This document shows positions 1-64,000 of a stretch of 64,000 nt of DNA, in pieces. Each line of letters opens with the position of its first letter. Positions within the stretch are counted from its first letter, which is position 1. The translations under genes and the position numbers were made by a program. The DNA comes from Winogradskyella flava (GTDB lineage: Bacteria > Bacteroidota > Bacteroidia > Flavobacteriales > Flavobacteriaceae): the NCBI RefSeq assembly GCF_014243395.1, contig NZ_JACLCP010000004.1, positions 248,001-312,000 on the forward strand, written 5' to 3'. The notes beneath the pieces were generated by a model. That model saw only the letters and a program-made list of their open reading frames with translations, did no database searches and had not been told where the DNA came from.

Positions 1-382
1 TGAATATTTCTTGCCAAGGTGCTAAAACAAAAACAAAATCGTATTTGTGGTTTTTACTAGCCTCTATAAAATGTTTGGGATATTCATCTCCAATATAATC
101 CATGTAGGCCAAAATGTCAGGTATGCCTCTGTCCAAGAAAACAATATTCTTTGGTTCTTTGGAGGCATCATTATATTGTTTGGTTCGACCTTCCAAAAGT
201 TTTTCACTAAACAATAAAGGTTTGGACAAAAACAGTTGTTCTATGCCATCCTTTCTTGCCTGTAAGGTAATCTCTCGTGATATTTCATCATAGCATAGAA
301 AGCCTCTAGATTTTAAGTGGTCAATAATTGAGGATTTTCCAGTTCCTGGTCCACCAGTGATAACGATTTTCTTTGGATTCAA
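1..382 (-). CDS. AAA family ATPase / nucleotide kinase-like protein (partial, C-terminus outside window)
   Basis: Translation of the minus strand gives an N-terminal Walker A motif, KKIVITGGPGTGKS, and later FLDRGIPDILAYMDYIGDEY, which fits the AAA_28-type P-loop family often annotated as a small predicted ATPase or kinase. The gene runs off the left edge, so about the first 127 residues are visible. No ATG lies just upstream of the P-loop. The best start I see is the TTG at 382-380, five codons before the KIVIT strand, but an earlier non-ATG start cannot be excluded. It is divergent from the DUF493 gene at 474. The substrate is unknown. Confidence 0.75.
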   Translation of the reverse strand, partial: MNPKKIVITGGPGTGKSSIIDHLKSRGFLCYDEISREITLQARKDGIEQLFLSKPLLFSEKLLEGRTKQYNDASKEPKNIVFLDRGIPDILAYMDYIGDEYPKHFIEASKNHKYDFVFVLAPWQEIF

Positions 383-447
383 ATTGGCAATGTTTTTGCA
401 GTAAAATTCGTGATAAAAAATTAGAACGGAAAATGTAAAGTTAAATG

Positions 448-455
448 TATCTTTG
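448..455 (+). promoter_or_regulatory. Bacteroidota -7 box of the DUF493 gene
   Basis: TATCTTTG matches the TAnnTTTG consensus and lies 18 nt before the ATG at 474. It overlaps a possible in-frame TTG start at 453, which argues against that longer start. Confidence 0.7.
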
Positions 456-473
456 CATCTGAAAAAATACGGA

Positions 474-767
474 ATGGATAATTCAAAAAAGACGGAAGAA
501 TTTTATGTAAAGTTAAAGGCACAACTGCAAGACACCACACTTTGGCCTAGCGAATATTTATATAAATTCATTGTTATATCGGAAACTGCTAAAATCGACG
601 AAATTAAAACCCTGTTTAATCATTTAGGAGCTGTCATACAAACACGTCCATCAAAGAATGGAAAATATACCAGTGTTTCTATAAATGTTCGAATGAAAAA
701 CCCTGACGCCGTTATATTAAAGTATAAAGAAGTCGCAAAAAATGTAGAGGGTGTAATTTCCCTTTAA
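474..767 (+). CDS. DUF493 family protein (YbeD-like)
   Basis: The 97-residue protein has the DUF493/YbeD pattern: an N-terminal WPSEYLYKFIV strand, a helix (AKIDEIKTLF) and a C-terminal VSINVRMKNPDAVI strand, a small ferredoxin-like fold. In other bacteria the family is a small cytosolic protein of poorly known, possibly regulatory, role. The frame is open from a TTG at 453, but that codon lies inside the -7 promoter box, so I take the ATG at 474. The next gene on the same strand starts about 90 nt downstream. Confidence 0.85.
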   Translation: MDNSKKTEEFYVKLKAQLQDTTLWPSEYLYKFIVISETAKIDEIKTLFNHLGAVIQTRPSKNGKYTSVSINVRMKNPDAVILKYKEVAKNVEGVISL

Positions 768-856
768 AAACCTTTTAAACTTCTTATTTTTTTGTACTTT
801 GCAGCAAAACCTAGAGACTTCGGGTTTTCAATTTATTTACTACACATTTTACAATT

Positions 857-1501
857 TTGATTGACGATTTAGAATACAACACAGAACGCGAGCATTTAAT
901 TATACCAGAGTATGGACGTCATTTGCAGAAAATGATTAATCATGCTAAATCTCGAGAAACCAAGGAAGAACGAAATAAGTTAGCGAAAGCAATAATTTCC
1001 GTAATGGGCAATCTACAACCACATTTACGAGATGTGGCAGATTTTCAACATAAGTTATGGGATCAGCTATTTATCATGTCAGATTTTGAATTGGATGCAG
1101 ATTCTCCTTTTGAGAAGCCATCCAAAGAAGAACTTACAGCAAGACCAGAGCCTTTAAAGTATCCACAGAATCATCCCAAATATCGTTTTTATGGAAACAA
1201 TATTAAGACAATGATTGATGTGGCAGTAAGCTGGGAAGATGGCGAATTAAAAGAAGCACTTGTCTATACTATAGCAAATCATATGAAAAAGTGTTTCCTT
1301 AATTGGAATAAAGATACTGTGGAGGATGATGTTATTTTTGATCATCTGTTTGAACTTTCCAATGGTAAAATAAACCTTAAAAACAGTGAGGAGGACCTAA
1401 CTGATTCTTCTAGTTTGATGCGTACAAAATCTAAGTACAGCAATAAAAACAATCCAAAAAAATCTAAGAAAAAATATTCCAATAACAGAAAACGTTACTA
1501 A
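857..1501 (+). CDS. DUF4290 domain-containing protein
   Basis: The 214-residue protein begins MIDDLEYNTEREHLIIPEYG and continues with a helical domain typical of DUF4290, a Bacteroidota-restricted family of unknown function. The C-terminal tail (about residues 185-214) is very rich in Lys, Ser and Asn and probably disordered or nucleic-acid binding. The start is a TTG, chosen because the family signature begins directly there and no ATG precedes it. A near-consensus -7 box (TACTTTG, about 795) lies upstream. murA follows after 6 nt, so the two genes are probably cotranscribed; this partnership is typical of the phylum. Confidence 0.85.
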   Translation: MIDDLEYNTEREHLIIPEYGRHLQKMINHAKSRETKEERNKLAKAIISVMGNLQPHLRDVADFQHKLWDQLFIMSDFELDADSPFEKPSKEELTARPEPLKYPQNHPKYRFYGNNIKTMIDVAVSWEDGELKEALVYTIANHMKKCFLNWNKDTVEDDVIFDHLFELSNGKINLKNSEEDLTDSSSLMRTKSKYSNKNNPKKSKKKYSNNRKRY

Positions 1502-1507
1502 GAACGT

Positions 1508-2824
1508 ATGGGAACATTTAAAATTGAAGGAGGGCACCAACTCAGGGGAAGAATCCAACCACAAGGTGCAAAAAACGAAGCTTTACAAATCTTATGTGCA
1601 GTACTCTTAACTGCTGAAGAAGTAATTATAAATAACATACCAGATATTATTGATGTCAATAAGCTTATCGCTTTGCTTAAAAAGCTTGGTGTTAAGGTTA
1701 AAAAACTAGATAAGGGGTCCTATAGTTTTCAGGCTGATGACGTTGATCTAAAATATTTAGAGTCTGCCGAATTTAAAGAAGACGGTAAAGGTCTAAGAGG
1801 GTCCATAATGATTGTTGGACCATTATTGGGGAGATTTGGAAAAGGTTACATCCCTAAACCAGGAGGTGACAAAATAGGAAGACGACGATTAGATACGCAT
1901 TTCGAAGGTTTTATAAATCTAGGTGCGAAATTCCGTTACAACAGAGATGATTTGTTCTATGGCGTAGAAGCAAAGAAACTTAAGGGTACTTATATGCTTC
2001 TAGATGAAGCTTCTGTTACGGGAACGGCCAACATTGTTATGGCTGCTGTATTAGCTGAAGGCATCACAACAATATATAATGCAGCCTGTGAGCCTTACTT
2101 GCAACAACTCTGTAAGATGTTGAATCGTATGGGGGCGAAAATTTCAGGTGTTGGTTCTAACTTATTAACTATCGAAGGCGTTGATAAACTTGGAGGTACA
2201 GAACATAGAATGCTACCAGATATGATCGAAATAGGTAGTTGGATTGGTTTAGCAGCAATGACAAAAAGCGAATTAACTATTACCAATGTAAGTTGGGACG
2301 ATTTAGGCGTGATTCCAAGTGTGTTTAGAAAAACAGGAATTAATATTGAGCGTCAAGGAGATGATATCCATATTCCGGCGCACATCAATGGTTATGAAGT
2401 ACAAAATTATATAGACGGTTCAATCTTAACTATCTCTGATGCACCGTGGCCAGGTTTTACGCCAGATTTATTGAGTATCATTTTAACTGTTTTGACCCAA
2501 GCCAGAGGAAGTGCTGTAGTGCATCAAAAGATGTTTGAAAGCCGATTATTCTTCGTGGATAAGTTAATAGATATGGGCGCGAAGATTATTCTTTGTGATC
2601 CACATAGAGCTACTGTAATTGGACACGATTTTAAGTCCACCTTAAAAGCAACAACGATGACGTCTCCGGATATCAGAGCTGGTGTCTCATTATTGATTGC
2701 GGCTTTATCTGCTAAAGGCACATCAATCATTCATAATATTGAACAAATCGATCGTGGTTATGAAAATATAGATGAGCGTTTAAGAGCTATTGGTGCTAAG
2801 ATTGAACGCTTAGATGGGAATTAG
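1508..2824 (+). CDS. murA: UDP-N-acetylglucosamine 1-carboxyvinyltransferase MurA (Asp-type active site)
   Basis: MurA transfers enolpyruvyl from PEP to UDP-GlcNAc, the first committed step of peptidoglycan synthesis in the cytosol. The 438-residue length and the motifs GGHQLRGRIQPQGAKNEAL (residues 8-26), GDKIGRRRLDTH and SPDIRAGVSLLIAAL are diagnostic of the EPSP-synthase-like fold. The loop that carries the catalytic Cys in E. coli (GGCTIGAR, Cys115) reads GGDKIGRR here, with Asp121 in its place. Asp at this position is known to support catalysis while preventing covalent fosfomycin attack, so intrinsic fosfomycin insensitivity of the target is expected. It follows the DUF4290 gene by 6 nt and ends before a strong terminator. 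Confidence 0.96.
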   Translation: MGTFKIEGGHQLRGRIQPQGAKNEALQILCAVLLTAEEVIINNIPDIIDVNKLIALLKKLGVKVKKLDKGSYSFQADDVDLKYLESAEFKEDGKGLRGSIMIVGPLLGRFGKGYIPKPGGDKIGRRRLDTHFEGFINLGAKFRYNRDDLFYGVEAKKLKGTYMLLDEASVTGTANIVMAAVLAEGITTIYNAACEPYLQQLCKMLNRMGAKISGVGSNLLTIEGVDKLGGTEHRMLPDMIEIGSWIGLAAMTKSELTITNVSWDDLGVIPSVFRKTGINIERQGDDIHIPAHINGYEVQNYIDGSILTISDAPWPGFTPDLLSIILTVLTQARGSAVVHQKMFESRLFFVDKLIDMGAKIILCDPHRATVIGHDFKSTLKATTMTSPDIRAGVSLLIAALSAKGTSIIHNIEQIDRGYENIDERLRAIGAKIERLDGN

Positions 2825-2846
2825 TAATAGTATTATGGTTAAAATT

Positions 2847-2877
2847 AAAAAGCTTCAAGATTATCTTGAAGCTTTTT
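2847..2877 (+). terminator. Rho-independent terminator after murA
   Basis: A perfect 14-bp stem (AAAAAGCTTCAAGA / TCTTGAAGCTTTTT) with a 3-nt loop ends in a T-run, 23 nt after the murA stop. The A-rich left arm makes it potentially bidirectional, serving the convergent gene at 2899 as well. Confidence 0.85.
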
Positions 2878-2898
2878 AATTTGCATCAATGGTTTTTA

Positions 2899-3261
2899 TT
2901 ATTCCATAGAATAAAAGTATTGCTCACTGGCAATTTTACCATCTTTTACTTCATATACGCAAACCTCTTCCATTTGTTGTCTTCCCCTGTCTTTGAAAGT
3001 ACAATCAAATCCCATTTTAGCTGTAAAGAAATTACCTGCTACTAGTGGTTCACTTATACTACTTGAATGAAAATCCTCCACATTTTCTAACCATTCTTTA
3101 CTTTTATTCCATACGTTTTGTTTTCCAGATATTTGTTCGCCTGGCATTCCTGGCATTTCTTTGCTTACTATGTTTTCAGCATAAAGTTCATTGATGCACT
3201 CTAGGTTTTTTCCTTGTTCGCACATTTCTTTCCATTTTTTGGCAACGTCCCAAGTATTCAT
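2899..3261 (-). CDS. SnoaL-like / NTF2-family protein
   Basis: The 120-residue protein has the pattern of the NTF2-like cone fold used by SnoaL-type proteins: an N-terminal helix (VAKKWKEMCEQGKNLECI), LYAENIVSKEMPG, and C-terminal strands (VCVYEVKDGKIASEQYFYSM). These domains bind small hydrophobic ligands or act as isomerases, cyclases or hydratases, and the substrate cannot be read from sequence. It stands alone between two terminators, convergent with murA. Function is inferred at fold level only. Confidence 0.75.
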   Translation of the reverse strand: MNTWDVAKKWKEMCEQGKNLECINELYAENIVSKEMPGMPGEQISGKQNVWNKSKEWLENVEDFHSSSISEPLVAGNFFTAKMGFDCTFKDRGRQQMEEVCVYEVKDGKIASEQYFYSME

Positions 3262-3359
3262 ATTGTTTGATTTTTAATTAGTGCCTTAAATTTAATTAAA
3301 ATATAACCGACATATCTTAAAAGAATGTTAGGATTATAACCTATACACTTATAACAAGT

Positions 3360-3390
3360 AAAAGCTCTGATGGTTAGTCAGAGCTTTTTT
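3360..3390. terminator. Hairpin terminator downstream of the photolyase operon
   Basis: AAAAGCTCTGA and TCAGAGCTTTT form an 11-bp stem around a 7-nt loop with A/T tracts on both sides. It lies about 100 nt downstream of the end of the minus-strand light cluster (stop at 3489). Confidence 0.7.
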
Positions 3391-3420
3391 AAAATTGTTT
3401 ATTGAAATGGTTATTTCGGT

Positions 3421-3439
3421 TAAGACGTTACACGTCTTA
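3421..3439. repeat. Short palindrome TAAGACG-N5-CGTCTTA
   Basis: A perfect 7-bp inverted repeat lies in the 227-bp gap downstream of the photolyase gene. A closely similar palindrome (ATTAAGAC-N9-GTCTTAAT) sits at 37642-37666, and both contain TTAAGACGT. This suggests a dispersed palindromic element, though a local terminator role is possible. Confidence 0.4.
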
Positions 3440-3488
3440 TGTTTTTAACGTTGTGTTTTTTGGATTATTGCATTAAGACTAATAAAAA

Positions 3489-4793
3489 TTAATTCAATGC
3501 CGATTTGTAGGTTGCAAGGCAACGCTCACGAGCTTCTTTATGATCCACTATGGGTTGAGGGTAAGTTAACTCTTGATAATCTGGCACCCATTTTTGTATA
3601 TACTTATGTTCCTTATCAAATTTTTGAATTTGTGATGTCGGATTAAAGATTCTAAAATAAGGAGCTGCATCTACACCAGAACCTGCGACCCATTGCCAAT
3701 TACCAACATTGCTTGCCATTTCATAATCATGTAGCTTTTCTGCAAAATAGGCTTCTCCCCAACGCCAATCGATTAATAGATGTTTACATAAAAAACTGCC
3801 CACCAACATACGAACACGATTGTGCATAAAGCCGGTTTTATTGAGTTCTCGCATACCTGCATCAACTAATGGATATCCTGTTTTGCCTTGACACCATAGC
3901 TTGAATTCTTCTTCATTGTTTCGCCATTCAATCCTATCGTATTTAGATTTGAAAGCCTTGTCTTTGGTATGTGGAAAATGCCATAATATTTGCATAAAGA
4001 ACTCTCGCCAAATCAATTCTTGCCAAAAGATTTCATTCTTTTCGGCAATGGCTTTTTTCATCATTTTACGAACACTAACAGTACCAAAGCGTAAATGTGG
4101 ACCTAATCGTGATGTCGCATCTTTTGCAGGAAAATTTCGTGTTCCCTCATATTCTTGAATCAAGATTGGTGTAACTTCATATGGAGCAATCTCCTGTGAG
4201 GATTTTTCAAAACCTATATCAGACAAGCTTAAGTTGGGCAATCTGGAATGTTCTATAAGATTAGATAAATAACTGTTGGTATAGAAAATCTCTAAATCAA
4301 TAGTCTTGAATTTTTCTTTCCAGGTTCGCATATAGGGCGTGTAGACTACATATGGATCTCCATCTTTTTTTACAACTTCATCTTTTTCAAATATTACTTG
4401 ATCCTTATAAGTTTGAAATGTTATGTCATTGTCATTTAACAACTTTTCAATGGAGTCATCTCGCTCCTTTGCATAAGGCTCATAATCACGATTGGTATAC
4501 ACGGTGTCTATATGGTAATCCTCCATAAGTTGCTTGTATATTTCAAATGGCTTGCCGTGATGCATGGCAATACTACTGCCATGTTCCTCTTGAAAGGTTT
4601 TTCTCATTTCTTGGAGCGTTTCATGAATAAACGTTACACGCGCGTCATCTTTAGGCAGTTTATCTAATATTTCAGAATCGAAAATAAAAATTGGCAAAAC
4701 AGGATGGTCTCCTTTTAGTGCTTCATAAAAACCGACATTGTCATCTATTCTTAAGTCTCTGCGAAACCAAAAGATATTCACTTTTTCACTCAT
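3489..4793 (-). CDS. phr: Deoxyribodipyrimidine photolyase (class I, CPD type)
   Basis: This flavoenzyme repairs cyclobutane pyrimidine dimers using blue light. The 434-residue protein has the N-terminal antenna-binding Rossmann domain (VNIFWFRRDLRIDDN, residues 5-19) and the C-terminal FAD domain with WRWGEAYFAEKLHDYE, then ASNVGNWQWVAGSGVDAAPY and FRIFNPTSQIQKFD, the classic PhrB signature. The C-terminal KWVP motif is also present. It is the last gene of the 14-kb minus-strand cluster and is separated by 72 nt from the SRPBCC gene, with a weak -7-like box (TATCTTTT) in the gap, so it may also have its own promoter. Class assignment (CPD rather than 6-4) rests on these motifs. Confidence 0.93.
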   Translation of the reverse strand: MSEKVNIFWFRRDLRIDDNVGFYEALKGDHPVLPIFIFDSEILDKLPKDDARVTFIHETLQEMRKTFQEEHGSSIAMHHGKPFEIYKQLMEDYHIDTVYTNRDYEPYAKERDDSIEKLLNDNDITFQTYKDQVIFEKDEVVKKDGDPYVVYTPYMRTWKEKFKTIDLEIFYTNSYLSNLIEHSRLPNLSLSDIGFEKSSQEIAPYEVTPILIQEYEGTRNFPAKDATSRLGPHLRFGTVSVRKMMKKAIAEKNEIFWQELIWREFFMQILWHFPHTKDKAFKSKYDRIEWRNNEEEFKLWCQGKTGYPLVDAGMRELNKTGFMHNRVRMLVGSFLCKHLLIDWRWGEAYFAEKLHDYEMASNVGNWQWVAGSGVDAAPYFRIFNPTSQIQKFDKEHKYIQKWVPDYQELTYPQPIVDHKEARERCLATYKSALN

Positions 4794-4865
4794 GTTTAAT
4801 GGATTAGTTGTATTTGAAAAGATAAATAGAATTTATAGATGTTAGTAATCCAAAAGAATTACATT

Positions 4866-5327
4866 TTAATATTTTCCGAAAAGTTCCTCTAATTTTTTTG
4901 TTCTATAATCAAAGATTTGTTCCAACTTTGGTTTTACCAAAAATGGATGTACCAACTGACCTAAAATACCAAATGGTACTTTGTAATCTATTATATCTTC
5001 CATTTCTACACCACCCTCAATTTCATGCACAAAATGTTTATGATGCCAAAACGCATATGGCCCGTATAGTTGATCATCTACAAAATACTTTTTGTCTTCG
5101 TATTGTGTAATCTCACTGACCCACTTAGTTTTAAAACCGGGCAATGGCGTAACGCTGTATTGCAATACTTGACCTGCAAACATTGGTCTATCCGCACCAG
5201 AAACAATAGCCATATTCATTTCTGAAGGTGTTAATTTTGAAAGATTTGACGGATCACATAAAAATGACCACGCCTCATCTAGCGTAATCGGTAATTTTTG
5301 GCACTTATGTAAAGTATAAATTTTCAA
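4866..5327 (-). CDS. SRPBCC family protein
   Basis: The 153-residue protein matches the START/Bet v1-like SRPBCC fold: an N-terminal strand with LPITLDEAWSFLCDPSNLSKLTP, then a curved sheet and a C-terminal helix ending KLEQIFDYRTKKLEELFG. The family binds lipids or other hydrophobic ligands in a cavity; homologues commonly sit beside photolyase or SDR genes in flavobacteria. The only plausible start is a TTG at 5327. It lies 11 nt downstream of tspO and is probably cotranscribed. The ligand is unknown; carotenoid, lipid and tetrapyrrole are all possible. Confidence 0.8.
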   Translation of the reverse strand: MKIYTLHKCQKLPITLDEAWSFLCDPSNLSKLTPSEMNMAIVSGADRPMFAGQVLQYSVTPLPGFKTKWVSEITQYEDKKYFVDDQLYGPYAFWHHKHFVHEIEGGVEMEDIIDYKVPFGILGQLVHPFLVKPKLEQIFDYRTKKLEELFGKY

Positions 5328-5338
5328 ATTTGATTGAC

Positions 5339-5803
5339 TTAATTATTAAATAATATATATCCGTTTAAAGACGTCGCAATACATAGCCAGATGAGGTATG
5401 GAACTAAAAGGTACTTAAGCCATTTCAACCTGTCATGTCTAAATGTAATGAAGAAGTAGAGAATAGTAAGCGTTAAGGCTATTAAAACAAAAAGTCCTAT
5501 GTTAGTCATATTTTGGTTAAAGAAAAACCAATTCCAGCTTACATTTAGTAGCCAAGCTAATAAAAACACTAACCAAAGCGTAGGTTTTTCGCGTTCAATG
5601 AATAGTTCAGCTAAGTAATATGAAAAACATAGCATTATTGCAGTCCAAGCAAAACCAAACACCCATCCAGGAGGTGTCCAAGGTGCTTTATTTAGACTAG
5701 AATACCATTCTCCTGTAACTGCGTCTCCCATGAACCAATTACCAATGGCAAGTCCTCCAAAATTGATAATCAGAAATATAATTATATAAGATGCTTTTTT
5801 CAA
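5339..5803 (-). CDS. tspO: TspO/MBR family tryptophan-rich sensory protein
   Basis: The 154-residue integral membrane protein has five predicted helices and the TspO hallmark segment WYSSLNKAPWTPPGWVFGFAW (residues 33-53), followed by the Trp-rich LAWLLNVSWNWFFF. TspO proteins bind porphyrins and related tetrapyrroles; in Rhodobacter TspO links oxygen and light to pigment gene expression. Its place in the light cluster, between the Lacal_2735 gene and the SRPBCC gene, agrees with a role in porphyrin or photo-oxidative stress. The start is a TTG (5803), as no in-frame ATG lies near. Confidence 0.92.
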   Translation of the reverse strand: MKKASYIIIFLIINFGGLAIGNWFMGDAVTGEWYSSLNKAPWTPPGWVFGFAWTAIMLCFSYYLAELFIEREKPTLWLVFLLAWLLNVSWNWFFFNQNMTNIGLFVLIALTLTILYFFITFRHDRLKWLKYLLVPYLIWLCIATSLNGYILFNN

Positions 5804-5806
5804 TGC

Positions 5807-5974
5807 CTATGGTTTAATGGCTTCAATACGCTCTAGGACTTTCTGTGCTTCGGCATATTTTTTATCACTTTCAGCTCTATTTGTAGTCGATAGTTTATGC
5901 CAGTCCGCCATCAATTTTTCGTATTGCTTTTGAAGCTTATCGATTTCTGAAGTTTTTTTGAATAGTCCGAACAT
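5807..5974 (-). CDS. Lacal_2735 family small protein
   Basis: The 55-residue protein starts MFGLFKKTSEIDKLQKQYEK and ends KVLERIEAI, an amphipathic helical, Lys/Glu-rich sequence matching the Lacal_2735 family of short flavobacterial proteins. No function is known. Its ATG overlaps the stop of the glutathione peroxidase gene in a TAATG junction, so translation is probably coupled. Confidence 0.8.
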   Translation of the reverse strand: MFGLFKKTSEIDKLQKQYEKLMADWHKLSTTNRAESDKKYAEAQKVLERIEAIKP

Positions 5975-6513
5975 TACTTTAAGTATTTTGTGATTCTAGA
6001 GTTTGTAGGTTTAGTAATAGAGTAGAAGTAATCCAAAAATTCTCCGTTTTTATCAACAAGATACTTCTGAAAATTCCATTTTACGGTAGAATTTTGTTTA
6101 CCATTAATGGCTTTTGTGGTCAGCCACTGGAATAAAGGATGTTGATTAGGACCTTTGACATCTATTTTTTCTGTTATTAGAAAAGAGACCCCATAATTCA
6201 CTTCACAAAATTCTTGAATTTCGTCCGAACTACCTGGCTCTTGTTTCCCAAATTGATTACAAGGTAAACCTATAATGACTAACTTGTCTTTATAAGATGC
6301 ATGTAGTTCTTGTAGCTCTCTATACTGCGATGTGAATCCACATTTTGAAGCAACGTTTACAAGCAATATTTTTTTTCCTTTAAATTCAGACAAATCAATG
6401 GGTTTTCCTTGTAGACTATTTATCTCTAAGTCATAAATGGACTGAGAAGCTTTTTGTACTACATTTTTATCTGTAGTTGATAATGTACCAACAAATGCTT
6501 TTAATGGATTCAT
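5974..6513 (-). CDS. Glutathione peroxidase family protein (thiol peroxidase)
   Basis: The 179-residue protein reduces hydroperoxides through a catalytic Cys in NVASKCGFTSQY. The other tetrad residues are visible as Gln in PCNQFGKQEP and Trp/Asn in KWNFQKYLVD. The resolving-Cys candidate is in the EFCEVNYGV loop. As a Cys-type bacterial enzyme it probably uses thioredoxin rather than glutathione. An N-terminal extension of about 25 residues precedes the YDLEINSLQG start of the core; it is not a clear signal peptide. It is 4 nt from the upstream SDR gene and overlaps the next gene by 1 nt. Confidence 0.92.
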   Translation of the reverse strand: MNPLKAFVGTLSTTDKNVVQKASQSIYDLEINSLQGKPIDLSEFKGKKILLVNVASKCGFTSQYRELQELHASYKDKLVIIGLPCNQFGKQEPGSSDEIQEFCEVNYGVSFLITEKIDVKGPNQHPLFQWLTTKAINGKQNSTVKWNFQKYLVDKNGEFLDYFYSITKPTNSRITKYLK

Positions 6514-6517
6514 ATAA

Positions 6518-7201
6518 TTATATTTTAAAACTTACGATACCACAGTCCATTTCAAAGATTTGTCCAGATAAGGACGCAGCTTTATCCGATAATAGAAATG
6601 TTGCCATATCTGCAACTTCTTGTGGCTGTAAGTATTTTTTAAGTGGATGACGCTCATTCATATTTTCTATCATCCTGTCGTTTCGTAGTAATTTGGATGC
6701 CAAATCGGTATCAGTGACGGTTGGTGCAATTGCATTTACTCTGACTGTTGGAGCCAACTCAGCACCAAGAGATTTAGTTAAACCTTCTACGGCAGATTTT
6801 GATGCTGCCACACTTGCGTGAAAAGGCATACCCAATTTGGAAGCAACAGTACTGAACAAAAGTATTGCTGGTTTGTTCCCGTTCTTCAAAATAGTAAGGT
6901 ACTTTTGAACAGATTTTACTGCACCGAGTACATTGATTTCAAAATCGTTTTTAAAATCATCGATACTCAGTCTGTTGATGGGCTTTAAATTGATGCTTCC
7001 AGGACAATAGACTAAACCATCAGCTGATTCAATATCTGGTAGATCGTCAGTTATCACATCACAATCGTGATGTGTTAAATTGTCATGAGACTGCTCAGGT
7101 GCTGTTCTACTGAGGTTTATGACTTTATGCGAAGAAAGCAAAGATGAGACGATTGCATTGCCTATACCTTTGCTTCCTCCAACTACTATAATAGTTTTCA
7201 T
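6518..7201 (-). CDS. SDR family oxidoreductase
   Basis: The 227-residue short-chain dehydrogenase has the glycine-rich NAD(P) motif VVGGSKGIGNAI near the start, an LVYCPGSINLKPI segment in place of the usual NNAG strand, and a Ser followed by a modified active site (FSTVASKLGMPFHASVAASKSAVEG). The usual YxxxK tyrosine position reads His-Ala-Ser-Val-Ala-Ala-Ser-Lys, so the catalytic Tyr appears to be lost while the Lys is kept. The C-terminal half (RVNAIAPTVTDTDLA) is standard. It lies 7 nt downstream of a 75-residue protein gene. The substrate is unknown, and the missing Tyr suggests an altered or non-enzymatic role. Confidence 0.88.
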   Translation of the reverse strand: MKTIIVVGGSKGIGNAIVSSLLSSHKVINLSRTAPEQSHDNLTHHDCDVITDDLPDIESADGLVYCPGSINLKPINRLSIDDFKNDFEINVLGAVKSVQKYLTILKNGNKPAILLFSTVASKLGMPFHASVAASKSAVEGLTKSLGAELAPTVRVNAIAPTVTDTDLASKLLRNDRMIENMNERHPLKKYLQPQEVADMATFLLSDKAASLSGQIFEMDCGIVSFKI

Positions 7202-7208
7202 ATGTTGT

Positions 7209-7436
7209 TTATGCTGCTGTTAATGGACGACCTTTAAGACGTTTTTCGATTTTTTGTTTTATCACTGTTAAACGCTTCATCAGTTCCATTAATTTAGCAT
7301 CTTTCTTTTGTTTGTAAATTTCATTTACACCAAGAATTATTTCCTTAGCTTCTCTTGCGGCTAAGATTCTGTCACTAGTCGTTTTGAACGAAAACTTTCT
7401 ATTTTCAAATTCAACTGCTTTTTGTAATATATCCAT
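7209..7436 (-). CDS. Small helical protein of unknown function in the light cluster
   Basis: The 75-residue protein is predicted to be almost wholly helical and basic (EFENRKFSFKTTSDRILAAR, then KLMELMKRLTVIKQKIEKRL). I recognise no domain family. It sits 3 nt downstream of folE and 7 nt upstream of the SDR gene, so it is clearly a member of the operon. Coding status is supported by the tight spacing and by an ATG start at 7436. Confidence 0.7.
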   Translation of the reverse strand: MDILQKAVEFENRKFSFKTTSDRILAAREAKEIILGVNEIYKQKKDAKLMELMKRLTVIKQKIEKRLKGRPLTAA

Positions 7437-7439
7437 AGC

Positions 7440-8132
7440 TTAATTATTTAAATAGTTTTGTAATTCTGCAATTTTTGCTGGTGTATTAAATTCACCACCA
7501 TAATATGTCGTCACCGTTGCGGACGTATCATCTTTTACACCTCTAGAGGAGACACATAAATGCTTAGCATCTATAATTACCGCAACATCTTCTGTGTCTA
7601 AGACCGTCTTAAGTTCATTTGCTATCTGATTCGTCAAACGTTCTTGCACCTGCGGGCGCTTTGCGTAATACTGAACAATACGATTTAATTTTGAAAGACC
7701 AATCACCTTTCCTGATGACTTATAGGCAATGTGCGCTTTACCAATAATTGGCACAAAATGATGCTCGCAATTAGAATAGAACGTAATATTCTTTTCTACT
7801 AACATTTGATTGTACTGATATTTATTGTCGAACAGTGCGATCTTCGGCTTGTTTTCTGGATCTAAGCCTGAAAATATCTCTTCAACATACATTTTTGCTA
7901 CACGATCTGGCGTGCCTTGTAAGGAATCGTCTGTTAAATCCAAACCTAAAACATCCATTATTTCTGAAAATAAAATAGAAATTCGTTGCTTCTTTTCGTC
8001 ATTAGACATCTCGAAAGCGTTAGGCTTCATCGGTGTGTCTAGACTTGTAAATAAGTGGTCATCCCCTATATCCTCTGCACTAAATCCATTGAGGTGATGT
8101 CCGTTTTTTTGGGAAATTGTTTCTGTGTTCAT
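7440..8132 (-). CDS. folE: GTP cyclohydrolase I FolE
   Basis: FolE converts GTP to dihydroneopterin triphosphate, the entry to folate and pterin cofactors. The 230-residue protein has an N-terminal extension of about 45 residues and then the core: SLQGTPDRVAKMYVEEIFSG, the Zn-binding Cys/His in SNCEHHFVPIIGKAHIAY and the second Zn Cys in DAKHLCVSSRGVKDD. Placement inside a photolyase cluster is suggestive because class I photolyases and cryptochromes can use a folate antenna. The gap to the upstream TIGR03643 gene is 55 nt and the downstream gap is 3 nt. Confidence 0.96.
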   Translation of the reverse strand: MNTETISQKNGHHLNGFSAEDIGDDHLFTSLDTPMKPNAFEMSNDEKKQRISILFSEIMDVLGLDLTDDSLQGTPDRVAKMYVEEIFSGLDPENKPKIALFDNKYQYNQMLVEKNITFYSNCEHHFVPIIGKAHIAYKSSGKVIGLSKLNRIVQYYAKRPQVQERLTNQIANELKTVLDTEDVAVIIDAKHLCVSSRGVKDDTSATVTTYYGGEFNTPAKIAELQNYLNN

Positions 8133-8187
8133 AGAATCTTTTTAATGTGCTGTCTCTAAGTACTCCAGGCTTAAATCAAAGCACGTG

Positions 8188-8460
8188 TTAACGTTTTGAA
8201 ATAGAGTTGTTTGTTATTGTTCTTTGACGCGAACACTTAAATCTGCCCTTGTCAAACGTTCTTTTTTTACTATGTTTCGTGGCTCTACCTTGCACACGTT
8301 CTCTCCACATTCTGAAGCTACTTGGCTTCATTTCTTTTCGCATTAAGTTTATGACTTCTTGTTCTTTTAAACCGAACTGAAACGTAATAGCTTCAAATGG
8401 CGTCCTATCTTCCCATGCCATTTCTATAATGCGATCAATATCTCTTACTTCTAAATTCAT
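8188..8460 (-). CDS. TIGR03643 family protein (DUF2805)
   Basis: The 90-residue basic protein matches the TIGR03643/DUF2805 pattern: DIDRIIEMAWEDRTPFEAI, then FGLKEQEVINLMRKEMKPSS and FRMWRERVQGRATKH. It looks like a helix-turn-helix-type fold with a Lys/Arg-rich tail. The family is widespread beside photolyase genes and uncharacterised. Its ATG overlaps the stop of the preceding gene in an ATGA junction, indicating coupled translation. Confidence 0.85.
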   Translation of the reverse strand: MNLEVRDIDRIIEMAWEDRTPFEAITFQFGLKEQEVINLMRKEMKPSSFRMWRERVQGRATKHSKKRTFDKGRFKCSRQRTITNNSISKR

Positions 8461-8888
8461 AAACTATAGGGCATTGCAAATTGCATGTCGTATTTTACTT
8501 TTTCATTTAGAAGTTTGTCAAAGAATTTTTTATTCTCCTTAAATGTCTTACTATTTCTAAAATGAATAAATCTACCCTGTGCATGCAAGCTCGATCCATT
8601 AACTTTATAAATTACAAGCTGGTAGTAGGGAATGATCCATGTAAAGTTCTTTAACCCTTGATTGATCATGACCAATATACCCTTAGGTCGTAATTCAATA
8701 TTGGCGTAATTAATATCGGATACAACATTCATCATACTCTGCATATTAGGACTGACTTCGTCAATAATCATACGTTTAGAACCCACTCCTTTCATTTTCA
8801 ATTTTTGTACCAAACTAAAAGAACTGCCAATTAAGTCAGCAATTATTTGCTTGTGCTCGGAGTTATAATGTGTCGTATTTAATATCAT
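8457..8888 (-). CDS. Conserved hypothetical protein, first gene of the downstream light operon
   Basis: The 143-residue protein starts MILNTTHYNSEHKQIIADL when read from the ATG at 8888. A longer reading from 8906 would begin inside the -7 promoter box and is rejected. Mixed alpha/beta content is suggested (VQKLKMKGVGSKRMIIDEV, then IELRPKGILVMINQG and WIIPYYQLVIYKVNG). I do not recognise a named domain. It overlaps the TIGR03643 gene by 4 nt and heads the transcript running to the photolyase at 3489, directly after a palindromic operator and promoter. Confidence 0.75.
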   Translation of the reverse strand: MILNTTHYNSEHKQIIADLIGSSFSLVQKLKMKGVGSKRMIIDEVSPNMQSMMNVVSDINYANIELRPKGILVMINQGLKNFTWIIPYYQLVIYKVNGSSLHAQGRFIHFRNSKTFKENKKFFDKLLNEKVKYDMQFAMPYSL

Positions 8889-8895
8889 TACAATG

Positions 8896-8938
8896 TAAAG
8901 ATACAAAATGTTTAACCTTTTAAATTAAAAGTTAAACA
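8896..8938 (-). promoter_or_regulatory. Operator TGTTTAA-N16-TTAAACA plus -7 box, light operon B
   Basis: On the minus strand the order is TGTTTAA, 16 nt, TTAAACA, 5 nt, TATCTTTA, then the ATG at 8888. The arms are at 8932-8938 and 8909-8915 and the -7 box at 8896-8903. The inner arm and spacer take the place of the -33 element, typical of repressor or MerR-type control. The same layout occurs at 17597-17639. Confidence 0.7.
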
Positions 8939-8978
8939 AAAATTAACACAGAATTAAGAATGTAAGAAAATTAGTTGT

Positions 8979-10472
8979 TTATTCGTTTCGAAGCATACGT
9001 TCTCTATCACTTATAGTATGTCGTTTAAGAATCCTAAAACTTTCACGTAATACCTCAGGATCTTTCTTCATATTCCAAAGAATATCGCTTGCACGTTTTC
9101 GGTTTTCCTTAATATTTACTATAGGATAAGGATAATCTTCGCCCAGCTTAAAATTGTAGAGCGCCTGTTCCATTTCAGTTATTAAATAAGGCTCATGTAC
9201 AAATACTGTATCTAGATGTGCTAATTCGGGTACCCATTTTCTAATGAACGAGGCGTCAGGATCATGTTTATGGCCATTTATGGTCGGATTGTAAATTCTT
9301 AGGTTATTAATCCCTGTCTCACCGGCCTGCATTTGTAATTGTGGAAAATGAATACCTGGTTCAAAATCCAAAAACTGTTGTGAAAGGTGTGTGGTAGCAG
9401 ATTGCCAAGGTTGCCAAAGGATATGCGTAAAAAAAGAAGCAAGCATGGCACGCATTCTAAAATTCACATAACCTGTTTCAATCAGGCAGCGCATACTTGC
9501 ATCAACGAGAGGGAAACCTGTTTGTCCCTCGCGCCAGGCTTTTTGATAGTCTTCTGAAATGCTCTTTTTTAATTTATGATAACCCTTATTTACACTTGCG
9601 TTTTCCATGGTATGTTCCATTTCGAACTTTTGAATAAAATGTGCCTGCCATCTTAGTCGAGATAAAAATGCGCCAATATGACGTTTGTCTTCAGAGTTTT
9701 CTTTTATCACATTGCCTTTTTGGAATACTTGTCGTATGGACAGGTTTCCCCAAGCGATATACGGTGAAAGTCTGCTACAGCTCGTTCTTGATGCCTCTGG
9801 TTTTGATATGTTGAACATATAGTCGCTATGACGACCGTCAAAAAATGAATTGGCATATTTCCAAGCCATGGAACTTCCACCTTTTTGAAATTTTGTATCT
9901 GCTGGTGTCTCTAAATCCGCAATCGTAAACACTTTTTCTAGTGATTCAATAAGATCTAGTGACAAAAGTTGATTTTCCTTAGGTCGAAAGACTTCTAGCT
10001 CTCTATGCATATAGGCTTCCCAATTTTCAAACCAATGATCTCTATTTAATAAACCACGCTCAACGCCATTATTTTTACTTTCTTCCCATTTGATGAAGTT
10101 ATTTCTACAATAGCGTGTAAATTCTTTATCTCTATTGTAAGTGACTAATAAACCGGTTTCGACATGCGAATAGATGGTGTCGACCTTGTAGAATTCCTGA
10201 ATAAGATTAAAGACACTTTGTATGTCACTAGTAACAGTTAAAATTTTTGTGTTGTAGGTTTGTAATTGGCTGTTAAGGTCTCTAAGTGATTCTTTAATGA
10301 AGTTAAAATGGCGTTCACTATAGTGTTCGTCATTTAATAGCAAATGCTCAAAAACATAGAGCAGAAGAGTGGTTTTACTAGATTTTAAGGCATTAGCGAT
10401 AGCCTCGTTATCCTCGAGTCTTAAGTCGCGCTTTAGCCATACTACGTTGATATGTTCTTTAGAATTATTCAT
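8979..10472 (-). CDS. Cryptochrome/photolyase family FAD-binding protein
   Basis: The 497-residue protein has an N-terminal photolyase alpha/beta domain (INVVWLKRDLRLEDNEAI) and a C-terminal FAD domain with TSCSRLSPYIAWGNLSIRQV, GQTGFPLVDASMRCL and MRAMLASFFTHILW. The segment replacing the CPD-photolyase GNWQW region reads FEPGIHFPQLQMQAGETGIN, followed by LRIYNPTINGHKHD. This divergence means the subclass and substrate are not clear; it could be a repair enzyme or a cryptochrome-like photoreceptor. Its ATG overlaps the stop of the FeS-BCP-like gene by 8 nt, so the two are translationally coupled. It is the last gene of light operon A. Confidence 0.88.
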   Translation of the reverse strand: MNNSKEHINVVWLKRDLRLEDNEAIANALKSSKTTLLLYVFEHLLLNDEHYSERHFNFIKESLRDLNSQLQTYNTKILTVTSDIQSVFNLIQEFYKVDTIYSHVETGLLVTYNRDKEFTRYCRNNFIKWEESKNNGVERGLLNRDHWFENWEAYMHRELEVFRPKENQLLSLDLIESLEKVFTIADLETPADTKFQKGGSSMAWKYANSFFDGRHSDYMFNISKPEASRTSCSRLSPYIAWGNLSIRQVFQKGNVIKENSEDKRHIGAFLSRLRWQAHFIQKFEMEHTMENASVNKGYHKLKKSISEDYQKAWREGQTGFPLVDASMRCLIETGYVNFRMRAMLASFFTHILWQPWQSATTHLSQQFLDFEPGIHFPQLQMQAGETGINNLRIYNPTINGHKHDPDASFIRKWVPELAHLDTVFVHEPYLITEMEQALYNFKLGEDYPYPIVNIKENRKRASDILWNMKKDPEVLRESFRILKRHTISDRERMLRNE

Positions 10473-11940
10473 CCAAGCTTTTCAAAAATTTTTCTGCGTT
10501 ATTGAAATGGTTCTCCAAAGTTTCTTTTTTCATTCTATCCAAATTACCCAAGAGCATTCCTAACCTAGGATTTCCTGAAAAGAAATCACGGTGTTTATCC
10601 ATAAATGTCCAAAATAATCCATCCCAAGTGTCCTGCCAATCGCCTTTTGAGTAATTGCTCATTTTCATAATATAGTTGCTGCTGCTGATATATGGTTTTG
10701 TAGACATTAAGCCGCCATCAGCATACAGGCTCATACCATAAACATTGGGTACCATAACCCAATCATAAGCATCGATGAACAATTCCATAAACCATTTATA
10801 AACCTCGTCTGGATCGAACTCACACAATACCATGAAGTTGCCCAGTATCATGAGGCGTTCTATATGATGTGCATAACCCGTTTTAATTATTTTTTTTATC
10901 ACATCGTCAATAGGTTTAATACCCGTGGTGCCATTGTAGAATGATGCTGGTATTTTTCGGTTAAAGTTCCAAAAATTCTTAGTGCGTTCTTCAGTACCTT
11001 TTACTTCGTAAACACCGCGAATAAACTCTCGCCATCCGAGTATTTGACGAACAAATCCCTCTGTTGAATTGATTAGAACGTTATTCGATTTTGCATAATC
11101 TATAGCGCTTTCAATGACGTCTGATGGATTGAGTAATCCAACATTAATAAGTGGCGATAGGATGCTGTGATTTAGAAAATGCTCTTCTTTGACAATAGCA
11201 TCTTCGTAGGGTCCGAATTCGTGAAAGCGTTGTTTGAAAAATTGCTGTAACCAATCTTCAGCAGATTCAAAATCTATAGGGTAAATAGTGAATTCGGTAA
11301 GCTGCCCATAATGATTACTAAAATTTGAACGCACATAATCTTCTGCTTCCTTGTGATACGATGTTTGATCTGGAAATTGAATGTTTGGCGGTGTCTTATC
11401 TTTCGGGTATTTCTTTCGGTTATCACCATCATAAGTCCATTTCCCGCCCTCAGGTTCATCCGAAACCATTAAGATATTTCGCTCTTTACGCTGGTCTTTA
11501 TAGAATGATGTTTGAAAGAATTTCTTTTTAGAGGGTTTAAAGAACGAACTGAGTTCTTTTTTGCTATTAATGAAAAGGGGATTCCCATACCATTCTACAC
11601 TAATATCTTTTGAAACGCAATTAATGTGCTTTTCTAGCCAATTGTCTGTTGGATCTATGATATGAAGTTTTTCAACCCCTTTATTAATAAGATGTGGAAT
11701 CAATTCCCTAGCATCGCACAAATTTGAAGTCGCTTCAATATAGTTTACTATTTTGTTCTTGTCCTGTAAATATTCCTCATAAGCTTTCATTGAAGCCCTG
11801 TGAAATGCGATCTTTTGTTTATGGAATTTATAATGTTTGAAGAATAAAAATTCTTCTATGAGATATATATCAGCATCGATCTCAAGAATTGGTGAATTCT
11901 TGAAAAGTTGATGTGGGAATATGAGTATGGCTTCTTTCAA
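10465..11940 (-). CDS. Cryptochrome/photolyase family protein of the bacterial (6-4)/FeS-BCP type, lacking the Fe-S cysteines
   Basis: The 491-residue protein aligns by eye with Agrobacterium PhrB-type (6-4) photolyases: YLIEEFLFFKHYKFHKQKIA (26-45), HRASM (47-51), GWREFIRGVY (302-311), YAHHIERLMILGNF (356-369) with the catalytic His pair H358/H359, and YDWVMVPNVYGMSLYADGG (392-410). Known members bind a [4Fe-4S] cluster through four Cys. Here only three Cys exist (75, 108, 373), none at a ligand position. The usual Cys-rich segment after the NYI.KMS motif is replaced by a short SKGDWQDTWDGLFW (431-444), and the upstream ligand position reads Pro. The flavin and lumazine-type antenna remain expected. 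It lies downstream of cry-DASH across a palindromic repeat. Confidence 0.9.
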   Translation of the reverse strand: MKEAILIFPHQLFKNSPILEIDADIYLIEEFLFFKHYKFHKQKIAFHRASMKAYEEYLQDKNKIVNYIEATSNLCDARELIPHLINKGVEKLHIIDPTDNWLEKHINCVSKDISVEWYGNPLFINSKKELSSFFKPSKKKFFQTSFYKDQRKERNILMVSDEPEGGKWTYDGDNRKKYPKDKTPPNIQFPDQTSYHKEAEDYVRSNFSNHYGQLTEFTIYPIDFESAEDWLQQFFKQRFHEFGPYEDAIVKEEHFLNHSILSPLINVGLLNPSDVIESAIDYAKSNNVLINSTEGFVRQILGWREFIRGVYEVKGTEERTKNFWNFNRKIPASFYNGTTGIKPIDDVIKKIIKTGYAHHIERLMILGNFMVLCEFDPDEVYKWFMELFIDAYDWVMVPNVYGMSLYADGGLMSTKPYISSSNYIMKMSNYSKGDWQDTWDGLFWTFMDKHRDFFSGNPRLGMLLGNLDRMKKETLENHFNNAEKFLKSLDE

Positions 11941-11970
11941 TTTTTTTGTTTAAGTTGTTTTTTCTCTTTT

Positions 11971-12053
11971 ACACCCCTAAAGTCCCCTCAAGGGGACAAC
12001 AGTTTCTATGTTTGTTTTTAAAGAATGTTCTCTTGTGGGGACTTCAGGGGTGT
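11971..12053. repeat. Palindromic intergenic repeat between two photolyase genes
   Basis: ACACCCCTAAAGTCCCC (11971-11987) pairs with GGGGACTTCAGGGGTGT (12037-12053) with one mismatch, and a nested hairpin GTCCCC-TCAA-GGGGAC lies at 11982-11997. Its GC content is far above that of its surroundings. From memory, similar CCCCTAAAGTCCCC palindromes are dispersed between genes in Flavobacteriaceae. It nearly fills the 115-bp gap in the operon and could attenuate or process the transcript. Confidence 0.7.
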
Positions 12054-12055
12054 TC

Positions 12056-13360
12056 TTAAAACAAACTCGGTTGCAACCACAGATTTCTAAACTTACCATT
12101 GGCATCGTAACGTTCTGCCTGTAGTTGTACATTAAATTTTCTATCTCTTGGGTCATTGCCAACACCAGCAACATACATCCAATTGCCATAATTACTATGT
12201 ACATCATAATCTAGTAATAGTGATTCAAAATAAGATGCACCAATACGCCAATCTAATTCTAATTCTTTCGCGAAATATGACGCTACATTTTGGCGACCTC
12301 TATTGCTCATCCAACCTGTTTCTTTAAGCTCAATCATATTGGCATTAACAAAGTCAGACTGTGTCTCGCCGTTGATCCATTTTTCAATTTGTATTTTGTT
12401 TGATGACCACTCGTAATCTTTTTTAAGAATGCCCTCTAGCTTAAAGATTTGGTTGCCATGTTTCAAGGATACATATTTAAAATAGTCGCGCCAAATCAGT
12501 TCAAAAATGAGCCAATAGGTCGATTGATTCTTATAATGCTCTTTTTCAAATTGTTTGACATTCCAGTAAATTATTCCGGCAGAAATACTACCATTCGCTA
12601 GCCAAGACGAAAACTTTGAGCTATAATCTACACCCACTAAACCATTTCTTGTTTTCTTGTAAAACCCTAACTTTTTAGTGTTAAAGAAATAGTCATTCAA
12701 GCGTTTTATGGCTTCAGTCATCCCACCTTTAAAGGGAAATGCCGAATGTGGATGTCTTTGGAAATCTTCAAAACCTAAATCACCCAATGTTGGAATGGTA
12801 GTATTGTTATCTATCCTTAAGTTTTCTGTTTGCTTTTCAATTTTCAATTCTTCCCGTATCTCTACATATTTCTCTAATTTCTTTCTAAATACTGTAAATA
12901 CTTGTGGTGTCTTGTAAATGTTGAAATTGATATCATCAGGATGAAATAAAAATTGATTGTAAATGGGATGCCATGTCACGTCTTCGATTTTAGACTTTAC
13001 CAAATTCTCGGTATCCACTTCCTCCTGTGTCCATTCGTTTTGCAGAAAAATGTCAGTAACCTGATGTGATTCGCAAATTTTTGGAATTACGACTTCAGGT
13101 AAATCGTGGTAAACCAATAAATCAATATTGAGCCTGTGGAGTTGTTCCTTAAGGTCTTGTAGTGTTTCTATTAAAAATTGAGCTCTGAATTTTGCAGTTT
13201 TTTTGAATCCAAATGGATTGACCTCAAAATGTTTTGGGTCAAAACAATAGACGCCAAGGACTTCATTGCCATCTTTACAAGCTTCATGCAGAACAGCGTT
13301 ATCTATAGTCCTTAGATCATTCCTGAACCAAACTAAATGTCTTTTTTCTGCCTTCTGCAT
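12056..13360 (-). CDS. DASH family cryptochrome
   Basis: Cry-DASH proteins bind FAD and a folate antenna and repair CPDs in single-stranded or loop DNA. The 434-residue protein has [20 protein letters not shown] (9-28), [17 protein letters not shown], then [40 protein letters not shown] and [20 protein letters not shown], the last two being DASH signatures. The ATG lies within the 3' end of the DUF2256 gene (28-nt overlap), consistent with the common pairing of these two families. Confidence 0.93.
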
Positions 13361-13482
13361 TTTTCGCTACAATATTTTACGTTTCCCCAGTCTTTTTCCC
13401 ATTTCTTTCGCCATGAAAATGGACGCTCGCAAACGGGACATATTTTTTCTGGTAAATGTTGTTTTTTTATGGCTTTCGGCAT
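13333..13482 (-). CDS. DUF2256 domain-containing zinc-ribbon-like protein
   Basis: The 49-residue protein begins [20 protein letters not shown], continues [20 protein letters not shown] and ends KCRRQKKDI. Two CxxC/CxxxC pairs (residues 15/18 and 38/42) frame a Trp-rich basic core, the DUF2256 signature, which probably binds Zn. This family occurs next to or fused with cryptochrome/photolyase proteins in many bacteria; function is unknown. It overlaps the start of cry-DASH by 28 nt in another frame. Confidence 0.88.
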
Positions 13483-13527
13483 TTTTAGTTTTAGACCTGC
13501 TAGGTATTATAAACCTTCAAGGTCTTT

Positions 13528-14949
13528 TCATTTTGGTTCTACTAAAGCGTTGATCATCCCTTTAAAAACAAAGGCGTGAAATGGTAGTACCATATACCAA
13601 TACAATCTTCCCCAGACCCCTTTTGGCCTGAATACAGCGCGTTGATATAACTTGTCTTTAACTATTTTAAATTCTAACCAAGCTTCACCTGGTAGTTTCA
13701 TTTCAGCAAATAATAACAATCGCTTTTCTTTTTTGTCAGCAAATAAAACGCGCCAAAAGTCTAAAGGATCTCCTGCTTCTAAATAGGTGTCGTGCGTTCG
13801 TCCTCTGCGCAAGCCAACACCGCCAAAAAGCTTATCTACATAACCTCTAAGTTTCCAGAGACCGTTAAAACTATACCAACCGTTACGTCCACCAATGCCC
13901 CAAATTTGATTGATGGTAAATTCCTCATCTTTTATAGCTCTGGATCGCACATCCTTAAAACAACCGTATTGTGGTAACTCGATATGTTTTGATAATTGAT
14001 CTTTAAAACGACCACTACTTACAGCATCTTTCCAACTGGATATGACACTATTTTGCTCAATGCGCTGAAACGCTAAATCCACAGCAGTTTTATAAGCCAT
14101 TGGTTCTATATCGATATGGTTATTGATATCGCTAGGTCTGCCTATAACTTCGACTTTCATGCTATCAACTAAAGCTTGTGCCAACTGAAAGGATGTAGAC
14201 GTTACAAAGTATAACCAGTAAGAGGACAATTTTGGTGTAAGTACAGGTAAGGTGTAGATGTAACGTTTAAGACCACGTACTTCAGCAAATTGTAACAACA
14301 TTTCTTTGTATGTCAGTATTTCTGGTCCGAAGATGTCATACGAATTATTATAAAGTTCTTTTTTGCCTAGAGCACCAGACAAATAGGTGAGAACATCCCT
14401 AATACCTAAGGGTTGCGTTTTTGTATTCAACCATTTGGGCGTAATCATTACAGGAAGTTTCTCAACAATATCTCTTATGATTTCAAAAGAGGCACTTCCG
14501 CTACCAACAATGATTCCTGCTCTAAAGGTTGTTAAGGCGTAATCATCAGATTTTAAAGTTTCTTCAACTTGTAATCTCGATTTTAGATGTTTAGAAAGTG
14601 AATCATCATTTACAATACCACTGAGGTAAATAACCTGTTTACAGTTCGTAGCATTAACTAAATTTTTGAAATTAAGCGCGCATTGACGCTCTAAACTTTC
14701 AAAATCATCCGCATCTGTTGCCATGGAATGTATGAGGTAATAGGCAACATCAATATCCTTTGGAATTTTATTGGGCTCTGGACTTAAGAAATCCATTTTA
14801 ATAAAAGAACAGAGTGGGTGTTCTTCAATTTCATCCGGAATACGATTCATATCACGAACACAACAAACAAGCTCGTGCTCAGCTTCTAATAGCTGAAGTG
14901 CTAGTCTTTTGGCAATATAGCCTGTTGTGCCTGTAATTAAAATGCGCAT
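13528..14949 (-). CDS. SDR family NAD(P)-binding protein with DUF2867 domain
   Basis: The 473-residue protein starts with an atypical-SDR Rossmann domain (MRILITGTTGYIAKRLALQL, with TGxxGY) that runs to about residue 300. It is followed by a DUF2867 domain (residues about 325-473) with IWGIGGRNGWYSFNGLWKLR and LRRGRTHDTYLEAGDPLDFW. Proteins with this architecture are common in flavobacterial light and stress clusters; the reaction is unknown and a lipid or quinone substrate would be a guess. Its ATG overlaps the flavin reductase stop by 1 nt (TAATG). Confidence 0.9.
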   Translation of the reverse strand: MRILITGTTGYIAKRLALQLLEAEHELVCCVRDMNRIPDEIEEHPLCSFIKMDFLSPEPNKIPKDIDVAYYLIHSMATDADDFESLERQCALNFKNLVNATNCKQVIYLSGIVNDDSLSKHLKSRLQVEETLKSDDYALTTFRAGIIVGSGSASFEIIRDIVEKLPVMITPKWLNTKTQPLGIRDVLTYLSGALGKKELYNNSYDIFGPEILTYKEMLLQFAEVRGLKRYIYTLPVLTPKLSSYWLYFVTSTSFQLAQALVDSMKVEVIGRPSDINNHIDIEPMAYKTAVDLAFQRIEQNSVISSWKDAVSSGRFKDQLSKHIELPQYGCFKDVRSRAIKDEEFTINQIWGIGGRNGWYSFNGLWKLRGYVDKLFGGVGLRRGRTHDTYLEAGDPLDFWRVLFADKKEKRLLLFAEMKLPGEAWLEFKIVKDKLYQRAVFRPKGVWGRLYWYMVLPFHAFVFKGMINALVEPK

Positions 14950-15587
14950 TAGCCATTGGTGTTTGCAAACTCTGGTTTTGGACGCTGATATTCTAAACGT
15001 GTCTTTAGCTCTGGTACTGCATAACCGTCCAAACCATTTATAGTCGCTACGTTTCCTTTGGATAAGTTGATAAAACCATCTTTTTCTAGTAAGTCATCTG
15101 GAACATAGAGCTTTTCAATTTTACCAATTAACAAGATGGTATTGTTGGCTTTTATTGGATATTCTTCTACATAGCTCATTGCCAATTGTATTGGGCATCC
15201 CTTTACAAATGGCGCTATAAAGTCATCCTTATATTCTTCTTCTAAAGCCGTAACGTCAAATTCTGAAATAGCAGAATCGTACTTGGCTGATGTGTGGTGA
15301 GCATCTTCTAGGATGCCATTATGAATATGGTTCAGCGTATACTTTCCAGAAGTTTTAATATTGTCATAAGTATTTCTTATGACTGTAGTTGGTCTTAAGA
15401 AAAAACCGAGTAAACCTGGATTAGATCCTAAATGCGTCACAGAACTAAACACGGCGACATTACAGGTTCCAGTGTCGTCTTTTGTACCAATAAGATTTGC
15501 AGATTTATAGCCAGAGCAACTATTTATTAAGTTGATACGATATAAGTGATGCATCTTGTTAATATCATCTAAACTGAATTCTGCCAT
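14949..15587 (-). CDS. Flavin reductase family protein
   Basis: The 212-residue protein matches the flavin reductase-like split-barrel FMN-binding family: LINSCSGYKSANLIGTKDDT near residue 20, VAVFSSVTHLGSNPGLLGFF with RPTT, and YTLNHIHNGILEDAHHTSAK. Such enzymes bind FMN and may reduce flavins or act as oxidoreductases. In this position it could supply reduced flavin to the neighbouring flavoproteins, which is inference only. It starts 1 nt after the stop of the ABC1 kinase gene and overlaps the SDR/DUF2867 gene. Confidence 0.9.
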   Translation of the reverse strand: MAEFSLDDINKMHHLYRINLINSCSGYKSANLIGTKDDTGTCNVAVFSSVTHLGSNPGLLGFFLRPTTVIRNTYDNIKTSGKYTLNHIHNGILEDAHHTSAKYDSAISEFDVTALEEEYKDDFIAPFVKGCPIQLAMSYVEEYPIKANNTILLIGKIEKLYVPDDLLEKDGFINLSKGNVATINGLDGYAVPELKTRLEYQRPKPEFANTNG

Positions 15588-15588
15588 C

Positions 15589-16899
15589 TTATAGATTTAC
15601 AAAATTATTGATTTTTACTTTTTCAGCTTTTAAATCAAACATCAGGTTATATAGTCCAAAGAATGTTCTATTGATGTAAATAAAATGCTTAGAACCTCTG
15701 TTGCCATTCATGTTTCTTAACTCTGTACTTTTAGAGTATTTCTGTCCCATTTCTGCCACCTGATTGAAAAATGACGGATTGGAGAAATCAAAAATTTCAT
15801 TTTGAAAAGGCTGAGTAAATAAGCTCAAAAGTTCATGGAACATGGCCGAGAAAAAAGTGATTTCTTCTTCGGTGTCGTCTGTTCTTAAGATTTCTAATTC
15901 ATATAATTTTTCCGTAAAAGCCTCAGGATTATCGATGCACTCTTTCTTAGCTAATTCAAAATAAGGTACATAAAAACTATCAGGAATTTCTTTCATGCAG
16001 CCAAAGTCCAGAGCAATTAAATCAGCGTCTTCAGAAATTAGGAAATTACCAGGATGTGGATCTGCATGAACTTTTTTCAATTTGTGAATTTGAAACATGT
16101 AAAAATCCCATAGCGCCTGTCCAAGCTGATTTGATTTTTCTTGGCTTGTATTATGCGCTACGAATTCCGAAAGATGTTCACCTTTCATATAATCCATAGT
16201 TATGATACGTTCAGAAGAAAATTCTTCGTAATACTTTGGAAATTTTAGATTTGGAATATGCTTACAGGCTTCGACAACTGCTTTACTTTGTTCGATTTCT
16301 AAAATGTAATTCGTTTCTTCGACAAGTTTATTTTCGACTTCCTTAAAATATTTATCAGAATCTTTTCCTTTGATATTAAACATTTTAATAGCTATTGGCT
16401 TAACTAAGGCCAAATCAGATGCGATACTCTCCGCAACTCCAGGATATTGGATTTTCACAGCAAATTTTTTCCCATCCTTTTCTGCAATATGGACTTGTCC
16501 AATGCTTGCAGCATTGACTGAAGTTGCGTTGAAAGTATCAAATAGTTCTTCGGGATGTTTTCCGAAATATTTTTTAAATGATTTTATGACTAATGGCGGC
16601 GATAATGGAGGCACAGAAAACTGAGACAATGAAAATTTCTCAACATAAGCTTGTGGTAATATGCTTTTTTCCATGCTCAACATTTGAGCCACTTTCAAGG
16701 CACTCCCTTTAAGTTTCTTGAGACTGTCATATATATCTTCTGCATTATTTTGGTTGAGACGTTCTTTGGCTTCTTCTTTGGAATTTACCATTTTGTCTCC
16801 ATAATATTTCAGATAGTTGACGCCAACTTTAGCCCCTGTTGATACAAGTTTGCTGGCTCTAGATATTTTGGTAATTGGTATACTGTCTATGGTCTTCAT
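15589..16899 (-). CDS. AarF/ABC1/UbiB family atypical kinase
   Basis: The 436-residue protein has the ABC1 hallmarks: LKGSALKVAQMLSMEKSILP (N-terminal KxGQ-type motif, here KVAQ), FAVKIQYPGVAESIASDLAL, KVHADPHPGNFLISEDADLI and ALDFG. In other organisms UbiB/COQ8 proteins are ATPases that support ubiquinone synthesis. Bacteroidota make menaquinone, so the client here is open. Placement between a flavin reductase and a TetR regulator in the light operon suggests a role in redox or isoprenoid lipid metabolism under light stress. Confidence 0.92.
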   Translation of the reverse strand: MKTIDSIPITKISRASKLVSTGAKVGVNYLKYYGDKMVNSKEEAKERLNQNNAEDIYDSLKKLKGSALKVAQMLSMEKSILPQAYVEKFSLSQFSVPPLSPPLVIKSFKKYFGKHPEELFDTFNATSVNAASIGQVHIAEKDGKKFAVKIQYPGVAESIASDLALVKPIAIKMFNIKGKDSDKYFKEVENKLVEETNYILEIEQSKAVVEACKHIPNLKFPKYYEEFSSERIITMDYMKGEHLSEFVAHNTSQEKSNQLGQALWDFYMFQIHKLKKVHADPHPGNFLISEDADLIALDFGCMKEIPDSFYVPYFELAKKECIDNPEAFTEKLYELEILRTDDTEEEITFFSAMFHELLSLFTQPFQNEIFDFSNPSFFNQVAEMGQKYSKSTELRNMNGNRGSKHFIYINRTFFGLYNLMFDLKAEKVKINNFVNL

Positions 16900-16921
16900 T
16901 TATGCTGAATTTATTTCAGTA

Positions 16922-17578
16922 TTAATTCATATGCATTTTCTCCTTGTACAAAAATTTACCTAGATCAATAAGGCTCTTGTAGGGTGTCGTGTCTATTAAA
17001 TCGAAACTAGCTCTGACAGACTTTTCTATAAACAAATCCGTTTTCTCAAAACCTGTAGAGGTATCCTCCATCCAAAATTTCATGGTGACGAGTAGTTGTA
17101 ACCAAGCCGTTTCCTTAAGACTTCTATTCTGAATCTTGGATAATTGTTCTTGTTTTAAATCAATTGTTTTAATATTGAGATGCTCAATGTAATTTGTAAA
17201 TCTTCTCTTGAGTTGAGATAGTGTTCTAAGTGACTTTAGCGAATTTTTATCACCGCCTAAAGCATGCATAACGTAACTTCTATTGGCTGTTAAGATTTCA
17301 AAAAATGTGTAATAAAAACTGAGTAGCTTATTACGTGCATCAAATGTTAAATAATCTTCACTTTTCTCTAAGACTGAATGAGCATTGTCAAAAAAGATTT
17401 TAAATATGGACTTTTCTAGCGAGTCGAAAGACGTGAAGAACTCATAGAACTTTTGTTCTTCCATATTATTTGACTTAGCAAACGCATATACAGACTTAGG
17501 TTGCTCATCGTGTGTCAATACATAATCCATGTAAGCACTAATGATATCGTTTTGTGAAAATGATTTCTTCTTTGCCAT
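16922..17578 (-). CDS. TetR/AcrR family transcriptional regulator
   Basis: The 218-residue protein has an N-terminal TetR-like DNA-binding domain (NDIISAYMDYVLTHDEQPKS, then VYAFAKSNNMEEQKFYEFFT as the helix-turn-helix) and an all-helical C-terminal domain (KETAWLQLLVTMKFWMEDTS). It is the first gene of light operon A, 22 nt before the ABC1 kinase gene. An inverted repeat overlaps its own promoter, so autoregulation is plausible. Because the same repeat occurs at two other light-gene promoters it could control them too, but a MerR/CarH-type light regulator elsewhere is an equal alternative. Confidence 0.88.
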   Translation of the reverse strand: MAKKKSFSQNDIISAYMDYVLTHDEQPKSVYAFAKSNNMEEQKFYEFFTSFDSLEKSIFKIFFDNAHSVLEKSEDYLTFDARNKLLSFYYTFFEILTANRSYVMHALGGDKNSLKSLRTLSQLKRRFTNYIEHLNIKTIDLKQEQLSKIQNRSLKETAWLQLLVTMKFWMEDTSTGFEKTDLFIEKSVRASFDLIDTTPYKSLIDLGKFLYKEKMHMN

Positions 17579-17596
17579 TATAATTGATTTATAATG

Positions 17597-17641
17597 TAAA
17601 GATACGGTTTGTTCAACTATTTTTTAATATGATTGAACAAA
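17597..17641 (-). promoter_or_regulatory. Operator TGTTCAA-N16-TTGAACA plus -7 box, light operon A
   Basis: On the minus strand: TGTTCAA (17633-17639), 16 nt, TTGAACA (17610-17616), 5 nt, TATCTTTA (17597-17604), then the tetR ATG at 17578. The arms extend to a perfect 9-bp repeat (17608-17616 / 17633-17641). Spacing and -7 box match the element at 8896-8938 exactly. Confidence 0.72.
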
Positions 17642-17678
17642 ATTTAACAAGAATATAGCAATTGGATCCTAATGGATA

Positions 17679-18347
17679 TTAACAGTCATCATCGCAGCAG
17701 TTGTCATCTTTAACTAATTTACAACTACTAACGGCCAATAAAGCGCCAATAAAAGGTGCTGTAATATACAGCCATAAATGCTGTAGATTCCCAGAAACTA
17801 TGGCGGGTGCTATAGACCTAGCAGGATTCATAGAGGCTTTTGTCATTGGGCCAGCAAACATAGCCTCGAGAAGAATAACGGCACCTACCGCAATAGCGGC
17901 CATTGTGCCAATTTCTTTACTTCCTGTAGATACATTGATAATAACAACCATTAAAAAGAATGTTAATAATAATTCAAAAATAAAGGCTTTATAAGGCGCA
18001 AATCCTTCTGCAGGATAGGTGTGTCCATAGCTGTTACTTTCGGGAAATAAAATCCATAAAATAGCAATTGCTAGAAATGCTCCGGCCGTTTGAAACAAAA
18101 TATATTTTGGTACATTCTTCCATTCGAATTTTTTAGCAAATGCGAATGCCACGGTTACGGCAGGATTAAAATGTGCACCAGAAATCTCACCAAAGGCATA
18201 TATCATAGCCATTACTACAAGTCCCCAAGTTGTGGCGACACCGACGTGTGTAATACTTCCTCCCGTAATTTCATTAATGGTCATGGCGCCACAACCGCAA
18301 AATACCATGGTAAATGTGCCGATTAACTCTGCTATTTCTTTTCTCAT
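17679..18347 (-). CDS. MIP family channel protein (aquaglyceroporin) of an arsenic-type operon
   Basis: The 222-residue protein has six membrane helices and both NPA boxes: GAHFNPAVTVAFAF and KASMNPARSIAPAIV. In Sinorhizobium an aquaglyceroporin (AqpS) replaces the ArsB pump in an arsR-aqpS-arsC operon and lets arsenite leave the cell. The same logic fits here since no ArsB/Acr3 pump is nearby. The C-terminus ends CKLVKDDNCCDDDC, which is unusual for the family and may bind metalloid or metal. It is the last gene of the operon, 58 nt after the arsC-like gene. Confidence 0.92.
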   Translation of the reverse strand: MRKEIAELIGTFTMVFCGCGAMTINEITGGSITHVGVATTWGLVVMAMIYAFGEISGAHFNPAVTVAFAFAKKFEWKNVPKYILFQTAGAFLAIAILWILFPESNSYGHTYPAEGFAPYKAFIFELLLTFFLMVVIINVSTGSKEIGTMAAIAVGAVILLEAMFAGPMTKASMNPARSIAPAIVSGNLQHLWLYITAPFIGALLAVSSCKLVKDDNCCDDDC

Positions 18348-18405
18348 CTTAAATATTTCTTTATTAGGAACTGGATTCTTGTAGTATGCACAGGAATAAC
18401 AAGCA

Positions 18406-19044
18406 TTAGTCCTTAATCATTGAAAACACATATTTCAATTCCGTTGCAATTTGAAGACTACGTTCTCTATATTTTTCAGCTTGTTGAGGTGTGTTATCAA
18501 AGGCTTTGGGGTCTTCAAAAGTCATGGGAATACGTCGCTCTGCTCCAGCAATAAATGGACAACCTTTATCTGCGCTAGAACAGGTCATAATTGCCGCAAA
18601 CTCTTTAGCGGGATTAAAATCTGCATCAAAAGTCTTTGAAAATCCAATCACGGGATGGGCCGTTTCAGAATATGTAATGGCATACACTGGATTAGCTTCA
18701 TTGGAAAGCTTTTCGATTTTAAATCCAGAACTTATCAATGCTTCGGCGGCAGATGGAAATAAGGCAGTGGCCTCAGTTCCACCAGAATAGCAAAATACAT
18801 TGTTAATCTCAAAATAATGCGCTATAGTTTGTGCCCACACTTGCGATAAATGGCTGCGACGTGAGTTATGCGTGCAAATAAAGTTGAGGTTTATGATTGA
18901 ATCAGTGTTTACCTTATTTTGAATAAAGTCAATCAGCGGTAGTAACAGCTCTTTTCTTGCTGTAGAAATCGAAGAAGTATCTAAGTCTTCAATTTGGATT
19001 TTAATAGTTGGGTATGGCATTGTTTCTTTAAATAGGGTCTCCAC
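18406..19044 (-). CDS. arsC: Arsenate reductase-like low-molecular-weight phosphatase
   Basis: The 212-residue protein has the CX5R P-loop (FICTHNSRRSHLSQVWA) of the low-MW tyrosine phosphatase/thioredoxin-coupled ArsC fold, and a later CSSADKGCPFIAGAERR motif that supplies redox Cys. It is longer than classic ArsC (about 130 residues) because of an N-terminal extension and a mid insert, as in the Bacteroidota protein-tyrosine-phosphatase/ArsC group. It would reduce arsenate to arsenite in the cytosol. Context with arsR and an aquaglyceroporin supports this over a phosphatase role. Confidence 0.85.
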   Translation of the reverse strand: METLFKETMPYPTIKIQIEDLDTSSISTARKELLLPLIDFIQNKVNTDSIINLNFICTHNSRRSHLSQVWAQTIAHYFEINNVFCYSGGTEATALFPSAAEALISSGFKIEKLSNEANPVYAITYSETAHPVIGFSKTFDADFNPAKEFAAIMTCSSADKGCPFIAGAERRIPMTFEDPKAFDNTPQQAEKYRERSLQIATELKYVFSMIKD

Positions 19045-19074
19045 TAGCCTTGACCTAGCAGAATGAATTAATAA

Positions 19075-19545
19075 TTAGCAGCAACCAGAATCTGGTGAGC
19101 AACAAGAGGATTGTTTTTGTAAATCTGAAAGCCTCACTTTTGGTTTTTCACTTGGAATTCCACAGTTGTCTTTTGCCAAACAATCTGTTTGTTTTGTGGT
19201 TAAAAGGAAGTTCCTACCATCAAAGTCTAAACCAAATTTACCTATGGTATCGCCTTGATATTCTACTTCAATATCTAAATCGGCAATATTCAATACCTTT
19301 TCAGAGAGTTTTATGATGCTTAATAGTTTTTCAGGATGTAATCTGTGATCATAATCATTGGCTTCCCAAAGTTGAAAATTAACAACTTCTTCGTGTCTTA
19401 AAGTACCACCACAATCAATAAAGTCTTTAGTGATTTTACCAACTTCCGTGACATGAAAATGATTAGGGACTAATTCTCCATTTGGCAATTGAAACGCAAT
19501 GGTATCTAGCGTTTTTAATTCTGATTTTATTTCTGATAGTTTCAT
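19075..19545 (-). CDS. DUF6428 family protein with cysteine-rich tail
   Basis: The 156-residue protein contains LPNGELVPNHFHVTEVGKIT and FQLWEANDYDHRLHPEKLLS, the DUF6428 pattern found in Bacteroidota ars-type operons. The last 14 residues contain two Cys pairs and end SSCCSPDSGCC, suggesting thiol binding of As(III) or a metal. It lies between the membrane protein gene (10-nt gap) and the arsC-like gene (30-nt gap). Function is not established; metalloid chaperone or sensor is inference. Confidence 0.85.
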   Translation of the reverse strand: MKLSEIKSELKTLDTIAFQLPNGELVPNHFHVTEVGKITKDFIDCGGTLRHEEVVNFQLWEANDYDHRLHPEKLLSIIKLSEKVLNIADLDIEVEYQGDTIGKFGLDFDGRNFLLTTKQTDCLAKDNCGIPSEKPKVRLSDLQKQSSCCSPDSGCC

Positions 19546-19555
19546 GATTTTTGGT

Positions 19556-20125
19556 TTAGCAGCAAGTCATTCTTAATCGATTTATATTCCAGAGTTTTTT
19601 TCCAAAGTCCAATGTTAAAAGTAGATGAACAATTCCTAGAATAATAGCACCTGGCAGTATGTTTACAGCAATGAGCTGGACAGTTTCAAAACTAGGATAC
19701 GTCATAAAATCTGTAGTGTAGGCGATGCTGTTACCTTCAATTTTAATTCGTGCTGCGATTATCAATACAATAGCCGCAAAATGAAAACTATTCGCGAATA
19801 GGTGTAGTATATATTCCCATTTTGGTAAACCATTCATAAAGCTTCGGCTTTCTTTTTCAGAATAAGCATCTAGGCCAAGAACAATTAAATCTATGATAAC
19901 AAAAGCTAAACCGATGCAAAATCCGACTACGCTAGTATCTATGAACAATAACCATACTATTAAAGGGAATAGAATAGCTCTAGCGGTATGTGTTTTATGC
20001 TCAAACAAGCTTTCCGATCGATTAAATAATTCATACTTCCATAAATGCAGATATGCACCGTCATAGGTTGCTAAAAGCATAAAAACAATTAAACATGTAA
20101 CAGACAAAAAGAATAGGATTTCCAT
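19556..20125 (-). CDS. Hypothetical membrane protein of the ars-type operon, ends in Cys-Cys
   Basis: The 189-residue protein has about five hydrophobic segments (MEILFFLSVTCLIVFMLLAT; AILFPLIVWLLFI; VGFCIGLAFVIIDLIVLGL; FHFAAIVLIIAARI; IAVNILPGAIILGIVHLLL) and ends RLRMTCC. I recognise no named family. It has no obvious transporter signature. It sits directly after arsR (29-nt gap), so a role in metalloid response is inferred from position and from the shared C-terminal cysteines. Confidence 0.75.
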   Translation of the reverse strand: MEILFFLSVTCLIVFMLLATYDGAYLHLWKYELFNRSESLFEHKTHTARAILFPLIVWLLFIDTSVVGFCIGLAFVIIDLIVLGLDAYSEKESRSFMNGLPKWEYILHLFANSFHFAAIVLIIAARIKIEGNSIAYTTDFMTYPSFETVQLIAVNILPGAIILGIVHLLLTLDFGKKLWNINRLRMTCC

Positions 20126-20154
20126 AAATATTACTATTTAAAATGCTGCTGGTT

Positions 20155-20484
20155 TTAACAGCAGTTTATGTTGTTTAAATCTTGATTAAAAAATGCAGTT
20201 AATAATTGTTTCATCTTTGACCATTTTTCTTGATTTATGCAATAGCAAACACTTGTGCCTTCAATTTTGCCTCTAATAAGCCCCAAGCTTTTCAGTTCTT
20301 TGAGATGTTGTGAGATAGTGGCTTGTGCCAATCCGATTTCATCAACTAGATCACCACAAATACAAGCATTAGCCTTAAAAATTTGTTGTAAGATGGCTAC
20401 TCTTGCAGGATGTGCAAAGGCTTTTGCTAGAGTTGCAATTTGATTCTGGGTATCGGTGAAAATTTCGCTTTTAGTTAACCCCAT
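20155..20484 (-). CDS. arsR: ArsR family winged-helix metalloregulator
   Basis: The 109-residue protein shows the ArsR/SmtB fold: IATLAKAFAHPARVAILQQI (alpha1-2), CICGDLVDEIGLAQATISQH (recognition helix, with a CxC pair resembling the As(III)-binding CxC of ArsR) and LKSLGLIRGKIEGTSVCYCI in the wing. It ends NINCC, adding a vicinal Cys pair. As(III) binding would release it from the palindrome at 20500-20515 and turn on the operon, including itself. Confidence 0.92.
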   Translation of the reverse strand: MGLTKSEIFTDTQNQIATLAKAFAHPARVAILQQIFKANACICGDLVDEIGLAQATISQHLKELKSLGLIRGKIEGTSVCYCINQEKWSKMKQLLTAFFNQDLNNINCC

Positions 20485-20499
20485 AATATTATTTAATTA

Positions 20500-20515
20500 T
20501 AATATTGCAATATTA
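20500..20515 (-). promoter_or_regulatory. Palindromic ArsR operator candidate
   Basis: TAATATTGCAATATTA is a perfect 16-bp palindrome 15 nt upstream of the arsR ATG. Its position and size match ArsR/SmtB operators. No clean TAnnTTTG box was found beside it. Confidence 0.6.
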
Positions 20516-20611
20516 CGATTAATAAAGATATGGTCAAAGAATTTATGTCATAAAAATTTACAGGAACGTCCTTTTAAGGATTTCTTAACATATAGGCCTT
20601 TAGTTAAGCAG

Positions 20612-20619
20612 TAACTTTA
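20612..20619 (+). promoter_or_regulatory. -7 box of the DUF2911 gene
   Basis: TAACTTTA is one base off TAnnTTTG and lies 36 nt before the ATG at 20656. Confidence 0.5.
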
Positions 20620-20655
20620 TAGCACTAATAAATAAAACACTTAACACTAGACAAA

Positions 20656-21501
20656 ATGAAGAAATTAGTACTATTTGCATTTGCGTTAACATTAATGTTT
20701 TCGGTAAATGCGCAAATTGAAACACCACAACCAAGTCCTTTTTCAAAGATGGAGCAAAAGGTTGGTTTGACTGACGTTACTTTGGAATATTCGCGTCCAA
20801 GTATGAAAGGAAGAACAATATTTGGCGATTTAGTGCCATATGGTAAAATGTGGAGAGCAGGAGCTAACAAGAACACTATGGTTACTTTCAGTGATGATGT
20901 TACTGTTGGTGGTAGTGAATTGAAAGCTGGTTCTTATGCTATTTTTATTACGCCTGCTGAGAAATCCTGGGAGGTTGTTTTTTATTCAGATACGAATAAT
21001 TGGGGAACGCCAAGAGAATGGGACGACTCTAAAGTTGCTGCCAAGGTAACAGCTGAAGTTTATGATCTGCCAATGCCGATTGAAACGTATACGATTTCTT
21101 TTGATGATCTTACAAGTAGTTCAGGAGTTATAGGTATGATGTGGGAAAAGGCATATGTAGGCGTCAAGTTTGAAGTTCCTACAGATAAAAAAGTGTCTGC
21201 TTCTATAGATAAAACTATGGCTGGACCTTCTGCTAATGATTATTACGCCGCAGCGGTTTATAATCTTTCTGAAGGTAAGGATTTAGACAAAGCGAAGATG
21301 TGGATGGATAAGGCGATGTCAATGCTTGAGAATCCTGGTTTCTGGCAGTTAAGACAACAATCTTTGTTGTATGCTAAAATGGGTGATAAGAAAAATGCAA
21401 TTGCTACTGCTAAAAAATCACTTGCTGGTGCTGAAAAAGCTGAAAACGCAGATTACATAAAGATGAACAAAGCATCCTTAAAAGAATGGGGAGCAATGTA
21501 A
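20656..21501 (+). CDS. DUF2911 domain-containing secreted protein
   Basis: The 281-residue protein has a signal peptide (MKKLVLFAFALTLMFSVNAQ, cleavage after about residue 20) and a DUF2911 domain (residues about 35-180) with LEYSRPSMKGRTIFGDLVPY and MWRAGANKNTMVTF. The C-terminal third (about 200-281) looks like a helical TPR-type segment (DKAKMWMDKAMSMLENPGFW, LRQQSLLYAKMGDKKNAIAT). DUF2911 is common in Bacteroidota and uncharacterised; location is probably periplasmic. It is monocistronic with its own promoter and terminator. Confidence 0.9.
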   Translation: MKKLVLFAFALTLMFSVNAQIETPQPSPFSKMEQKVGLTDVTLEYSRPSMKGRTIFGDLVPYGKMWRAGANKNTMVTFSDDVTVGGSELKAGSYAIFITPAEKSWEVVFYSDTNNWGTPREWDDSKVAAKVTAEVYDLPMPIETYTISFDDLTSSSGVIGMMWEKAYVGVKFEVPTDKKVSASIDKTMAGPSANDYYAAAVYNLSEGKDLDKAKMWMDKAMSMLENPGFWQLRQQSLLYAKMGDKKNAIATAKKSLAGAEKAENADYIKMNKASLKEWGAM

Positions 21502-21520
21502 TTTTTAGATTATGAAGTTA

Positions 21521-21551
21521 TAAAAGCGCAACTCATTGAGTTGTGCTTTTT
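21521..21551 (+). terminator. Terminator after DUF2911 gene
   Basis: AAAAGCGCAACTCA pairs with TGAGTTGTGCTTTT with one G-T position, followed by T-rich sequence. It touches the stop of the convergent Gfo/Idh gene (21550) and probably serves both strands. Confidence 0.8.
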
Positions 21552-22527
21552 ATTTGTACTTAAGATTAATATTTCGTCTTACCTTATCTAAACTGGAAAT
21601 AAGCTCCAGACTGCGCTCAAATGTCATGATGTCACTTTCTGTTTTGCCATCTCTTAGCAATTGATTGAAATGCTCAATTTCATAGCTATAACCAATAGTC
21701 TTATAATCAAAAGTCTTAAGTTTGGAATTACCAAGTTGGTCAATTAACTTGACAGTACTTGGCTGATGAAATTGACCATTAATTTTAATTGTACCATATT
21801 CGCAATAAAAGATAGCTTCAGTTTTAGTTTCCTCGAGTAATGTACTTTTTAGAATGGCCTCTGAATTGGGATAACTAAAAACGATATCACATTTTGAATC
21901 TGCTCCGGTTGGGAAGTAAACCGCTTTAGCCTCAATTGTGGTTGGTATGCCCATAGTAGAAAGTGCCGCAAATATGGGATAAATACCAATATCCAACAAG
22001 CTTCCTCCACCAACAGATTTATCAAATAGCCTTGATGACTCTTCATAATGAGGATGGAATCCAAAGTCTGCTTCTAACTTTAATATTTTACCGAAATGCG
22101 CTTCTTGCAATAGTTCTAAAACATATTGGAAGTGTGGTAAAAAAGCAGTCCACATGGCTTCCATAAGTAAGATGTTTTTTTGTTTTGAAAGCCTGATCAT
22201 ATCCTCAACTTCTTGAAGATTCATGGCAAAAGGCTTTTCGCATAATACAGACTTATTATGATTTAGGCAAAGTAAGGTGTGGGCTTTATGAAAACTATGA
22301 GGAGTCGCTATGTATATCGCATCGATATTGTCATCAGCAGCTAAGTCCTCATAATTTCCAAAAGCCTTTTCTGCTTTATACTGTGATTTGAAAGCTTCGG
22401 CCTTTTGTAAATGTCTTGAGGCAATACCATAAAGTTTGCAATTATGGATTGAATTTAAATCCTCAGCAAATTTTGAAGCGATTTTTCCCGCTCCGATAAT
22501 TCCCCAATGAATTACTTTAGGCTTCAT
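21550..22527 (-). CDS. Gfo/Idh/MocA family oxidoreductase
   Basis: The 325-residue protein starts MKPKVIHWGIIGAGKIASKF, a GxGxxA Rossmann motif, followed by IDAIYIATPHSFHKAHTLLC and CEKPFAMNLQEVEDMI with the EKP motif. This family oxidises or isomerises sugars with NAD(P). An upstream in-frame start at 22569 exists, but the Rossmann motif points to the ATG at 22527, which overlaps the symporter stop by 11 nt. It is the last gene of an operon with a secreted deacetylase and a symporter, so a sugar derivative substrate is likely. Confidence 0.9.
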   Translation of the reverse strand: MKPKVIHWGIIGAGKIASKFAEDLNSIHNCKLYGIASRHLQKAEAFKSQYKAEKAFGNYEDLAADDNIDAIYIATPHSFHKAHTLLCLNHNKSVLCEKPFAMNLQEVEDMIRLSKQKNILLMEAMWTAFLPHFQYVLELLQEAHFGKILKLEADFGFHPHYEESSRLFDKSVGGGSLLDIGIYPIFAALSTMGIPTTIEAKAVYFPTGADSKCDIVFSYPNSEAILKSTLLEETKTEAIFYCEYGTIKINGQFHQPSTVKLIDQLGNSKLKTFDYKTIGYSYEIEHFNQLLRDGKTESDIMTFERSLELISSLDKVRRNINLKYK

Positions 22528-24346
22528 TAGTTGATTTTGGTAATATGGTTTGTAATAGGTGAGCAACAAGAATAACTACCACACACCCAATTAAATTAAG
22601 CCATAAGTAAGGCATATTAATGATGTCTGCGTTATCTAAAAAGTAAAGGGCAATTATGACTAGTTGTGTTATAAGAGCACCAATAAACACTGCATTACCT
22701 TTGATGTGCTTGAAGAAAAATGCCAATAGGAAAATGCCCAATACATTACCGTAAAAAATGGAGCCAATAATATTTACAAGTTGAATTAAATTTTCGGCAA
22801 GATTAGCAAAACAAGCAATAATTATGGCTATAATTCCCCATCCAAAAGTAAACCACTTAGTCATATTAACCATATGTGTTTCACCTTTATCTTCCTTGAG
22901 ATTTCTACCGTATAAATCTATAGCAGTAATTGTTGCCAGTGCATTTATTTCTGAAGCTGTTGAGGACATGGCTGCGGACAAGATTACGGCAAGAAGTAGA
23001 CCTATAAGACCTGTAGGCAAATGGTTCAGTATAAAACGAATGAACATATAATCCCTATCGTTGGTCTGTGTATCCTTGGCCGAATCTTTATATAAGTTTT
23101 TTAGTGCTTCAGATTTCTCTTTATATTCGGTACTTTCAGTATTACTGCTTAGTGTAGCAACTTCATTTTTAAGTGTGTTGTATTCCGAAGTATATTCGGG
23201 ATCAATGGCTTTTTTAATTAAAAATTTAGACTCCAGTCTATAAGATTTTTCAATACTGTCAATGGTAAAAAGTTGCTGCTTTGTAGCCGGATTTTCATTT
23301 TTAGAATACTCTAAACTTAATCTTTGTTTCATGTCGAAAAGCTCAGCTTGCTTCGCTTGAAGTGCTTTATAATCATTACCATATTCCGATGCTAATACGG
23401 TCTGTGTTGACGCATCAATAAAATTTAAAGGTGATGGATTAAATTGGTAAAACACAAATACCATAACACCAACTAAGAGAATAAAGAATTGCATTGGCAC
23501 TTTCAGTAAACCGTTAAAAAGTAGTCCCATTTGCATTTCTCTCATCGATTTACCGGAAAGGTAGCGTTGTACCTGACTTTGATCTGTCCCGAAATAAGAA
23601 AGCATTAAAAAGGTACCTCCAATAAGTCCGGTCCAAACCGTGTATCTGTTTTCTAAATCAAACGAAAAGTCTAAAACTTCCATTTTTCCAGTAGCACCAG
23701 CAATATCTATGGCATCTGCAAAAGAAACTTCATCGGGAATAAGATTAATAATGATTAACAGAGCAGCAATCATACCGGCAAAAATCACGAACATCTGTTG
23801 TTTCTGGGTAACAGTAACTGCCTTTGTGCCACCAGAAACCGTATATATGATTACTAAAACTCCAATTACAATATTAAGGGTAACAATATTCCATCCCAAT
23901 ACGACAGATAGGATTATTGCAGGAGCAAAAATTGTAATGCCAGCTGCTAAGCCACGTTGTATTAAAAATAGAATGGCCGTGAGGCTTCTGGTTTTTAAAT
24001 CGAATCGATTCTCGAGGAATTCGTAGGCTGTATAAACTTTAAGGCGATGGTATAGTGGAATAAACACCAAACAAATAATGACCATAGCGATTGGCAAACC
24101 GAAGTAAAATTGCACAAAACCCATGCCATCGGAAAAGGCTTGACCTGTTGTAGATAAGAATGTTATTGCGCTAGCTTGAGTGGCCATTACAGACAGACCA
24201 ATGGTCCACCATTTTGAGGTATTACCGCCTCTTACATAATCCTGAACATTTTTACTTCCTCTGGTCTTCCAGGTGCCATAGCCAACAATCGTAGCCAAGG
24301 TGGTAATAAGAACCGTCCAATCAATCCAATCTAAAGTCTGCTGCAT
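22517..24346 (-). CDS. Sodium:solute symporter family (SSS) transporter
   Basis: The 609-residue inner-membrane protein has SSS motifs in the N-terminal helices (SVMATQASAITFLSTTGQAF, FGLPIAMVIICLVFIPLYHR) and the late helix LLAVILSAAMSSTASEINAL. Between membrane segments, around residues 325-435, lies a hydrophilic Lys/Glu-rich insert (ALQAKQAELFDMKQRLSLEY and onward) likely to form a helical extramembrane domain; this form is common in Bacteroidota. Sugar, sialic acid or similar solutes are typical for the family. A 37-residue membrane peptide gene lies immediately upstream. Confidence 0.92.
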   Translation of the reverse strand: MQQTLDWIDWTVLITTLATIVGYGTWKTRGSKNVQDYVRGGNTSKWWTIGLSVMATQASAITFLSTTGQAFSDGMGFVQFYFGLPIAMVIICLVFIPLYHRLKVYTAYEFLENRFDLKTRSLTAILFLIQRGLAAGITIFAPAIILSVVLGWNIVTLNIVIGVLVIIYTVSGGTKAVTVTQKQQMFVIFAGMIAALLIIINLIPDEVSFADAIDIAGATGKMEVLDFSFDLENRYTVWTGLIGGTFLMLSYFGTDQSQVQRYLSGKSMREMQMGLLFNGLLKVPMQFFILLVGVMVFVFYQFNPSPLNFIDASTQTVLASEYGNDYKALQAKQAELFDMKQRLSLEYSKNENPATKQQLFTIDSIEKSYRLESKFLIKKAIDPEYTSEYNTLKNEVATLSSNTESTEYKEKSEALKNLYKDSAKDTQTNDRDYMFIRFILNHLPTGLIGLLLAVILSAAMSSTASEINALATITAIDLYGRNLKEDKGETHMVNMTKWFTFGWGIIAIIIACFANLAENLIQLVNIIGSIFYGNVLGIFLLAFFFKHIKGNAVFIGALITQLVIIALYFLDNADIINMPYLWLNLIGCVVVILVAHLLQTILPKSTNEA

Positions 24347-24350
24347 AAAT

Positions 24351-24464
24351 TTAAGCGAATGATGCTGTTATAAAGTAAAAAAGTACAATGTATATGGCGT
24401 TGGCGATTAATACAATCGTGTACAATTTATCCCATTTCTGTTTTTGCTGCGGTTGGTCATTCAT
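24351..24464 (-). CDS. 37-residue single-span membrane peptide upstream of the symporter
   Basis: Reading MNDQPQQKQKWDKLYTIVLI then ANAIYIVLFYFITASFA gives a hydrophilic N-terminus and one membrane helix. It fills the gap between the PIG-L gene (13 nt) and the symporter (4 nt), and the spacing supports translation. A small accessory subunit of the symporter is the natural guess. I know of no named family. Confidence 0.65.
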   Translation of the reverse strand: MNDQPQQKQKWDKLYTIVLIANAIYIVLFYFITASFA

Positions 24465-24477
24465 TTAGTTGTCGGTT

Positions 24478-26997
24478 TTAGTTTTTGAGTGTTGTTTTAT
24501 CCTCTTTTCCTGCCGAAAGCATATTGGCAAAAAGGCGATAAGCTCCAGAAACACCGGCGGGGAATTCCCTGAAAAAACTCAACCCAGTGTAGATGTAATT
24601 ACCTTTCCCATATTTGGCTACTAGTAGGCTACCTTGCTTAGAATCTTCACCTTTATCATTCATTGCTAATAGTGGTGTAAAGTCTTCTGACCATTGGTTA
24701 GGGAAGTACAAACCACGTTCTTGCACCCAGCCTTCAAAATCTTGAGTAGTTATTTTATTTGGGAAATTAAGAAGAGGATGATTGGGGTCTAAAATGCTCA
24801 CGTCAGCACTTTCATCCGTCACTCGATCTCTTGATAATTGTAGGGTGTATGGTGCGATGTTGTCCGTTTTAATGCGTCTACTAGTATTGTATTGTACAAT
24901 CATGTTACCACCTTCTTTAACATAGTCTAACAAGAATTTTTGTTTGAATTTTAATTCATCCAAAATATTATAAGCTCTAATACCAACAACAACAGCATCA
25001 AAATTTACTAGATTTTCTGCTGAAATTTGTTCTGGTTCAATAACAGTGACATTATAGCCTATTTGACGTAAACTTTCAGGAACCACATCACCTGCACCTT
25101 CGATGTAACCGATGTTATTTCCTCGCTTTTCAATATCTAATCTTACGACCTTACTTACACTTGGCATCAACACGCTTTGGTAAGGAATGTGCGCATAATC
25201 GATCTCTATCAATTCATCAGTGTAAAACTCGTCATTAAAGTTTACCATTGGTGTAATTAAACCCTCACTTTGATTTTTTGGTGGAATAACTGTAAATACT
25301 AATTTTTGAATATCACCCTTATTGGCAATTTCAATTTTTTGCTTTTGTGGATAGACGCTCCAATCATTCGGATATGCCATTTCAACATAGCCCTCAACAG
25401 CATCTCTACTTGCTCTAACAATAACTTCAATATCCTTTTGCTGATCGTTTTCAAAAATAAACACTTTGTCTGCTAAGCTTGCTGACACTGGCGGAACAAT
25501 CTCAAAGGGTCTGTACAGTTCACCTTTGTCAGGCTTCGAATAGCGATAGACCACAGGCTTCGTTATCGTAATTGGTGTTCCTTGAATATTAAGGTTGAAG
25601 TCTACAAACACGGCTCTTGGTGTTTCAGGAAGCCCTATCCACTCAGGATTGTCAACATGATACATGCCTAAGGTGCTTTTTTTGTTAAGCCAATAAGGTG
25701 TGGTGTAGTTTATATCTTTTGGAATATTGATACCTTCGTCAAAGTTTAAACGTTGATTCTTCGACATTTCCATATTCTTTGAGATGCCCGTGTTTAAAGT
25801 CGATAAATTGAAGGATAACAGATCGATTTTTGCATCACTTCTATTTAGTGCTTCAATACGCAAGCCTACTGTAGACTCTGGTGACGCTTGAGGCGTATCA
25901 GCGGAAACTTCTATGTATAAACCAGCGCAAGCTTCAATAATACTTTTTAGTTCTTTGGTCTTAATGATCTTCCAGTGTCCGTCTTTCACATTTAGTAGCA
26001 GTTTATAAGCTTCTAAAAGTTGAGGTAGGTGAGAGGCAGGATTCACGAAATTAAAGTTGGATTCAATGGTATTGAGAATATTGCCAATAGCTTGCCCATC
26101 TTTAATTCTATTCCAAGAGGTGTCGATACCAGCAAATACATCATTGCTGTCATCTAAAGGGTCGCCTTTAAGAAATTCAATGTACTCGTCTTGTGTGCCA
26201 CGAGTCGTAAGTCGACCAAAACCTTGACATAGATGTTGACTACTCGCTAGGGATGCTACCTCGTTATTAGATAAACCTTTTGACGGGTAGTACACGCCAA
26301 TATCAAAACTTAGCATATTGCTTTTATCAATTTTATCGAATGCTTCTCTACTCCCATAACGCCACCAAGAGGTGTTGTAAAATAAACGTTTGGGCTGCCA
26401 AGTTTCTGTTCTTTCTAATTGTGAAGTATATTTTGTTGGATCATTTGCGAGATCAAATGCTTCCATACTTAACATGGCAGAGCTTGTATGGTGACCGTGT
26501 GTTTGGCCTGCGCGTCTATGATCGAATCGGTTAATGATAATATCTGGTTTAAACTCGCGAATGGCCCAAACCACATCGGAAAGTACGTCGTCCTTATTCC
26601 AGATCTCCAAGGTTTCATCTGGGTGTTTGGAATAGCCAAAATCGTTGGCTCTGGTAAAGCGTTGTTCCCCACCATCGACACGTCTAGCGGCTAGGAGTTC
26701 TTGGGTTCTAATCACACCAAGGAGCTCCCTGATTTCAGGTCCAATAAGATTCTGTCCACCATCACCACGTGTTAATGACAAATAGGCTGTACGTGCCTTA
26801 ACATGGTTGGACATGTACGAAATTAAGCGTGTATTTTCATCATCTGGATGTGCTGCGATATATAATACCGAGCCTAAAACATTGAGTTTTTGGATGGCTT
26901 CGTAAATCTCTGAGGAATTTAGTTTTTTTGGTTGTTGTGCTGGTAAAGAAACTATAGTGCCTAGGAGTAGTAAAAGGCAAAGTTTGATGTGGCGCAT
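24478..26997 (-). CDS. Secreted PIG-L family deacetylase with C-terminal ThuA/GATase-like domain
   Basis: The 839-residue protein has a signal peptide (MRHIKLCLLLLLGTIVSLPA), then a LmbE/PIG-L domain (residues about 38-300) with the metal motif AAHPDDENTRLISYM and a distal HGHHTSSAMLSME. The middle resembles Ig-like or NPCBM-type beta domains. The last 230 residues (IGYIEGAGDVVPESLRQIGY, FDAVVVGIRAYNILDELKFK) resemble the ThuA/class I amidotransferase-like fold. The enzyme probably removes N-acetyl groups from amino sugars outside the cytoplasm. It heads the operon with the symporter and Gfo/Idh enzyme, which could import and oxidise the product. Confidence 0.88.
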   Translation of the reverse strand: MRHIKLCLLLLLGTIVSLPAQQPKKLNSSEIYEAIQKLNVLGSVLYIAAHPDDENTRLISYMSNHVKARTAYLSLTRGDGGQNLIGPEIRELLGVIRTQELLAARRVDGGEQRFTRANDFGYSKHPDETLEIWNKDDVLSDVVWAIREFKPDIIINRFDHRRAGQTHGHHTSSAMLSMEAFDLANDPTKYTSQLERTETWQPKRLFYNTSWWRYGSREAFDKIDKSNMLSFDIGVYYPSKGLSNNEVASLASSQHLCQGFGRLTTRGTQDEYIEFLKGDPLDDSNDVFAGIDTSWNRIKDGQAIGNILNTIESNFNFVNPASHLPQLLEAYKLLLNVKDGHWKIIKTKELKSIIEACAGLYIEVSADTPQASPESTVGLRIEALNRSDAKIDLLSFNLSTLNTGISKNMEMSKNQRLNFDEGINIPKDINYTTPYWLNKKSTLGMYHVDNPEWIGLPETPRAVFVDFNLNIQGTPITITKPVVYRYSKPDKGELYRPFEIVPPVSASLADKVFIFENDQQKDIEVIVRASRDAVEGYVEMAYPNDWSVYPQKQKIEIANKGDIQKLVFTVIPPKNQSEGLITPMVNFNDEFYTDELIEIDYAHIPYQSVLMPSVSKVVRLDIEKRGNNIGYIEGAGDVVPESLRQIGYNVTVIEPEQISAENLVNFDAVVVGIRAYNILDELKFKQKFLLDYVKEGGNMIVQYNTSRRIKTDNIAPYTLQLSRDRVTDESADVSILDPNHPLLNFPNKITTQDFEGWVQERGLYFPNQWSEDFTPLLAMNDKGEDSKQGSLLVAKYGKGNYIYTGLSFFREFPAGVSGAYRLFANMLSAGKEDKTTLKN

Positions 26998-27021
26998 TGT
27001 ATGTGTTAGTTAGTTGCTTCC

Positions 27022-27029
27022 CAAATATA
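27022..27029 (-). promoter_or_regulatory. -7 box of the PIG-L operon
   Basis: Minus-strand TATATTTG, a full match to TAnnTTTG, lies 25 nt upstream of the ATG at 26997. Confidence 0.6.
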
Positions 27030-27086
27030 TAAAAGTCAACGTTTTTGACCTTAGTTTTAGGTTTTGTTTAACGGTTATCGTTTTAT

Positions 27087-28172
27087 TCAACGTAGCCACT
27101 TTTTCCGCTTAAAATAAAACAACAATCCAACAAACATTAAGAGCATGACACCAAGCAGTACAAAATAGCCATAACGATATTCTAGTTCGGGAATGTATTT
27201 AAAATTCATACCGTAGAGTCCTGCGAGAAAGGTGAGTGGTATAAAAATAGAAGACATTATGGTTAGAACTTTCATGACCTCGTTCATCTTGTTACTAATG
27301 GTGGTCATGTACATATCCATTAAACTCCAGATCATTTCACGATAAATATCTATATTTTCTGACACTTGAATTAAATGATCATAAACATCTCTGTAATAAG
27401 TGATTGTGCGCTTATAAATTAAACGATGCTCACCTTTTTCAATACGACTTATAATTTCACGTAATGGAAAGATCGCACGACGTACTTTTAGAATTTCACG
27501 TTTTAACTGTTGCACTTCCACATTGATATCTTCACGAGCATTTCCTGTGAATAATTCTGTCTCCAAATCCTCAATCTTATTGCCCAAGGTTTCGATGATG
27601 CTGAAGTAATTATCTACAACCGCATCAATAAGTGCATACATTAAGTAATCGGATTTTAAACCTCGAATTCTACCATTTGCATAACGCAATCGATCTCTAA
27701 TGTGTCCAAATACATCACCTTCGGATTCTTGAAAAGTCAATACATAATTTTTACCCAAAACCAAACACACTTGTTCTATAACAATATTTTCTTTATCATC
27801 GTAATAGAGCATTTTTAATACCACAAAGAGGTAATCATCGTAAATGTCAATTTTTGGTCTTTGAGTGGTGTTTACGATATCCTCAAGCACCAAAGGATGC
27901 AAGTCGTATTGTTTGCCAATCGCTTCAATTTTATCAGTGTGCTTTAAGCCATCGACATTAATCCAGGTGACAGAATCGGTATCTTTATAATTAATGACAT
28001 CTTCAATATTTAAAAGAATTGATTCTTCAATATTTTCCTTGGTATAATCGAAGCATTCTAAATGAAAGTCTTTATCGGATTTTTTACCAGTATAGACCAG
28101 AGTGCCTGGTACTTGTCCTATATGTTTTTTGTACTCTTCGGTACGTTTCTTTTTAGCGCTTTTTCTAACCAT
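27087..28172 (-). CDS. corA: Magnesium/cobalt transporter CorA
   Basis: The 361-residue protein has the long cytoplasmic N-terminal domain, a coiled-coil helix (EVQQLKREILKVRRAIFPLR) and two C-terminal membrane helices with the GMN signature in FLAGLYGMNFKYIPELEYRY. The Lys/Arg-rich tail LLFYFKRKKWLR is typical. It forms a pentameric Mg2+ channel in the inner membrane. It follows the MscS-like gene by 2 nt, implying cotranscription. Confidence 0.95.
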   Translation of the reverse strand: MVRKSAKKKRTEEYKKHIGQVPGTLVYTGKKSDKDFHLECFDYTKENIEESILLNIEDVINYKDTDSVTWINVDGLKHTDKIEAIGKQYDLHPLVLEDIVNTTQRPKIDIYDDYLFVVLKMLYYDDKENIVIEQVCLVLGKNYVLTFQESEGDVFGHIRDRLRYANGRIRGLKSDYLMYALIDAVVDNYFSIIETLGNKIEDLETELFTGNAREDINVEVQQLKREILKVRRAIFPLREIISRIEKGEHRLIYKRTITYYRDVYDHLIQVSENIDIYREMIWSLMDMYMTTISNKMNEVMKVLTIMSSIFIPLTFLAGLYGMNFKYIPELEYRYGYFVLLGVMLLMFVGLLFYFKRKKWLR

Positions 28173-28174
28173 AT

Positions 28175-28708
28175 TTAAAGAATACTGCTATCATCTAGTG
28201 CGTCTTTCTCCATTAAAGTTACTGCTTTTTGAAGAATAAGATTATTGGGATAGGTAACCAGATCGCCATTATCTTCTCTTAAGATAAGCTGAAACGCTCT
28301 TATGTCCTCAATGATAGCTTCTACTGGATAGTCTTTGTCATGGATTTTAATTTTGTCGCCTACTTTATAAGGAAACGAAAAGAACATGATTACACCAGAA
28401 GTAACGTTGCTGAGAATAGACCATATAGCGAAGAGTGCAATACCAATAACAGCAAAAACAGATGAAAACACCAAGGTGATATCATTGGTGTCGGCACCAA
28501 GGATAAAAGCTTCAATAAGCAGGCCTATTAAAAATATAGTGACGGTTGCATAGCGCCCAATTAAATTGGCTCTTGCTTCCGTAGTACCGCTTTTCTTTCC
28601 TATTTTCTTTACGGTAATAACAATAATTGCCCTAATCACTAGAAGGACAATGAGCAGAAATGCTGTATAAATAATTTCCGTTCTATAACTGTTAAAGACA
28701 TCTGACAT
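28175..28708 (-). CDS. Small mechanosensitive ion channel (MscS) family protein
   Basis: The 177-residue protein has two or three N-terminal helices and an MscS pore/beta segment (FAIWSILSNVTSGVIMFFSF, then PYKVGDKIKIHDKDYPVEAI and NGDLVTYPNNLILQKAV). It lacks the large C-terminal alpha/beta cage of E. coli MscS, so it is a minimal form. It would release solutes on hypo-osmotic shock, or be regulated through other means. It precedes corA by 2 nt. Confidence 0.9.
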   Translation of the reverse strand: MSDVFNSYRTEIIYTAFLLIVLLVIRAIIVITVKKIGKKSGTTEARANLIGRYATVTIFLIGLLIEAFILGADTNDITLVFSSVFAVIGIALFAIWSILSNVTSGVIMFFSFPYKVGDKIKIHDKDYPVEAIIEDIRAFQLILREDNGDLVTYPNNLILQKAVTLMEKDALDDSSIL

Positions 28709-28730
28709 GCTAAAGCGAATTTGGCTCTAA

Positions 28731-28738
28731 CAAATATA
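28731..28738 (-). promoter_or_regulatory. -7 box of the mscS-corA operon
   Basis: Minus-strand TATATTTG lies 23 nt upstream of the ATG at 28708, a full consensus match. Confidence 0.6.
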
Positions 28739-28746
28739 ACTTTAAT

Positions 28747-29670
28747 TTATTGCAATTTTAGTGTTACTCTAAGGTCTTCATCTGCATTACTATTTTTACT
28801 CCAATAGGGAGAAGTAATAGATTCTAACTTAGTTGCTTTCGTTTTTAGGGTCTGTGCAGATGAACCATAACCACTTACTGATATCTCTTCCCAACCGTTT
28901 ATTTCAAACGGAAACTGGGGATTGAATTGAATTTTTAACGTCCTATTTAGATCAGGATATGATAAAGTGTAAGTCCCATTGTCTAAACTTGCAATCGCTT
29001 TGTAGGCTTTAATAGCTTTATGCCTTAATCTGGTATATTCTAATGATGGAATAATATCTATTTCTCCTGTAGGCAAACTTTTTGGGTCGATACGCAATTT
29101 TGTCCATAGCTCATTTTCTGTCCAAGTCTTCTCAATGTTGAAATTTTGATCTGCTTCATTTTGAAAGTAGGAGTGAGACATGATTTCAAAATCCCTGCGA
29201 TTATTCAGCTGTGTATAAACATGTCCGCACCATTCTTGTATCGAAGCTGAAACTTTTATAGCATGTTCATTATTGACCACAGGATAAAATGTGCTTTGCA
29301 TAATGGAATATGGATAAATACCAGTGTTAAAATTTTTGGTAGCGTTCAATTTTAAAACAGGTGTATTTTTCTTACTATAAGTATCTGCTTTGACTTGTTC
29401 TCCTGGAAGAAAATCCTCTGTCACAAAAACCATTACAGCTGTACCATCTCGCATTTCGCCATAACGCGCTTGTTCTAATTTGTAGGATGTGATTTCAGCT
29501 TCACCATTGTACCAATAGTCTTTAAACTCCTTTGAGAGCATAGTTTTTGGAAGAATAGTTTCTGCTTTGGTTTCAGATATGGCTAGAGTTTCTGAAGTTT
29601 CGGATTTACTTTCTTTGCAGGAATTTATAATAAGGAATGATAAGCATAATAAAAAAGATAGCTTCTTCAT
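28747..29670 (-). CDS. Lipoprotein of unknown function
   Basis: The 307-residue protein begins with a lipoprotein signal (MKKLSFLLCLSFLIINSC, Cys at residue 18) followed by a Ser/Glu-rich linker and a domain with YWYNGEAEITSYKLEQARYG and VSASIQEWCGHVYTQLNNRR. It has no family name that I know; similar flavobacterial proteins are sometimes mislabelled as septum formation inhibitor because of their position beside maf. It should be anchored to the inner or outer membrane facing the periplasm. A consensus promoter lies 57 nt upstream. Confidence 0.8.
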   Translation of the reverse strand: MKKLSFLLCLSFLIINSCKESKSETSETLAISETKAETILPKTMLSKEFKDYWYNGEAEITSYKLEQARYGEMRDGTAVMVFVTEDFLPGEQVKADTYSKKNTPVLKLNATKNFNTGIYPYSIMQSTFYPVVNNEHAIKVSASIQEWCGHVYTQLNNRRDFEIMSHSYFQNEADQNFNIEKTWTENELWTKLRIDPKSLPTGEIDIIPSLEYTRLRHKAIKAYKAIASLDNGTYTLSYPDLNRTLKIQFNPQFPFEINGWEEISVSGYGSSAQTLKTKATKLESITSPYWSKNSNADEDLRVTLKLQ

Positions 29671-29726
29671 AGTATGATATATTTAGATTCTGAAAATAGC
29701 TCAGAATGACAAATTCTTTAATATTG

Positions 29727-29734
29727 CAAAGTTA
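29727..29734 (-). promoter_or_regulatory. -7 box of the lipoprotein gene
   Basis: Minus-strand TAACTTTG lies in the 69-nt gap between maf and the lipoprotein gene. Confidence 0.6.
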
Positions 29735-29739
29735 CTATC

Positions 29740-30333
29740 CTACTTACCGTCTGCAATGATATTTAACGTTTCGTAAAGTAAATGTGTTGGTAGTCCGACT
29801 ACGTTGTTATAAGAGCCTTCGATTTTTATAATTCCAATGGCACCAATCCATTCTTGTATGCCATAAGCACCAGCTTTGTCAAAGGGCTTACAGGTGTTGA
29901 TGTAATACCAAATTTCATCATCTGTTAGTGCCTTAAACGTCACTTCAGTGGTTGTGTTCACTAGCTTTTGAGAGGAACTTTGAGTAAAGCATATTGAGGT
30001 CATCACGTCGTGTGTTTTGTCACTCAACGACGTAATCATTCTAAAAGCATCGTCGGCATCCTTTGGCTTTTCAATAGCCTTGCCATTCAACCAAACGATA
30101 GTATCACTTGTTATCAAAATGTCTTTAGGTTGAAGCTCATCCATAAAAGCTTCGGCTTTTAATTTTGCCAAATAGTCGGTAATTTCCGTGCCCTTTAAAT
30201 GCTTTGGGTAGCGTTCTTCAATAGGTTTCAGTCTTATTTCAAAGTCGATATTCATGGATTGTAAAAACGCATGACGTCTAGGTGAGGCAGAAGCTAAGAT
30301 GATATTAAATCCTTTGAGTTTTTGGTTCAGCAT
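29740..30333 (-). CDS. maf: Maf family nucleoside-triphosphate pyrophosphatase
   Basis: The 197-residue protein starts with the Maf signature ILASASPRRHAFLQS and has TSDTIVWLNGKAIEKPKDAD plus GAYGIQEWIGAIGIIKIEGS. Maf proteins hydrolyse non-canonical or dNTP/UTP-type nucleotides to monophosphates; the Q/E pattern resembles YhdE-type (dTTP/UTP) enzymes. It lies 1 nt after the UbiA gene, so the two are cotranscribed with kdsC upstream. Confidence 0.93.
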   Translation of the reverse strand: MLNQKLKGFNIILASASPRRHAFLQSMNIDFEIRLKPIEERYPKHLKGTEITDYLAKLKAEAFMDELQPKDILITSDTIVWLNGKAIEKPKDADDAFRMITSLSDKTHDVMTSICFTQSSSQKLVNTTTEVTFKALTDDEIWYYINTCKPFDKAGAYGIQEWIGAIGIIKIEGSYNNVVGLPTHLLYETLNIIADGK

Positions 30334-30334
30334 A

Positions 30335-31261
30335 TTACTTTAAGATATAAGCATAGAGAAGCATCGAAAGCATTCCAGTGAGCATGACCAACTTCAATAG
30401 TAGGCTTACATGCTTGTAATGAGATTTTTGCTCTGCACTAAACAATTTTATGGTCACATAGATTAAAGGTGCTATAACGAAAACTAAAAAATATCCCACA
30501 AGTAATTGCTGTTTGAATAAATTAGCAATAACATAATACACCACAGCGCATAAAGGAATAAGCGATAGCACAAATACGATTTTATTGGTGCGTTCCCGAC
30601 CTAATACAATCGGAAGCGTTTGTATACCTACCTTGTGGTCTCCATCAATATCCTCGATATCTTTGACCAATTCCCTAATAAAGTTAATCATAAAGGCAAA
30701 GATGGCATAGTCTAATATAATCTGGAAAAAGAAGATTTGAATCTCCCTGTTGGCGTCATTAATTACTGGCAGGAGTTCAAAAATACCAACCAATAGCATG
30801 CTTAAAGAAACCACCAATGACACAACAATATTGCCAACCAATAGTATCTGCTTTAAGTAAGATGAATAGATGTAAAGCAAGGCGGAAGCAATAAAGAAGA
30901 TCACGAAAAAGCCTGATTTATTAATACCATTAGACAAGTAGAACCCAATACCTACACCAATAATATTAAGAGCAATAAAAAATCGAAGTGCTATTTTTTC
31001 AGGAATATGTTTGTTGATAATTACTTGGTTGGGTTTATTAATATGGTCTGCTTCGACATCATAGATATCATTGATCACATAACCACCAGCCGCAATACAT
31101 ATAGTGGCAAATACTAATAAGAAAAATGCCAAAGGGCTTAATGTGGTAATAACGCCATGACTTTCAAAAAAGGGGAGAAGTAGTGCGTATTTTATTAAGA
31201 TTTGTACAAGAGCAATCATTAATAAGTTTTTCCAACGAATTAAATTTAGAAAATGAATCAT
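30335..31261 (-). CDS. UbiA family prenyltransferase (geranylgeranylglycerol-phosphate geranylgeranyltransferase-like)
   Basis: The 308-residue protein has eight or nine membrane helices and the two Asp-rich motifs of UbiA enzymes: NDIYDVEADHINKPN (residues about 65-79) and DIEDIDGDHKVGIQTLP. It transfers a polyprenyl group from diphosphate to an acceptor; Bacteroidota members are usually annotated as geranylgeranylglycerol-phosphate transferases, but the acceptor is not proven. It is embedded in the kdsC-maf gene string. Confidence 0.85.
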   Translation of the reverse strand: MIHFLNLIRWKNLLMIALVQILIKYALLLPFFESHGVITTLSPLAFFLLVFATICIAAGGYVINDIYDVEADHINKPNQVIINKHIPEKIALRFFIALNIIGVGIGFYLSNGINKSGFFVIFFIASALLYIYSSYLKQILLVGNIVVSLVVSLSMLLVGIFELLPVINDANREIQIFFFQIILDYAIFAFMINFIRELVKDIEDIDGDHKVGIQTLPIVLGRERTNKIVFVLSLIPLCAVVYYVIANLFKQQLLVGYFLVFVIAPLIYVTIKLFSAEQKSHYKHVSLLLKLVMLTGMLSMLLYAYILK

Positions 31262-31268
31262 TTTAGGA

Positions 31269-31583
31269 TTACCGAGATATAATTTGATTGATTAAATAAT
31301 AGGCTATGTAAGCAATAATGGCAAAAACAATAAGACTTACAATAGTGGTTCTTATAAACAGTTTTCGTTCTTGTTTTCTTATTTTATCTTTAATTTTTTT
31401 TTTATCTTCTTTAGTCAGGTCTTTATGCATAAACTCCATTTCGTAATGGAGGTGTGCTTCAAGATCCAACTTTTCCTTATACACAGAAAAGGGCGTACTC
31501 GTCTTTTGGTTAAAGGTTGCCTGATTGTTGCCAAAACCTATATAACCAAATCCTGTACTATGTCTTCTGGTTCTTCGTCCCAT
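31269..31583 (-). CDS. Small single-span membrane protein of unknown function
   Basis: The 104-residue protein has a basic N-terminus (MGRRTRRHSTGFGYIGFGNN), a charged helical stretch (LTKEDKKKIKDKIRKQERKL) and one C-terminal membrane helix (TTIVSLIVFAIIAYIAYYLI). I recognise no domain. It sits between kdsC (6-nt gap) and the UbiA gene (7-nt gap). Confidence 0.7.
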   Translation of the reverse strand: MGRRTRRHSTGFGYIGFGNNQATFNQKTSTPFSVYKEKLDLEAHLHYEMEFMHKDLTKEDKKKIKDKIRKQERKLFIRTTIVSLIVFAIIAYIAYYLINQIISR

Positions 31584-31589
31584 CTGTAT

Positions 31590-32123
31590 TTAGTCATATT
31601 TGGCATTAAAGTTTCCATTCCATTTTCCTTGGACTTTAAGTACCTGTTCAATGACATCCCTAACGGCACCTTTGCCACCTTTTTTATGTGAAATATATTT
31701 TGAAATAGCCTTTATTTCTGGCACGGCATCCTGAGGGCAGCACGGTAAGCCCGATACCTTCATCACTGGATAATCAGGAATATCATCTCCCATATATAAC
31801 ATTTGAGTTGAGCCAATATTGTGCTTGCTCATATACGCGTTGAGTTGCTCTATTTTATTATGAGCACCTAAATAGATGTCCTTAATACCTAAACCAGTTA
31901 AACGCTTACGAACGCCTTCGTTTGAGCCACCAGAAATAATACAAACATTAAAGCCAGCATCAACAGCCGTTTTTAATGCAAACCCATCTTTGATGTTCAT
32001 AGTGCGGAGCATTTCGCCATCAGTAGTTACTGTAATTGTACCATCGGTTAATACGCCATCGACATCAAAAACAAAGGTGGTAATGTCTGCTAGGTATTCT
32101 TTGTAGCTTTTATCGTCATTCAT
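31590..32123 (-). CDS. kdsC: 3-deoxy-D-manno-octulosonate 8-phosphate phosphatase KdsC (HAD)
   Basis: The 177-residue protein has the HAD motif I FVFDVDGVLTDGTITVTTDG, motif II Ser in VCIISGGSNEGVRKR, and motif IV in LYMGDDIPDYPVMKVSGLP, all typical of the KdsC/YrbI group. It releases phosphate from KDO-8-P for lipopolysaccharide inner-core synthesis. It directly abuts the DUF2520 gene (0-nt gap). Confidence 0.92.
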   Translation of the reverse strand: MNDDKSYKEYLADITTFVFDVDGVLTDGTITVTTDGEMLRTMNIKDGFALKTAVDAGFNVCIISGGSNEGVRKRLTGLGIKDIYLGAHNKIEQLNAYMSKHNIGSTQMLYMGDDIPDYPVMKVSGLPCCPQDAVPEIKAISKYISHKKGGKGAVRDVIEQVLKVQGKWNGNFNAKYD

Positions 32124-32912
32124 CTATTTATTTTTTTTGGTCATTGAGCGTATCGAAATACCATGTGCTTTTTTAATTGAAGCGGTTAAGAGGTCATAAA
32201 TAGCTTTATGCTCGTCGGATTCTATTTGCTTTAGATGACGTTTAATCGTCTTTTTATCATTGCGTTTTGCAGGTCCAGTTTGTGCCGAGTAAGGCGACAT
32301 ATGCTGAACTTTCTTAGCGGTTTCTAGTATTAAAGGTTTCAAGATATCAAAATTAATGTTTTTGGCGTCACTAATTTCATGCGCAATACGATACAATTGA
32401 TTGGTAAAGTTATTGACAAATACTGCTGAAAGATGCAAGGTTTGTCGCTGCTCAGTATTGATTTTATAGGGTTTGCAGCCCAGCGCTTCTGCCAAATCTT
32501 TCATAAAAGGCATGTTGGCTTTCTCGGTGACCTCAATACAGATAGGAATGTCACAAAAATCTAATTCGGCATCCTTGGAAAAGGTTTGCAGCGGATAAAA
32601 TACTGCGCGCTGATTTTTTTTATCTAAATCATGAATGGACACACTTCCAGAGGTATGTGCTACTAGTCGATTCTCAAAAGGCAGTTCTTGGGATAATTTT
32701 GAAATGCTATCATCACTAACTGCCATAATATAGATATCAGCTTCTTTTAATGATTCTAATTGATCAATGGTGTCTACGTCATTGGCGAAAGATGAAATTG
32801 AGCTATACGTACGATTATACCATTGTATAACCGTAACAGCATTAGATGCCATAAAGGCCTTATATAAATGTGTGGCTACATTTCCTGCGCCGAGTAATAC
32901 AACAGATATCAT
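32124..32912 (-). CDS. Rossmann-like and DUF2520 domain-containing protein
   Basis: The 262-residue protein starts with an NAD-binding motif, VLLGAGNVATHLYKAF, and a C-terminal helical DUF2520 domain (LHLSAVFVNNFTNQLYRIAH, AQTGPAKRNDKKTIKRH). It resembles the 6-phosphogluconate-dehydrogenase-like superfamily; the reaction is unknown. First gene of the kdsC string, with a weak -7-like sequence (TATTTTTA) just upstream. Confidence 0.9.
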   Translation of the reverse strand: MISVVLLGAGNVATHLYKAFMASNAVTVIQWYNRTYSSISSFANDVDTIDQLESLKEADIYIMAVSDDSISKLSQELPFENRLVAHTSGSVSIHDLDKKNQRAVFYPLQTFSKDAELDFCDIPICIEVTEKANMPFMKDLAEALGCKPYKINTEQRQTLHLSAVFVNNFTNQLYRIAHEISDAKNINFDILKPLILETAKKVQHMSPYSAQTGPAKRNDKKTIKRHLKQIESDEHKAIYDLLTASIKKAHGISIRSMTKKNK

Positions 32913-32969
32913 ACTGTAAAAATAGTAAGATTATCTGTTTTGTGTAAACACTAAGATGATTAAAAACAA

Positions 32970-32977
32970 TAACTTTG
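32970..32977 (+). promoter_or_regulatory. -7 box of the truncated hemoglobin gene
   Basis: TAACTTTG matches TAnnTTTG only 5 nt upstream of the ATG at 32983, implying a leaderless or near-leaderless mRNA. Confidence 0.6.
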
Positions 32978-32982
32978 TTTGT

Positions 32983-33375
32983 ATGGGAAAACCAGATATA
33001 AAAACAAGAGAAGACGTTTACCAGCTAGTATCTCAATTTTATGCGAAAGTCAGAGAGGATGAAGTCTTAGGCCCTTTTTTTAATAATACCATAAAGGATT
33101 GGGATGCACACTTGGAGCATTTAACTACATTTTGGGAATCTAGTTTATTCTTAAAAACTAAATACTACGGAAACCCATTAGAAATGCACGTAAAGGTTGA
33201 TAAGTCCCATAATCATAGCATCACGGAATTGCATTTTGGCTTATGGTTAAACCTTTGGTATGAGACTATAGAAGCCCTTTTTGAGGGCGATTATGCCGAA
33301 AATGCCAAGCGTCGTGCTCGAAAAATGGGGACCTTTTTATATTTGAAAATTTTTGAGGCTAGGAACACACCATGA
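32983..33375 (+). CDS. Group III truncated hemoglobin
   Basis: The 130-residue protein starts MGKPDIKTREDVYQLVSQFY and contains the group III pattern LGPFFNNTIKDWDAHLEHLT, a central HVKVDKSHNHSITELHFGLW with the proximal-His region, and RARKMGTFLYLKIF. Truncated globins bind O2, NO or other ligands to heme. The frame is open from a codon at 32956, but the promoter box lies inside that extension, so I use 32983. It is divergent from the DUF2520 gene. Confidence 0.88.
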   Translation: MGKPDIKTREDVYQLVSQFYAKVREDEVLGPFFNNTIKDWDAHLEHLTTFWESSLFLKTKYYGNPLEMHVKVDKSHNHSITELHFGLWLNLWYETIEALFEGDYAENAKRRARKMGTFLYLKIFEARNTP

Positions 33376-33376
33376 G

Positions 33377-33420
33377 TTCTCGATACATTCCGACGCTTGG
33401 CATCGGAACACTCGAACTGA
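33377..33420. repeat. Candidate dispersed palindromic repeat
   Basis: GTTCTCGATACATTCCGA faces TCGGAACACTCGAAC around a 9-nt loop; the inner arms TTCCGA/TCGGAA are perfect. From memory this type of GATACAT...CTCGAACTGA sequence recurs between genes in flavobacteria. It may double as a terminator for the globin gene. Confidence 0.5.
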
Positions 33421-33538
33421 TATTCATTTCTACATCGTATTTTCAACTTCTATTGGGCTCTAAAAAATGAATTAATTTATTCTAGATTCATCTGAATTCG
33501 CGAATTTCGCATGTGTAATATCAACTAAATCATAAACA

Positions 33539-33988
33539 ATGAAACTTCTAAGAGAATTTAAAGAATTTGCAGTAAAAGGTAATATGATGGATATGGCCAT
33601 TGGTATTATTATTGGGGCAGCATTTAATAAGGTGATTGACGTACTTGCCAAGCAGGTGTTATTGCCACCATTATCCTTATTGTCTGATGGTGTTAATTTT
33701 CAGGATAAGAAAATCGTCCTAAGGGATGCCATTGCGGATGCTTCTGGTGCTATTACTACTAGCGAAGTTGCCATAGCTTATGGTGCTCTGTTCGAAGTGT
33801 TTTTAGACTTCTTCATCATCGGTTTTACAGTTTTTGTTGTGGTCAAAGGAATGAATAGACTGCGCAACAAAGCACAAGATACAAAGGATGAAACAGTCGT
33901 GACTCCAAAGGATATTGAGTTATTGTCTGATTTAAAAGAATTGATGGAAGAGCAGAATAGATTACTAAAAGCAAAAGTTTCAAATTAA
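33539..33988 (+). CDS. mscL: Large-conductance mechanosensitive channel MscL
   Basis: The 149-residue protein starts MKLLREFKEFAVKGNMMDMA and IGIIIGAAFNKVIDVLAKQV, the TM1 motif of MscL, with TM2 near residues 80-105 (EVFLDFFIIGFTVFVVVKGM) and a C-terminal helix bundle. It opens on high membrane tension to vent solutes. It is monocistronic. The loop between TM1 and TM2 is of usual size. Confidence 0.96.
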   Translation: MKLLREFKEFAVKGNMMDMAIGIIIGAAFNKVIDVLAKQVLLPPLSLLSDGVNFQDKKIVLRDAIADASGAITTSEVAIAYGALFEVFLDFFIIGFTVFVVVKGMNRLRNKAQDTKDETVVTPKDIELLSDLKELMEEQNRLLKAKVSN

Positions 33989-34059
33989 TTGAAAGATTAT
34001 TAGAAAAATTTAACGCTTTTTCAAGGTTTAAACACGAAGTCTAAATCACCAAAAAGCCA

Positions 34060-34067
34060 TATCTTTG
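34060..34067 (+). promoter_or_regulatory. -7 box of the ccsBA gene
   Basis: TATCTTTG lies 27 nt before the ATG at 34095. A possible in-frame TTG at 34065 falls inside this box, so the longer start is unlikely. Confidence 0.65.
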
Positions 34068-34094
34068 CACGAGCTTAAAATAAGCCTTGTAGCT

Positions 34095-37000
34095 ATGCAA
34101 AAGAAAATCGCTAATTTCCTATTTTCCACTAGACTTACTGCTGTTTTATTTATTGTTTTTGCTGTCGCCATGGCAACAGGAACATTATTAGACAGAAACA
34201 TGGAAACCTCTCCAACACCTTATACAAGAACATTGATTTATAATGCGTGGTGGTTCGAGACTATTATGGTCATGTTTGTTATAAACTTTATTGGTAATAT
34301 TGGTCGTTATAGGCTTTGGCGAAAAGAAAAGTGGTCAACACTAATTTTACATTTAGCTTGGATATTGATTATTGTAGGTGCAGGAGTAACAAGGTACATA
34401 GGTTATGAAGGTATGATGAGAATTAGAGAGGGTGACACTGAAAGCCAATTTCGTTCTCAAAAAACCTATATCAGCGGTCGAATTTTAGGAGCTTATGAGA
34501 TTAATGGCCAGTTACAGCAAAGAAATATAATGGAAGAGGTAGATTTCTCGCCTCGACTAGATAATGATTTTGAGAAAACTTATCAATATGGTGATAAGGA
34601 CATCAGTTTTAAGCTTAAAAAATTCATTAAAGGTGCAGAAAAGGATATTGTGCCTAACGACAATGGTGAGCGTTTTTTAAAAATTGTTGAAGCTGGTGAT
34701 GGACAACCTCACAATCATTTTCTAAAGGAAGGTCAAGTCTCTAACTTACATAATGTTCTCATCTCCTTGAATAAAGAACAGGATGGCGCTATAAACATTT
34801 ATGATACTAAAGACGGCCTCTTTATTAAATCGCCATACGAAGGTGAATTTATGACTATGGCCACTGGTACTAGAGGCAAATTGGTCAAGGATAGTCTTCA
34901 GCCCTTAGCACTGCGTTCGCGCTATATAATTGGAAATATGCAGTTGGTATTTCCAAAACCTGTCATAAAAGGCGTTTTTGATATTGTGAAGAAACCTACG
35001 ATTCTTAAGGGGGATGAAAGTGGAATTGTTTTGGATGTTACAGCAAGTGGACAAACCACTAGTATTAATCTTATAGGTGGTCCTGGGACTTATAATCGTA
35101 TTCAGGAAATCGAAGTTGGAGGTTTGGAAATCGCATTGCGTTATGGTTCTCGCTTGGAGCAGTTACCGTTTGAGGTCAAGCTTAATGATTTCATTGCTGA
35201 AAAATATCCTGGTACTGAAAAAGCCTACTCATCATACGAAAGTAAGGTCACTGTCGTAGATAAGGAGCAAGGTGATTTTGATTATCATATTTACATGAAT
35301 CATATTTTAGATCACAGAGGCTATCGTTTTTTCCAGGCCAGTTTTGATCCTGATGAAAAAGGGACAGTCCTTTCTGTAAATCATGATATGTGGGGAACTT
35401 ACATTACATATGCTGGTTACTTGTTATTGTATTTTGGTTTGATGGCGATTCTATTTGCAAAGCATACTCGTTTTGATGATTTAAGAAAGCGTCTCAATAA
35501 ACTCAAAATAAAGAAAGCAAAACTGATGACTATGATTGTTTTGCTACTAAGTTTCTCAGGATTTGGGCAAGAACATTCTGAAGGTGATGGTCATAATCAT
35601 TCGAAAAGACCAGGAAAGGAGCAAATAGATTCTATTCTTAGAGTGTATATTACACCCAAGGAACATGCCGCTGTATTTTCTAAAATGGTAATCCAAGATT
35701 ATAGCGGTCGTATGATGCCAATGCATACTTACGCCTCTGAGATGTTACGAAAAATCAGCAAGAGTAACGTTTATGAAGAGTTTGACGCCAATCAGATATT
35801 TTTATCCATCCAAGAAAGTCCTATGCTATGGTACAATGTGCCAATCATATACTTAAAGCCGAAAAAAGCTGATTCTATCAGAACTATAATTGGGGTTGAT
35901 AAGTCTGTAAAGCATGCGAGCTTGCTTGATTTTTTTACCGAAGATGGGCGTAATAAGCTTGGCCCTTATATTGAAGAATCCTTTAAAGCGCAGGTGCCTA
36001 ATGGATATCAAATGCAAATAAAAGAAACCTATAATCGTCTTAGTCTTTTATCTGATGCTATTGAAGGGCGGAATATTAAAATTTTTCCTGTTCCTAATGA
36101 TGACAATAATACATGGATTTCTTCTATGGAATTTAGGGATGAAGGTTATAGAGAAAAAATAAAGGATACACTATACGGCAACTTTATTAATAATGGTTTT
36201 ACTGCGTATTTGGTGACCTTAAATAATGCCAAACAAACCGGAGATTATTCTAAAGCTGAAAACTTACTATCAGGTATAAAAAAAACACAAGAGAAATTTG
36301 GTAGTGCGGTTATGTTATCTGATGAAGAGATAAATGCTGAAATTCTCTATAACGATTACGATATTTTTAATCGATTATTTCTGTGGTATTTACTTGCTGG
36401 TGGTTCGTTGTTTGTTCTTTTAATAGTTCAGATTTTTAAATATAAAAGTAAATGGCTTAAAATAATAATTAATATACTAATAGGTATCCTAGTAGTATTG
36501 TTCTTACTACATATAGGAGGGTTGGCGTTACGTTGGTATTTATCTGGTCATGCACCTTGGAGTAATACATATGAATCGATGATTTATGTGGCTTGGTCTG
36601 TAATGCTATTCGGATTACTGTTGGGAAGAAAAAGTAATCTTACAGTTGCGGCTTCAGCATTTGTTTGTTCCATGATATTAATGGTGGCACATTGGAGTTG
36701 GTTGGATCCTGCAATAGGAAATCTGGAACCTGTTTTACAAGGCTATTGGTTAATGATCCATGTATCCGTTATTGTTGCCAGTTACGGACCTTTTGCTATC
36801 GGAATGATTTTAGGTGTGGTTGCTCTATTGCTTATGATTCTTACGAATAAGAACAATAAGAAGCGTATGGATATCAATATTAAAGAACTCACCGTAATCA
36901 ATGAATTGGCCCTTACTGTTGGGTTAGTTATGCTAACTATTGGGAACTTTTTAGGTGGTATGTGGGCCAACGAAAGTTGGGGACGATATTGGGGCTGGGA

Positions 37001-37286
37001 TCCAAAGGAAACTTGGGCCTTGATAAGTATTATGGTTTATGCATTTGTTATTCACATGCGATTGATACCAGGTTTAAGAGGGCGTTGGTTATTTAATTTT
37101 ATATCTATAATAGCTTTTGCGAGTATAATGATGACTTATTTTGGTGTTAATTTCTATTTAGCCGGTCTACATTCTTATGCTAGTGGCGATCAGATACTGA
37201 GTTTTCAGTTTATAGCGATTACATTAGCCGTCATTGCAATATTGGCGTTCTTGGCATTTAGGAAATATAAGACTTATTATAAATAA
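34095..37286 (+). CDS. Cytochrome c biogenesis protein CcsB-CcsA fusion
   Basis: The 1063-residue system II cytochrome c synthase carries an N-terminal ResB/CcsB-like part (FLFSTRLTAVLFIVFAVAMA; large periplasmic region to about residue 440; membrane helix TYAGYLLLYFGLMAILFAKH), a second soluble region and a C-terminal CcsA part with the WWD heme-binding motif WGRYWGWDPKETWALI and nearby conserved His residues. It exports heme and ligates it to CXXCH apocytochromes in the periplasm. The fused form is typical of Bacteroidota and Epsilonproteobacteria. Two tiny membrane protein genes follow. Confidence 0.95.
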   Translation: MQKKIANFLFSTRLTAVLFIVFAVAMATGTLLDRNMETSPTPYTRTLIYNAWWFETIMVMFVINFIGNIGRYRLWRKEKWSTLILHLAWILIIVGAGVTRYIGYEGMMRIREGDTESQFRSQKTYISGRILGAYEINGQLQQRNIMEEVDFSPRLDNDFEKTYQYGDKDISFKLKKFIKGAEKDIVPNDNGERFLKIVEAGDGQPHNHFLKEGQVSNLHNVLISLNKEQDGAINIYDTKDGLFIKSPYEGEFMTMATGTRGKLVKDSLQPLALRSRYIIGNMQLVFPKPVIKGVFDIVKKPTILKGDESGIVLDVTASGQTTSINLIGGPGTYNRIQEIEVGGLEIALRYGSRLEQLPFEVKLNDFIAEKYPGTEKAYSSYESKVTVVDKEQGDFDYHIYMNHILDHRGYRFFQASFDPDEKGTVLSVNHDMWGTYITYAGYLLLYFGLMAILFAKHTRFDDLRKRLNKLKIKKAKLMTMIVLLLSFSGFGQEHSEGDGHNHSKRPGKEQIDSILRVYITPKEHAAVFSKMVIQDYSGRMMPMHTYASEMLRKISKSNVYEEFDANQIFLSIQESPMLWYNVPIIYLKPKKADSIRTIIGVDKSVKHASLLDFFTEDGRNKLGPYIEESFKAQVPNGYQMQIKETYNRLSLLSDAIEGRNIKIFPVPNDDNNTWISSMEFRDEGYREKIKDTLYGNFINNGFTAYLVTLNNAKQTGDYSKAENLLSGIKKTQEKFGSAVMLSDEEINAEILYNDYDIFNRLFLWYLLAGGSLFVLLIVQIFKYKSKWLKIIINILIGILVVLFLLHIGGLALRWYLSGHAPWSNTYESMIYVAWSVMLFGLLLGRKSNLTVAASAFVCSMILMVAHWSWLDPAIGNLEPVLQGYWLMIHVSVIVASYGPFAIGMILGVVALLLMILTNKNNKKRMDINIKELTVINELALTVGLVMLTIGNFLGGMWANESWGRYWGWDPKETWALISIMVYAFVIHMRLIPGLRGRWLFNFISIIAFASIMMTYFGVNFYLAGLHSYASGDQILSFQFIAITLAVIAILAFLAFRKYKTYYK

Positions 37287-37360
37287 GGCCTAATTTCTAA
37301 TAGAGCTCATTTTACTTAATAATTTTTTATAACTTGAAGTTTTTAATCAACTAACCTCAA

Positions 37361-37549
37361 ATGGATTACTTCAAAAAATTAGGAACTGCAAGTTTGTTTA
37401 TGCTTATTCTCTGCGCAGTTATAATTATTGTTGCTGAATACTTATTTCTAACTGGAGATCAAATGCATGGTTTATTTATTGGGCTATGGGCACCAACACT
37501 TCTCGGTGTCATGATTTACTTAAAACTTGTAGATCATGGAGGCAAATGA
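37361..37549 (+). CDS. 62-residue two-span membrane protein
   Basis: The protein starts MDYFKKLGTASLFMLILCAV with two hydrophobic segments (residues 10-30 and 38-54). I recognise no family. It begins 75 nt after ccsBA and overlaps the next small gene by 14 nt, suggesting an operon of tiny membrane proteins, possibly related to respiration. Confidence 0.6.
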   Translation: MDYFKKLGTASLFMLILCAVIIIVAEYLFLTGDQMHGLFIGLWAPTLLGVMIYLKLVDHGGK

Positions 37550-37646
37550 TATTGTATTTTGGTTTTCAATCATAGTTGCGTTTCTCGTGGCGCTATGGGC
37601 TATTCTCATGATTCGAGCTTACAATAGAGCTGGAAAGAATGATTAA
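37536..37646 (+). CDS. 36-residue single-span membrane peptide
   Basis: Read from the ATG at 37536: MEANDIVFWFSIIVAFLVAL, then WAILMIRAYNRAGKND. One membrane helix with a basic end. It overlaps the previous gene by 14 nt in another frame, and the stop lies within a palindrome. It resembles small accessory subunits of respiratory complexes in size, but no motif confirms that. Confidence 0.5.
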   Translation: MEANDIVFWFSIIVAFLVALWAILMIRAYNRAGKND

Positions 37647-37666
37647 GACGTAACGCTTGTCTTAAT
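37642..37666. repeat. Palindrome ATTAAGAC-N9-GTCTTAAT
   Basis: A perfect 8-bp inverted repeat overlaps the stop of the 36-residue gene. It shares TTAAGACGT with the palindrome at 3421-3439. It could be a terminator or a dispersed repeat. Confidence 0.45.
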
Positions 37667-37730
37667 TAAGGTTCTTCGGATATTACGCACTCTATTACTA
37701 TTGGCTTGAGCAGTAAGAAAATATGTTAGT

Positions 37731-38147
37731 ATGACTTTAGATTTAGCACGTTTAATTATTGACGCAGGTTTTGTGGTTCTAATTTGGGCCGTGCAGTTAG
37801 TAATATATCCAAGTTTCGGATATTACTCTAGGACTGATCTACATTTTTGGCATAAGAGTTATACAACACGAGTAACATTCATAGTCTTACCATTAATGTT
37901 CAGTCAGTTGATTTTAGGAATCGTGCAATTATGGCAAAGTCAGAATTGGTATACCATTACCAGTATAATAATAATTGCTTCACTATGGTTTATAACGTTT
38001 CTGGTTTTTGTGCCATTGCATCGAACTATTGATGCTAATAAACCAATAGAAAATGTCTGTTCTATATTAGTTCTAAAAAATTGGATACGGACCATATTGT
38101 GGACAGTCCTATTCGCAATTACACTTATTAATTTTCTTTATTTTTAA
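37731..38147 (+). CDS. Hypothetical four-span membrane protein
   Basis: The 138-residue protein has about four hydrophobic helices (LIIDAGFVVLIWAVQLVIYP; FIVLPLMFSQLILGIVQLW; IIIIASLWFITFLVFVPLH; TILWTVLFAITLINFLYF) and a conserved-looking FVPLHRTID motif between helices 3 and 4. I recognise no named domain. It lies between the small membrane protein genes and the MATE gene on the same strand. Confidence 0.7.
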   Translation: MTLDLARLIIDAGFVVLIWAVQLVIYPSFGYYSRTDLHFWHKSYTTRVTFIVLPLMFSQLILGIVQLWQSQNWYTITSIIIIASLWFITFLVFVPLHRTIDANKPIENVCSILVLKNWIRTILWTVLFAITLINFLYF

Positions 38148-38279
38148 AAATAATGTGCATATTTGTATCATTATGATTGCATAATAAACCTATCTCGGAA
38201 AAAATTATCACTTCTTCTTGTGATGTCAATCGTCAGGTATATTCTACTTGGCATCATTTTATATTCAATTTTTTAAGTT

Positions 38280-39686
38280 ATGCAATCCAACAAAATTTCA
38301 ATCCGACAGTTTTTCAAATATTTAAAAATCGCGATTTCTGGCAAGGAACAAGATTTTACATCAGGAAGTATTCGTAGAGCGGTTTTTATGTTATCTATTC
38401 CTATGATTTTGGAGATGCTCATGGAATCGATTTTTGCTATTGTAGATATTTTTTATGTATCTAGAGTTAGCGTAAATGCCGTGGCAACCATAGGTCTTAC
38501 CGAATCTGTAATTACACTTGTTTATGCCGTAGCCATTGGTCTTAGTATGGCAGCGACTGCAATCGTGGCTAGACGTATTGGAGAACAGGACCGAGAAGGG
38601 GCTTCCCAAGCCGCAGTACAGGTTATAGGTTTGGGCGTTTTAGTTGCTGCAGCAATTAGCGCAATAGGAATTTTCTACCCAAAAGAGATTTTACAATTAA
38701 TGGGAGGTGAGCCAGAGCTAGTTGCAGAAGGCTATGGTTATACTCAGGTACTCTTAGGCGGAAATGTAACTATTATGTTACTGTTCTTAATCAATGCTAT
38801 ATTTAGAGGAGCAGGTGATGCTTCAATTGCTATGTGGGCTTTAGTATTATCTAATGGTCTTAATATTATTTTAGACCCTATGTTTATTTTTGGTTTTGGA
38901 CCTATTCCTGCCTATGGTGTCGAAGGTGCGGCTATTGCAACTACAATTGGCAGAGGAACGGCAGTTATCTTTCAATTATTAGTGTTGTTTTATGGCTGGA
39001 GTAAGATAAAGGTACGATTTAAAGATTTAGTGCTTCGAGTCGCCGTCATGCTAAATCTCATTAAGGTATCCCTTGGAGGTATTGGACAATTTTTAATTGG
39101 GACATCATCTTGGGTGTTTTTAATGCGCATCATGAGTGAGTTTGGAAGTGAAGTATTGGCAGGTTATACCATCGCCATTCGTGTAATGATGTTTACGTTA
39201 ATGCCAGCTTGGGGAATGAGTAATGCAGCGGCAACATTAGTTGGTCAGAATTTAGGTGCGAAAAAACCACAACGTGCAGAAGATTCTGTATGGAAAACAG
39301 GAAAGTATAGTGCCATTTTTATGGGATTGGTATCTATAATCTACCTGATATTTGCTCCAGAAATTATTTCTTGGTTTACACAAGAAGCTGAGGTTATTTC
39401 AAACGGTGCGTTATGTTTAAGAATCATTGCCGCAGGCTATGTCTTCTATGGTTACGGTATGGTCATCATCAATGCTTTCAATGGTGCGGGAGATACTAAA
39501 ACACCTACATGGATAAACTTTGTTTGTTTTTGGCTATTTCAACTTCCTTTTGCCTATTTAATGGCACTCACGTTTGACTTTGGACCAATTGGTGTTTTTA
39601 CAGCAATAACTTTGGCTGAAGTATTAATCACCATCATTGGTGTTTTGTGGTTTAAGAAAGGTTTTTGGAAAGCTACTGAAGTCTAA
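38280..39686 (+). CDS. MATE family efflux transporter
   Basis: The 468-residue protein has 12 predicted helices in two similar halves (RRAVFMLSIPMILEMLMESI with VDIFYVSRVS; LGGIGQFLIGTSSWVFLMRI; MSNAAATLVGQNLGAKKPQR). MATE exporters use Na+ or H+ gradients to expel cationic drugs or metabolites. The start at 38280 gives an N-terminal tail of about 30 residues. It ends 32 nt before a strong terminator shared with the convergent rhodopsin gene. Confidence 0.93.
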   Translation: MQSNKISIRQFFKYLKIAISGKEQDFTSGSIRRAVFMLSIPMILEMLMESIFAIVDIFYVSRVSVNAVATIGLTESVITLVYAVAIGLSMAATAIVARRIGEQDREGASQAAVQVIGLGVLVAAAISAIGIFYPKEILQLMGGEPELVAEGYGYTQVLLGGNVTIMLLFLINAIFRGAGDASIAMWALVLSNGLNIILDPMFIFGFGPIPAYGVEGAAIATTIGRGTAVIFQLLVLFYGWSKIKVRFKDLVLRVAVMLNLIKVSLGGIGQFLIGTSSWVFLMRIMSEFGSEVLAGYTIAIRVMMFTLMPAWGMSNAAATLVGQNLGAKKPQRAEDSVWKTGKYSAIFMGLVSIIYLIFAPEIISWFTQEAEVISNGALCLRIIAAGYVFYGYGMVIINAFNGAGDTKTPTWINFVCFWLFQLPFAYLMALTFDFGPIGVFTAITLAEVLITIIGVLWFKKGFWKATEV

Positions 39687-39718
39687 TGGCTAAGAGTATT
39701 TCCTTATATAAAAAAGAA

Positions 39719-39753
39719 TTTGCGCTGCCTGGAACTTTCCAAACAGCGCAAAA
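39719..39753. terminator. Terminator between MATE and rhodopsin genes
   Basis: TTTGCGCTG and CAGCGCAAA pair around a 16-nt loop, flanked by A/T runs on each side, so it can stop transcription from both convergent genes. Confidence 0.75.
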
Positions 39754-39778
39754 ACTTATTAACTAATAACTCTTATAG

Positions 39779-40528
39779 TTAAGCTTCTTCTGGTGCAGTT
39801 TTTAAAGATGAAGCAGCAACAGCTAGACCATATATCACTAGACCAAAGCCAATTTTGTTTACAGCATCACCGATATTGTAAATAACATCCATATTTAGGC
39901 CTAATCCCGCTAAACCATCATACCAACCAGGTGTACCTGCCATATAGCCCAATGGATATATTGCCCATCCTACCAAGACAAACCAGCATAATGTTTTGTG
40001 AGCACTTAATACAGCTCCTCCTGCTTGTTCTGCTAATTTTTTGGCTTCTCCGAACCAGATCATGTAAACAATGATAAAGTATGCAATACCAGAAATTAAA
40101 CCCCAAAGCCAAGCTTGATCTCTGTATACAGCTTCTCCGAAATAGCCTGTAACTAGCATTATTACTGAAAAGAAAATGAGTTTCCACATTAAAGACTTTT
40201 TAGCACCTGCCACTTTGAGAATTAAATAGAACTCAACACACATCAATGGCACTGTAAGAATCCAATCGACATATCTGAAGAAAGTTGGTGATTCCGAAAA
40301 TGCGGCCCAGTAATCTCTCATATACCAATAGTGAACAGCTGCAATAAAAGTGATTAATCCTGAAACCAGGATTGAGGTTCTCCATTTTCTATCAAAAGAA
40401 TTCATTGATAAAAAGAAAAATGCCGAAGCGGCCATCATGGCCATACATCCTACAAAGAATGTAAAGCCGACATAGTCATCTGTAGCCATTTTGCCTACAT
40501 CTGCTAATAAAACGGTTAGTAATTTCAT
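39779..40528 (-). CDS. Proteorhodopsin (green-type proton pump, fenestrated)
   Basis: The 249-residue retinal protein has seven helices. Visible key residues: H66 in AVHYWYMRD, the DTE motif D88/T92/E99 in RYVDWILTVPLMCVEFYLIL (85-104) marking an outward H+ pump, Met96 at the spectral tuning site (green), G143 in WLWGLISG where proteorhodopsin has Phe and xanthorhodopsin Gly, and the retinal Schiff-base Lys225 in GDAVNKIGFGL. Start at 40528; an upstream in-frame TTG (40552) lies inside the -7 box. It is divergent from blh, which makes its retinal. Confidence 0.97.
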   Translation of the reverse strand: MKLLTVLLADVGKMATDDYVGFTFFVGCMAMMAASAFFFLSMNSFDRKWRTSILVSGLITFIAAVHYWYMRDYWAAFSESPTFFRYVDWILTVPLMCVEFYLILKVAGAKKSLMWKLIFFSVIMLVTGYFGEAVYRDQAWLWGLISGIAYFIIVYMIWFGEAKKLAEQAGGAVLSAHKTLCWFVLVGWAIYPLGYMAGTPGWYDGLAGLGLNMDVIYNIGDAVNKIGFGLVIYGLAVAASSLKTAPEEA

Positions 40529-40549
40529 GTTAATTATTTTTTGTTTAAG

Positions 40550-40557
40550 CAAATTTA
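40550..40557 (-). promoter_or_regulatory. -7 box of the proteorhodopsin gene
   Basis: Minus-strand TAAATTTG matches TAnnTTTG, 22 nt before the ATG at 40528. Confidence 0.6.
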
Positions 40558-40564
40558 AAAATTG

Positions 40565-40606
40565 TTAAACATAAAATGTTTAAAATTTTCATAAAAAAAT
40601 TAAACA
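40565..40606. promoter_or_regulatory. Operator-like inverted repeats between proteorhodopsin and blh
   Basis: TGTTTAA (40577-40583), 16 nt, TTAAACA (40600-40606): the same spacing as the two elements in the photolyase cluster. A third half-site TTAAACA (40565-40571) forms a tight palindrome TTAAACAT-AAA-ATGTTTAA with the first arm. It lies between the divergent promoters and could control both genes. Confidence 0.6.
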
Positions 40607-40620
40607 AAATTTAATATTAC

Positions 40621-40628
40621 TAACTTTG
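40621..40628 (+). promoter_or_regulatory. -7 box of blh
   Basis: TAACTTTG matches TAnnTTTG only 4 nt upstream of the blh ATG at 40633, implying a leaderless or near-leaderless transcript. Confidence 0.6.
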
Positions 40629-40632
40629 TATT

Positions 40633-41502
40633 ATGAATTTCCCAACTTTTAATCTCATATTAACTGTTTTTCTGTTTTGGTTAACAATACAAATAGATGC
40701 ATCCCATGAGGAGTATTTATCTTACTTTTTTATATTAACGGTCGGGATTATCCATGGTTCAAATGATATTTCACTCATTAAGGTTCTAACTCGAAATACT
40801 GGGTCATTAAAAAAGTATCTTTTATTATATGTTGTTGTAATATTAGCTACTATAGTTGCTTTTGTATCATTTCCATCCTTAGCACTTTTCTTTTTTATAA
40901 TAGTGAGTTGTTACCATTTTGGTGAGCAACATTTTCATAATCAAGTTCAATCCCAGAATACATTTAGCAGGTTGTTGTTTTTTGGCTATGGTGTTTTAAT
41001 ATTTGGTTTACTTTTTTATTTTAACTCAGAAAATACCTCGATAATTATCAACGAGCTGATTGGTCATACTTTAAATGAAAATTATTTTCTCTGGTTTATG
41101 ATCGCAGGAGCGATTTTAACTTTGGTATTTTTTATACATAGTATTAGAAACTTTAAATCTAGCTTTAATTATTTTCAGGAATTGTTTCTAATCCTCTTGT
41201 TTGCGATACTTTTTAAAATGGCAGCATTATTATGGGCCTTTGCTATCTACTTTATAGTTTGGCATTCCATTCCTAGTTTGGTTGATCAGATCGGAGCACT
41301 TTATGGTAAATCCAATAAGCTAAACGTAATTCAGTACATTAAATCGTCATTTGTCTATTGGTTGATCTCCATAGCCGGGTTATATATATTATACTACACT
41401 ACCAGCTATTTCGAGATACAATTTGTTACGATATTTTTTGCTTTCTTGGCAGCCATCACAATTCCTCATGTTGTTGTTATGTATTTTTTAAATAAGAATT
41501 GA
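40633..41502 (+). CDS. blh: Brp/Blh family beta-carotene 15,15'-dioxygenase
   Basis: The 289-residue membrane protein has eight or more helices and conserved His in GIIHGSNDISLIKVL (near residue 40), VSCYHFGEQHFHNQV and YFIVWHSIPSLVDQI, plus AAITIPHVVVMYF at the end; these His residues are iron ligands in the Brp/Blh family. It cleaves beta-carotene to two retinal molecules for the rhodopsin. It shares a 104-bp divergent promoter region with the rhodopsin gene. Carotenoid synthesis genes are not in this window. Confidence 0.93.
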   Translation: MNFPTFNLILTVFLFWLTIQIDASHEEYLSYFFILTVGIIHGSNDISLIKVLTRNTGSLKKYLLLYVVVILATIVAFVSFPSLALFFFIIVSCYHFGEQHFHNQVQSQNTFSRLLFFGYGVLIFGLLFYFNSENTSIIINELIGHTLNENYFLWFMIAGAILTLVFFIHSIRNFKSSFNYFQELFLILLFAILFKMAALLWAFAIYFIVWHSIPSLVDQIGALYGKSNKLNVIQYIKSSFVYWLISIAGLYILYYTTSYFEIQFVTIFFAFLAAITIPHVVVMYFLNKN

Positions 41503-41547
41503 TTGCTAATGCTCCCATTTTAGATGACAAATTCCTATTTTTAACCT

Positions 41548-42693
41548 ATGAAAAAATTAGGACTAAACACAGTTTGTACGCATGTTGGTGAACTAAAAGA
41601 TGAACAATTTAAAGGAGCAGTTTCTCCTATGTATCTTAGTTCTTCATATGAGTTTCTAGATGTCGATGTAAAGCGCTATCCACGCTACTTTAACACACCA
41701 AATCAAGAGTATTTGTCTAAAAAGATTGCGGCCTTAGAGCATACGGAAGCCGCTATGATATTTGGTTCAGGTATGGCGGCGATAAGTACTATGTTCTTGG
41801 CTTTTTTGCAACAAGGAGATCATTTGGTCGTTCAGAATACATTGTATGGAGGAACAGTTAATTTTATTAAAGAGGAATTTCCGAAATATGGTATTGAGTA
41901 TACTTTTACTAATGGCTACAGGGTTGAAGATTTCGAAAATGCTATTCAACCAAATACAAAATTGATTCATATCGAAACGCCATCAAATCCATTAATGACT
42001 ATTACCGATATTGAAGCTATTGCTAAACTTGGAAAATCTAAAGACATATTGACATCCATGGATAACACATTCGCGTCTCCCGTAAATCAGAATCCTATAG
42101 ATTTTGGAATTGATATGGTGATGCATTCGGCAACCAAGTATTTCGGTGGTCATAGTGACATTTGTGCAGGAGCGGTTGCGAGTAATGCCGAACATATAGA
42201 GCGCATTTGGAACGTAGGAAAGAATCTTGGTGGAAGTTTAAGCGACATGACCGTTTGGATGTTGGAGCGTAGCATGAAAACATTAGGACTAAGAGTAAAG
42301 GCACAAACAAAAAATGCCATGAGACTTGCAAAATGGTTGAATAAACATCCTAAGGTTTCTAAAGTCTATTATCCAGGTTTAAAGTCCCATCCTGAATATA
42401 AACTGGCTAAATCCCAAATGAAAGGGTTTGGAGCTATGTTGTCTTTTGAATTGACTGAGGATCTGGATTCCTATCAATTTCAGAAACAACTACAATTGAT
42501 AAAGTCTTCTATGAGTTTGGCTGGTATAGAAAGCACAGTAATTTCACCTCATCTAACATCTCATGCTTTGCTCTCTCAAGAAGAAAGGGATGCTATTGGT
42601 ATAAGTGACCAATTGATTCGTTTTTCAGTTGGCATTGAAGATATTAAGGATATTAAACGCGATTTTAATCACGCTATAGCTGCGTTAACGTAG
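41548..42693 (+). CDS. Cystathionine gamma-synthase / Met-Cys metabolism PLP enzyme
   Basis: The 381-residue fold-type I PLP enzyme has TEAAMIFGSGMAAISTMFLA, the substrate/PLP segment HIETPSNPLMTITDI, the Asp of SMDNTFASP, and the Schiff-base Lys in MHSATKYFGGHSDICAGAV. It belongs to the MetB/MetC/MegL family (cystathionine gamma-synthase, beta- or gamma-lyase, O-acetylhomoserine sulfhydrylase); sequence alone does not fix which. Its 3' end overlaps the convergent DUF2490 gene by 20 nt. Confidence 0.9.
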   Translation: MKKLGLNTVCTHVGELKDEQFKGAVSPMYLSSSYEFLDVDVKRYPRYFNTPNQEYLSKKIAALEHTEAAMIFGSGMAAISTMFLAFLQQGDHLVVQNTLYGGTVNFIKEEFPKYGIEYTFTNGYRVEDFENAIQPNTKLIHIETPSNPLMTITDIEAIAKLGKSKDILTSMDNTFASPVNQNPIDFGIDMVMHSATKYFGGHSDICAGAVASNAEHIERIWNVGKNLGGSLSDMTVWMLERSMKTLGLRVKAQTKNAMRLAKWLNKHPKVSKVYYPGLKSHPEYKLAKSQMKGFGAMLSFELTEDLDSYQFQKQLQLIKSSMSLAGIESTVISPHLTSHALLSQEERDAIGISDQLIRFSVGIEDIKDIKRDFNHAIAALT

Positions 42694-43363
42694 TTTTCGA
42701 TTTTCTGTAATTGGTTTGAAAATTAATACCGATTTGTATTCGATTAAGTCGATTTTTTCTAATATGCTGACTTAAATAACCAAGTTGAATTTGAGAATTT
42801 TTTAAGACATTGATTCCTATACCTGAATAGAATCTGTTTTCATGAAAAACCTGATTTTGAAAGTTTACAAAAGGTTCATCGGATACTAATACAAAGAATG
42901 TTTTATTTAAATCATATTTAAGACTTAGTCTATATCTAAATCTGTTTTGCAGTTCGTTTCTGTCATTAAAGTCTAAAAAACGTTGTTCCAATCGTCCACG
43001 ATGTTGAAGTCTAACTTTCCCAACATTTTGCTTGTAGACATATTGTTCAAAAATTCTATGTTCATGAATATTGGGCATATTATCAAATTCGAAAACAGTA
43101 TCAATATCTAAATAGGCATAGCCTAAGCCTACAGAGGATTTTGAATCTAAATGGTAGCTGCCACGCAATGATGCAAACACCAGATTATAGTTTGAAGACG
43201 CTTCGTAAAACCGCAATTCCCCATAAGGTGTAATACTGAATCTCTCACTCAAACGATGATTACTCCCATAAGTATACCAAGAGCCCAAGGCATCTTCGGA
43301 GTGGTTTTGAGAACATAAGATTTGAAAGGTAAGTAGGGCAAATAAGAGTAAAAATCGCTTCAC
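42674..43363 (-). CDS. DUF2490 domain-containing outer-membrane-type protein
   Basis: The 229-residue protein has a signal peptide (MKRFLLLFALLTFQILCSQN) and a set of amphipathic beta strands with alternating charged and aromatic residues (RFSITPYGELRFYEASSNYN, QIQLGYLSQHIRKNRLNRIQ), consistent with a small outer-membrane barrel. DUF2490 has no known function. Its stop lies 20 nt inside the end of the convergent PLP enzyme gene. Confidence 0.85.
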   Translation of the reverse strand: MKRFLLLFALLTFQILCSQNHSEDALGSWYTYGSNHRLSERFSITPYGELRFYEASSNYNLVFASLRGSYHLDSKSSVGLGYAYLDIDTVFEFDNMPNIHEHRIFEQYVYKQNVGKVRLQHRGRLEQRFLDFNDRNELQNRFRYRLSLKYDLNKTFFVLVSDEPFVNFQNQVFHENRFYSGIGINVLKNSQIQLGYLSQHIRKNRLNRIQIGINFQTNYRKSKTTLTQL

Positions 43364-43383
43364 TTTAAAACTATTTGAATTAG

Positions 43384-43409
43384 AAAAGAGCCCATTTCTG
43401 GGCTCTTTT
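43384..43409 (-). terminator. Terminator after pckA
   Basis: AAAAGAGCCCA / TGGGCTCTTTT is a perfect 11-bp stem with a 4-nt loop, 15 nt downstream of the pckA stop and before the DUF2490 gene start. Confidence 0.85.
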
Positions 43410-43423
43410 CAGTCATGGAATTA

Positions 43424-45061
43424 TTAAACATGGTCACCTAAATGATGATGCTCATCAATTAAAGGACCGCCTCCTATGATTTGGTCAGAAGCTTCACTTG
43501 CAAATTTTTCAAAATTCAAGTGGAAAGAGTGTGCTAACTGAATAGCCTTGCTTATATAACCTCCTTTTTGTAACCAAGTATTCATTGGGTCTAATATTTC
43601 AGTTGGAACATTAGGAATGTATTTTGGCATGTTTAGTCCAAATATTGGATGTTGTTCATAATCTACATTGTCTAAATCTCCCCTAAGGATAGCAGTAATC
43701 ATTGCTCTGGTGTATTTTAGTTTTATACGAGAACCAACACCATAAGGACCGCCACTCCAGCCTGTGTTTAGTAACCAAACATTAACACCTGCTTCTTGCA
43801 TTTTTTTGCTTAGCATTTCGGCGTATTTAGTTGGGTGTAATGGCATAAATGGCTCTCCAAAACATGCAGAGAATGATGGTACGGGCTCTGTAATACCTGC
43901 TTCTGTACCTGCTACTTTAGCTGTATAACCTGAAATAAAGTGATAAGCAGCTTGTCCAGGTGTTAACTTAGATACTGGAGGTAATACACCAAAAGCGTCA
44001 CAGGTCAAGAAGAAAATATTCTTAGGATTATCTGCGTAAGATGATTCTTGTATGTTATCAATGTGATAAATAGGGTAACTTACACGTGTGTTTTGTGTAA
44101 TACTACTATCCATATAATCTACCTCGCCATTATCCTTAAAGACTACATTCTCTAGTATAGCACCAGGCTTAATTGCTCTATAGATGTCTGGCTCTTTTTC
44201 TTCAGTTAGGTCAATGACTTTTGCGTAACAACCACCTTCAAAATTAAAGATTCTATTTTCAGCTGTCCAACCATGCTCATCGTCACCAATCAATTTACGA
44301 TCTGGATCTGCAGATAATGTGGTCTTTCCTGTACCAGAAAGCCCAAAGAATATAGCGGTATCACCTTCTTCACCTACATTGGCAGAACAGTGCATTGGCA
44401 AAACGTTTTTATCTACGGGTAAGATCATGTTTAATGCAGAGAAAATACCTTTCTTCATTTCACCTGTATAAGCAGAGCCACCAACTAGTGCAACTTTTTT
44501 AGTGAAGTTTAAAATTGAAAAGTTGCCTTGTCTTAGTCCATGATTTTTAGGATTTGGGCACTCATAACCTGGTGCGCACAGTACTAACCACTCTTCTTCG
44601 AAATTCTCTAATTCCGATTCGTCGGGTCTTAAGAACATGTTATAAATAAACATATTAGACCAAGGATATTCGGTAATAGTTCTTACATTCATTTTGTATG
44701 CAGGATCAGCACAAACGTAACCATCTCTTACGTAGATTTCTTTTCCACTTAGATAGTTTTCAATTTCCGTTTGCAAGAAATCAAAATTCTCAGGAGAAAT
44801 TCCTTTATTTGTTTTTCCCCACCAAACACGATCTTTGGTATAATCGTCTTTTACTAAAAAACGATCTTGAGGAGAACGTCCTGTAAATTTACCTGTGTTA
44901 ATGGCTAAGGTGCCATTGTTGGTTTCTTTTCCCATTCCTTTTTCTACGGTAATGGCTTGTAATTTTTCTGGAGATAAGTTCCAATGTGCATTGGTGTCTT
45001 TCAATCCGTACTTTGTAAGGTCTCTAGTTTTCATAATTGGCTTTTTTAATAATGTTTCCAT
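43424..45061 (-). CDS. pckA: Phosphoenolpyruvate carboxykinase (ATP)
   Basis: The 545-residue enzyme converts oxaloacetate and ATP to PEP and CO2 in gluconeogenesis. Signatures: NTGKFTGRSPQDRFLVKDDY, the P-loop FFGLSGTGKTTLSADPDRKL (kinase-1a) with GDDEHGW, and CSANVGEEGDTA. The start is taken as the ATG at 45061, but an in-frame ATG at 45034 (MKTRDLTKYGLKD) could be the true one. It follows the SLC13 permease by 32 nt on the same strand and is closed by a strong terminator. Confidence 0.96.
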   Translation of the reverse strand: METLLKKPIMKTRDLTKYGLKDTNAHWNLSPEKLQAITVEKGMGKETNNGTLAINTGKFTGRSPQDRFLVKDDYTKDRVWWGKTNKGISPENFDFLQTEIENYLSGKEIYVRDGYVCADPAYKMNVRTITEYPWSNMFIYNMFLRPDESELENFEEEWLVLCAPGYECPNPKNHGLRQGNFSILNFTKKVALVGGSAYTGEMKKGIFSALNMILPVDKNVLPMHCSANVGEEGDTAIFFGLSGTGKTTLSADPDRKLIGDDEHGWTAENRIFNFEGGCYAKVIDLTEEKEPDIYRAIKPGAILENVVFKDNGEVDYMDSSITQNTRVSYPIYHIDNIQESSYADNPKNIFFLTCDAFGVLPPVSKLTPGQAAYHFISGYTAKVAGTEAGITEPVPSFSACFGEPFMPLHPTKYAEMLSKKMQEAGVNVWLLNTGWSGGPYGVGSRIKLKYTRAMITAILRGDLDNVDYEQHPIFGLNMPKYIPNVPTEILDPMNTWLQKGGYISKAIQLAHSFHLNFEKFASEASDQIIGGGPLIDEHHHLGDHV

Positions 45062-45093
45062 GATTTAATACTATTATAATTCGACTTTCGATT

Positions 45094-46932
45094 TTAAAAT
45101 GGCCATATCAATGGCACTAATACTAATGTTGTTACTAGAAAGAGTAGGAGTAAAGGAGCACCTACTCTGACATAATCTATAAACCTATAACCGCCAGCAG
45201 TCATTACCATAGCGTTTGTGGTGGTGCCAACTGGTGTTAAAAAAGCGGTTGAAGCGCTTATGGCAACAGCAATCATAAAAGGTGCTGCAGACAGACTTAG
45301 TGTATTGGCTGCTATTATTACAATTGGTGCCATTAATACTGCTGTTGCAGAATTATTAATGACTTGACTAAACGTTGTGGTTAGAAGAAAAACGCCTCCT
45401 AGAAGTACAATTGGATGTAGACTTCCCAGTGAATCCACAAGGCCATTTGCTATAAGTTTTGCGGTTCCTGTTTTTTGAAGTGCCAGTCCCATAGGTATCA
45501 TTGCCGCAATCATTACAACACTAATCCAACTAATACCCTTGTAAGCCTTTGTAATTGGAACACAACCCGTTATTAGAACAATACCAGCAGCGATTAAAGC
45601 TGCAATGGCACCTGGTACTATTTTAAAAACCAGTAAAAGGATCATTAGAACTAAAGCAAATACTGCTATATAAGACTTATGGGTAAGGTTGGTTACCGTT
45701 TTTGCCATACCTTCTGGACTGCCGCATATAACCAAGTTTTCATGATGCTCTTTTAATTGTTCAATATCACTCCAAATACCTCTGACCAAGAACGCGTCAC
45801 CTGCTTTCACTCTTATATCTCTCTCAACTAAAGGTTTATTATTACGTGATGCAGCCATTAATTGTACGCCAAAACGTTTAAAGAAGTTTCCAAGCCTAAT
45901 TTTTCTACCTACTAAAACAGATTTTGGAGTTACTAAGACTTCAGTCATACCAACCTCTTGATTAATAAGGTTATTTCTTAACTCATCTGCAATTGGTTCT
46001 AATGGTAATAGACCTAATCTAAATTTGATCATTAATGCATTTATGGCTTCTGTATGCCCTTTGACAGTAATAATGTCGTGATAAAGGAACTCTGTAGAAT
46101 TTGTTGGAAACTCTATAAATGGTTCATTTCCTTTTATTAGACTAGGATGTCTTCTTTTAATTCTTAGAATAGATACATTATGTTCATTCTCAAAATTCCA
46201 ATCTCCAATTTTTGTGCGTAATAAGGGAGAAACCGAACGTACTCTGAGTCTATAATAATCATCATCTACTTTATAGGCTTCAATCCATTTATGTAGTGTT
46301 GTACTTATATCAACAGGTTTGTTATTGGTTTTGTTACTTGGAAGTAGTCGATAACCTACAAATCTAAAATATATTAGTGCAATAAGAAGAAGTGGTAAAC
46401 CTATTAATGCGAACTCAAAGAAAGAAAACCCTTCTAAGCCACTGTTTAACATGGTATTATTAACTATAATGTTTGGAGGCGTTCCTGTTAGTGTTAATAA
46501 TCCACCAGTATTAGATCCAAAAGCCACAGGCATTAAGAGTTTAGATGGTAAAGTTCCAATGCTCCATGCTGAAGATATGGTTACTGGCATTAATGTGGCA
46601 ACAGTACCAGTATTACTAACAACCCCAGACAGTATACCAGAGCCTAATGTTGTTATTAATAAGAGTTTAGATGTGCTTTTGCCTGCCATTTTAATGAATT
46701 TCTGACCTGCTAAAGCTGTCCAACCCGTTTGTGACAGTCCTTCTCCTATAATAAATAAAGCGGCAATCATAATCACGGTAGGATTGCTGAAACCGCTTAG
46801 TGTTTCCGTTAAATCTAAGATTCCAAATAGAAAAAGACTTAACATTGAAATCAGAGCAATAATGTCTGGTGTAAATTTGCCCCAAATAAAAAGAACTATT
46901 GTAATGATTAGGATTGCCAGCATTAGATTCAT
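45094..46932 (-). CDS. SLC13 family permease with TrkA-C domains
   Basis: The 612-residue protein has an N-terminal membrane half (TETLSGFSNPTVIMIAALFI, GSNTGGLLTLTGTPPNIIVN), a central soluble region (residues about 205-385) with two TrkA-C-like segments (NVSILRIKRRHPSLIKGNEP; LVTPKSVLVGRKIRLGNFFK) and a C-terminal membrane half with FSQVINNSATAVLMAPIVII and TAFLTPVGTTTNAMVMTAGG. It is a divalent-anion Na+ symporter-type transporter for dicarboxylates, sulfate or similar. pckA directly downstream makes a C4-dicarboxylate attractive but unproven. Confidence 0.9.
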   Translation of the reverse strand: MNLMLAILIITIVLFIWGKFTPDIIALISMLSLFLFGILDLTETLSGFSNPTVIMIAALFIIGEGLSQTGWTALAGQKFIKMAGKSTSKLLLITTLGSGILSGVVSNTGTVATLMPVTISSAWSIGTLPSKLLMPVAFGSNTGGLLTLTGTPPNIIVNNTMLNSGLEGFSFFEFALIGLPLLLIALIYFRFVGYRLLPSNKTNNKPVDISTTLHKWIEAYKVDDDYYRLRVRSVSPLLRTKIGDWNFENEHNVSILRIKRRHPSLIKGNEPFIEFPTNSTEFLYHDIITVKGHTEAINALMIKFRLGLLPLEPIADELRNNLINQEVGMTEVLVTPKSVLVGRKIRLGNFFKRFGVQLMAASRNNKPLVERDIRVKAGDAFLVRGIWSDIEQLKEHHENLVICGSPEGMAKTVTNLTHKSYIAVFALVLMILLLVFKIVPGAIAALIAAGIVLITGCVPITKAYKGISWISVVMIAAMIPMGLALQKTGTAKLIANGLVDSLGSLHPIVLLGGVFLLTTTFSQVINNSATAVLMAPIVIIAANTLSLSAAPFMIAVAISASTAFLTPVGTTTNAMVMTAGGYRFIDYVRVGAPLLLLFLVTTLVLVPLIWPF

Positions 46933-46957
46933 AATAGTATGCTCTGTAATTATAGTG

Positions 46958-46965
46958 TAAAGTTA
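46958..46965 (-). promoter_or_regulatory. -7 box of the SLC13 permease gene
   Basis: Minus-strand TAACTTTA, one base off consensus, lies 26 nt upstream of the ATG at 46932. Confidence 0.5.
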
Positions 46966-47120
46966 CAGGCTATAGAAGGCAATTATTATGACGAATGTCA
47001 TGCTTTTATGGAATTACAAATTTTTCAATTTTGACTATTAAATTTTAAAGAAGTTTGGATATAAAATAGACGATAACGTTTGCGAAATAAAAAGAAAGCG
47101 AGAATCTACCTTCTTTTTAA

Positions 47121-47128
47121 TATTTTTG
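47121..47128 (+). promoter_or_regulatory. -7 box of bshB1
   Basis: TATTTTTG matches TAnnTTTG, 25 nt before the ATG at 47153. A longer in-frame TTG start at 47126 overlaps this box and is rejected. Confidence 0.6.
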
Positions 47129-47152
47129 ACATTAGAGAAAAATACAAATCTT

Positions 47153-47875
47153 ATGAAATTAGACATTTTAGCCATTGGAGCACATCCAGATGATGTGGAA
47201 TTAGGATGTGGAGCAACCATCGCAAAAGAAGTAGCCAGTGGTAAAAAAGTTGGAATTATAGATTTAACACGTGGAGAATTAGGAACAAGAGGAACTGCCG
47301 AAACCCGTGATGAAGAGTCCTTCAATTCGGCTAAAATTTTAGGTGTGCATAGTCGGATTAATATGAGATTTGCAGATGGTTTCTTTGTCAATGATAGAAA
47401 ACATCAATTAGAACTGATAAAGATGATAAGGTATTACAAACCAGAAATTGTTTTGTGTAATGCTATTGAAGATAGACATATCGATCATGGTAAAGGAAGT
47501 CAATTGGTCAGTGATGCATGTTTTTTAAGTGGATTAAGAAAAATAGAGACCGTGCACAATGATGAAACCTCCATTCAAGAACCATGGCGACCAAAGACGA
47601 TATACCATTATATACAATGGAACGATTTAGAACCAGATATCATTGTTGATGTTTCTGGATTTATGGCTAAAAAGATGGAATCTGTGCTAGCGTACAAAAC
47701 ACAGTTTTATGATCCCAACAGTAATGAACCGCAAACACCAATATCCAGTAAAAACTTTACAGATAGCATTGAATATAGAGCTCGAAACCTAGGTAGGCTC
47801 ATGGGAGCAGAACATGGAGAGGGTTTTACTGTTGAACGTTATCCAGCTGTCGATTCTTTGTTTGATTTAAAATAA
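47153..47875 (+). CDS. bshB1: Bacillithiol biosynthesis deacetylase BshB1
   Basis: The 240-residue PIG-L fold enzyme removes the acetyl group from GlcNAc-malate in bacillithiol synthesis. Signature Zn motif GAHPDDVELGCGATIAKEVA (residues 8-27), RGELGTRGTAETRDEES, and the distal His in DRHIDHGKGSQLVSDACFLS are characteristic of BshB1. Start from the ATG at 47153. It is followed by tRNA-His and appears monocistronic. It implies bacillithiol is the low-molecular-weight thiol of this organism. Confidence 0.95.
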   Translation: MKLDILAIGAHPDDVELGCGATIAKEVASGKKVGIIDLTRGELGTRGTAETRDEESFNSAKILGVHSRINMRFADGFFVNDRKHQLELIKMIRYYKPEIVLCNAIEDRHIDHGKGSQLVSDACFLSGLRKIETVHNDETSIQEPWRPKTIYHYIQWNDLEPDIIVDVSGFMAKKMESVLAYKTQFYDPNSNEPQTPISSKNFTDSIEYRARNLGRLMGAEHGEGFTVERYPAVDSLFDLK

Positions 47876-47911
47876 GTAAAGAAAACGTTTTGTAGAAAAA
47901 CGCAAATAATT

Positions 47912-47919
47912 TACATTTG
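47912..47919 (+). promoter_or_regulatory. -7 box of tRNA-His
   Basis: TACATTTG matches TAnnTTTG, 17 nt before the mature tRNA 5' end. Confidence 0.55.
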
Positions 47920-47936
47920 CAGTCCTAATTAAAATG

Positions 47937-48010
47937 GTGGTTGTAGCTCAGTTGGTTAGAGCGTCGGTTTGTGGTACCGAAAGTCGCCGGTTCGAGCCCG
48001 GTCTTCCACC
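47937..48010 (+). tRNA. tRNA-His (anticodon GTG)
   Basis: A cloverleaf can be drawn: D arm GCTC-N9-GAGC, anticodon arm TCGGT-TTGTGGT-ACCGA with GTG, T arm GCCGG-TTCGAGC-CCGGT (one G-U pair). The acceptor GTGGTTG / CTTCCAC has two U-U mismatches (positions 5-68 and 6-67). G at 47936 can serve as the His-specific G-1 opposite C73 at 48010. CCA is not encoded. Confidence 0.92.
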
Positions 48011-48018
48011 CAAAAAGT

Positions 48019-48046
48019 AAGCCTTTCAGAAATGAAAGGCTTTTTT
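48019..48046 (+). terminator. Terminator after tRNA-His
   Basis: AAGCCTTTCA-GAAA-TGAAAGGCTT hairpin (10 bp, tetraloop) followed by a T-run. Confidence 0.85.
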
Positions 48047-48067
48047 GTATATCAATAAGAAGGATGT

Positions 48068-49648
48068 CTATTCAGTCGCTTTATCAACCACTATGCGTTC
48101 TGATCTATTAGCCAGTTCCCAAGCGGTATGGAATACTAATCGTGTTCTATTTTCTAATAAATCGTATTCAATTTTATCTGCTGTATCACTCGGTCTGTGA
48201 TAATCATCATGTGTACCATTAAAATAGAAAATTACTGGAATATTATTTTTAGCAAAATTGTAATGGTCGGACCTGTAATAAAAGCGATTTGGATCATTTT
48301 CATCATTATAAGTATAGTCTAGTTCTACGTTACAATATTTAGAATTTACCTCTTCAGATAGGTTGTGCAACTCTGTACTCAATTTATCACTACCAATTAG
48401 ATATACATAGTTTCTGTCGCCCTCTTTACGTTTAGGGTCTGTTCGTCCAATCATGTCTATGTTTAAATTAGCTACCGTGTTCTCTAAAGGAAAAATAGGA
48501 TCGTTGTCTGTATAGTGTCTAGAACCTAAAAGTCCTTTCTCTTCACCTGTAACATGAAGAAACAAGACAGACCGTTTTGGTCCATGCCCAGCTTTCTCTG
48601 CCATTTTGAAAGCTTCGGCAATTTCTAGGATTGCAATTGTACCAGAACCATCATCGTCTGCACCATTATAGACTTGACCATCTTTAATACCTTCATGATC
48701 TAAATGTGCTGAAATCACTATAATTTCATCTGGTTTTACAGATCCTTCTATATAAGCTACGACGTTCTCGGAACCAATAACTTCAGATTTGTTCTCAATG
48801 GATAATTTTATGTCCGTTCTAATAACTTTTGGTTTCTCATCTTCTAAGATAGCAGCGAATAATGCTTTACCTAAAGTGTCATTAACCATTAACATGGTTA
48901 ATTCAGGTGTATTACTCTTTAAAGATAGTCTGCCAGAGCCTCCTGCCATGGCCTGTCTTTGAAAATAAGGCGCATATCTCGCGAAAAGATTATTGTCCAT
49001 ATAAATCAATCCTTTAGCACCATTATCTTTAGCAGCATCCCTTTTACTGGATAAAGATTGACGCCCATTAGTCCATTTGGTATCTTCCATAGTTCCAGAA
49101 GTCACATAATTACCATCTGCATCCTTAGGCTCACCTACTTTAGCTAGAACGATTTTATCTTTTACATTAATGTCTTTATAATCTGAATAATTGTCTGCAT
49201 CGATACCATAACCAACATAAACAATTTCATCAGTTGAAATGTCCATATTGCCAGAGCTTCGTAAGACTATGTGATCTTCATAACTTTTAAAACTTTGTCC
49301 ATTAATTGAAATTTTAGCCTCAGAAACACTTTGTTTTTCCAACGGGACTTCCTGAAAATAATCATTATCATCTAATGGAGTAGGTATGTCCATAGCTTGG
49401 TATTGGGCTTTTAAGTACTCAACCGCCATTTTTTGCCCCTTCTCTCCAGTTTCTCTTCCTTCAAATTCGTCAGAGGCATATTTGTAAAGCATTTCCTTTA
49501 GCTCTGCTGAGGTTATGGTTGAAGCGTATTCGGTGGGATCAACTACTTTAGCTTCATTTAGTTGTACTGAAGAAGAATTACTTTTAGAGGATGAACCGCA
49601 GTTAATAACTAGGGTAGCAATACTAAAAATCAATAATAATTTTTTCAT
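48068..49648 (-). CDS. M28 family peptidase, lipoprotein with PA-like insert
   Basis: The 526-residue protein begins MKKLLLIFSIATLVINCGSS, a lipoprotein signal with Cys17. The catalytic Zn-peptidase domain has VISAHLDHEGIKDGQVYNGA with ADDDGSGTIAILEIA, the Glu pair in HVTGEEKGLLGSRHY and NIDMIGRTDPKRKEGDRNYV, then a His in DDYHRPSDTADKIEY. A middle segment (about residues 140-265) resembles a PA-type insert. It is likely an aminopeptidase at the cell surface. It is a paralogue of the neighbouring gene upstream, which lacks this insert. Confidence 0.92.
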   Translation of the reverse strand: MKKLLLIFSIATLVINCGSSSKSNSSSVQLNEAKVVDPTEYASTITSAELKEMLYKYASDEFEGRETGEKGQKMAVEYLKAQYQAMDIPTPLDDNDYFQEVPLEKQSVSEAKISINGQSFKSYEDHIVLRSSGNMDISTDEIVYVGYGIDADNYSDYKDINVKDKIVLAKVGEPKDADGNYVTSGTMEDTKWTNGRQSLSSKRDAAKDNGAKGLIYMDNNLFARYAPYFQRQAMAGGSGRLSLKSNTPELTMLMVNDTLGKALFAAILEDEKPKVIRTDIKLSIENKSEVIGSENVVAYIEGSVKPDEIIVISAHLDHEGIKDGQVYNGADDDGSGTIAILEIAEAFKMAEKAGHGPKRSVLFLHVTGEEKGLLGSRHYTDNDPIFPLENTVANLNIDMIGRTDPKRKEGDRNYVYLIGSDKLSTELHNLSEEVNSKYCNVELDYTYNDENDPNRFYYRSDHYNFAKNNIPVIFYFNGTHDDYHRPSDTADKIEYDLLENRTRLVFHTAWELANRSERIVVDKATE

Positions 49649-49774
49649 TATAATAAAATTTGACATTCGTTGTTAAAGTCAGATATTAAGGACTTTTAAT
49701 TAATTAGGATATAAAATTACGAAAACCGTATTCGGCATAGGTTTGTGCTAAATTTCTTTTAACAAACTTTAACA

Positions 49775-50806
49775 CTAGAGAATAATAGGACTAAGACTTT
49801 TAGGTGAATTAGCCAGGTACCATGCCGTTGCAAAAATCAATTTTGTGCGTTTCACCAATAAAGGGTAGTTGATTTTATCTGCGGTATCGGTGGGTTTGGT
49901 ATAATCCTTGTGTTCACCATTAAAAAAAAATACTACTGGGATATCTTTTAGCGCAAAATTATAATGATCTGATCTGTAATAGTAACGATTAGGATCGCTA
50001 TCGTCATTATATTTATAATCCAAACTTAAATCTGTAAAACTAGAATTTGCTTCTTGTATTATAAAATGTAATTCTGTGCTCATTCGATCAGCACCTATAA
50101 CATAAATATAATCTTCATTGTCTTTATGTCTATCATCAACCCGACCAATCATGTCTATATTGAGAGTTGCAATAGTATTGTCAAGAGGGAAAATAGGATT
50201 ATTGGTGTAATAACGAGAACCATGTAATCCAACTTCTTCTGCAGTGACATGTAAAAATACAATACTTCGTTTTGGTCCATTTCCATTCTTTGCAGCTTGA
50301 GAAAATGCTTCGGCCATTTCAAAAACAGAGGCAGTACCAGAGCCATTGTCATCTGCTCCTGGATAAATCTGACCATCTATGATACCTTCATGATCTGAGT
50401 GCGCTGCAATGTATATGTATTCATTCGGAAATTCAGAACCTTTGATGTAGGCAATAACATTTTGGGATTCGTTCAGATTTTCTGGTAGAGCGTCCTTGGG
50501 AACCTTTTGATAATAGTCAGAATGTGACTCCGGGGCATTAATACCAATTGTTTTGTAGTAACTTCTTATATAATTACATACCTCATTATGACCCTCTTCC
50601 CCAGTCATTCTACCATTATACTTGTCTGAAGATATCTCCTCTACATGTGCCTTTAATTCCTCTTCGTTAATGGTACCAAGGTATTTTTTAACGACAGGCT
50701 CATCGTTATAGGATATACTATTCTTTAAGTTGTCAATTTTCTCGCTATGTCTTAGTGTAGCGCATGAGCCAACTAGGATGAGTGCAGAGGCAACAAGTAC
50801 TTTCAT
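49775..50806 (-). CDS. M28 family peptidase, shorter paralogue
   Basis: The 343-residue protein starts MKVLVASALILVGSCATLRH with a lipoprotein Cys at residue 15. The Zn-peptidase core is complete: IYIAAHSDHEGIIDGQIYPG with ADDNGSGTASVFEMA, HVTAEEVGLHGSRYYTNNPI, NIDMIGRVDDRHKDNEDYIY and HKDYTKPTDTADKINYPLLV. The domain aligns closely with the neighbouring paralogue but lacks its PA-like insert. The ATG at 50806 is chosen since the longer start (50827) lies in the -7 box. The pair probably arose by tandem duplication. Confidence 0.92.
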   Translation of the reverse strand: MKVLVASALILVGSCATLRHSEKIDNLKNSISYNDEPVVKKYLGTINEEELKAHVEEISSDKYNGRMTGEEGHNEVCNYIRSYYKTIGINAPESHSDYYQKVPKDALPENLNESQNVIAYIKGSEFPNEYIYIAAHSDHEGIIDGQIYPGADDNGSGTASVFEMAEAFSQAAKNGNGPKRSIVFLHVTAEEVGLHGSRYYTNNPIFPLDNTIATLNIDMIGRVDDRHKDNEDYIYVIGADRMSTELHFIIQEANSSFTDLSLDYKYNDDSDPNRYYYRSDHYNFALKDIPVVFFFNGEHKDYTKPTDTADKINYPLLVKRTKLIFATAWYLANSPKSLSPIIL

Positions 50807-50824
50807 GTAACTGTTTGATTTGCG

Positions 50825-50832
50825 CAAAAATA
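50825..50832 (-). promoter_or_regulatory. -7 box of the shorter M28 peptidase gene
   Basis: Minus-strand TATTTTTG matches TAnnTTTG, 19 nt upstream of the ATG at 50806. Confidence 0.6.
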
Positions 50833-50874
50833 AGGCAAATCATTGAAATATTTTCTTACTGAAAGAATGAAATT

Positions 50875-51177
50875 TTATAAGATTTTTTCTGAATCTTCAG
50901 AGTGTCTTTCATCTTGTTGTTCGAGTTGACTGCTATTACCTATTTCGGTAGTTGAAAAGATCCCTTTGTAAATGGTAAGACTTAATGAAATAATGACCAA
51001 CAGGAATATATATTGAATAGTCTTTATTTTAGAATTTTTACCTATAACTAACACACTTACTCCAGCTAAAAATGCAAGAGCAATTGGGATGATTGCAAAT
51101 TTAAATAAATGCGTGGTCGAAAATATTGTGGCTATTATTGCAGATAGAAATCCTAAAATAATTAATGCTTTTTTCAT
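50875..51177 (-). CDS. Small membrane protein of unknown function
   Basis: The 100-residue protein has three hydrophobic segments (ALIILGFLSAIIATIFSTTH; FAIIPIALAFLAGVSVLVIG; TIQYIFLLVIISLSLTIYKG) and an acidic Gln/Glu-rich tail. I recognise no domain. It is on its own, 48 nt upstream of the M28 promoter and after a divergent gap. Confidence 0.6.
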   Translation of the reverse strand: MKKALIILGFLSAIIATIFSTTHLFKFAIIPIALAFLAGVSVLVIGKNSKIKTIQYIFLLVIISLSLTIYKGIFSTTEIGNSSQLEQQDERHSEDSEKIL

Positions 51178-51323
51178 ATTTCTGAAATTAAAGGTTCAGA
51201 GTAATTATTACACACATTATGCCAAATAAGATTATGGGCAATGGAATATTAATATTGTTTGAAATAAAGATAATAAGATTTCAAAATTTAGTAAAAAACC
51301 TTTGGCTACAAGAAAAAGGGTTT

Positions 51324-51331
51324 TATATTTG
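51324..51331 (+). promoter_or_regulatory. -7 box of tRNA-Ser
   Basis: TATATTTG matches TAnnTTTG, 10 nt before the mature tRNA 5' end. Confidence 0.6.
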
Positions 51332-51341
51332 CATCCGCTTA

Positions 51342-51426
51342 GGAGAAATGGCAGAGCGGTCGAATGCACTGGTCTTGAAAACCAGCGAGGGTCACACCTC
51401 CGGGGGTTCGAATCCCTCTTTCTCCG
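51342..51426 (+). tRNA. tRNA-Ser (anticodon TGA)
   Basis: Class II tRNA of 85 nt: acceptor GGAGAAA / TTTCTCC with discriminator G, anticodon stem CTGGT / ACCAG around TGA, a long variable arm (CGAGGGTCACACCTCC region) and T arm GGGGG-TTCGAAT-CCCTC. CCA is not encoded. Confidence 0.95.
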
Positions 51427-51433
51427 CAAAAGA

Positions 51434-51461
51434 AAGCCCACAACTTTGTTGTGGGTTTTTT
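51434..51461 (+). terminator. Terminator after tRNA-Ser
   Basis: CCCACAAC-TTT-GTTGTGGG hairpin with flanking A and T runs. Confidence 0.85.
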
Positions 51462-51496
51462 TATTTAATTATTCGTAACTACTTTTCCTATATTAA

Positions 51497-53656
51497 TTAA
51501 GCACTCAAGTCCGTTTTCCGACTATTTAACTCTTTTATAAAAGGTTGTTTTGTCAAAATCTGACCTGTAGCAGCTTTAATGGCATTAGCCAAGGCACCAC
51601 CAGCAGGTGGAAGTCCTGGTTCGCCAAGTCCTGTTGGAGATAATTCATTCTCTACAAAATAGGTTTCAACGATTGGCGTTTCTTTCATTCTAATAAGACG
51701 ATAGGTATTAAAATTAACATCCTGAGGTTTTCCGTTTTCAAAAGAAAAATCACCATACATAGCATGACCAATACCATCAATAACACCACCTTCAATCTGG
51801 TTTTTTGCTCCAGTAGGATTAACTACAATACCACAGTCTACAGCAACAGTTACTTTTTCAACTTTTGGTTTTCCATTTTCTAGACTAATGTCAACAACTT
51901 CGGCTACATGGGTATTATGACTATAATATGCAGCAAAGCCTTGATAAATCCCACTACTACTGTTTCCCCAGTTACTTTTCTTAGCCGCAAGTTTTATAGT
52001 ATCGATCATTCGTTTAGCAGAATATTCTATACTCGGGTCTTTGCCATCTTCAACATTGCTCAATAAATCCAAGCGAAGTTGAACGGCATCTACATTTAAC
52101 TCTTCTGCCAATTCATCAAAAAAGCTCTGTTCGGCAAATGCTAGGAAATTTGTATAAGGTGCGCGCCAAGCACCAGTAGTAATATTACTTCTATAGTTTC
52201 CAGTCTCAACTTTATAATTTTCAATTGCTCCGGCGGGAAAGAAATTAGGTATTAAACCATACATGTTGGAGTTTATGGCAGCTTCTTTTAAATGATATCC
52301 TGTTACCTTGCCATCCTTAATGGAAGCTTTGATGCGATATTTAATGGCTGGCCTGTAAATACCTGCCGCCATATCGTCTTCACGTGAAAAGACAACTTTT
52401 ACGGGTTGCTTTGTAATATTTGAAATTTCTGCAGCTTCCAAAGCAAAATCGCCATACAAGCGTCTGCCAAAACCTCCCCCCATTCTAGTCATTTCGAGAT
52501 GGATATCCTCTTCATTTCTATCAATGAGATTTGCTATACGTCGTGCTGTGCCAGCAGGTGTTTGAATGGGACCGACCAGATGAACCTTGTCTGTTGTAAC
52601 GTTGGCATAAAAATTCATCGGCTCCATGCAATTATGAGGTAAAAATGGTGATTCGTAGGTGCGCTCTATTAATTTATCAGCTTGCGCAAATGCTTTTTTC
52701 ACATTACCATCTTCTCTTCGGACATCTAAGGAGTTACTGTCTAAAATTTTATTGAGTTCTTTATTGTGGTCTGATGTATTTTCTAAGGTACTATCTTTTG
52801 CCCAATCTATTTTTAAGGCTTTTTTTCCTTTCATAGCGGCCCAAGTACTAGAGGCTAATACAGCAATTTTATCACCAAATTGTACGACTTCAGAAACGCC
52901 ATTGACAGATTTTGCAGCAGTAGCATCATATGAATTTATTTTTTGTCCAAAAGCTGGTGGTCTAGCTACTGAAACATATGTCATGCCCTCAGTTTTGTAA
53001 TCAAGACCAAAAAGAGGTTTTCCTGTGATGATATGTTCCATATCAACGTTTATGGCATCTTTACCAATAATGTTATAATCCTTGGGAGACTTCAATGTAA
53101 TATTTTCAGGAATTTCAAGTTTTGCGGCATCATTAACCACATCTCCATAACCCAATTCATCGCCATTGGCGTTTTTGATTATTCCATTAGAAGCGTTGCA
53201 TGTTGACGCATCCACATTCCATTTAGCAGCTGCTGCATTAATTAGCATTTGTTTTGATGTTGCACCAGTCTGTCTTAGAGCGTCCCAACCAAATCTAATA
53301 GACTGGCTGCCTCCAGCTACTTGCCTTGTGTAGTTGTTAGTATCCAATATACCTTGTGCAACAGAGACGTGTTCCCATGGCACGTCTAATTCTTCAGCAA
53401 TAATCATCGGCATGGACGTTTTTACACCTTGTCCAATTTCTGGATTAGGTGAAAAAATAGTGACATAACCGTTATCTGCAATCTTTATAAAGGCATTGAA
53501 ATCATTGAAATTTAATTTTGTAATATCCACTGGTGGTTGTGCCGTTTCTTTACAAGCCGTAAAAAAATTAAAGCCTATAAGTAATCCCCCACTGGCGAGG
53601 GCAGAAGTTCTAATGAAGTTACGTCTACTGAATGTTATTTTATCTTGATTTTTCAT
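51497..53656 (-). CDS. Xanthine dehydrogenase family molybdopterin-binding subunit (isoquinoline 1-oxidoreductase beta-like)
   Basis: The 719-residue protein has a Tat-type signal (FSRRNFIRTSALASGGLLIG) and the molybdopterin-binding fold: FSPNPEIGQGVKTSMPMIIA, MTRMGGGFGRRLYGDFALEA and SPTGLGEPGLPPAGGALANA with the catalytic Glu near the end. It forms a periplasmic or membrane-facing hydroxylase or dehydrogenase with the 2Fe-2S subunit 10 nt upstream, as in IorAB-type aldehyde or heterocycle oxidoreductases. Substrate unknown. No separate FAD subunit gene is nearby. Confidence 0.93.
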   Translation of the reverse strand: MKNQDKITFSRRNFIRTSALASGGLLIGFNFFTACKETAQPPVDITKLNFNDFNAFIKIADNGYVTIFSPNPEIGQGVKTSMPMIIAEELDVPWEHVSVAQGILDTNNYTRQVAGGSQSIRFGWDALRQTGATSKQMLINAAAAKWNVDASTCNASNGIIKNANGDELGYGDVVNDAAKLEIPENITLKSPKDYNIIGKDAINVDMEHIITGKPLFGLDYKTEGMTYVSVARPPAFGQKINSYDATAAKSVNGVSEVVQFGDKIAVLASSTWAAMKGKKALKIDWAKDSTLENTSDHNKELNKILDSNSLDVRREDGNVKKAFAQADKLIERTYESPFLPHNCMEPMNFYANVTTDKVHLVGPIQTPAGTARRIANLIDRNEEDIHLEMTRMGGGFGRRLYGDFALEAAEISNITKQPVKVVFSREDDMAAGIYRPAIKYRIKASIKDGKVTGYHLKEAAINSNMYGLIPNFFPAGAIENYKVETGNYRSNITTGAWRAPYTNFLAFAEQSFFDELAEELNVDAVQLRLDLLSNVEDGKDPSIEYSAKRMIDTIKLAAKKSNWGNSSSGIYQGFAAYYSHNTHVAEVVDISLENGKPKVEKVTVAVDCGIVVNPTGAKNQIEGGVIDGIGHAMYGDFSFENGKPQDVNFNTYRLIRMKETPIVETYFVENELSPTGLGEPGLPPAGGALANAIKAATGQILTKQPFIKELNSRKTDLSA

Positions 53657-53666
53657 AAGTTACTTA

Positions 53667-54128
53667 TTAAGACATTTTCTTTGCAGCTAAGGCCACGGCT
53701 TTTTCAATTCTGTTATAACTAGCACATCTGCATATGTTGCCATGCATGGCATTTCGTATATCTTGATTATCTGGATTCGGATTTTGCTTTAAAAATGACG
53801 TAGCCGTCATGATCTGTCCAGCTTGGCAATAACCGCATTGTGGCACATCCAATTCTTTCCATGCTTCTTGTACTGGACTCAATTTTTCTGTTGACAAGCC
53901 TTCAATAGTGGTGATTTCAGAATCTGTTAAGCTAGATGCTGGCACAGAGCAACTCCGCATAGCAACACCATCAACATGAACTGTACAGGCACCACACTGT
54001 CCAATACCGCATCCATATTTAGTACCAACTAAATCAAGTTCATCTCTGAGTACCCACAGTAGAGGTGTGTCGTCATCGATATTGACCGTCTTTTCCTTTC
54101 CGTTAACTTTTAAATTATAGCTTGCCAT
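53667..54128 (-). CDS. (2Fe-2S)-binding subunit of molybdoenzyme (IorA-like)
   Basis: The 153-residue protein carries two [2Fe-2S] sites: an N-terminal ferredoxin fold with KYGCGIGQCGACTVHVDG and CSVPASS, and a C-terminal helical domain with CGYCQAGQIMTATSFL and GNICRCASYNRI. It passes electrons from the molybdopterin subunit to an acceptor, probably a cytochrome. It has its own promoter (54148-54155) and precedes the large subunit by 10 nt. Confidence 0.95.
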   Translation of the reverse strand: MASYNLKVNGKEKTVNIDDDTPLLWVLRDELDLVGTKYGCGIGQCGACTVHVDGVAMRSCSVPASSLTDSEITTIEGLSTEKLSPVQEAWKELDVPQCGYCQAGQIMTATSFLKQNPNPDNQDIRNAMHGNICRCASYNRIEKAVALAAKKMS

Positions 54129-54147
54129 AGTCGTTATATTATTACTC

Positions 54148-54155
54148 TAAAGTTA
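54148..54155 (-). promoter_or_regulatory. -7 box of the molybdoenzyme operon
   Basis: Minus-strand TAACTTTA, one base off consensus, 20 nt before the ATG at 54128. Confidence 0.5.
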
Positions 54156-54166
54156 AAGATTTTATT

Positions 54167-54751
54167 TCAATTAATTGATTTTAAGTAAGTTTCATAGTCG
54201 TCTTCGGTATCAATGTCAAGTAAATTTTCATTTTTGAACCTAATGATTTCACTTTTGTTTTTATTTAAAAATGATTTAGCACCATTGTCGCCTTTAATTT
54301 TTAGAAATTCTGAATAATACAATTTTGGAATAACAACAGGAATACCAAGGTTTTCACCATAACTAGAAGCAACTATTTTATTTGGCTGATTTTTATGACG
54401 ATTAATCATTTTATTTAAAATAAATGCATCAACAAAGGGCTGATCGGCTAATATCATTAAAATGGCATCGTAATGGCGTGATTGTAAATGCCTAATGCCT
54501 TTTTTAATACTTGAGCTTAGGCCTGTTTTGTATTCAGAATTTATAATGAATTGAATATTGTAATGGTTTAGATTAGCTTGAATGACCTCTGCATTAGCAC
54601 CCAGGACACAATAAATATCCGAGATTTTTGAGTTGATGGCATTTTCAATGCTAATTCCAAGAAGTGTTTTATCACCTACAGGTAATAATTGTTTAGCAAC
54701 TCCCATTCGTGATGAACTACCAGCTGCAAGGATAAGAATAGCGATATGCAT
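54167..54751 (-). CDS. MobA/MocA-like nucleotidyltransferase family protein
   Basis: The 194-residue protein starts MHIAILILAAGSSSRMGVAK with the NTP-binding signature LAAGxSxRMGxxK, then the metal-binding ILADQPFV and GDNGAKSFLN. MocA-type members attach CMP or GMP to molybdopterin. Adjacency to a molybdopterin enzyme supports a cofactor-maturation role. It is 38 nt upstream of the Fe-S subunit gene and has its own promoter. Confidence 0.9.
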   Translation of the reverse strand: MHIAILILAAGSSSRMGVAKQLLPVGDKTLLGISIENAINSKISDIYCVLGANAEVIQANLNHYNIQFIINSEYKTGLSSSIKKGIRHLQSRHYDAILMILADQPFVDAFILNKMINRHKNQPNKIVASSYGENLGIPVVIPKLYYSEFLKIKGDNGAKSFLNKNKSEIIRFKNENLLDIDTEDDYETYLKSIN

Positions 54752-54770
54752 TTAGTCATTTTGAATATGC

Positions 54771-54778
54771 TAAAGTTA
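54771..54778 (-). promoter_or_regulatory. -7 box of the MobA/MocA-like gene
   Basis: Minus-strand TAACTTTA, one base off consensus, 20 nt before the ATG at 54751. Confidence 0.5.
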
Positions 54779-54861
54779 TCGAAATTATAATTAAAAGTTT
54801 AATGAGATTTGTATTATGAATTTAATAATTGAAATAAAAGTTGGGCTAACTAAAACTACAG

Positions 54862-55794
54862 TTAATCATTATTGTACCCATTTTTTATCTGATAGCTTAA
54901 AATAAGACCATGCGTATTTCCTAAAGGCGAATTGTTAGTAGCGATGTTATAGTTATAAACAACTCTGAAATTATTAAACAAATATAGGCCAGCCAGTATA
55001 TTGTAAGAATTGCTAGTTCGGTAACCAGCTCCGACTTCAAATTTATTTCTGATGCTAACAGCTAGGTTAAAATCTGCTTGTAAAGGAGCACCTTTTTGAT
55101 GTTTTATTAACACATTTGGTTTAATGACTAATTCTTGAAATCTATTATTGAAAAAGCGGTATCCAAAATAACCATAATAGGTATTTACAATATTTATATT
55201 CTTGTCAGACACAAGCGCATCACCTATAACATTAGGTGAAGAAAGGCCAACATAGAACGTATTATGATTAAATAAAAAACCGAAACCAATGGTTGGCACA
55301 GATGCATTTATATCTTCAGCAAAAACGTCATCATTAATAATATTAAGTTCTGTTAAGTTATCCTGATATTGTTGCACACCTGCCGTAACTCCAAATGATA
55401 GCACATTAGGAATGTAATTCTGCCAATAAGGACGATCACTATCAAAGTCGAAATAAATTTTATAGGAGTAAGCAGCAAAAAAACTTGTGGACTTTGTGAC
55501 ACCTATCTCATCATTTATTATTCCGGCTCCAACACCCATCTTTTTTTGATTAAAAGAACCATGACCACTTAGAGCGAAGCTTCTTGGGCTTCCTTCAAAT
55601 GGACTAAAGTAACCTGAATTACTTGTGGAAAATTCTGTGTTTGGCGTAAGTCCAGCATAGGCAGGATTAATAATAAACGGGTTGTAATTATACTCAGCAA
55701 ACAAAGGTGTTTGTTGGGCAAAAACTGGATTTAATATTGGTAGTGTGAATCCAATAATTGCTACTAAAACAGATATTTTTTTTCTTAAATTCAT
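54862..55794 (-). CDS. PorP/SprF family type IX secretion system membrane protein
   Basis: The 310-residue protein has a signal peptide and the PorP/SprF start QQTPLFAEYNYNPFIINPAY, followed by beta-barrel strands to the C-terminus. SprF-type proteins are outer-membrane partners needed for secretion of one specific large type B substrate. It starts 4 nt after the giant surface protein gene, so that protein is the obvious client. Confidence 0.92.
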   Translation of the reverse strand: MNLRKKISVLVAIIGFTLPILNPVFAQQTPLFAEYNYNPFIINPAYAGLTPNTEFSTSNSGYFSPFEGSPRSFALSGHGSFNQKKMGVGAGIINDEIGVTKSTSFFAAYSYKIYFDFDSDRPYWQNYIPNVLSFGVTAGVQQYQDNLTELNIINDDVFAEDINASVPTIGFGFLFNHNTFYVGLSSPNVIGDALVSDKNINIVNTYYGYFGYRFFNNRFQELVIKPNVLIKHQKGAPLQADFNLAVSIRNKFEVGAGYRTSNSYNILAGLYLFNNFRVVYNYNIATNNSPLGNTHGLILSYQIKNGYNND

Positions 55795-55798
55795 CTAA

Positions 55799-58700
55799 TT
55801 ATCTTTTAATAACAACGTATCCTTTTAAGGTTTTAAAATTGTGCTCACCACTAATTGAAAATTGAAAGAAGTAAGTACCATCTGGTAGTTCGCCTGCTCC
55901 CATTTTAGTTTTTTTATTAGCGACACCTCTAAAGACATTAGATGTATTGTTATAATCATTAATCTCAAAAACTAAATCTCCCCATCTATTATAAATACTT
56001 ACGGTGTTATTTGGATGCTCTTCAATACCTTCGATATTCCAGAAATCGTTAACACCATCGGCATTTGGCGAAAATCCGTATTTCACATCATTTTTTGGGA
56101 CCAAGAGCGTCGTAAATAGGCTTTCTGAACAGTTTTCAGCTTCACCATTATTGTTATAAGGAATAATTGTGACATAATAGGTTGTTATGCTTTCTAAATC
56201 ATCGTCAAAATTGTAGGTTGTTGTGAATCCAACATCGAGATTATTCACAATATCAGTACCTCCAGATACTGTACCCACTGATAATATATAACCATCAGCA
56301 TTATCTATAGATTCCCAAGTTAAATCGGTTTCTATGGCAACATCAGTGGCCCCATCAAATGGATTTAATAGCTCTGAGCAAACAGGAGTTTTTACGATTT
56401 CAAATAGTTCTGAAGCACAACCAATGGCTTCAACTATTCCGTTTATTGGGATTATGGCTACAGTGACGATTTCATTACTTAAAAATGTATTAGTAAAGTC
56501 GTAAAAGGTCTCAGTAGTTTCGAAATTGGAAATATCATTATTTTCTGTACCAGAAATTGTTACTTTATACGATGTTGCATTCGCAACAGCATTCCATGTA
56601 ATTTGATTAAGATTCGTTGCTACATCGACAGCACCACCTAATGGACTCGATAATGAAGTACAATTCGGTGTTTCAGGAATAATAGTGAAGCTTTCAGAAA
56701 TACAACCAGTAGCTTCAATTGTTTGATTAATCGGAATAATTGTTACCGTTACAATTTCCTCATTTACAAATGTATTGGAGAAGCTGTAGAATGTATCTGT
56801 TGTTTCAAAATCGATAATATCATTATTCATAGTACCAGATACAGTTACTCTGTATGAGGTTGCATTTGTAGCAACATTCCAGGTGATTTGATTTAAATCT
56901 GTAGGTACATTAACTGCACCATCCAAAGGACTTGATAAAACTGTACATTCAGGTGTTTCAGGAATGATCGTAAAACTCTCATTAGTGCAACCCAAAGCTT
57001 CAACAGTGCCATCAATAGGAATAATGGTTACGGAAACCACTTCACTATTTGTAAACGGATTTGTAAAGTTGTAGAATGTATCGGTTGTTTCAAAATCTGT
57101 GACATTATTATCGGCAGTACCAGATATAGTTACTTTATAAGATGTTGCATTTGCAACTGGGTTCCAAGTCATTTGGTTAAAATCTGTTGGTATATTAATT
57201 ACACCATTTAATGGACTCGATAGGTTAGTACAGTCAGGTATATCAGGAATAATAGTGAAGCTCTCTGATGTACAACCTGTAGCTTCAACAGTTTGGTTAA
57301 TAGGAATAATGGTTACTGTAACCACTTCATCATTCAAAAATGTATTGGTGAAGTTGTAGAATGTATCTGTTGTTTCAAAATCGGTAATATTGTTATTCGC
57401 AGTACCAGAAACAGTTACTCTATATGAGGTTACATTTGTTAAGGCATTCCAAGTGATTTGATTTAAATCTACAGCAACATTAGTGTTACCATTCAAAGGA
57501 CTTGCTAAAATTGTACAGTCAGGTGTTTCAGGAATGATGTTGAAGCTTTCAGAAGTACAACCCAATGCTTCTACAATACCATCCATGGGGATAATAATTA
57601 CGGAAACGACTTCACTATTAAGAAATGGATTCGTAAAATCATAGAACGTATCACTAGTTTCAAAATCGGTAACATTATTGTTTGCGGTACCAGAAATAGT
57701 CACTTTGTAAGACGTGGCATTTGTAACGGGATTCCAAGTGATTTGGTTTAAATCCGTCGCGACATTTGGAGCAGCATCTAAAGGGTTCGCAAGGGCAGTA
57801 CAACTTGGTGTCTCGGGAACAATAGTAAAACTCTCCGAAGCACAGCCAGTAGCTTCAACCGTTTGGTTAATAGGAATGATGGTTACTGTAACTACTTCAT
57901 CATTCAAAAATGTATTGGCGAAGTTGTAGAACGTATCTGTTGTTTCGAAATCGGTAATGTCGTTATTTGCAGTATCAGAAATGGTTACTTTATAAGATGT
58001 TGCATTTGTGACGGCATTCCACGTGATTTGGTTTAAATCTACAGCAACATTAGTAGCACTATTCAGAGGACTTGCTAGAGTAGTACAGTTTGGTGTTTCA
58101 GGAATAATGGTAAAACTTTCTGAAATACAACCTGTAGCATTTTCAGTAGCATTAAAAGGTATAATGCTTACTGCTACCACTTCACCATTTAAAAAAGGAT
58201 TGGCGAAATCATAAAATGTATCTGTTGTTTCAAAATTAGTAATATCATTGTTTGCCGTACCAGTAATAGTAATTCTATATGACGTTGCATTGGTAGCAGC
58301 ATTCCAGGTGATTTGATTTAAGTTTAATGCAACATTAGTCGCACCATCCAAAGGACTTGCTAAACTTGTACAAACCGGACTTGTGGATATCGGATCTTCT
58401 GTAGTAAATGTTTCTTCACTACAACCAGTTGCATCACCTACAGCATTATATGGAATAATGGTGACGTAATACGTTCTACTATTTTGCAGGTCATTAGGAA
58501 TATCATAAGACGTCATATTACCTACATCTATACTATTAGCGATTTCAATACCATTACTTGTGGTACCTATACTAATTAAGTAACCTGTGGCATCTGCAAC
58601 AGCATCCCAACTAATATCAGTGTTAATAACTACGTCTATTTCATTGTTAACAGGACTGCTCATACTTGTGCATAATGGTGGACGAGGAATAGTTTGTGTT

Positions 58701-61700
58701 GTAAAATTCTCTATTGCACAACTGTTGGCATCACCTTCATCATTATAAGGTGTAATCGTAACGTCTATTGATGTTTCTTCAGGGAGATCAGTATTAAATT
58801 CATATGAAGTCACATTACCTACATCTTCATTATTTAGAATAACAATACCTCCAGGATTTGTAACTACATTTAGTCTATAGCCGTTTGCATTGGTTATTGG
58901 TGACCAACTTAAATCCGTCCCTACTTCAACTTCGGTATCTCCATTTAAAGGTAAAGTCAGAGTGGTACAATCAGGAATCGTTGCAGCATCTGTTGATATT
59001 GTGAAACTTTCTTCTGTACATGGCCCAATAGCTTCACCTTCATCATTAAAGGGGATAACGGTTACATAAACAGTTTCTCCACCAGTAAAGTCCACTGGAA
59101 ATTCGTAGGTTGTCACATCACCCAAGGTTTCATTAATAATCGTACCACCTGGTTGTATGGTAATTTCTAATCGATAGCCACTGGCAAATAATACATCTTC
59201 CCAGGTTAAGTTGGTATTTACAGGAACGTCTGTGGCTCCATCCAGCGGCAAGACCAGTTGAGTGCATTCTGGAATTGGACAGTCTAAAACATCACCAATT
59301 ATGGTCCAACCGAAATTGTCGATTATACTTTGTCGCTCTTGTAAGGCGTCGCAGTATAATAATGTCGATGCACCTAGTGTTATTCCAGGTGTAAGGGTAA
59401 GGTCCGACCAAGCAATTAAAGTCGCATCATAGTTTTCCCTTGATAAGCCTGAACGATCTAACATGTTCGTAGCATTAGTAACATTACTGATATCCCAAGT
59501 CACTAAATTTTGATTAAAAGCAGTGGCATCTCTAAACATACTTCGCATAGTGACCGTACCGATATTCCAAGCATCCATGGATTGGTTATATGCTATAGCG
59601 TCCCTGAACATATTCTCCATATTTGCAACACCTGTAACGCGCCAATTGTTTAAAGTTTGATTAAATGCCGTGGCACCATAGAACATATCTTCCATGGTAG
59701 TTACAGCACGAACATTCCAGCTATCTATGTTACTGTTAAAAGCTATGGCGTCTTGAAACATGCCTTCCATAGTGGTTACAGAAGCTACGTTCCAACTAGT
59801 CATGGCTTGGTTGTATGTTGCTGCACTTCTAAACATTTCTCTCATTGTAGTCACAAATGATACATCCCAGGAATCGATACCTTGATTAAAGAGTGCAGCA
59901 CCTTTGAACATGGCTTGCATATTTAGGACCTCACCTGTATCCCAATTATCTAAAGGTTGATCAAAAGCAACTGCCTGCTCAAACATGGACATCATATTGG
60001 TAACAGAAGCAACATTCCAAGTATTCAATGGATTATTAAAAAGGGTGGCGCCATTAAACATCGAATCTGTAAGTGTCACAGAACTGACATCCCAAGAACT
60101 TAAAGGCTCATTAAAACTTGTGGCATCTTGGAACATGGAAGACATTGTTGCAACAGCACTAACATCCCAATCATCGATGGGTTGATTAAAGAGCGTTGCG
60201 CCCTCGAACATAGAACTCATATTTACAACAGAGTTAACATCCCATTGATTTAAGGGTTCGTTAAATGCAATTGCATTTTCGAACATACTAGATGTCGTCA
60301 GTACGTTGGTAACATTCCAGCTATTAATGTCTTGATTGAACAGAACAGCGTTAAAGAACATACCATTCATGTTCGTTACAGAAGAAACATCCCAAAGATT
60401 TAAAGGTTGATTAAAGGATATTGCACTAGCGAACATGCGACTCGTTATTGTAACGCTACTAACATCCCAATCATTCAGTGGCTGATTAAAGCTTGAAGCG
60501 TTGGAAAACATTTGACTCATGTTAATGACGTTACCAACATTCCACTGGGCTATGGGTTGATTGAAAGCGGTTGCCGAAAAAAACATTTCTTGCATAGTGT
60601 CTACGCTGCTAACATTCCAGCCACTTAAGTCACTGTTAAAAGCTGTTGCGCCATCAAACATTTCTTGCATTGTAGTAACACTGTTAACATTCCAATTACT
60701 TAAAGGTTGATTAAAAGCAGTTGCCCCTTTAAACATACTCTCCATAGTGGTTACATTACTCACGTTCCAATTACTTATTGGCTGATTGAATGCAGTAGCT
60801 GTTTCAAACATTCTCTGCATAGTGGTCACACTAGAAGTATCCCAAATATCAATATTTTGATTAAATGTGTTTGTTCTAAAGAACATTAAAGACATGTTTG
60901 TAACATTGCTCACGTCCCAATTGTTGAGCGGCTGATCGTATATTTCTGTTACACCAAACATTCCAAACATGTTGGTGACATTACTTACATCCCAAGAATT
61001 AATATTTCCATTGAAGTTTCTGCAGACTATAAACATTCTACTCATGTCTGTAACTGTAGATAGATTAGGAATATCCGTGGCTAGATATTCCATATTTTCG
61101 CAGCCGGCAAAACCACCTTGCATGCTTTGCCAAACTTGGGTTCCCCATTGATCTATGGATAGCAACTTCTGGGCATCACTATTAAATTCTTCATGTCGTG
61201 GAGCTGGAAAATCACCAATAATACTAATGGTATAAATACCTGGTACTAAATACGTATGTGTAATATCTCCAGTGACATTGTTGTTGTATTGTCCATCACC
61301 CCAATCGACAGAAAAATCATAAGTTATTCCTGATCTTGTTTGGAGTTTAAGCTGGTTAATAGGTGTCGTATTATTATTGTATTGAATCTGAGTATCATAA
61401 GTTAATTTAAACGCCTCTGGACTGTTTACCCAACTTTCAACAGTTTTAAAATAAATTTCTTGGCAGCCCACGGCTGGTCCTTCATCATTGTAAGGAATTA
61501 CTGTAACATACACATTGTCTCCAGGCAAAAACTCATTGGTAAAAGTGACACTAACCACATTACCGACATCTTCATTATCAAAAATTATTTGTAAAATATT
61601 ACCCATATCATCTTCTCGACGTATGCTTACGAGATAACCTGTTGCGTTAGGAGCAGGATCCCAAATGATATTTGAGTTTGCAGGCACATTAAGGTCGCCA

Positions 61701-63487
61701 TCAATTGGTGAAATTATATTGGTACAGATTACAAAAGAACAATCTACACTATCACCTGTAATAGTCCAGTTATGATTGTCAATAAGGTCTTGTCTTTCGT
61801 CGATTCCTTCGCAATAGGTCAAAGTATTGGCGCCTAGTGACACGTTGTTTTGAACACTTTGAGCTGCCCAACCAATTAGGGTATTATCATAATTTTCTAA
61901 TGTGAGATTAGAATTGCTCAACATATTGATCATATTGGTAACACTTGTAATGTTCCATGTTCCAAGAGTTTGGTCAAAAATAGACGCGTTATTAAATGCG
62001 TTACTCATATTTGTAACATTCGCGACATTCCAATTATCTAATGGTTGATTAAATAGAGGGCTATTAAAGAAAATGCCACTTATATTGGTAAGAGCACTCG
62101 TTGTCCAGTTGTTTAATGGTTGATTAAATTGTAAAGCAGCATTAAACATACTGCCCATATTGGTGACGTTGGAAACATCCCAAGTATCTATAGTTTGATT
62201 AAAATCTGGCGCATAATTAAACATTGAAGACATATTGGTAACGTTACCTACATTCCAATTGCCTATAGGTTGATTAAAATTACAACGTCTAAACATAGCG
62301 CTCATATCGGTGACGTTAGCAACATTCCAGTTATCTAAAGGCTGATCAAAAACGGTTCCTCCAAATAAACCATCAAACATGCCTTGCATACTAGTGACAT
62401 TGCTTACATCCCAGTCGTTTAAAGGCTGATTGAACAATCTCGCTCTTTCAAACAATAAAATCATAGAAGTCACATTGCTTACATCCCAATTACCTATAGG
62501 TTGATTAAATACAGACGCTTCTTTAAACATACTATCCATTAAAGTGACATTGGAAACATTCCATTGGTCTAAAGGTTGATTAAACGCATTGGCATCTTCA
62601 AACATACGTGCCATATTTATGACATTACTGACATCCCAATTATTTAGAGGTTGGTTAAATACTCTTGCGTCTTCGAACATTTCGCCCATATCTGTAACAT
62701 TGGCAACATTCCAAGAGTTCAAAGGGGAGTTATATTGAGATGTATTGGCAAACATTCGGAACATAGTAGTCACTTGATTCACACTCCAATTGTCAATATT
62801 CTGGTTAAACGATGCTGCTTCGTTGAACATACTGGTCATATCCGTAACGGAGGACGTATTCCAGCTATCCAATGGTTCGTTAAAGTTTCGGGCATCGAAG
62901 AATGTTTCAGACATATCGGTAACTGAGCTAACGTTCCAATTGTCTAAAGGGCGGTTAAAGATTCTGGCATCAGCGAACATACCTGAAATATCTATAATGG
63001 TAGTCGTGTCCCAATTATTCAGGATACCATTAAAGGCTGTACAATCCCTAAACATGTTTTTCAAGCTTATGACTTGTGATAAATTAGGGGAGTCAATGGC
63101 ATCAAAGTTTAAGTTTCTACAGCCCCAAAATGCATTTTCCATACTTAACCATTGGGTGGTTCCCCAACTCAGAATTTCTTCTATTTTAAATCGGTCGCCT
63201 GTATTATTAAAATAAATTTGAGGAAATGTTCCGGATATATTGATGGTGTAAGCACCAACAGTGGCATAAGTATGGGTAATATTACCTGTAATATTTGTAT
63301 CGGTATTGCCATCGCCCCAATCTACTGTATAATTGTAAGTCAATGCTGGATTTGTCGGTATCTCAATTTGGTTATCTAACGTAGAATTATTTTCAGTATT
63401 AGCTGTATTCCATATAGCACTAAAGTCCTGCGCAAAGACATTAATGCAAAACAATAGTGCTAGTGTAAATAGGAATTTTCTGTTCAT
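55799..63487 (-). CDS. Giant BspA-repeat surface protein with type B T9SS C-terminal domain
   Basis: The 2562-residue secreted protein has a signal peptide (MNRKFLFTLALLFCINVFAQ). Order: PKD-like domain (about 30-90, YTVDWGDGNTDTN); about 15 BspA/DUF285 repeats of about 25 residues (about 130-550; FNQPLxxWDVSNVTxMxxMF); an Ig/FN3-like unit; a second PKD-like domain (near 720); about 21 more BspA repeats (about 815-1365); 11 Ig/FN3-like units each starting CTxLxxPLxG (about 1400-2460); and a CHU_C-type domain from about 2465 (YGFSPNADGVNDFW, VSIYNRWGDLVFEI) as the type B secretion signal. A surface adhesin or motility role is likely, not proven. PorP/SprF follows. Confidence 0.95.
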   Translation of the reverse strand: MNRKFLFTLALLFCINVFAQDFSAIWNTANTENNSTLDNQIEIPTNPALTYNYTVDWGDGNTDTNITGNITHTYATVGAYTINISGTFPQIYFNNTGDRFKIEEILSWGTTQWLSMENAFWGCRNLNFDAIDSPNLSQVISLKNMFRDCTAFNGILNNWDTTTIIDISGMFADARIFNRPLDNWNVSSVTDMSETFFDARNFNEPLDSWNTSSVTDMTSMFNEAASFNQNIDNWSVNQVTTMFRMFANTSQYNSPLNSWNVANVTDMGEMFEDARVFNQPLNNWDVSNVINMARMFEDANAFNQPLDQWNVSNVTLMDSMFKEASVFNQPIGNWDVSNVTSMILLFERARLFNQPLNDWDVSNVTSMQGMFDGLFGGTVFDQPLDNWNVANVTDMSAMFRRCNFNQPIGNWNVGNVTNMSSMFNYAPDFNQTIDTWDVSNVTNMGSMFNAALQFNQPLNNWTTSALTNISGIFFNSPLFNQPLDNWNVANVTNMSNAFNNASIFDQTLGTWNITSVTNMINMLSNSNLTLENYDNTLIGWAAQSVQNNVSLGANTLTYCEGIDERQDLIDNHNWTITGDSVDCSFVICTNIISPIDGDLNVPANSNIIWDPAPNATGYLVSIRREDDMGNILQIIFDNEDVGNVVSVTFTNEFLPGDNVYVTVIPYNDEGPAVGCQEIYFKTVESWVNSPEAFKLTYDTQIQYNNNTTPINQLKLQTRSGITYDFSVDWGDGQYNNNVTGDITHTYLVPGIYTISIIGDFPAPRHEEFNSDAQKLLSIDQWGTQVWQSMQGGFAGCENMEYLATDIPNLSTVTDMSRMFIVCRNFNGNINSWDVSNVTNMFGMFGVTEIYDQPLNNWDVSNVTNMSLMFFRTNTFNQNIDIWDTSSVTTMQRMFETATAFNQPISNWNVSNVTTMESMFKGATAFNQPLSNWNVNSVTTMQEMFDGATAFNSDLSGWNVSSVDTMQEMFFSATAFNQPIAQWNVGNVINMSQMFSNASSFNQPLNDWDVSSVTITSRMFASAISFNQPLNLWDVSSVTNMNGMFFNAVLFNQDINSWNVTNVLTTSSMFENAIAFNEPLNQWDVNSVVNMSSMFEGATLFNQPIDDWDVSAVATMSSMFQDATSFNEPLSSWDVSSVTLTDSMFNGATLFNNPLNTWNVASVTNMMSMFEQAVAFDQPLDNWDTGEVLNMQAMFKGAALFNQGIDSWDVSFVTTMREMFRSAATYNQAMTSWNVASVTTMEGMFQDAIAFNSNIDSWNVRAVTTMEDMFYGATAFNQTLNNWRVTGVANMENMFRDAIAYNQSMDAWNIGTVTMRSMFRDATAFNQNLVTWDISNVTNATNMLDRSGLSRENYDATLIAWSDLTLTPGITLGASTLLYCDALQERQSIIDNFGWTIIGDVLDCPIPECTQLVLPLDGATDVPVNTNLTWEDVLFASGYRLEITIQPGGTIINETLGDVTTYEFPVDFTGGETVYVTVIPFNDEGEAIGPCTEESFTISTDAATIPDCTTLTLPLNGDTEVEVGTDLSWSPITNANGYRLNVVTNPGGIVILNNEDVGNVTSYEFNTDLPEETSIDVTITPYNDEGDANSCAIENFTTQTIPRPPLCTSMSSPVNNEIDVVINTDISWDAVADATGYLISIGTTSNGIEIANSIDVGNMTSYDIPNDLQNSRTYYVTIIPYNAVGDATGCSEETFTTEDPISTSPVCTSLASPLDGATNVALNLNQITWNAATNATSYRITITGTANNDITNFETTDTFYDFANPFLNGEVVAVSIIPFNATENATGCISESFTIIPETPNCTTLASPLNSATNVAVDLNQITWNAVTNATSYKVTISDTANNDITDFETTDTFYNFANTFLNDEVVTVTIIPINQTVEATGCASESFTIVPETPSCTALANPLDAAPNVATDLNQITWNPVTNATSYKVTISGTANNNVTDFETSDTFYDFTNPFLNSEVVSVIIIPMDGIVEALGCTSESFNIIPETPDCTILASPLNGNTNVAVDLNQITWNALTNVTSYRVTVSGTANNNITDFETTDTFYNFTNTFLNDEVVTVTIIPINQTVEATGCTSESFTIIPDIPDCTNLSSPLNGVINIPTDFNQMTWNPVANATSYKVTISGTADNNVTDFETTDTFYNFTNPFTNSEVVSVTIIPIDGTVEALGCTNESFTIIPETPECTVLSSPLDGAVNVPTDLNQITWNVATNATSYRVTVSGTMNNDIIDFETTDTFYSFSNTFVNEEIVTVTIIPINQTIEATGCISESFTIIPETPNCTSLSSPLGGAVDVATNLNQITWNAVANATSYKVTISGTENNDISNFETTETFYDFTNTFLSNEIVTVAIIPINGIVEAIGCASELFEIVKTPVCSELLNPFDGATDVAIETDLTWESIDNADGYILSVGTVSGGTDIVNNLDVGFTTTYNFDDDLESITTYYVTIIPYNNNGEAENCSESLFTTLLVPKNDVKYGFSPNADGVNDFWNIEGIEEHPNNTVSIYNRWGDLVFEINDYNNTSNVFRGVANKKTKMGAGELPDGTYFFQFSISGEHNFKTLKGYVVIKR
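56380..58400 (-). repeat. Tandem ~284-nt repeats encoding Ig/FN3-like units
   Basis: Seven consecutive units of about 94-95 codons, recurring near 56660, 56943, 57231, 57515, 57798, 58082 and 58368, are very similar at DNA level. Units alternate between PINQTVEATGC-type and PIDGTVEALGC-type endings, giving a two-unit higher-order period of about 568 nt. Such repeats are prone to recombination and to misassembly. Confidence 0.85.
59390..61060 (-). repeat. BspA/DUF285 75-nt repeat array, second cassette
   Basis: About 21 in-frame units of 25 codons built on FNQPLxxWDVSSVTxMxxMFxxAxx. Some diverge, such as FNSDLSGWNVSSV and YNQSMDAWNIGTV. Confidence 0.85.
61830..63090 (-). repeat. BspA/DUF285 75-nt repeat array, first cassette
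   Basis: About 15 in-frame units of 25 codons of the same type, ending with an ENYDNTLIGWAAQ cap and a CEGIDERQDLIDNHNWTI motif that reappears after the second array. Confidence 0.85.
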
Positions 63488-63786
63488 ATTGTTATGATCT
63501 TTTGAAATAGCTGCAAATTTTTGAGCCTAAAAAACGTAATATTATCGATAAAATAACCAAAAAACAAGTTAAACGGTATATTTTTGTGGTATTATTATCC
63601 GTTTTATATTTTATTACTTTTGTTTTTTTATTCTCACCTTGCAAATCTAGTTTAGAATATGATCTTATAATACCCTGAAAACCGTTAAATTTTATTTATG
63701 TAATCCATGCTTTTAAAGATGATATTTCACTTAAACTCGTCAAACCGACCAATCCATAATTCCTTATTTTTGCAAGAAAAATTAGC
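63488..63786. other. Intergenic region between the surface protein and nitroreductase genes
   Basis: A 299-bp AT-rich divergent spacer. It holds the nitroreductase -7 box (63765-63772). I see no clear TAnnTTTG box for the giant gene on the minus strand, only an imperfect AAAATTTG near 63516. No RNA gene or strong hairpin was seen. Confidence 0.6.
63765..63772 (+). promoter_or_regulatory. -7 box of the nitroreductase gene
   Basis: TATTTTTG matches TAnnTTTG, 14 nt before the ATG at 63787. Confidence 0.6.
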
Positions 63787-64000
63787 ATGACAATTATTGA
63801 TAATTTAAAATGGCGCTACGCCACCAAAAAATTTGATTCCTCAAAGCCTCTTTCCGAAACGCAAATTCAAACACTAAAGGAAGCGTTTAACTTAACAGCG
63901 GTATCTTACGGACTACAGACATTAAAAATGGTTGTGGTTGCGGATAAAACTATTCGCGAATCGTTAGTAGAATTTTCATATGGACAGCGTCAAGTAGTAG
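63787..64000 (+). CDS. Nitroreductase family protein (partial, C-terminus outside window)
   Basis: The first 71 residues begin MTIIDNLKWRYATKKFDSSK with the FMN-phosphate motif RYATKKFD and continue LSETQIQTLKEAFNLTAVSY and GLQTLKMVVVADKTIRESLV, the N-terminal part of NfsB-like NAD(P)H-dependent nitroreductases. The rest is beyond the window edge. Confidence 0.88.
   Translation, partial: MTIIDNLKWRYATKKFDSSKPLSETQIQTLKEAFNLTAVSYGLQTLKMVVVADKTIRESLVEFSYGQRQVV

Follow-up and report, generated by a model that had tools for sequence, protein, structure and literature searches.

C-terminal cysteine pairs on four of five proteins of a putative arsenic detoxification operon in Winogradskyella flava

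Five genes and four cysteine-pair tails

The window analyzed here is a 64,000-nucleotide stretch of the Winogradskyella flava genome. At positions 17679-20484, the ORF listing places five minus-strand ORFs, which encode an ArsR repressor, an unnamed membrane protein (Mem), a DUF6428 protein, an ArsC-like protein, and a MIP channel. ArsR ends in NINCC, Mem in RMTCC, DUF6428 in SSCCSPDSGCC, and the channel in DDNCCDDDC, whereas the ArsC-like protein ends in SMIKD and has no Cys tail. The initial annotation, which had described Cys-pair tails on four of five proteins at exactly these coordinates, with the ArsC-like protein excepted, was therefore borne out. Of the 57 non-overlapping ORFs in the window that reach 90 aa, these four and no others carried CC within the last 8 residues.

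When the window and 120 related loci were counted together, CC within the last 8 residues was found in ArsR (112/116), DUF6428 (116/117), MIP (9/10), and Mem (4/4), with a background of 1 in 817 "other" proteins. ArsC-like proteins (0/103), Acr3 (0/63), and ArsN-like acetyltransferases (0/19) were without it. The overlap filter had dropped DUF6428 from 4 of the 121 loci; a fuller recount covering all 121 gave 120 with the pair, the exception being L145. The search for the tails in orthologous operons, which had been proposed as a check, thus came out positive for both ArsR and DUF6428. In total, at least seven arsenic-linked Bacteroidota families have a CC tail: ArsR, DUF6428, MIP, Mem, ArsM, ArsD, and the ArsE-type thioredoxin, the last with a similar tail in a single instance (L212). 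For the arsenite methyltransferase ArsM, the tail was present in all 21 orthologues with an identity of at least 61% (the ArsM of L217 was left out), and ArsR lay nearby on the same strand in 15 of the 21. These relatives show that selection maintains the Cys pair in several proteins of the operon. Eukaryote-style CC prenylation was considered as an explanation and dropped on general grounds.

ArsR and its operator

The arsR gene (20155..20484, minus strand) encodes a protein with a PF01022 score of 43 bits, and its Cys columns and the published mutants mark it as a putative As(III)-responsive repressor of the ArArsR type. Its cysteines are Cys41, Cys43, Cys80, Cys82, and the terminal pair Cys108-Cys109. 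Cys41, Cys80, and Cys82, together with Cys43 and the terminal pair, are arranged as in ArArsR-type repressors. Conservation among 116 ArsR homologues was high at each position (C41, 115; C43, 113; C80, 108; C82, 111; terminal CC, 114 and 112). An operator, ATCGTAATATTGCAAT, lies 20 to 35 bp upstream of arsR (20504..20519), and it differs by 1 mismatch (15/16 bases) from the core of the footprinted ArArsR operator, ATCGTAATATTGCGAT (PMC11868830). With up to 2 mismatches, the footprinted operator was found upstream of 79 of 80 arsR genes, whereas the fraction obtained with shuffled motifs was 0.001; of the 20 group B loci, 14 entered this scoring. The six ArArsR cysteines and the published operator upstream support the arsenic-type operon proposed in the initial annotation.

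In ArArsR, replacing either terminal Cys alone (C107S or C108S) left the As(III) response unchanged, and no double mutant of the two cysteines is reported in the accessible part of the paper (PMC11868830). The ArsR tail is thus a clean puzzle: it is conserved in 112 of 116 homologues, yet each Cys is dispensable for sensing in the published assay.

The Cys pair is conserved at the protein level

An explanation of the tails by chance, or by an RNA or DNA element that happens to be read as Cys codons, was considered for the terminal codons of arsR (20158..20163, minus strand), as, in the window, stems resembling a terminator run into the end of this gene. However, all four synonymous combinations are used among the relatives (TGTTGT 39, TGTTGC 29, TGCTGT 24, and TGCTGC 20), which indicates selection at the protein level. 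No conserved hairpin pairing with the Cys codons was found downstream of 110 arsR genes; an exact complement of both codons within 36 bases downstream occurred in 1 of the 110, and the window matches 5 of the 6 bases. Together with the background of 1/817, this variation in codons and complement refutes the hairpin or DNA-element origin as well as chance. The conserved entity is the protein, not a DNA or RNA element.

The ArsC-like reductase

The ArsC-like gene (18406..19044, minus strand) encodes a protein that profile searches and alignments place with the thioredoxin-coupled reductases of the low-molecular-weight (LMW) phosphatase type. Its CX5R loop (Cys57-Arg63) and the later pair Cys155/Cys162 (C-x6-C) are the residues of pI258 ArsC, and the pI258-type match spans both catalytic regions. 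Cys57, Arg63, Cys155, and Cys162 were present in all 91 aligned ArsC-like proteins, that is, those of the 103 with at least 150 aa and at least 50% identity. The curated ArsC cut-offs were missed (33.5 versus 215 bits and 32.6 versus 174.3 bits); therefore, the protein is labeled "ArsC-like" and is not filed as a pI258 ArsC member.

As an alternative to metal capture, the tails might serve a redox or structural role: they could form disulfides, dock thioredoxin, or be bridged by As(III) into oligomers that would switch assembly or the opening of the channel. This type of reductase relies on thiol exchange, the cysteines are near enough for vicinal disulfides, and the protein with a similar tail in L212 is itself thioredoxin-like. 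However, the ArsD literature ties the same tail to As(III) regulation, and we consider such a role very unlikely.

A NIP-like channel as a probable stand-in for Acr3

The channel gene (17679..18347, minus strand; tail CCDDDC, codons 17682..17699, minus strand) encodes a MIP that, among solved structures, matched NIP2-1 entries best (E 5e-39), with AqpZ 2 behind them (1e-29). This nearest relative and a wide predicted selectivity filter (W41/A162/A171/R177) suggest a NIP/AqpN-like channel. The filter of AqpZ is F/H/T/R. An AqpZ identity was rejected on the filter and on the NCBIfam AqpZ score, which stayed below the cut-off (140.7 versus 256 bits). The second aquaporin of the genome is an AqpZ and has no tail.

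Among 299 Flavobacteriaceae genomes, the channel clade was found in 62, Acr3 in 154, and both together in none. For this count, weak or partial Acr3 was treated as absent in ten genomes (G031, G042, G069, G142, G174, G189, G220, G243, G283, and G289), of which G243 alone belongs to the channel clade; the clade count excludes nine genomes with a more distant MIP as well as G034, whose copy is broken. The suggestion that the channel stands in place of an efflux pump thus holds with respect to strong Acr3 matches. Channel and Acr3 are swapped within at least four genera, and the exclusion is partly phylogenetic. In most relatives, the channel is replaced by Acr3. The exclusion across 299 genomes provides natural replacement pairs with which passive arsenite export can be tested.

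The channel tail does not follow the operon. In 18 loci with ArsR, DUF6428, and a MIP (in one of them, L312, an opposite-strand ORF precedes the MIP), 9 channels have no tail, whereas the tail is present on 56 of the 57 channels that stand alone. Control of the stand-alone channels by ArsR was rejected, as the operator was looked for at all 57 genes and was found in 0 at 2 mismatches and in 1 at 3 mismatches.

DUF6428 is the strongest lead

The third gene (19075..19545, minus strand) encodes a DUF6428 protein of 156 aa, which covers the whole PF20001 model with 232.6 bits (gathering cut-off, 28.7). DUF6428 was found in 230 of the 299 sampled Flavobacteriaceae genomes and does not appear by name in the literature searched. 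ArsR was present in 79 of the 80 counted DUF6428 loci (the window and L038 to L117). The body cysteines Cys45, Cys122, and Cys128 are invariant, and two DUF6428 groups of about 30% identity have C45, C122, C128, C149, C155, and C156 in common.

The tail, CCSPDSGCC (19078..19104, minus strand), has the C-terminal CC-x5-CC of ArsD. Over the 121 loci, C-x5-CC was found at 119 ends and the full CC-x5-CC at 50, and the form C-x-P-x3-CC was fixed in 79/80, 17/17, and 18/20 members of three sets. In the structure model (mean pLDDT, 80.4), the body is mostly confident, with stretches that score more than 80 as far as residue 120, while residues 121 to 156 are low and the tail is predicted to be disordered. 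The DUF6428 profile had no match in the PDB up to E 10. The best model matches were E 0.15 in Foldseek and Z 2.8 in VIA, searches in which the failure to list ArsD or thioredoxin folds is no sign of a difference. ArsD itself has a thioredoxin-like fold. The DUF6428 protein had no PF06953 (ArsD) match at E 0.001, and no ArsD profile match was found in its genome. In Bacteroidota ArsD, CCTPGGGCC is the end in 2 of 13 loci, and two Cys pairs four apart occur in 8 of 13. In R773 ArsD, the pairs Cys112-113 and Cys119-120 have the same x5 spacing, and the residues credited with the chaperone role are Cys12/13/18, not those of the tail (PMC4562236). Thus, an ArsD-like tail alone is no argument for chaperoning.

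The tails might also act as mere ballast, an exposed CC near arsenic machinery that soaks up As(III) unspecifically and so reduces free arsenite, needing no particular partner and handing nothing on. The spread over at least seven families, the predicted disorder of the DUF6428 tail, and the sensing by ArArsR with either terminal Cys replaced (single mutants; PMC11868830) are consistent with this. However, the co-encoded ArsC, Acr3, and ArsN-like proteins have no tail, and the fixed C-x-P-x3-CC is more specific than unspecific binding requires. A repressor is also too scarce for much buffering. We consider this reading rather unlikely.

We instead read DUF6428 as a putative As(III) scavenger or chaperone-like protein, and it is the strongest lead of the locus. 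A binding assay could assign a function to a family that is widespread, absent from the literature searched, and encoded inside an arsenic operon. A bolder proposal, possible but doubtful, is that DUF6428 is an unrecognized family of As(III) chaperones or scavengers, unrelated in fold to ArsD, which replaces ArsD in most Flavobacteriaceae. Its CC-x5-CC would then be a transplantable arm, and similar arms on ArsR, the channel, ArsM, ArsD, ArsE, and Mem would hold arsenite on protein thiols until it reaches the passive channel.

Mem and the question of tail-to-tail transfer

Mem (19556..20125, minus strand; terminal Cys codons 19559..19564, minus strand) is a multi-helix protein of 189 aa with the motifs EHKTHT and HxxxNxxHF. 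It matched no Pfam family, and a structure search with a poor model (pLDDT, 61; three sequences) gave nothing below E 0.4. Its homologues have the tail in 8 of 8 ArsR loci (the window counted once) versus 1 of 3 loci without ArsR.

This association, the same tail on four co-encoded proteins, and the spacing that DUF6428 shares with the known chaperone ArsD would suit a relay, in which the tails pass As(III) from ArsR or ArsC to DUF6428 and then to the channel, which would channel export and keep free arsenite low. However, neither the As(III)-making enzyme nor the commonest exporter, Acr3, has a tail, the channel tail occurs independently of the operon, and the single ArArsR tail mutants sense normally (PMC11868830). 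We regard such a relay as improbable. The hand-off between sensor, chaperone, and channel that the initial annotation had envisaged is only partly supported: its chaperone-like part gained from the ArsD-spaced tail of DUF6428, whereas the sensor and channel parts were not supported in the proposed form, and tail-to-tail transfer is hypothetical.

A model for the operon

The reading that we favor, with reasonable probability, is an ArsR-controlled operon for arsenate and arsenite detoxification, in which the CC tails are As(III)-binding thiol arms and DUF6428 is the main carrier. By analogy with the ArArsR mutants, binding of As(III) at Cys41, Cys80, and Cys82 of ArsR would free the operator. 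Arsenate would be reduced to arsenite by the ArsC-like enzyme, as its three catalytic cysteines suggest. As(OH)3 would then leave the cell down its gradient through the NIP-like channel, which, from its filter residues and the mutual exclusion with Acr3, may replace that pump. The CC tails would be flexible arms that hold As(III). With its three invariant body cysteines and ArsD-spaced tail, DUF6428 may work much as ArsD does, by scavenging As(III) in the cytoplasm or by a chaperone-like action. On ArsR, Mem, and the channel, the tail probably provides local As(III)-binding capacity for buffering or capture and is not a link in an obligatory relay. The ArArsR single mutants, the tail on stand-alone channels, the missing operator at those channels, and the 9 of 18 operon channels without the tail count against this model, as do the lack of a structural match linking DUF6428 to ArsD, the chaperone residues of R773 ArsD outside its tail, the partly phylogenetic exclusion with Acr3, and the ArsC-like scores below the curated cut-offs.

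Comparison with known systems

By sequence, the closest solved relative of the channel is rice NIP2-1 (Lsi1; 7nl4 and 7cjs). NIP2 filters are G/S/G/R, whereas the filter of the channel is W/A/A/R. DUF6428 resembles the metallochaperone ArsD in its C-terminal CC-x5-CC, its further conserved cysteines, and a gene near ArsR; however, no sequence or fold relation was found, and the body of the window protein has no CCx4C motif. ArsM (NF008823) orthologues in relatives end in a like C-terminal tail, but the window operon has no ArsM.

For AqpS of Sinorhizobium meliloti and the MIPs in ars operons, the accessible parts of the reports make no mention of a Cys tail such as that of the window channel, and none of the 18 ars operons with a MIP in that survey carries another transporter (PMC4435449, PMC6205960). 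The MIP of those operons takes the place of ArsB or Acr3, as in the window; unlike them, the clade of the window channel lies mostly outside ars operons. The operon described for ArArsR is arsR-arsM-arsC, and the accessible part of that paper does not describe DUF6428, a channel, or Mem, all three of which are present in the window (PMC11868830). As a repressor, ArArsR of Arsenicibacter rosenii SM-1 matches the window ArsR in six cysteines, including the terminal pair, and in a near-identical operator core (PMC11868830).

Operon organization and genomic setting

The five genes lie on the minus strand in the order arsR, an unnamed membrane protein gene (Mem), DUF6428, arsC-like, and an aquaporin-family (MIP) channel gene, with gaps of 29, 10, 30, and 58 bases. 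Translation of the open reading frames (ORFs) gave the Cys-rich tails exactly as in the initial annotation (ArsR, NINCC; Mem, RMTCC; DUF6428, SSCCSPDSGCC; channel, DDNCCDDDC). The operon is flanked by a TetR gene (minus strand, 16922-17578) and a DUF2911 gene (plus strand, 20656-21501). These flanks also surround stand-alone channels, defined as those more than about 1.5 kb from any ArsR or DUF6428 gene, in other genera: 48 of 57 adjoin DUF2911, and 18 sit between DUF2911 and TetR, the same setting as that of the operon. An old channel locus may have gained the ars genes, or lost them.

Elsewhere in the window, inspection by eye revealed four clustered photolyase/cryptochrome-like genes in the ORF list (3489-4793 and 8979-13360), a rhodopsin-like gene (39779-40552) adjoining a Brp/Blh-like candidate (40633-41502), and a 2562-aa protein (55799-63487) with many similar repeats (NQPLNNWDVSNVTNM...).

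Terminal cysteine pairs are selected in some families

ORFs of 90 aa or longer, none overlapping another, were collected from the window and 120 DUF6428-bearing loci (80 + 40) and scored for CC within the last 8 residues. Among background proteins outside the families studied, 1 of 817 carried the pair. The tails recurred in orthologues of ArsR (112/116) and DUF6428 (116/117), as well as in MIP (9/10) and Mem (4/4), and none was found in ArsC-like proteins (0/103), the arsenite efflux pump Acr3 (0/63), or ArsN-like proteins (0/19). The codons of the terminal CC varied, and a conserved hairpin across them was looked for and not found. Thus, selection maintains the tail at the protein level, and specifically in some operon members.

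DUF6428 was present in 230 of 299 Flavobacteriaceae genomes and 33 of 118 genomes drawn from the phylum. In the literature searched, which covers few subscription journals, no paper names the family, and searches for CC tails of aquaporins, DUF6428, or the arsenite methyltransferase ArsM found none reported. The family forms two groups, about 30% identical to each other, and both keep H31, T33, E34, D44, C45, G46, W60, C122, and C128, together with C149, P151, C155, and C156 of the tail (each present in 94% or more of the 48 sequences). C-x5-CC ended the protein in 119 of 121 loci, and the full CC-x5-CC in 50. Distant members (L315-L317) have lost the profile end, yet their last two residues are still CC. 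In a structure model, the body was mostly confident and the tail was predicted to be disordered.

Mem occurred in 7/299 Flavobacteriaceae genomes and in 3/259 genomes sampled from the class; both counts include the window's own genome. All eight homologues in ArsR-bearing loci (window, L041, L046, and L159-L163) end in CC. Three homologues without ArsR within about 1.5 kb adjoin a regulator gene read by eye as Crp-like; L319 ends in CC, and L164 and L318 do not.

The tail was also found in 21/21 ArsM orthologues of at least 61% identity, 15 of them with a same-strand ArsR nearby; among more distant ArsM, it occurred in L218 and L220 and not in L219 or L221-L224. An ArsE-type thioredoxin in L212 carries such a tail. 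An Aequorivita ArsM (L111:5500-6387) ends in PCCSPDGNCC, the last ten residues of DUF6428 in L071, L104, L106, and L112. The window's genome also holds an arsenosugar biosynthesis cluster (L228, G000:C1:1049500-1057500) with ArsS (445 bits), a TIGR04282 glycosyltransferase, a purine nucleoside phosphorylase, and a dedicated ArsM (570.6 bits) ending in a Cys pair, GGGCC.

The channel probably takes the place of the pump

According to the portions available of earlier reports, a MIP is the sole transporter in some ars operons (PMC4435449), and AqpS substitutes for ArsB (PMC6205960). In the 80 DUF6428 loci counted (window and L038-L117), Acr3 occurred in 53, the channel in 7 (8 with L106, whose channel was missed by the overlap filter), and both in none. 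Across 299 genomes, the channel clade, i.e., the window channel's close relatives (E < 1e-85), was found in 62, Acr3 (E < 1e-100) in 154, and both in none (Fisher 6e-24, kinship ignored), which supports the suggestion that the channel stands in for the pump. A search of the window's genome found no Acr3 match. At least four genera contain one genome of each kind (g1, G000/G157; g18, G017/G246; g35, G260/G034; g64, G279/G063). The Acr3-bearing genome G034 has, between DUF2911 and TetR, a channel gene split into two pieces (L276, G034:C1:312800-316449), as if it had decayed after the pump's arrival.

The nearest solved relatives of the channel are rice NIP2-1 entries. Alignment to AqpZ 2 gave W41/A162/A171/R177 at the positions that we take to form the selectivity filter. 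This genome's second aquaporin, an AqpZ (384.6 bits against a cut-off of 256), has no tail. We infer that the operon would export arsenite passively, through the channel.

The channel tail is not a feature of the operon

With CC in the last 12 residues as the criterion, 56 of 57 stand-alone channels were tailed (exception, L241), and none of the 57 had the ArsR operator upstream at two mismatches. Eighteen loci combine ArsR, DUF6428, and a full-length MIP; the tail was present in nine (window, L038, L041, L048, L055, L059, L071, L106, and L147) and absent from nine (L146, L259, L265, L293, L295, L296, L299, L301, and L312), the MIPs of L301 and L312 being more distant (41% identity). Throughout the channel clade, 58 of 62 genomes had the tail (exceptions, L146, L241, L259, and L265), and more distant MIPs (45-57%; L267-L275) had it in 2/9. 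The channel tail is therefore not a feature of the operon, and its distribution speaks against an obligatory hand-off of arsenite inside it.

Role of the tails and comparison with known systems

Their vicinal thiols, and the example of ArsD, make it most likely that the tails bind As(III). We prefer a reading in which they would capture or buffer As(III) locally, with DUF6428 as the main carrier. A relay, in which arsenite is passed between operon proteins via the tails, appears less probable because the reductase and Acr3 are tailless, as is half of those channels that share a locus with ArsR and DUF6428, and because the characterized ArsR of Arsenicibacter rosenii (ArArsR), in the portion available of its report, works with either terminal cysteine mutated (PMC11868830).

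The same portion lists Cys41, Cys43, Cys80, Cys82, Cys107, and Cys108, describes a response not lowered by C43S, C107S, or C108S, so that the terminal pair, tested one residue at a time, is unnecessary for it, and calls this type common in Flavobacteriaceae (PMC11868830). All six cysteines correspond in the window's ArsR, where the terminal two are 108 and 109, and each is kept in 108 to 115 of 116 aligned homologues. The footprinted-operator core lies 20-35 bases upstream of the window's arsR with one mismatch. At up to two mismatches, it precedes 79/80 arsR genes (window and L038-L117; shuffled motifs, 0.1%), 14/14 scorable arsR genes of 20 further loci (group B; 0%), and 16/17 adjoining arsM (1.5%). 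Cysteines and operator thus place the sensor in a known type, and its regulation is tied to published experiment.

ArsD occurred in 13/118 Bacteroidota genomes, with no overlap with the 33 DUF6428 genomes in the two phylum searches. It ends in CCTPGGGCC (L286 and L287) or CTPGGGCC (L288); eight loci have two pairs spaced by four, L283 has a C-x-C variant, and L289 lacks a pair. In R773 ArsD, as far as the available text goes, the pairs Cys112-113 and Cys119-120 are thought to serve regulation, and chaperoning is served by Cys12/13/18 (PMC4562236). ArsD of Bacteroidota and DUF6428 have related C-terminal Cys forms. The operon joins known parts with DUF6428 and Mem in a combination that is new.
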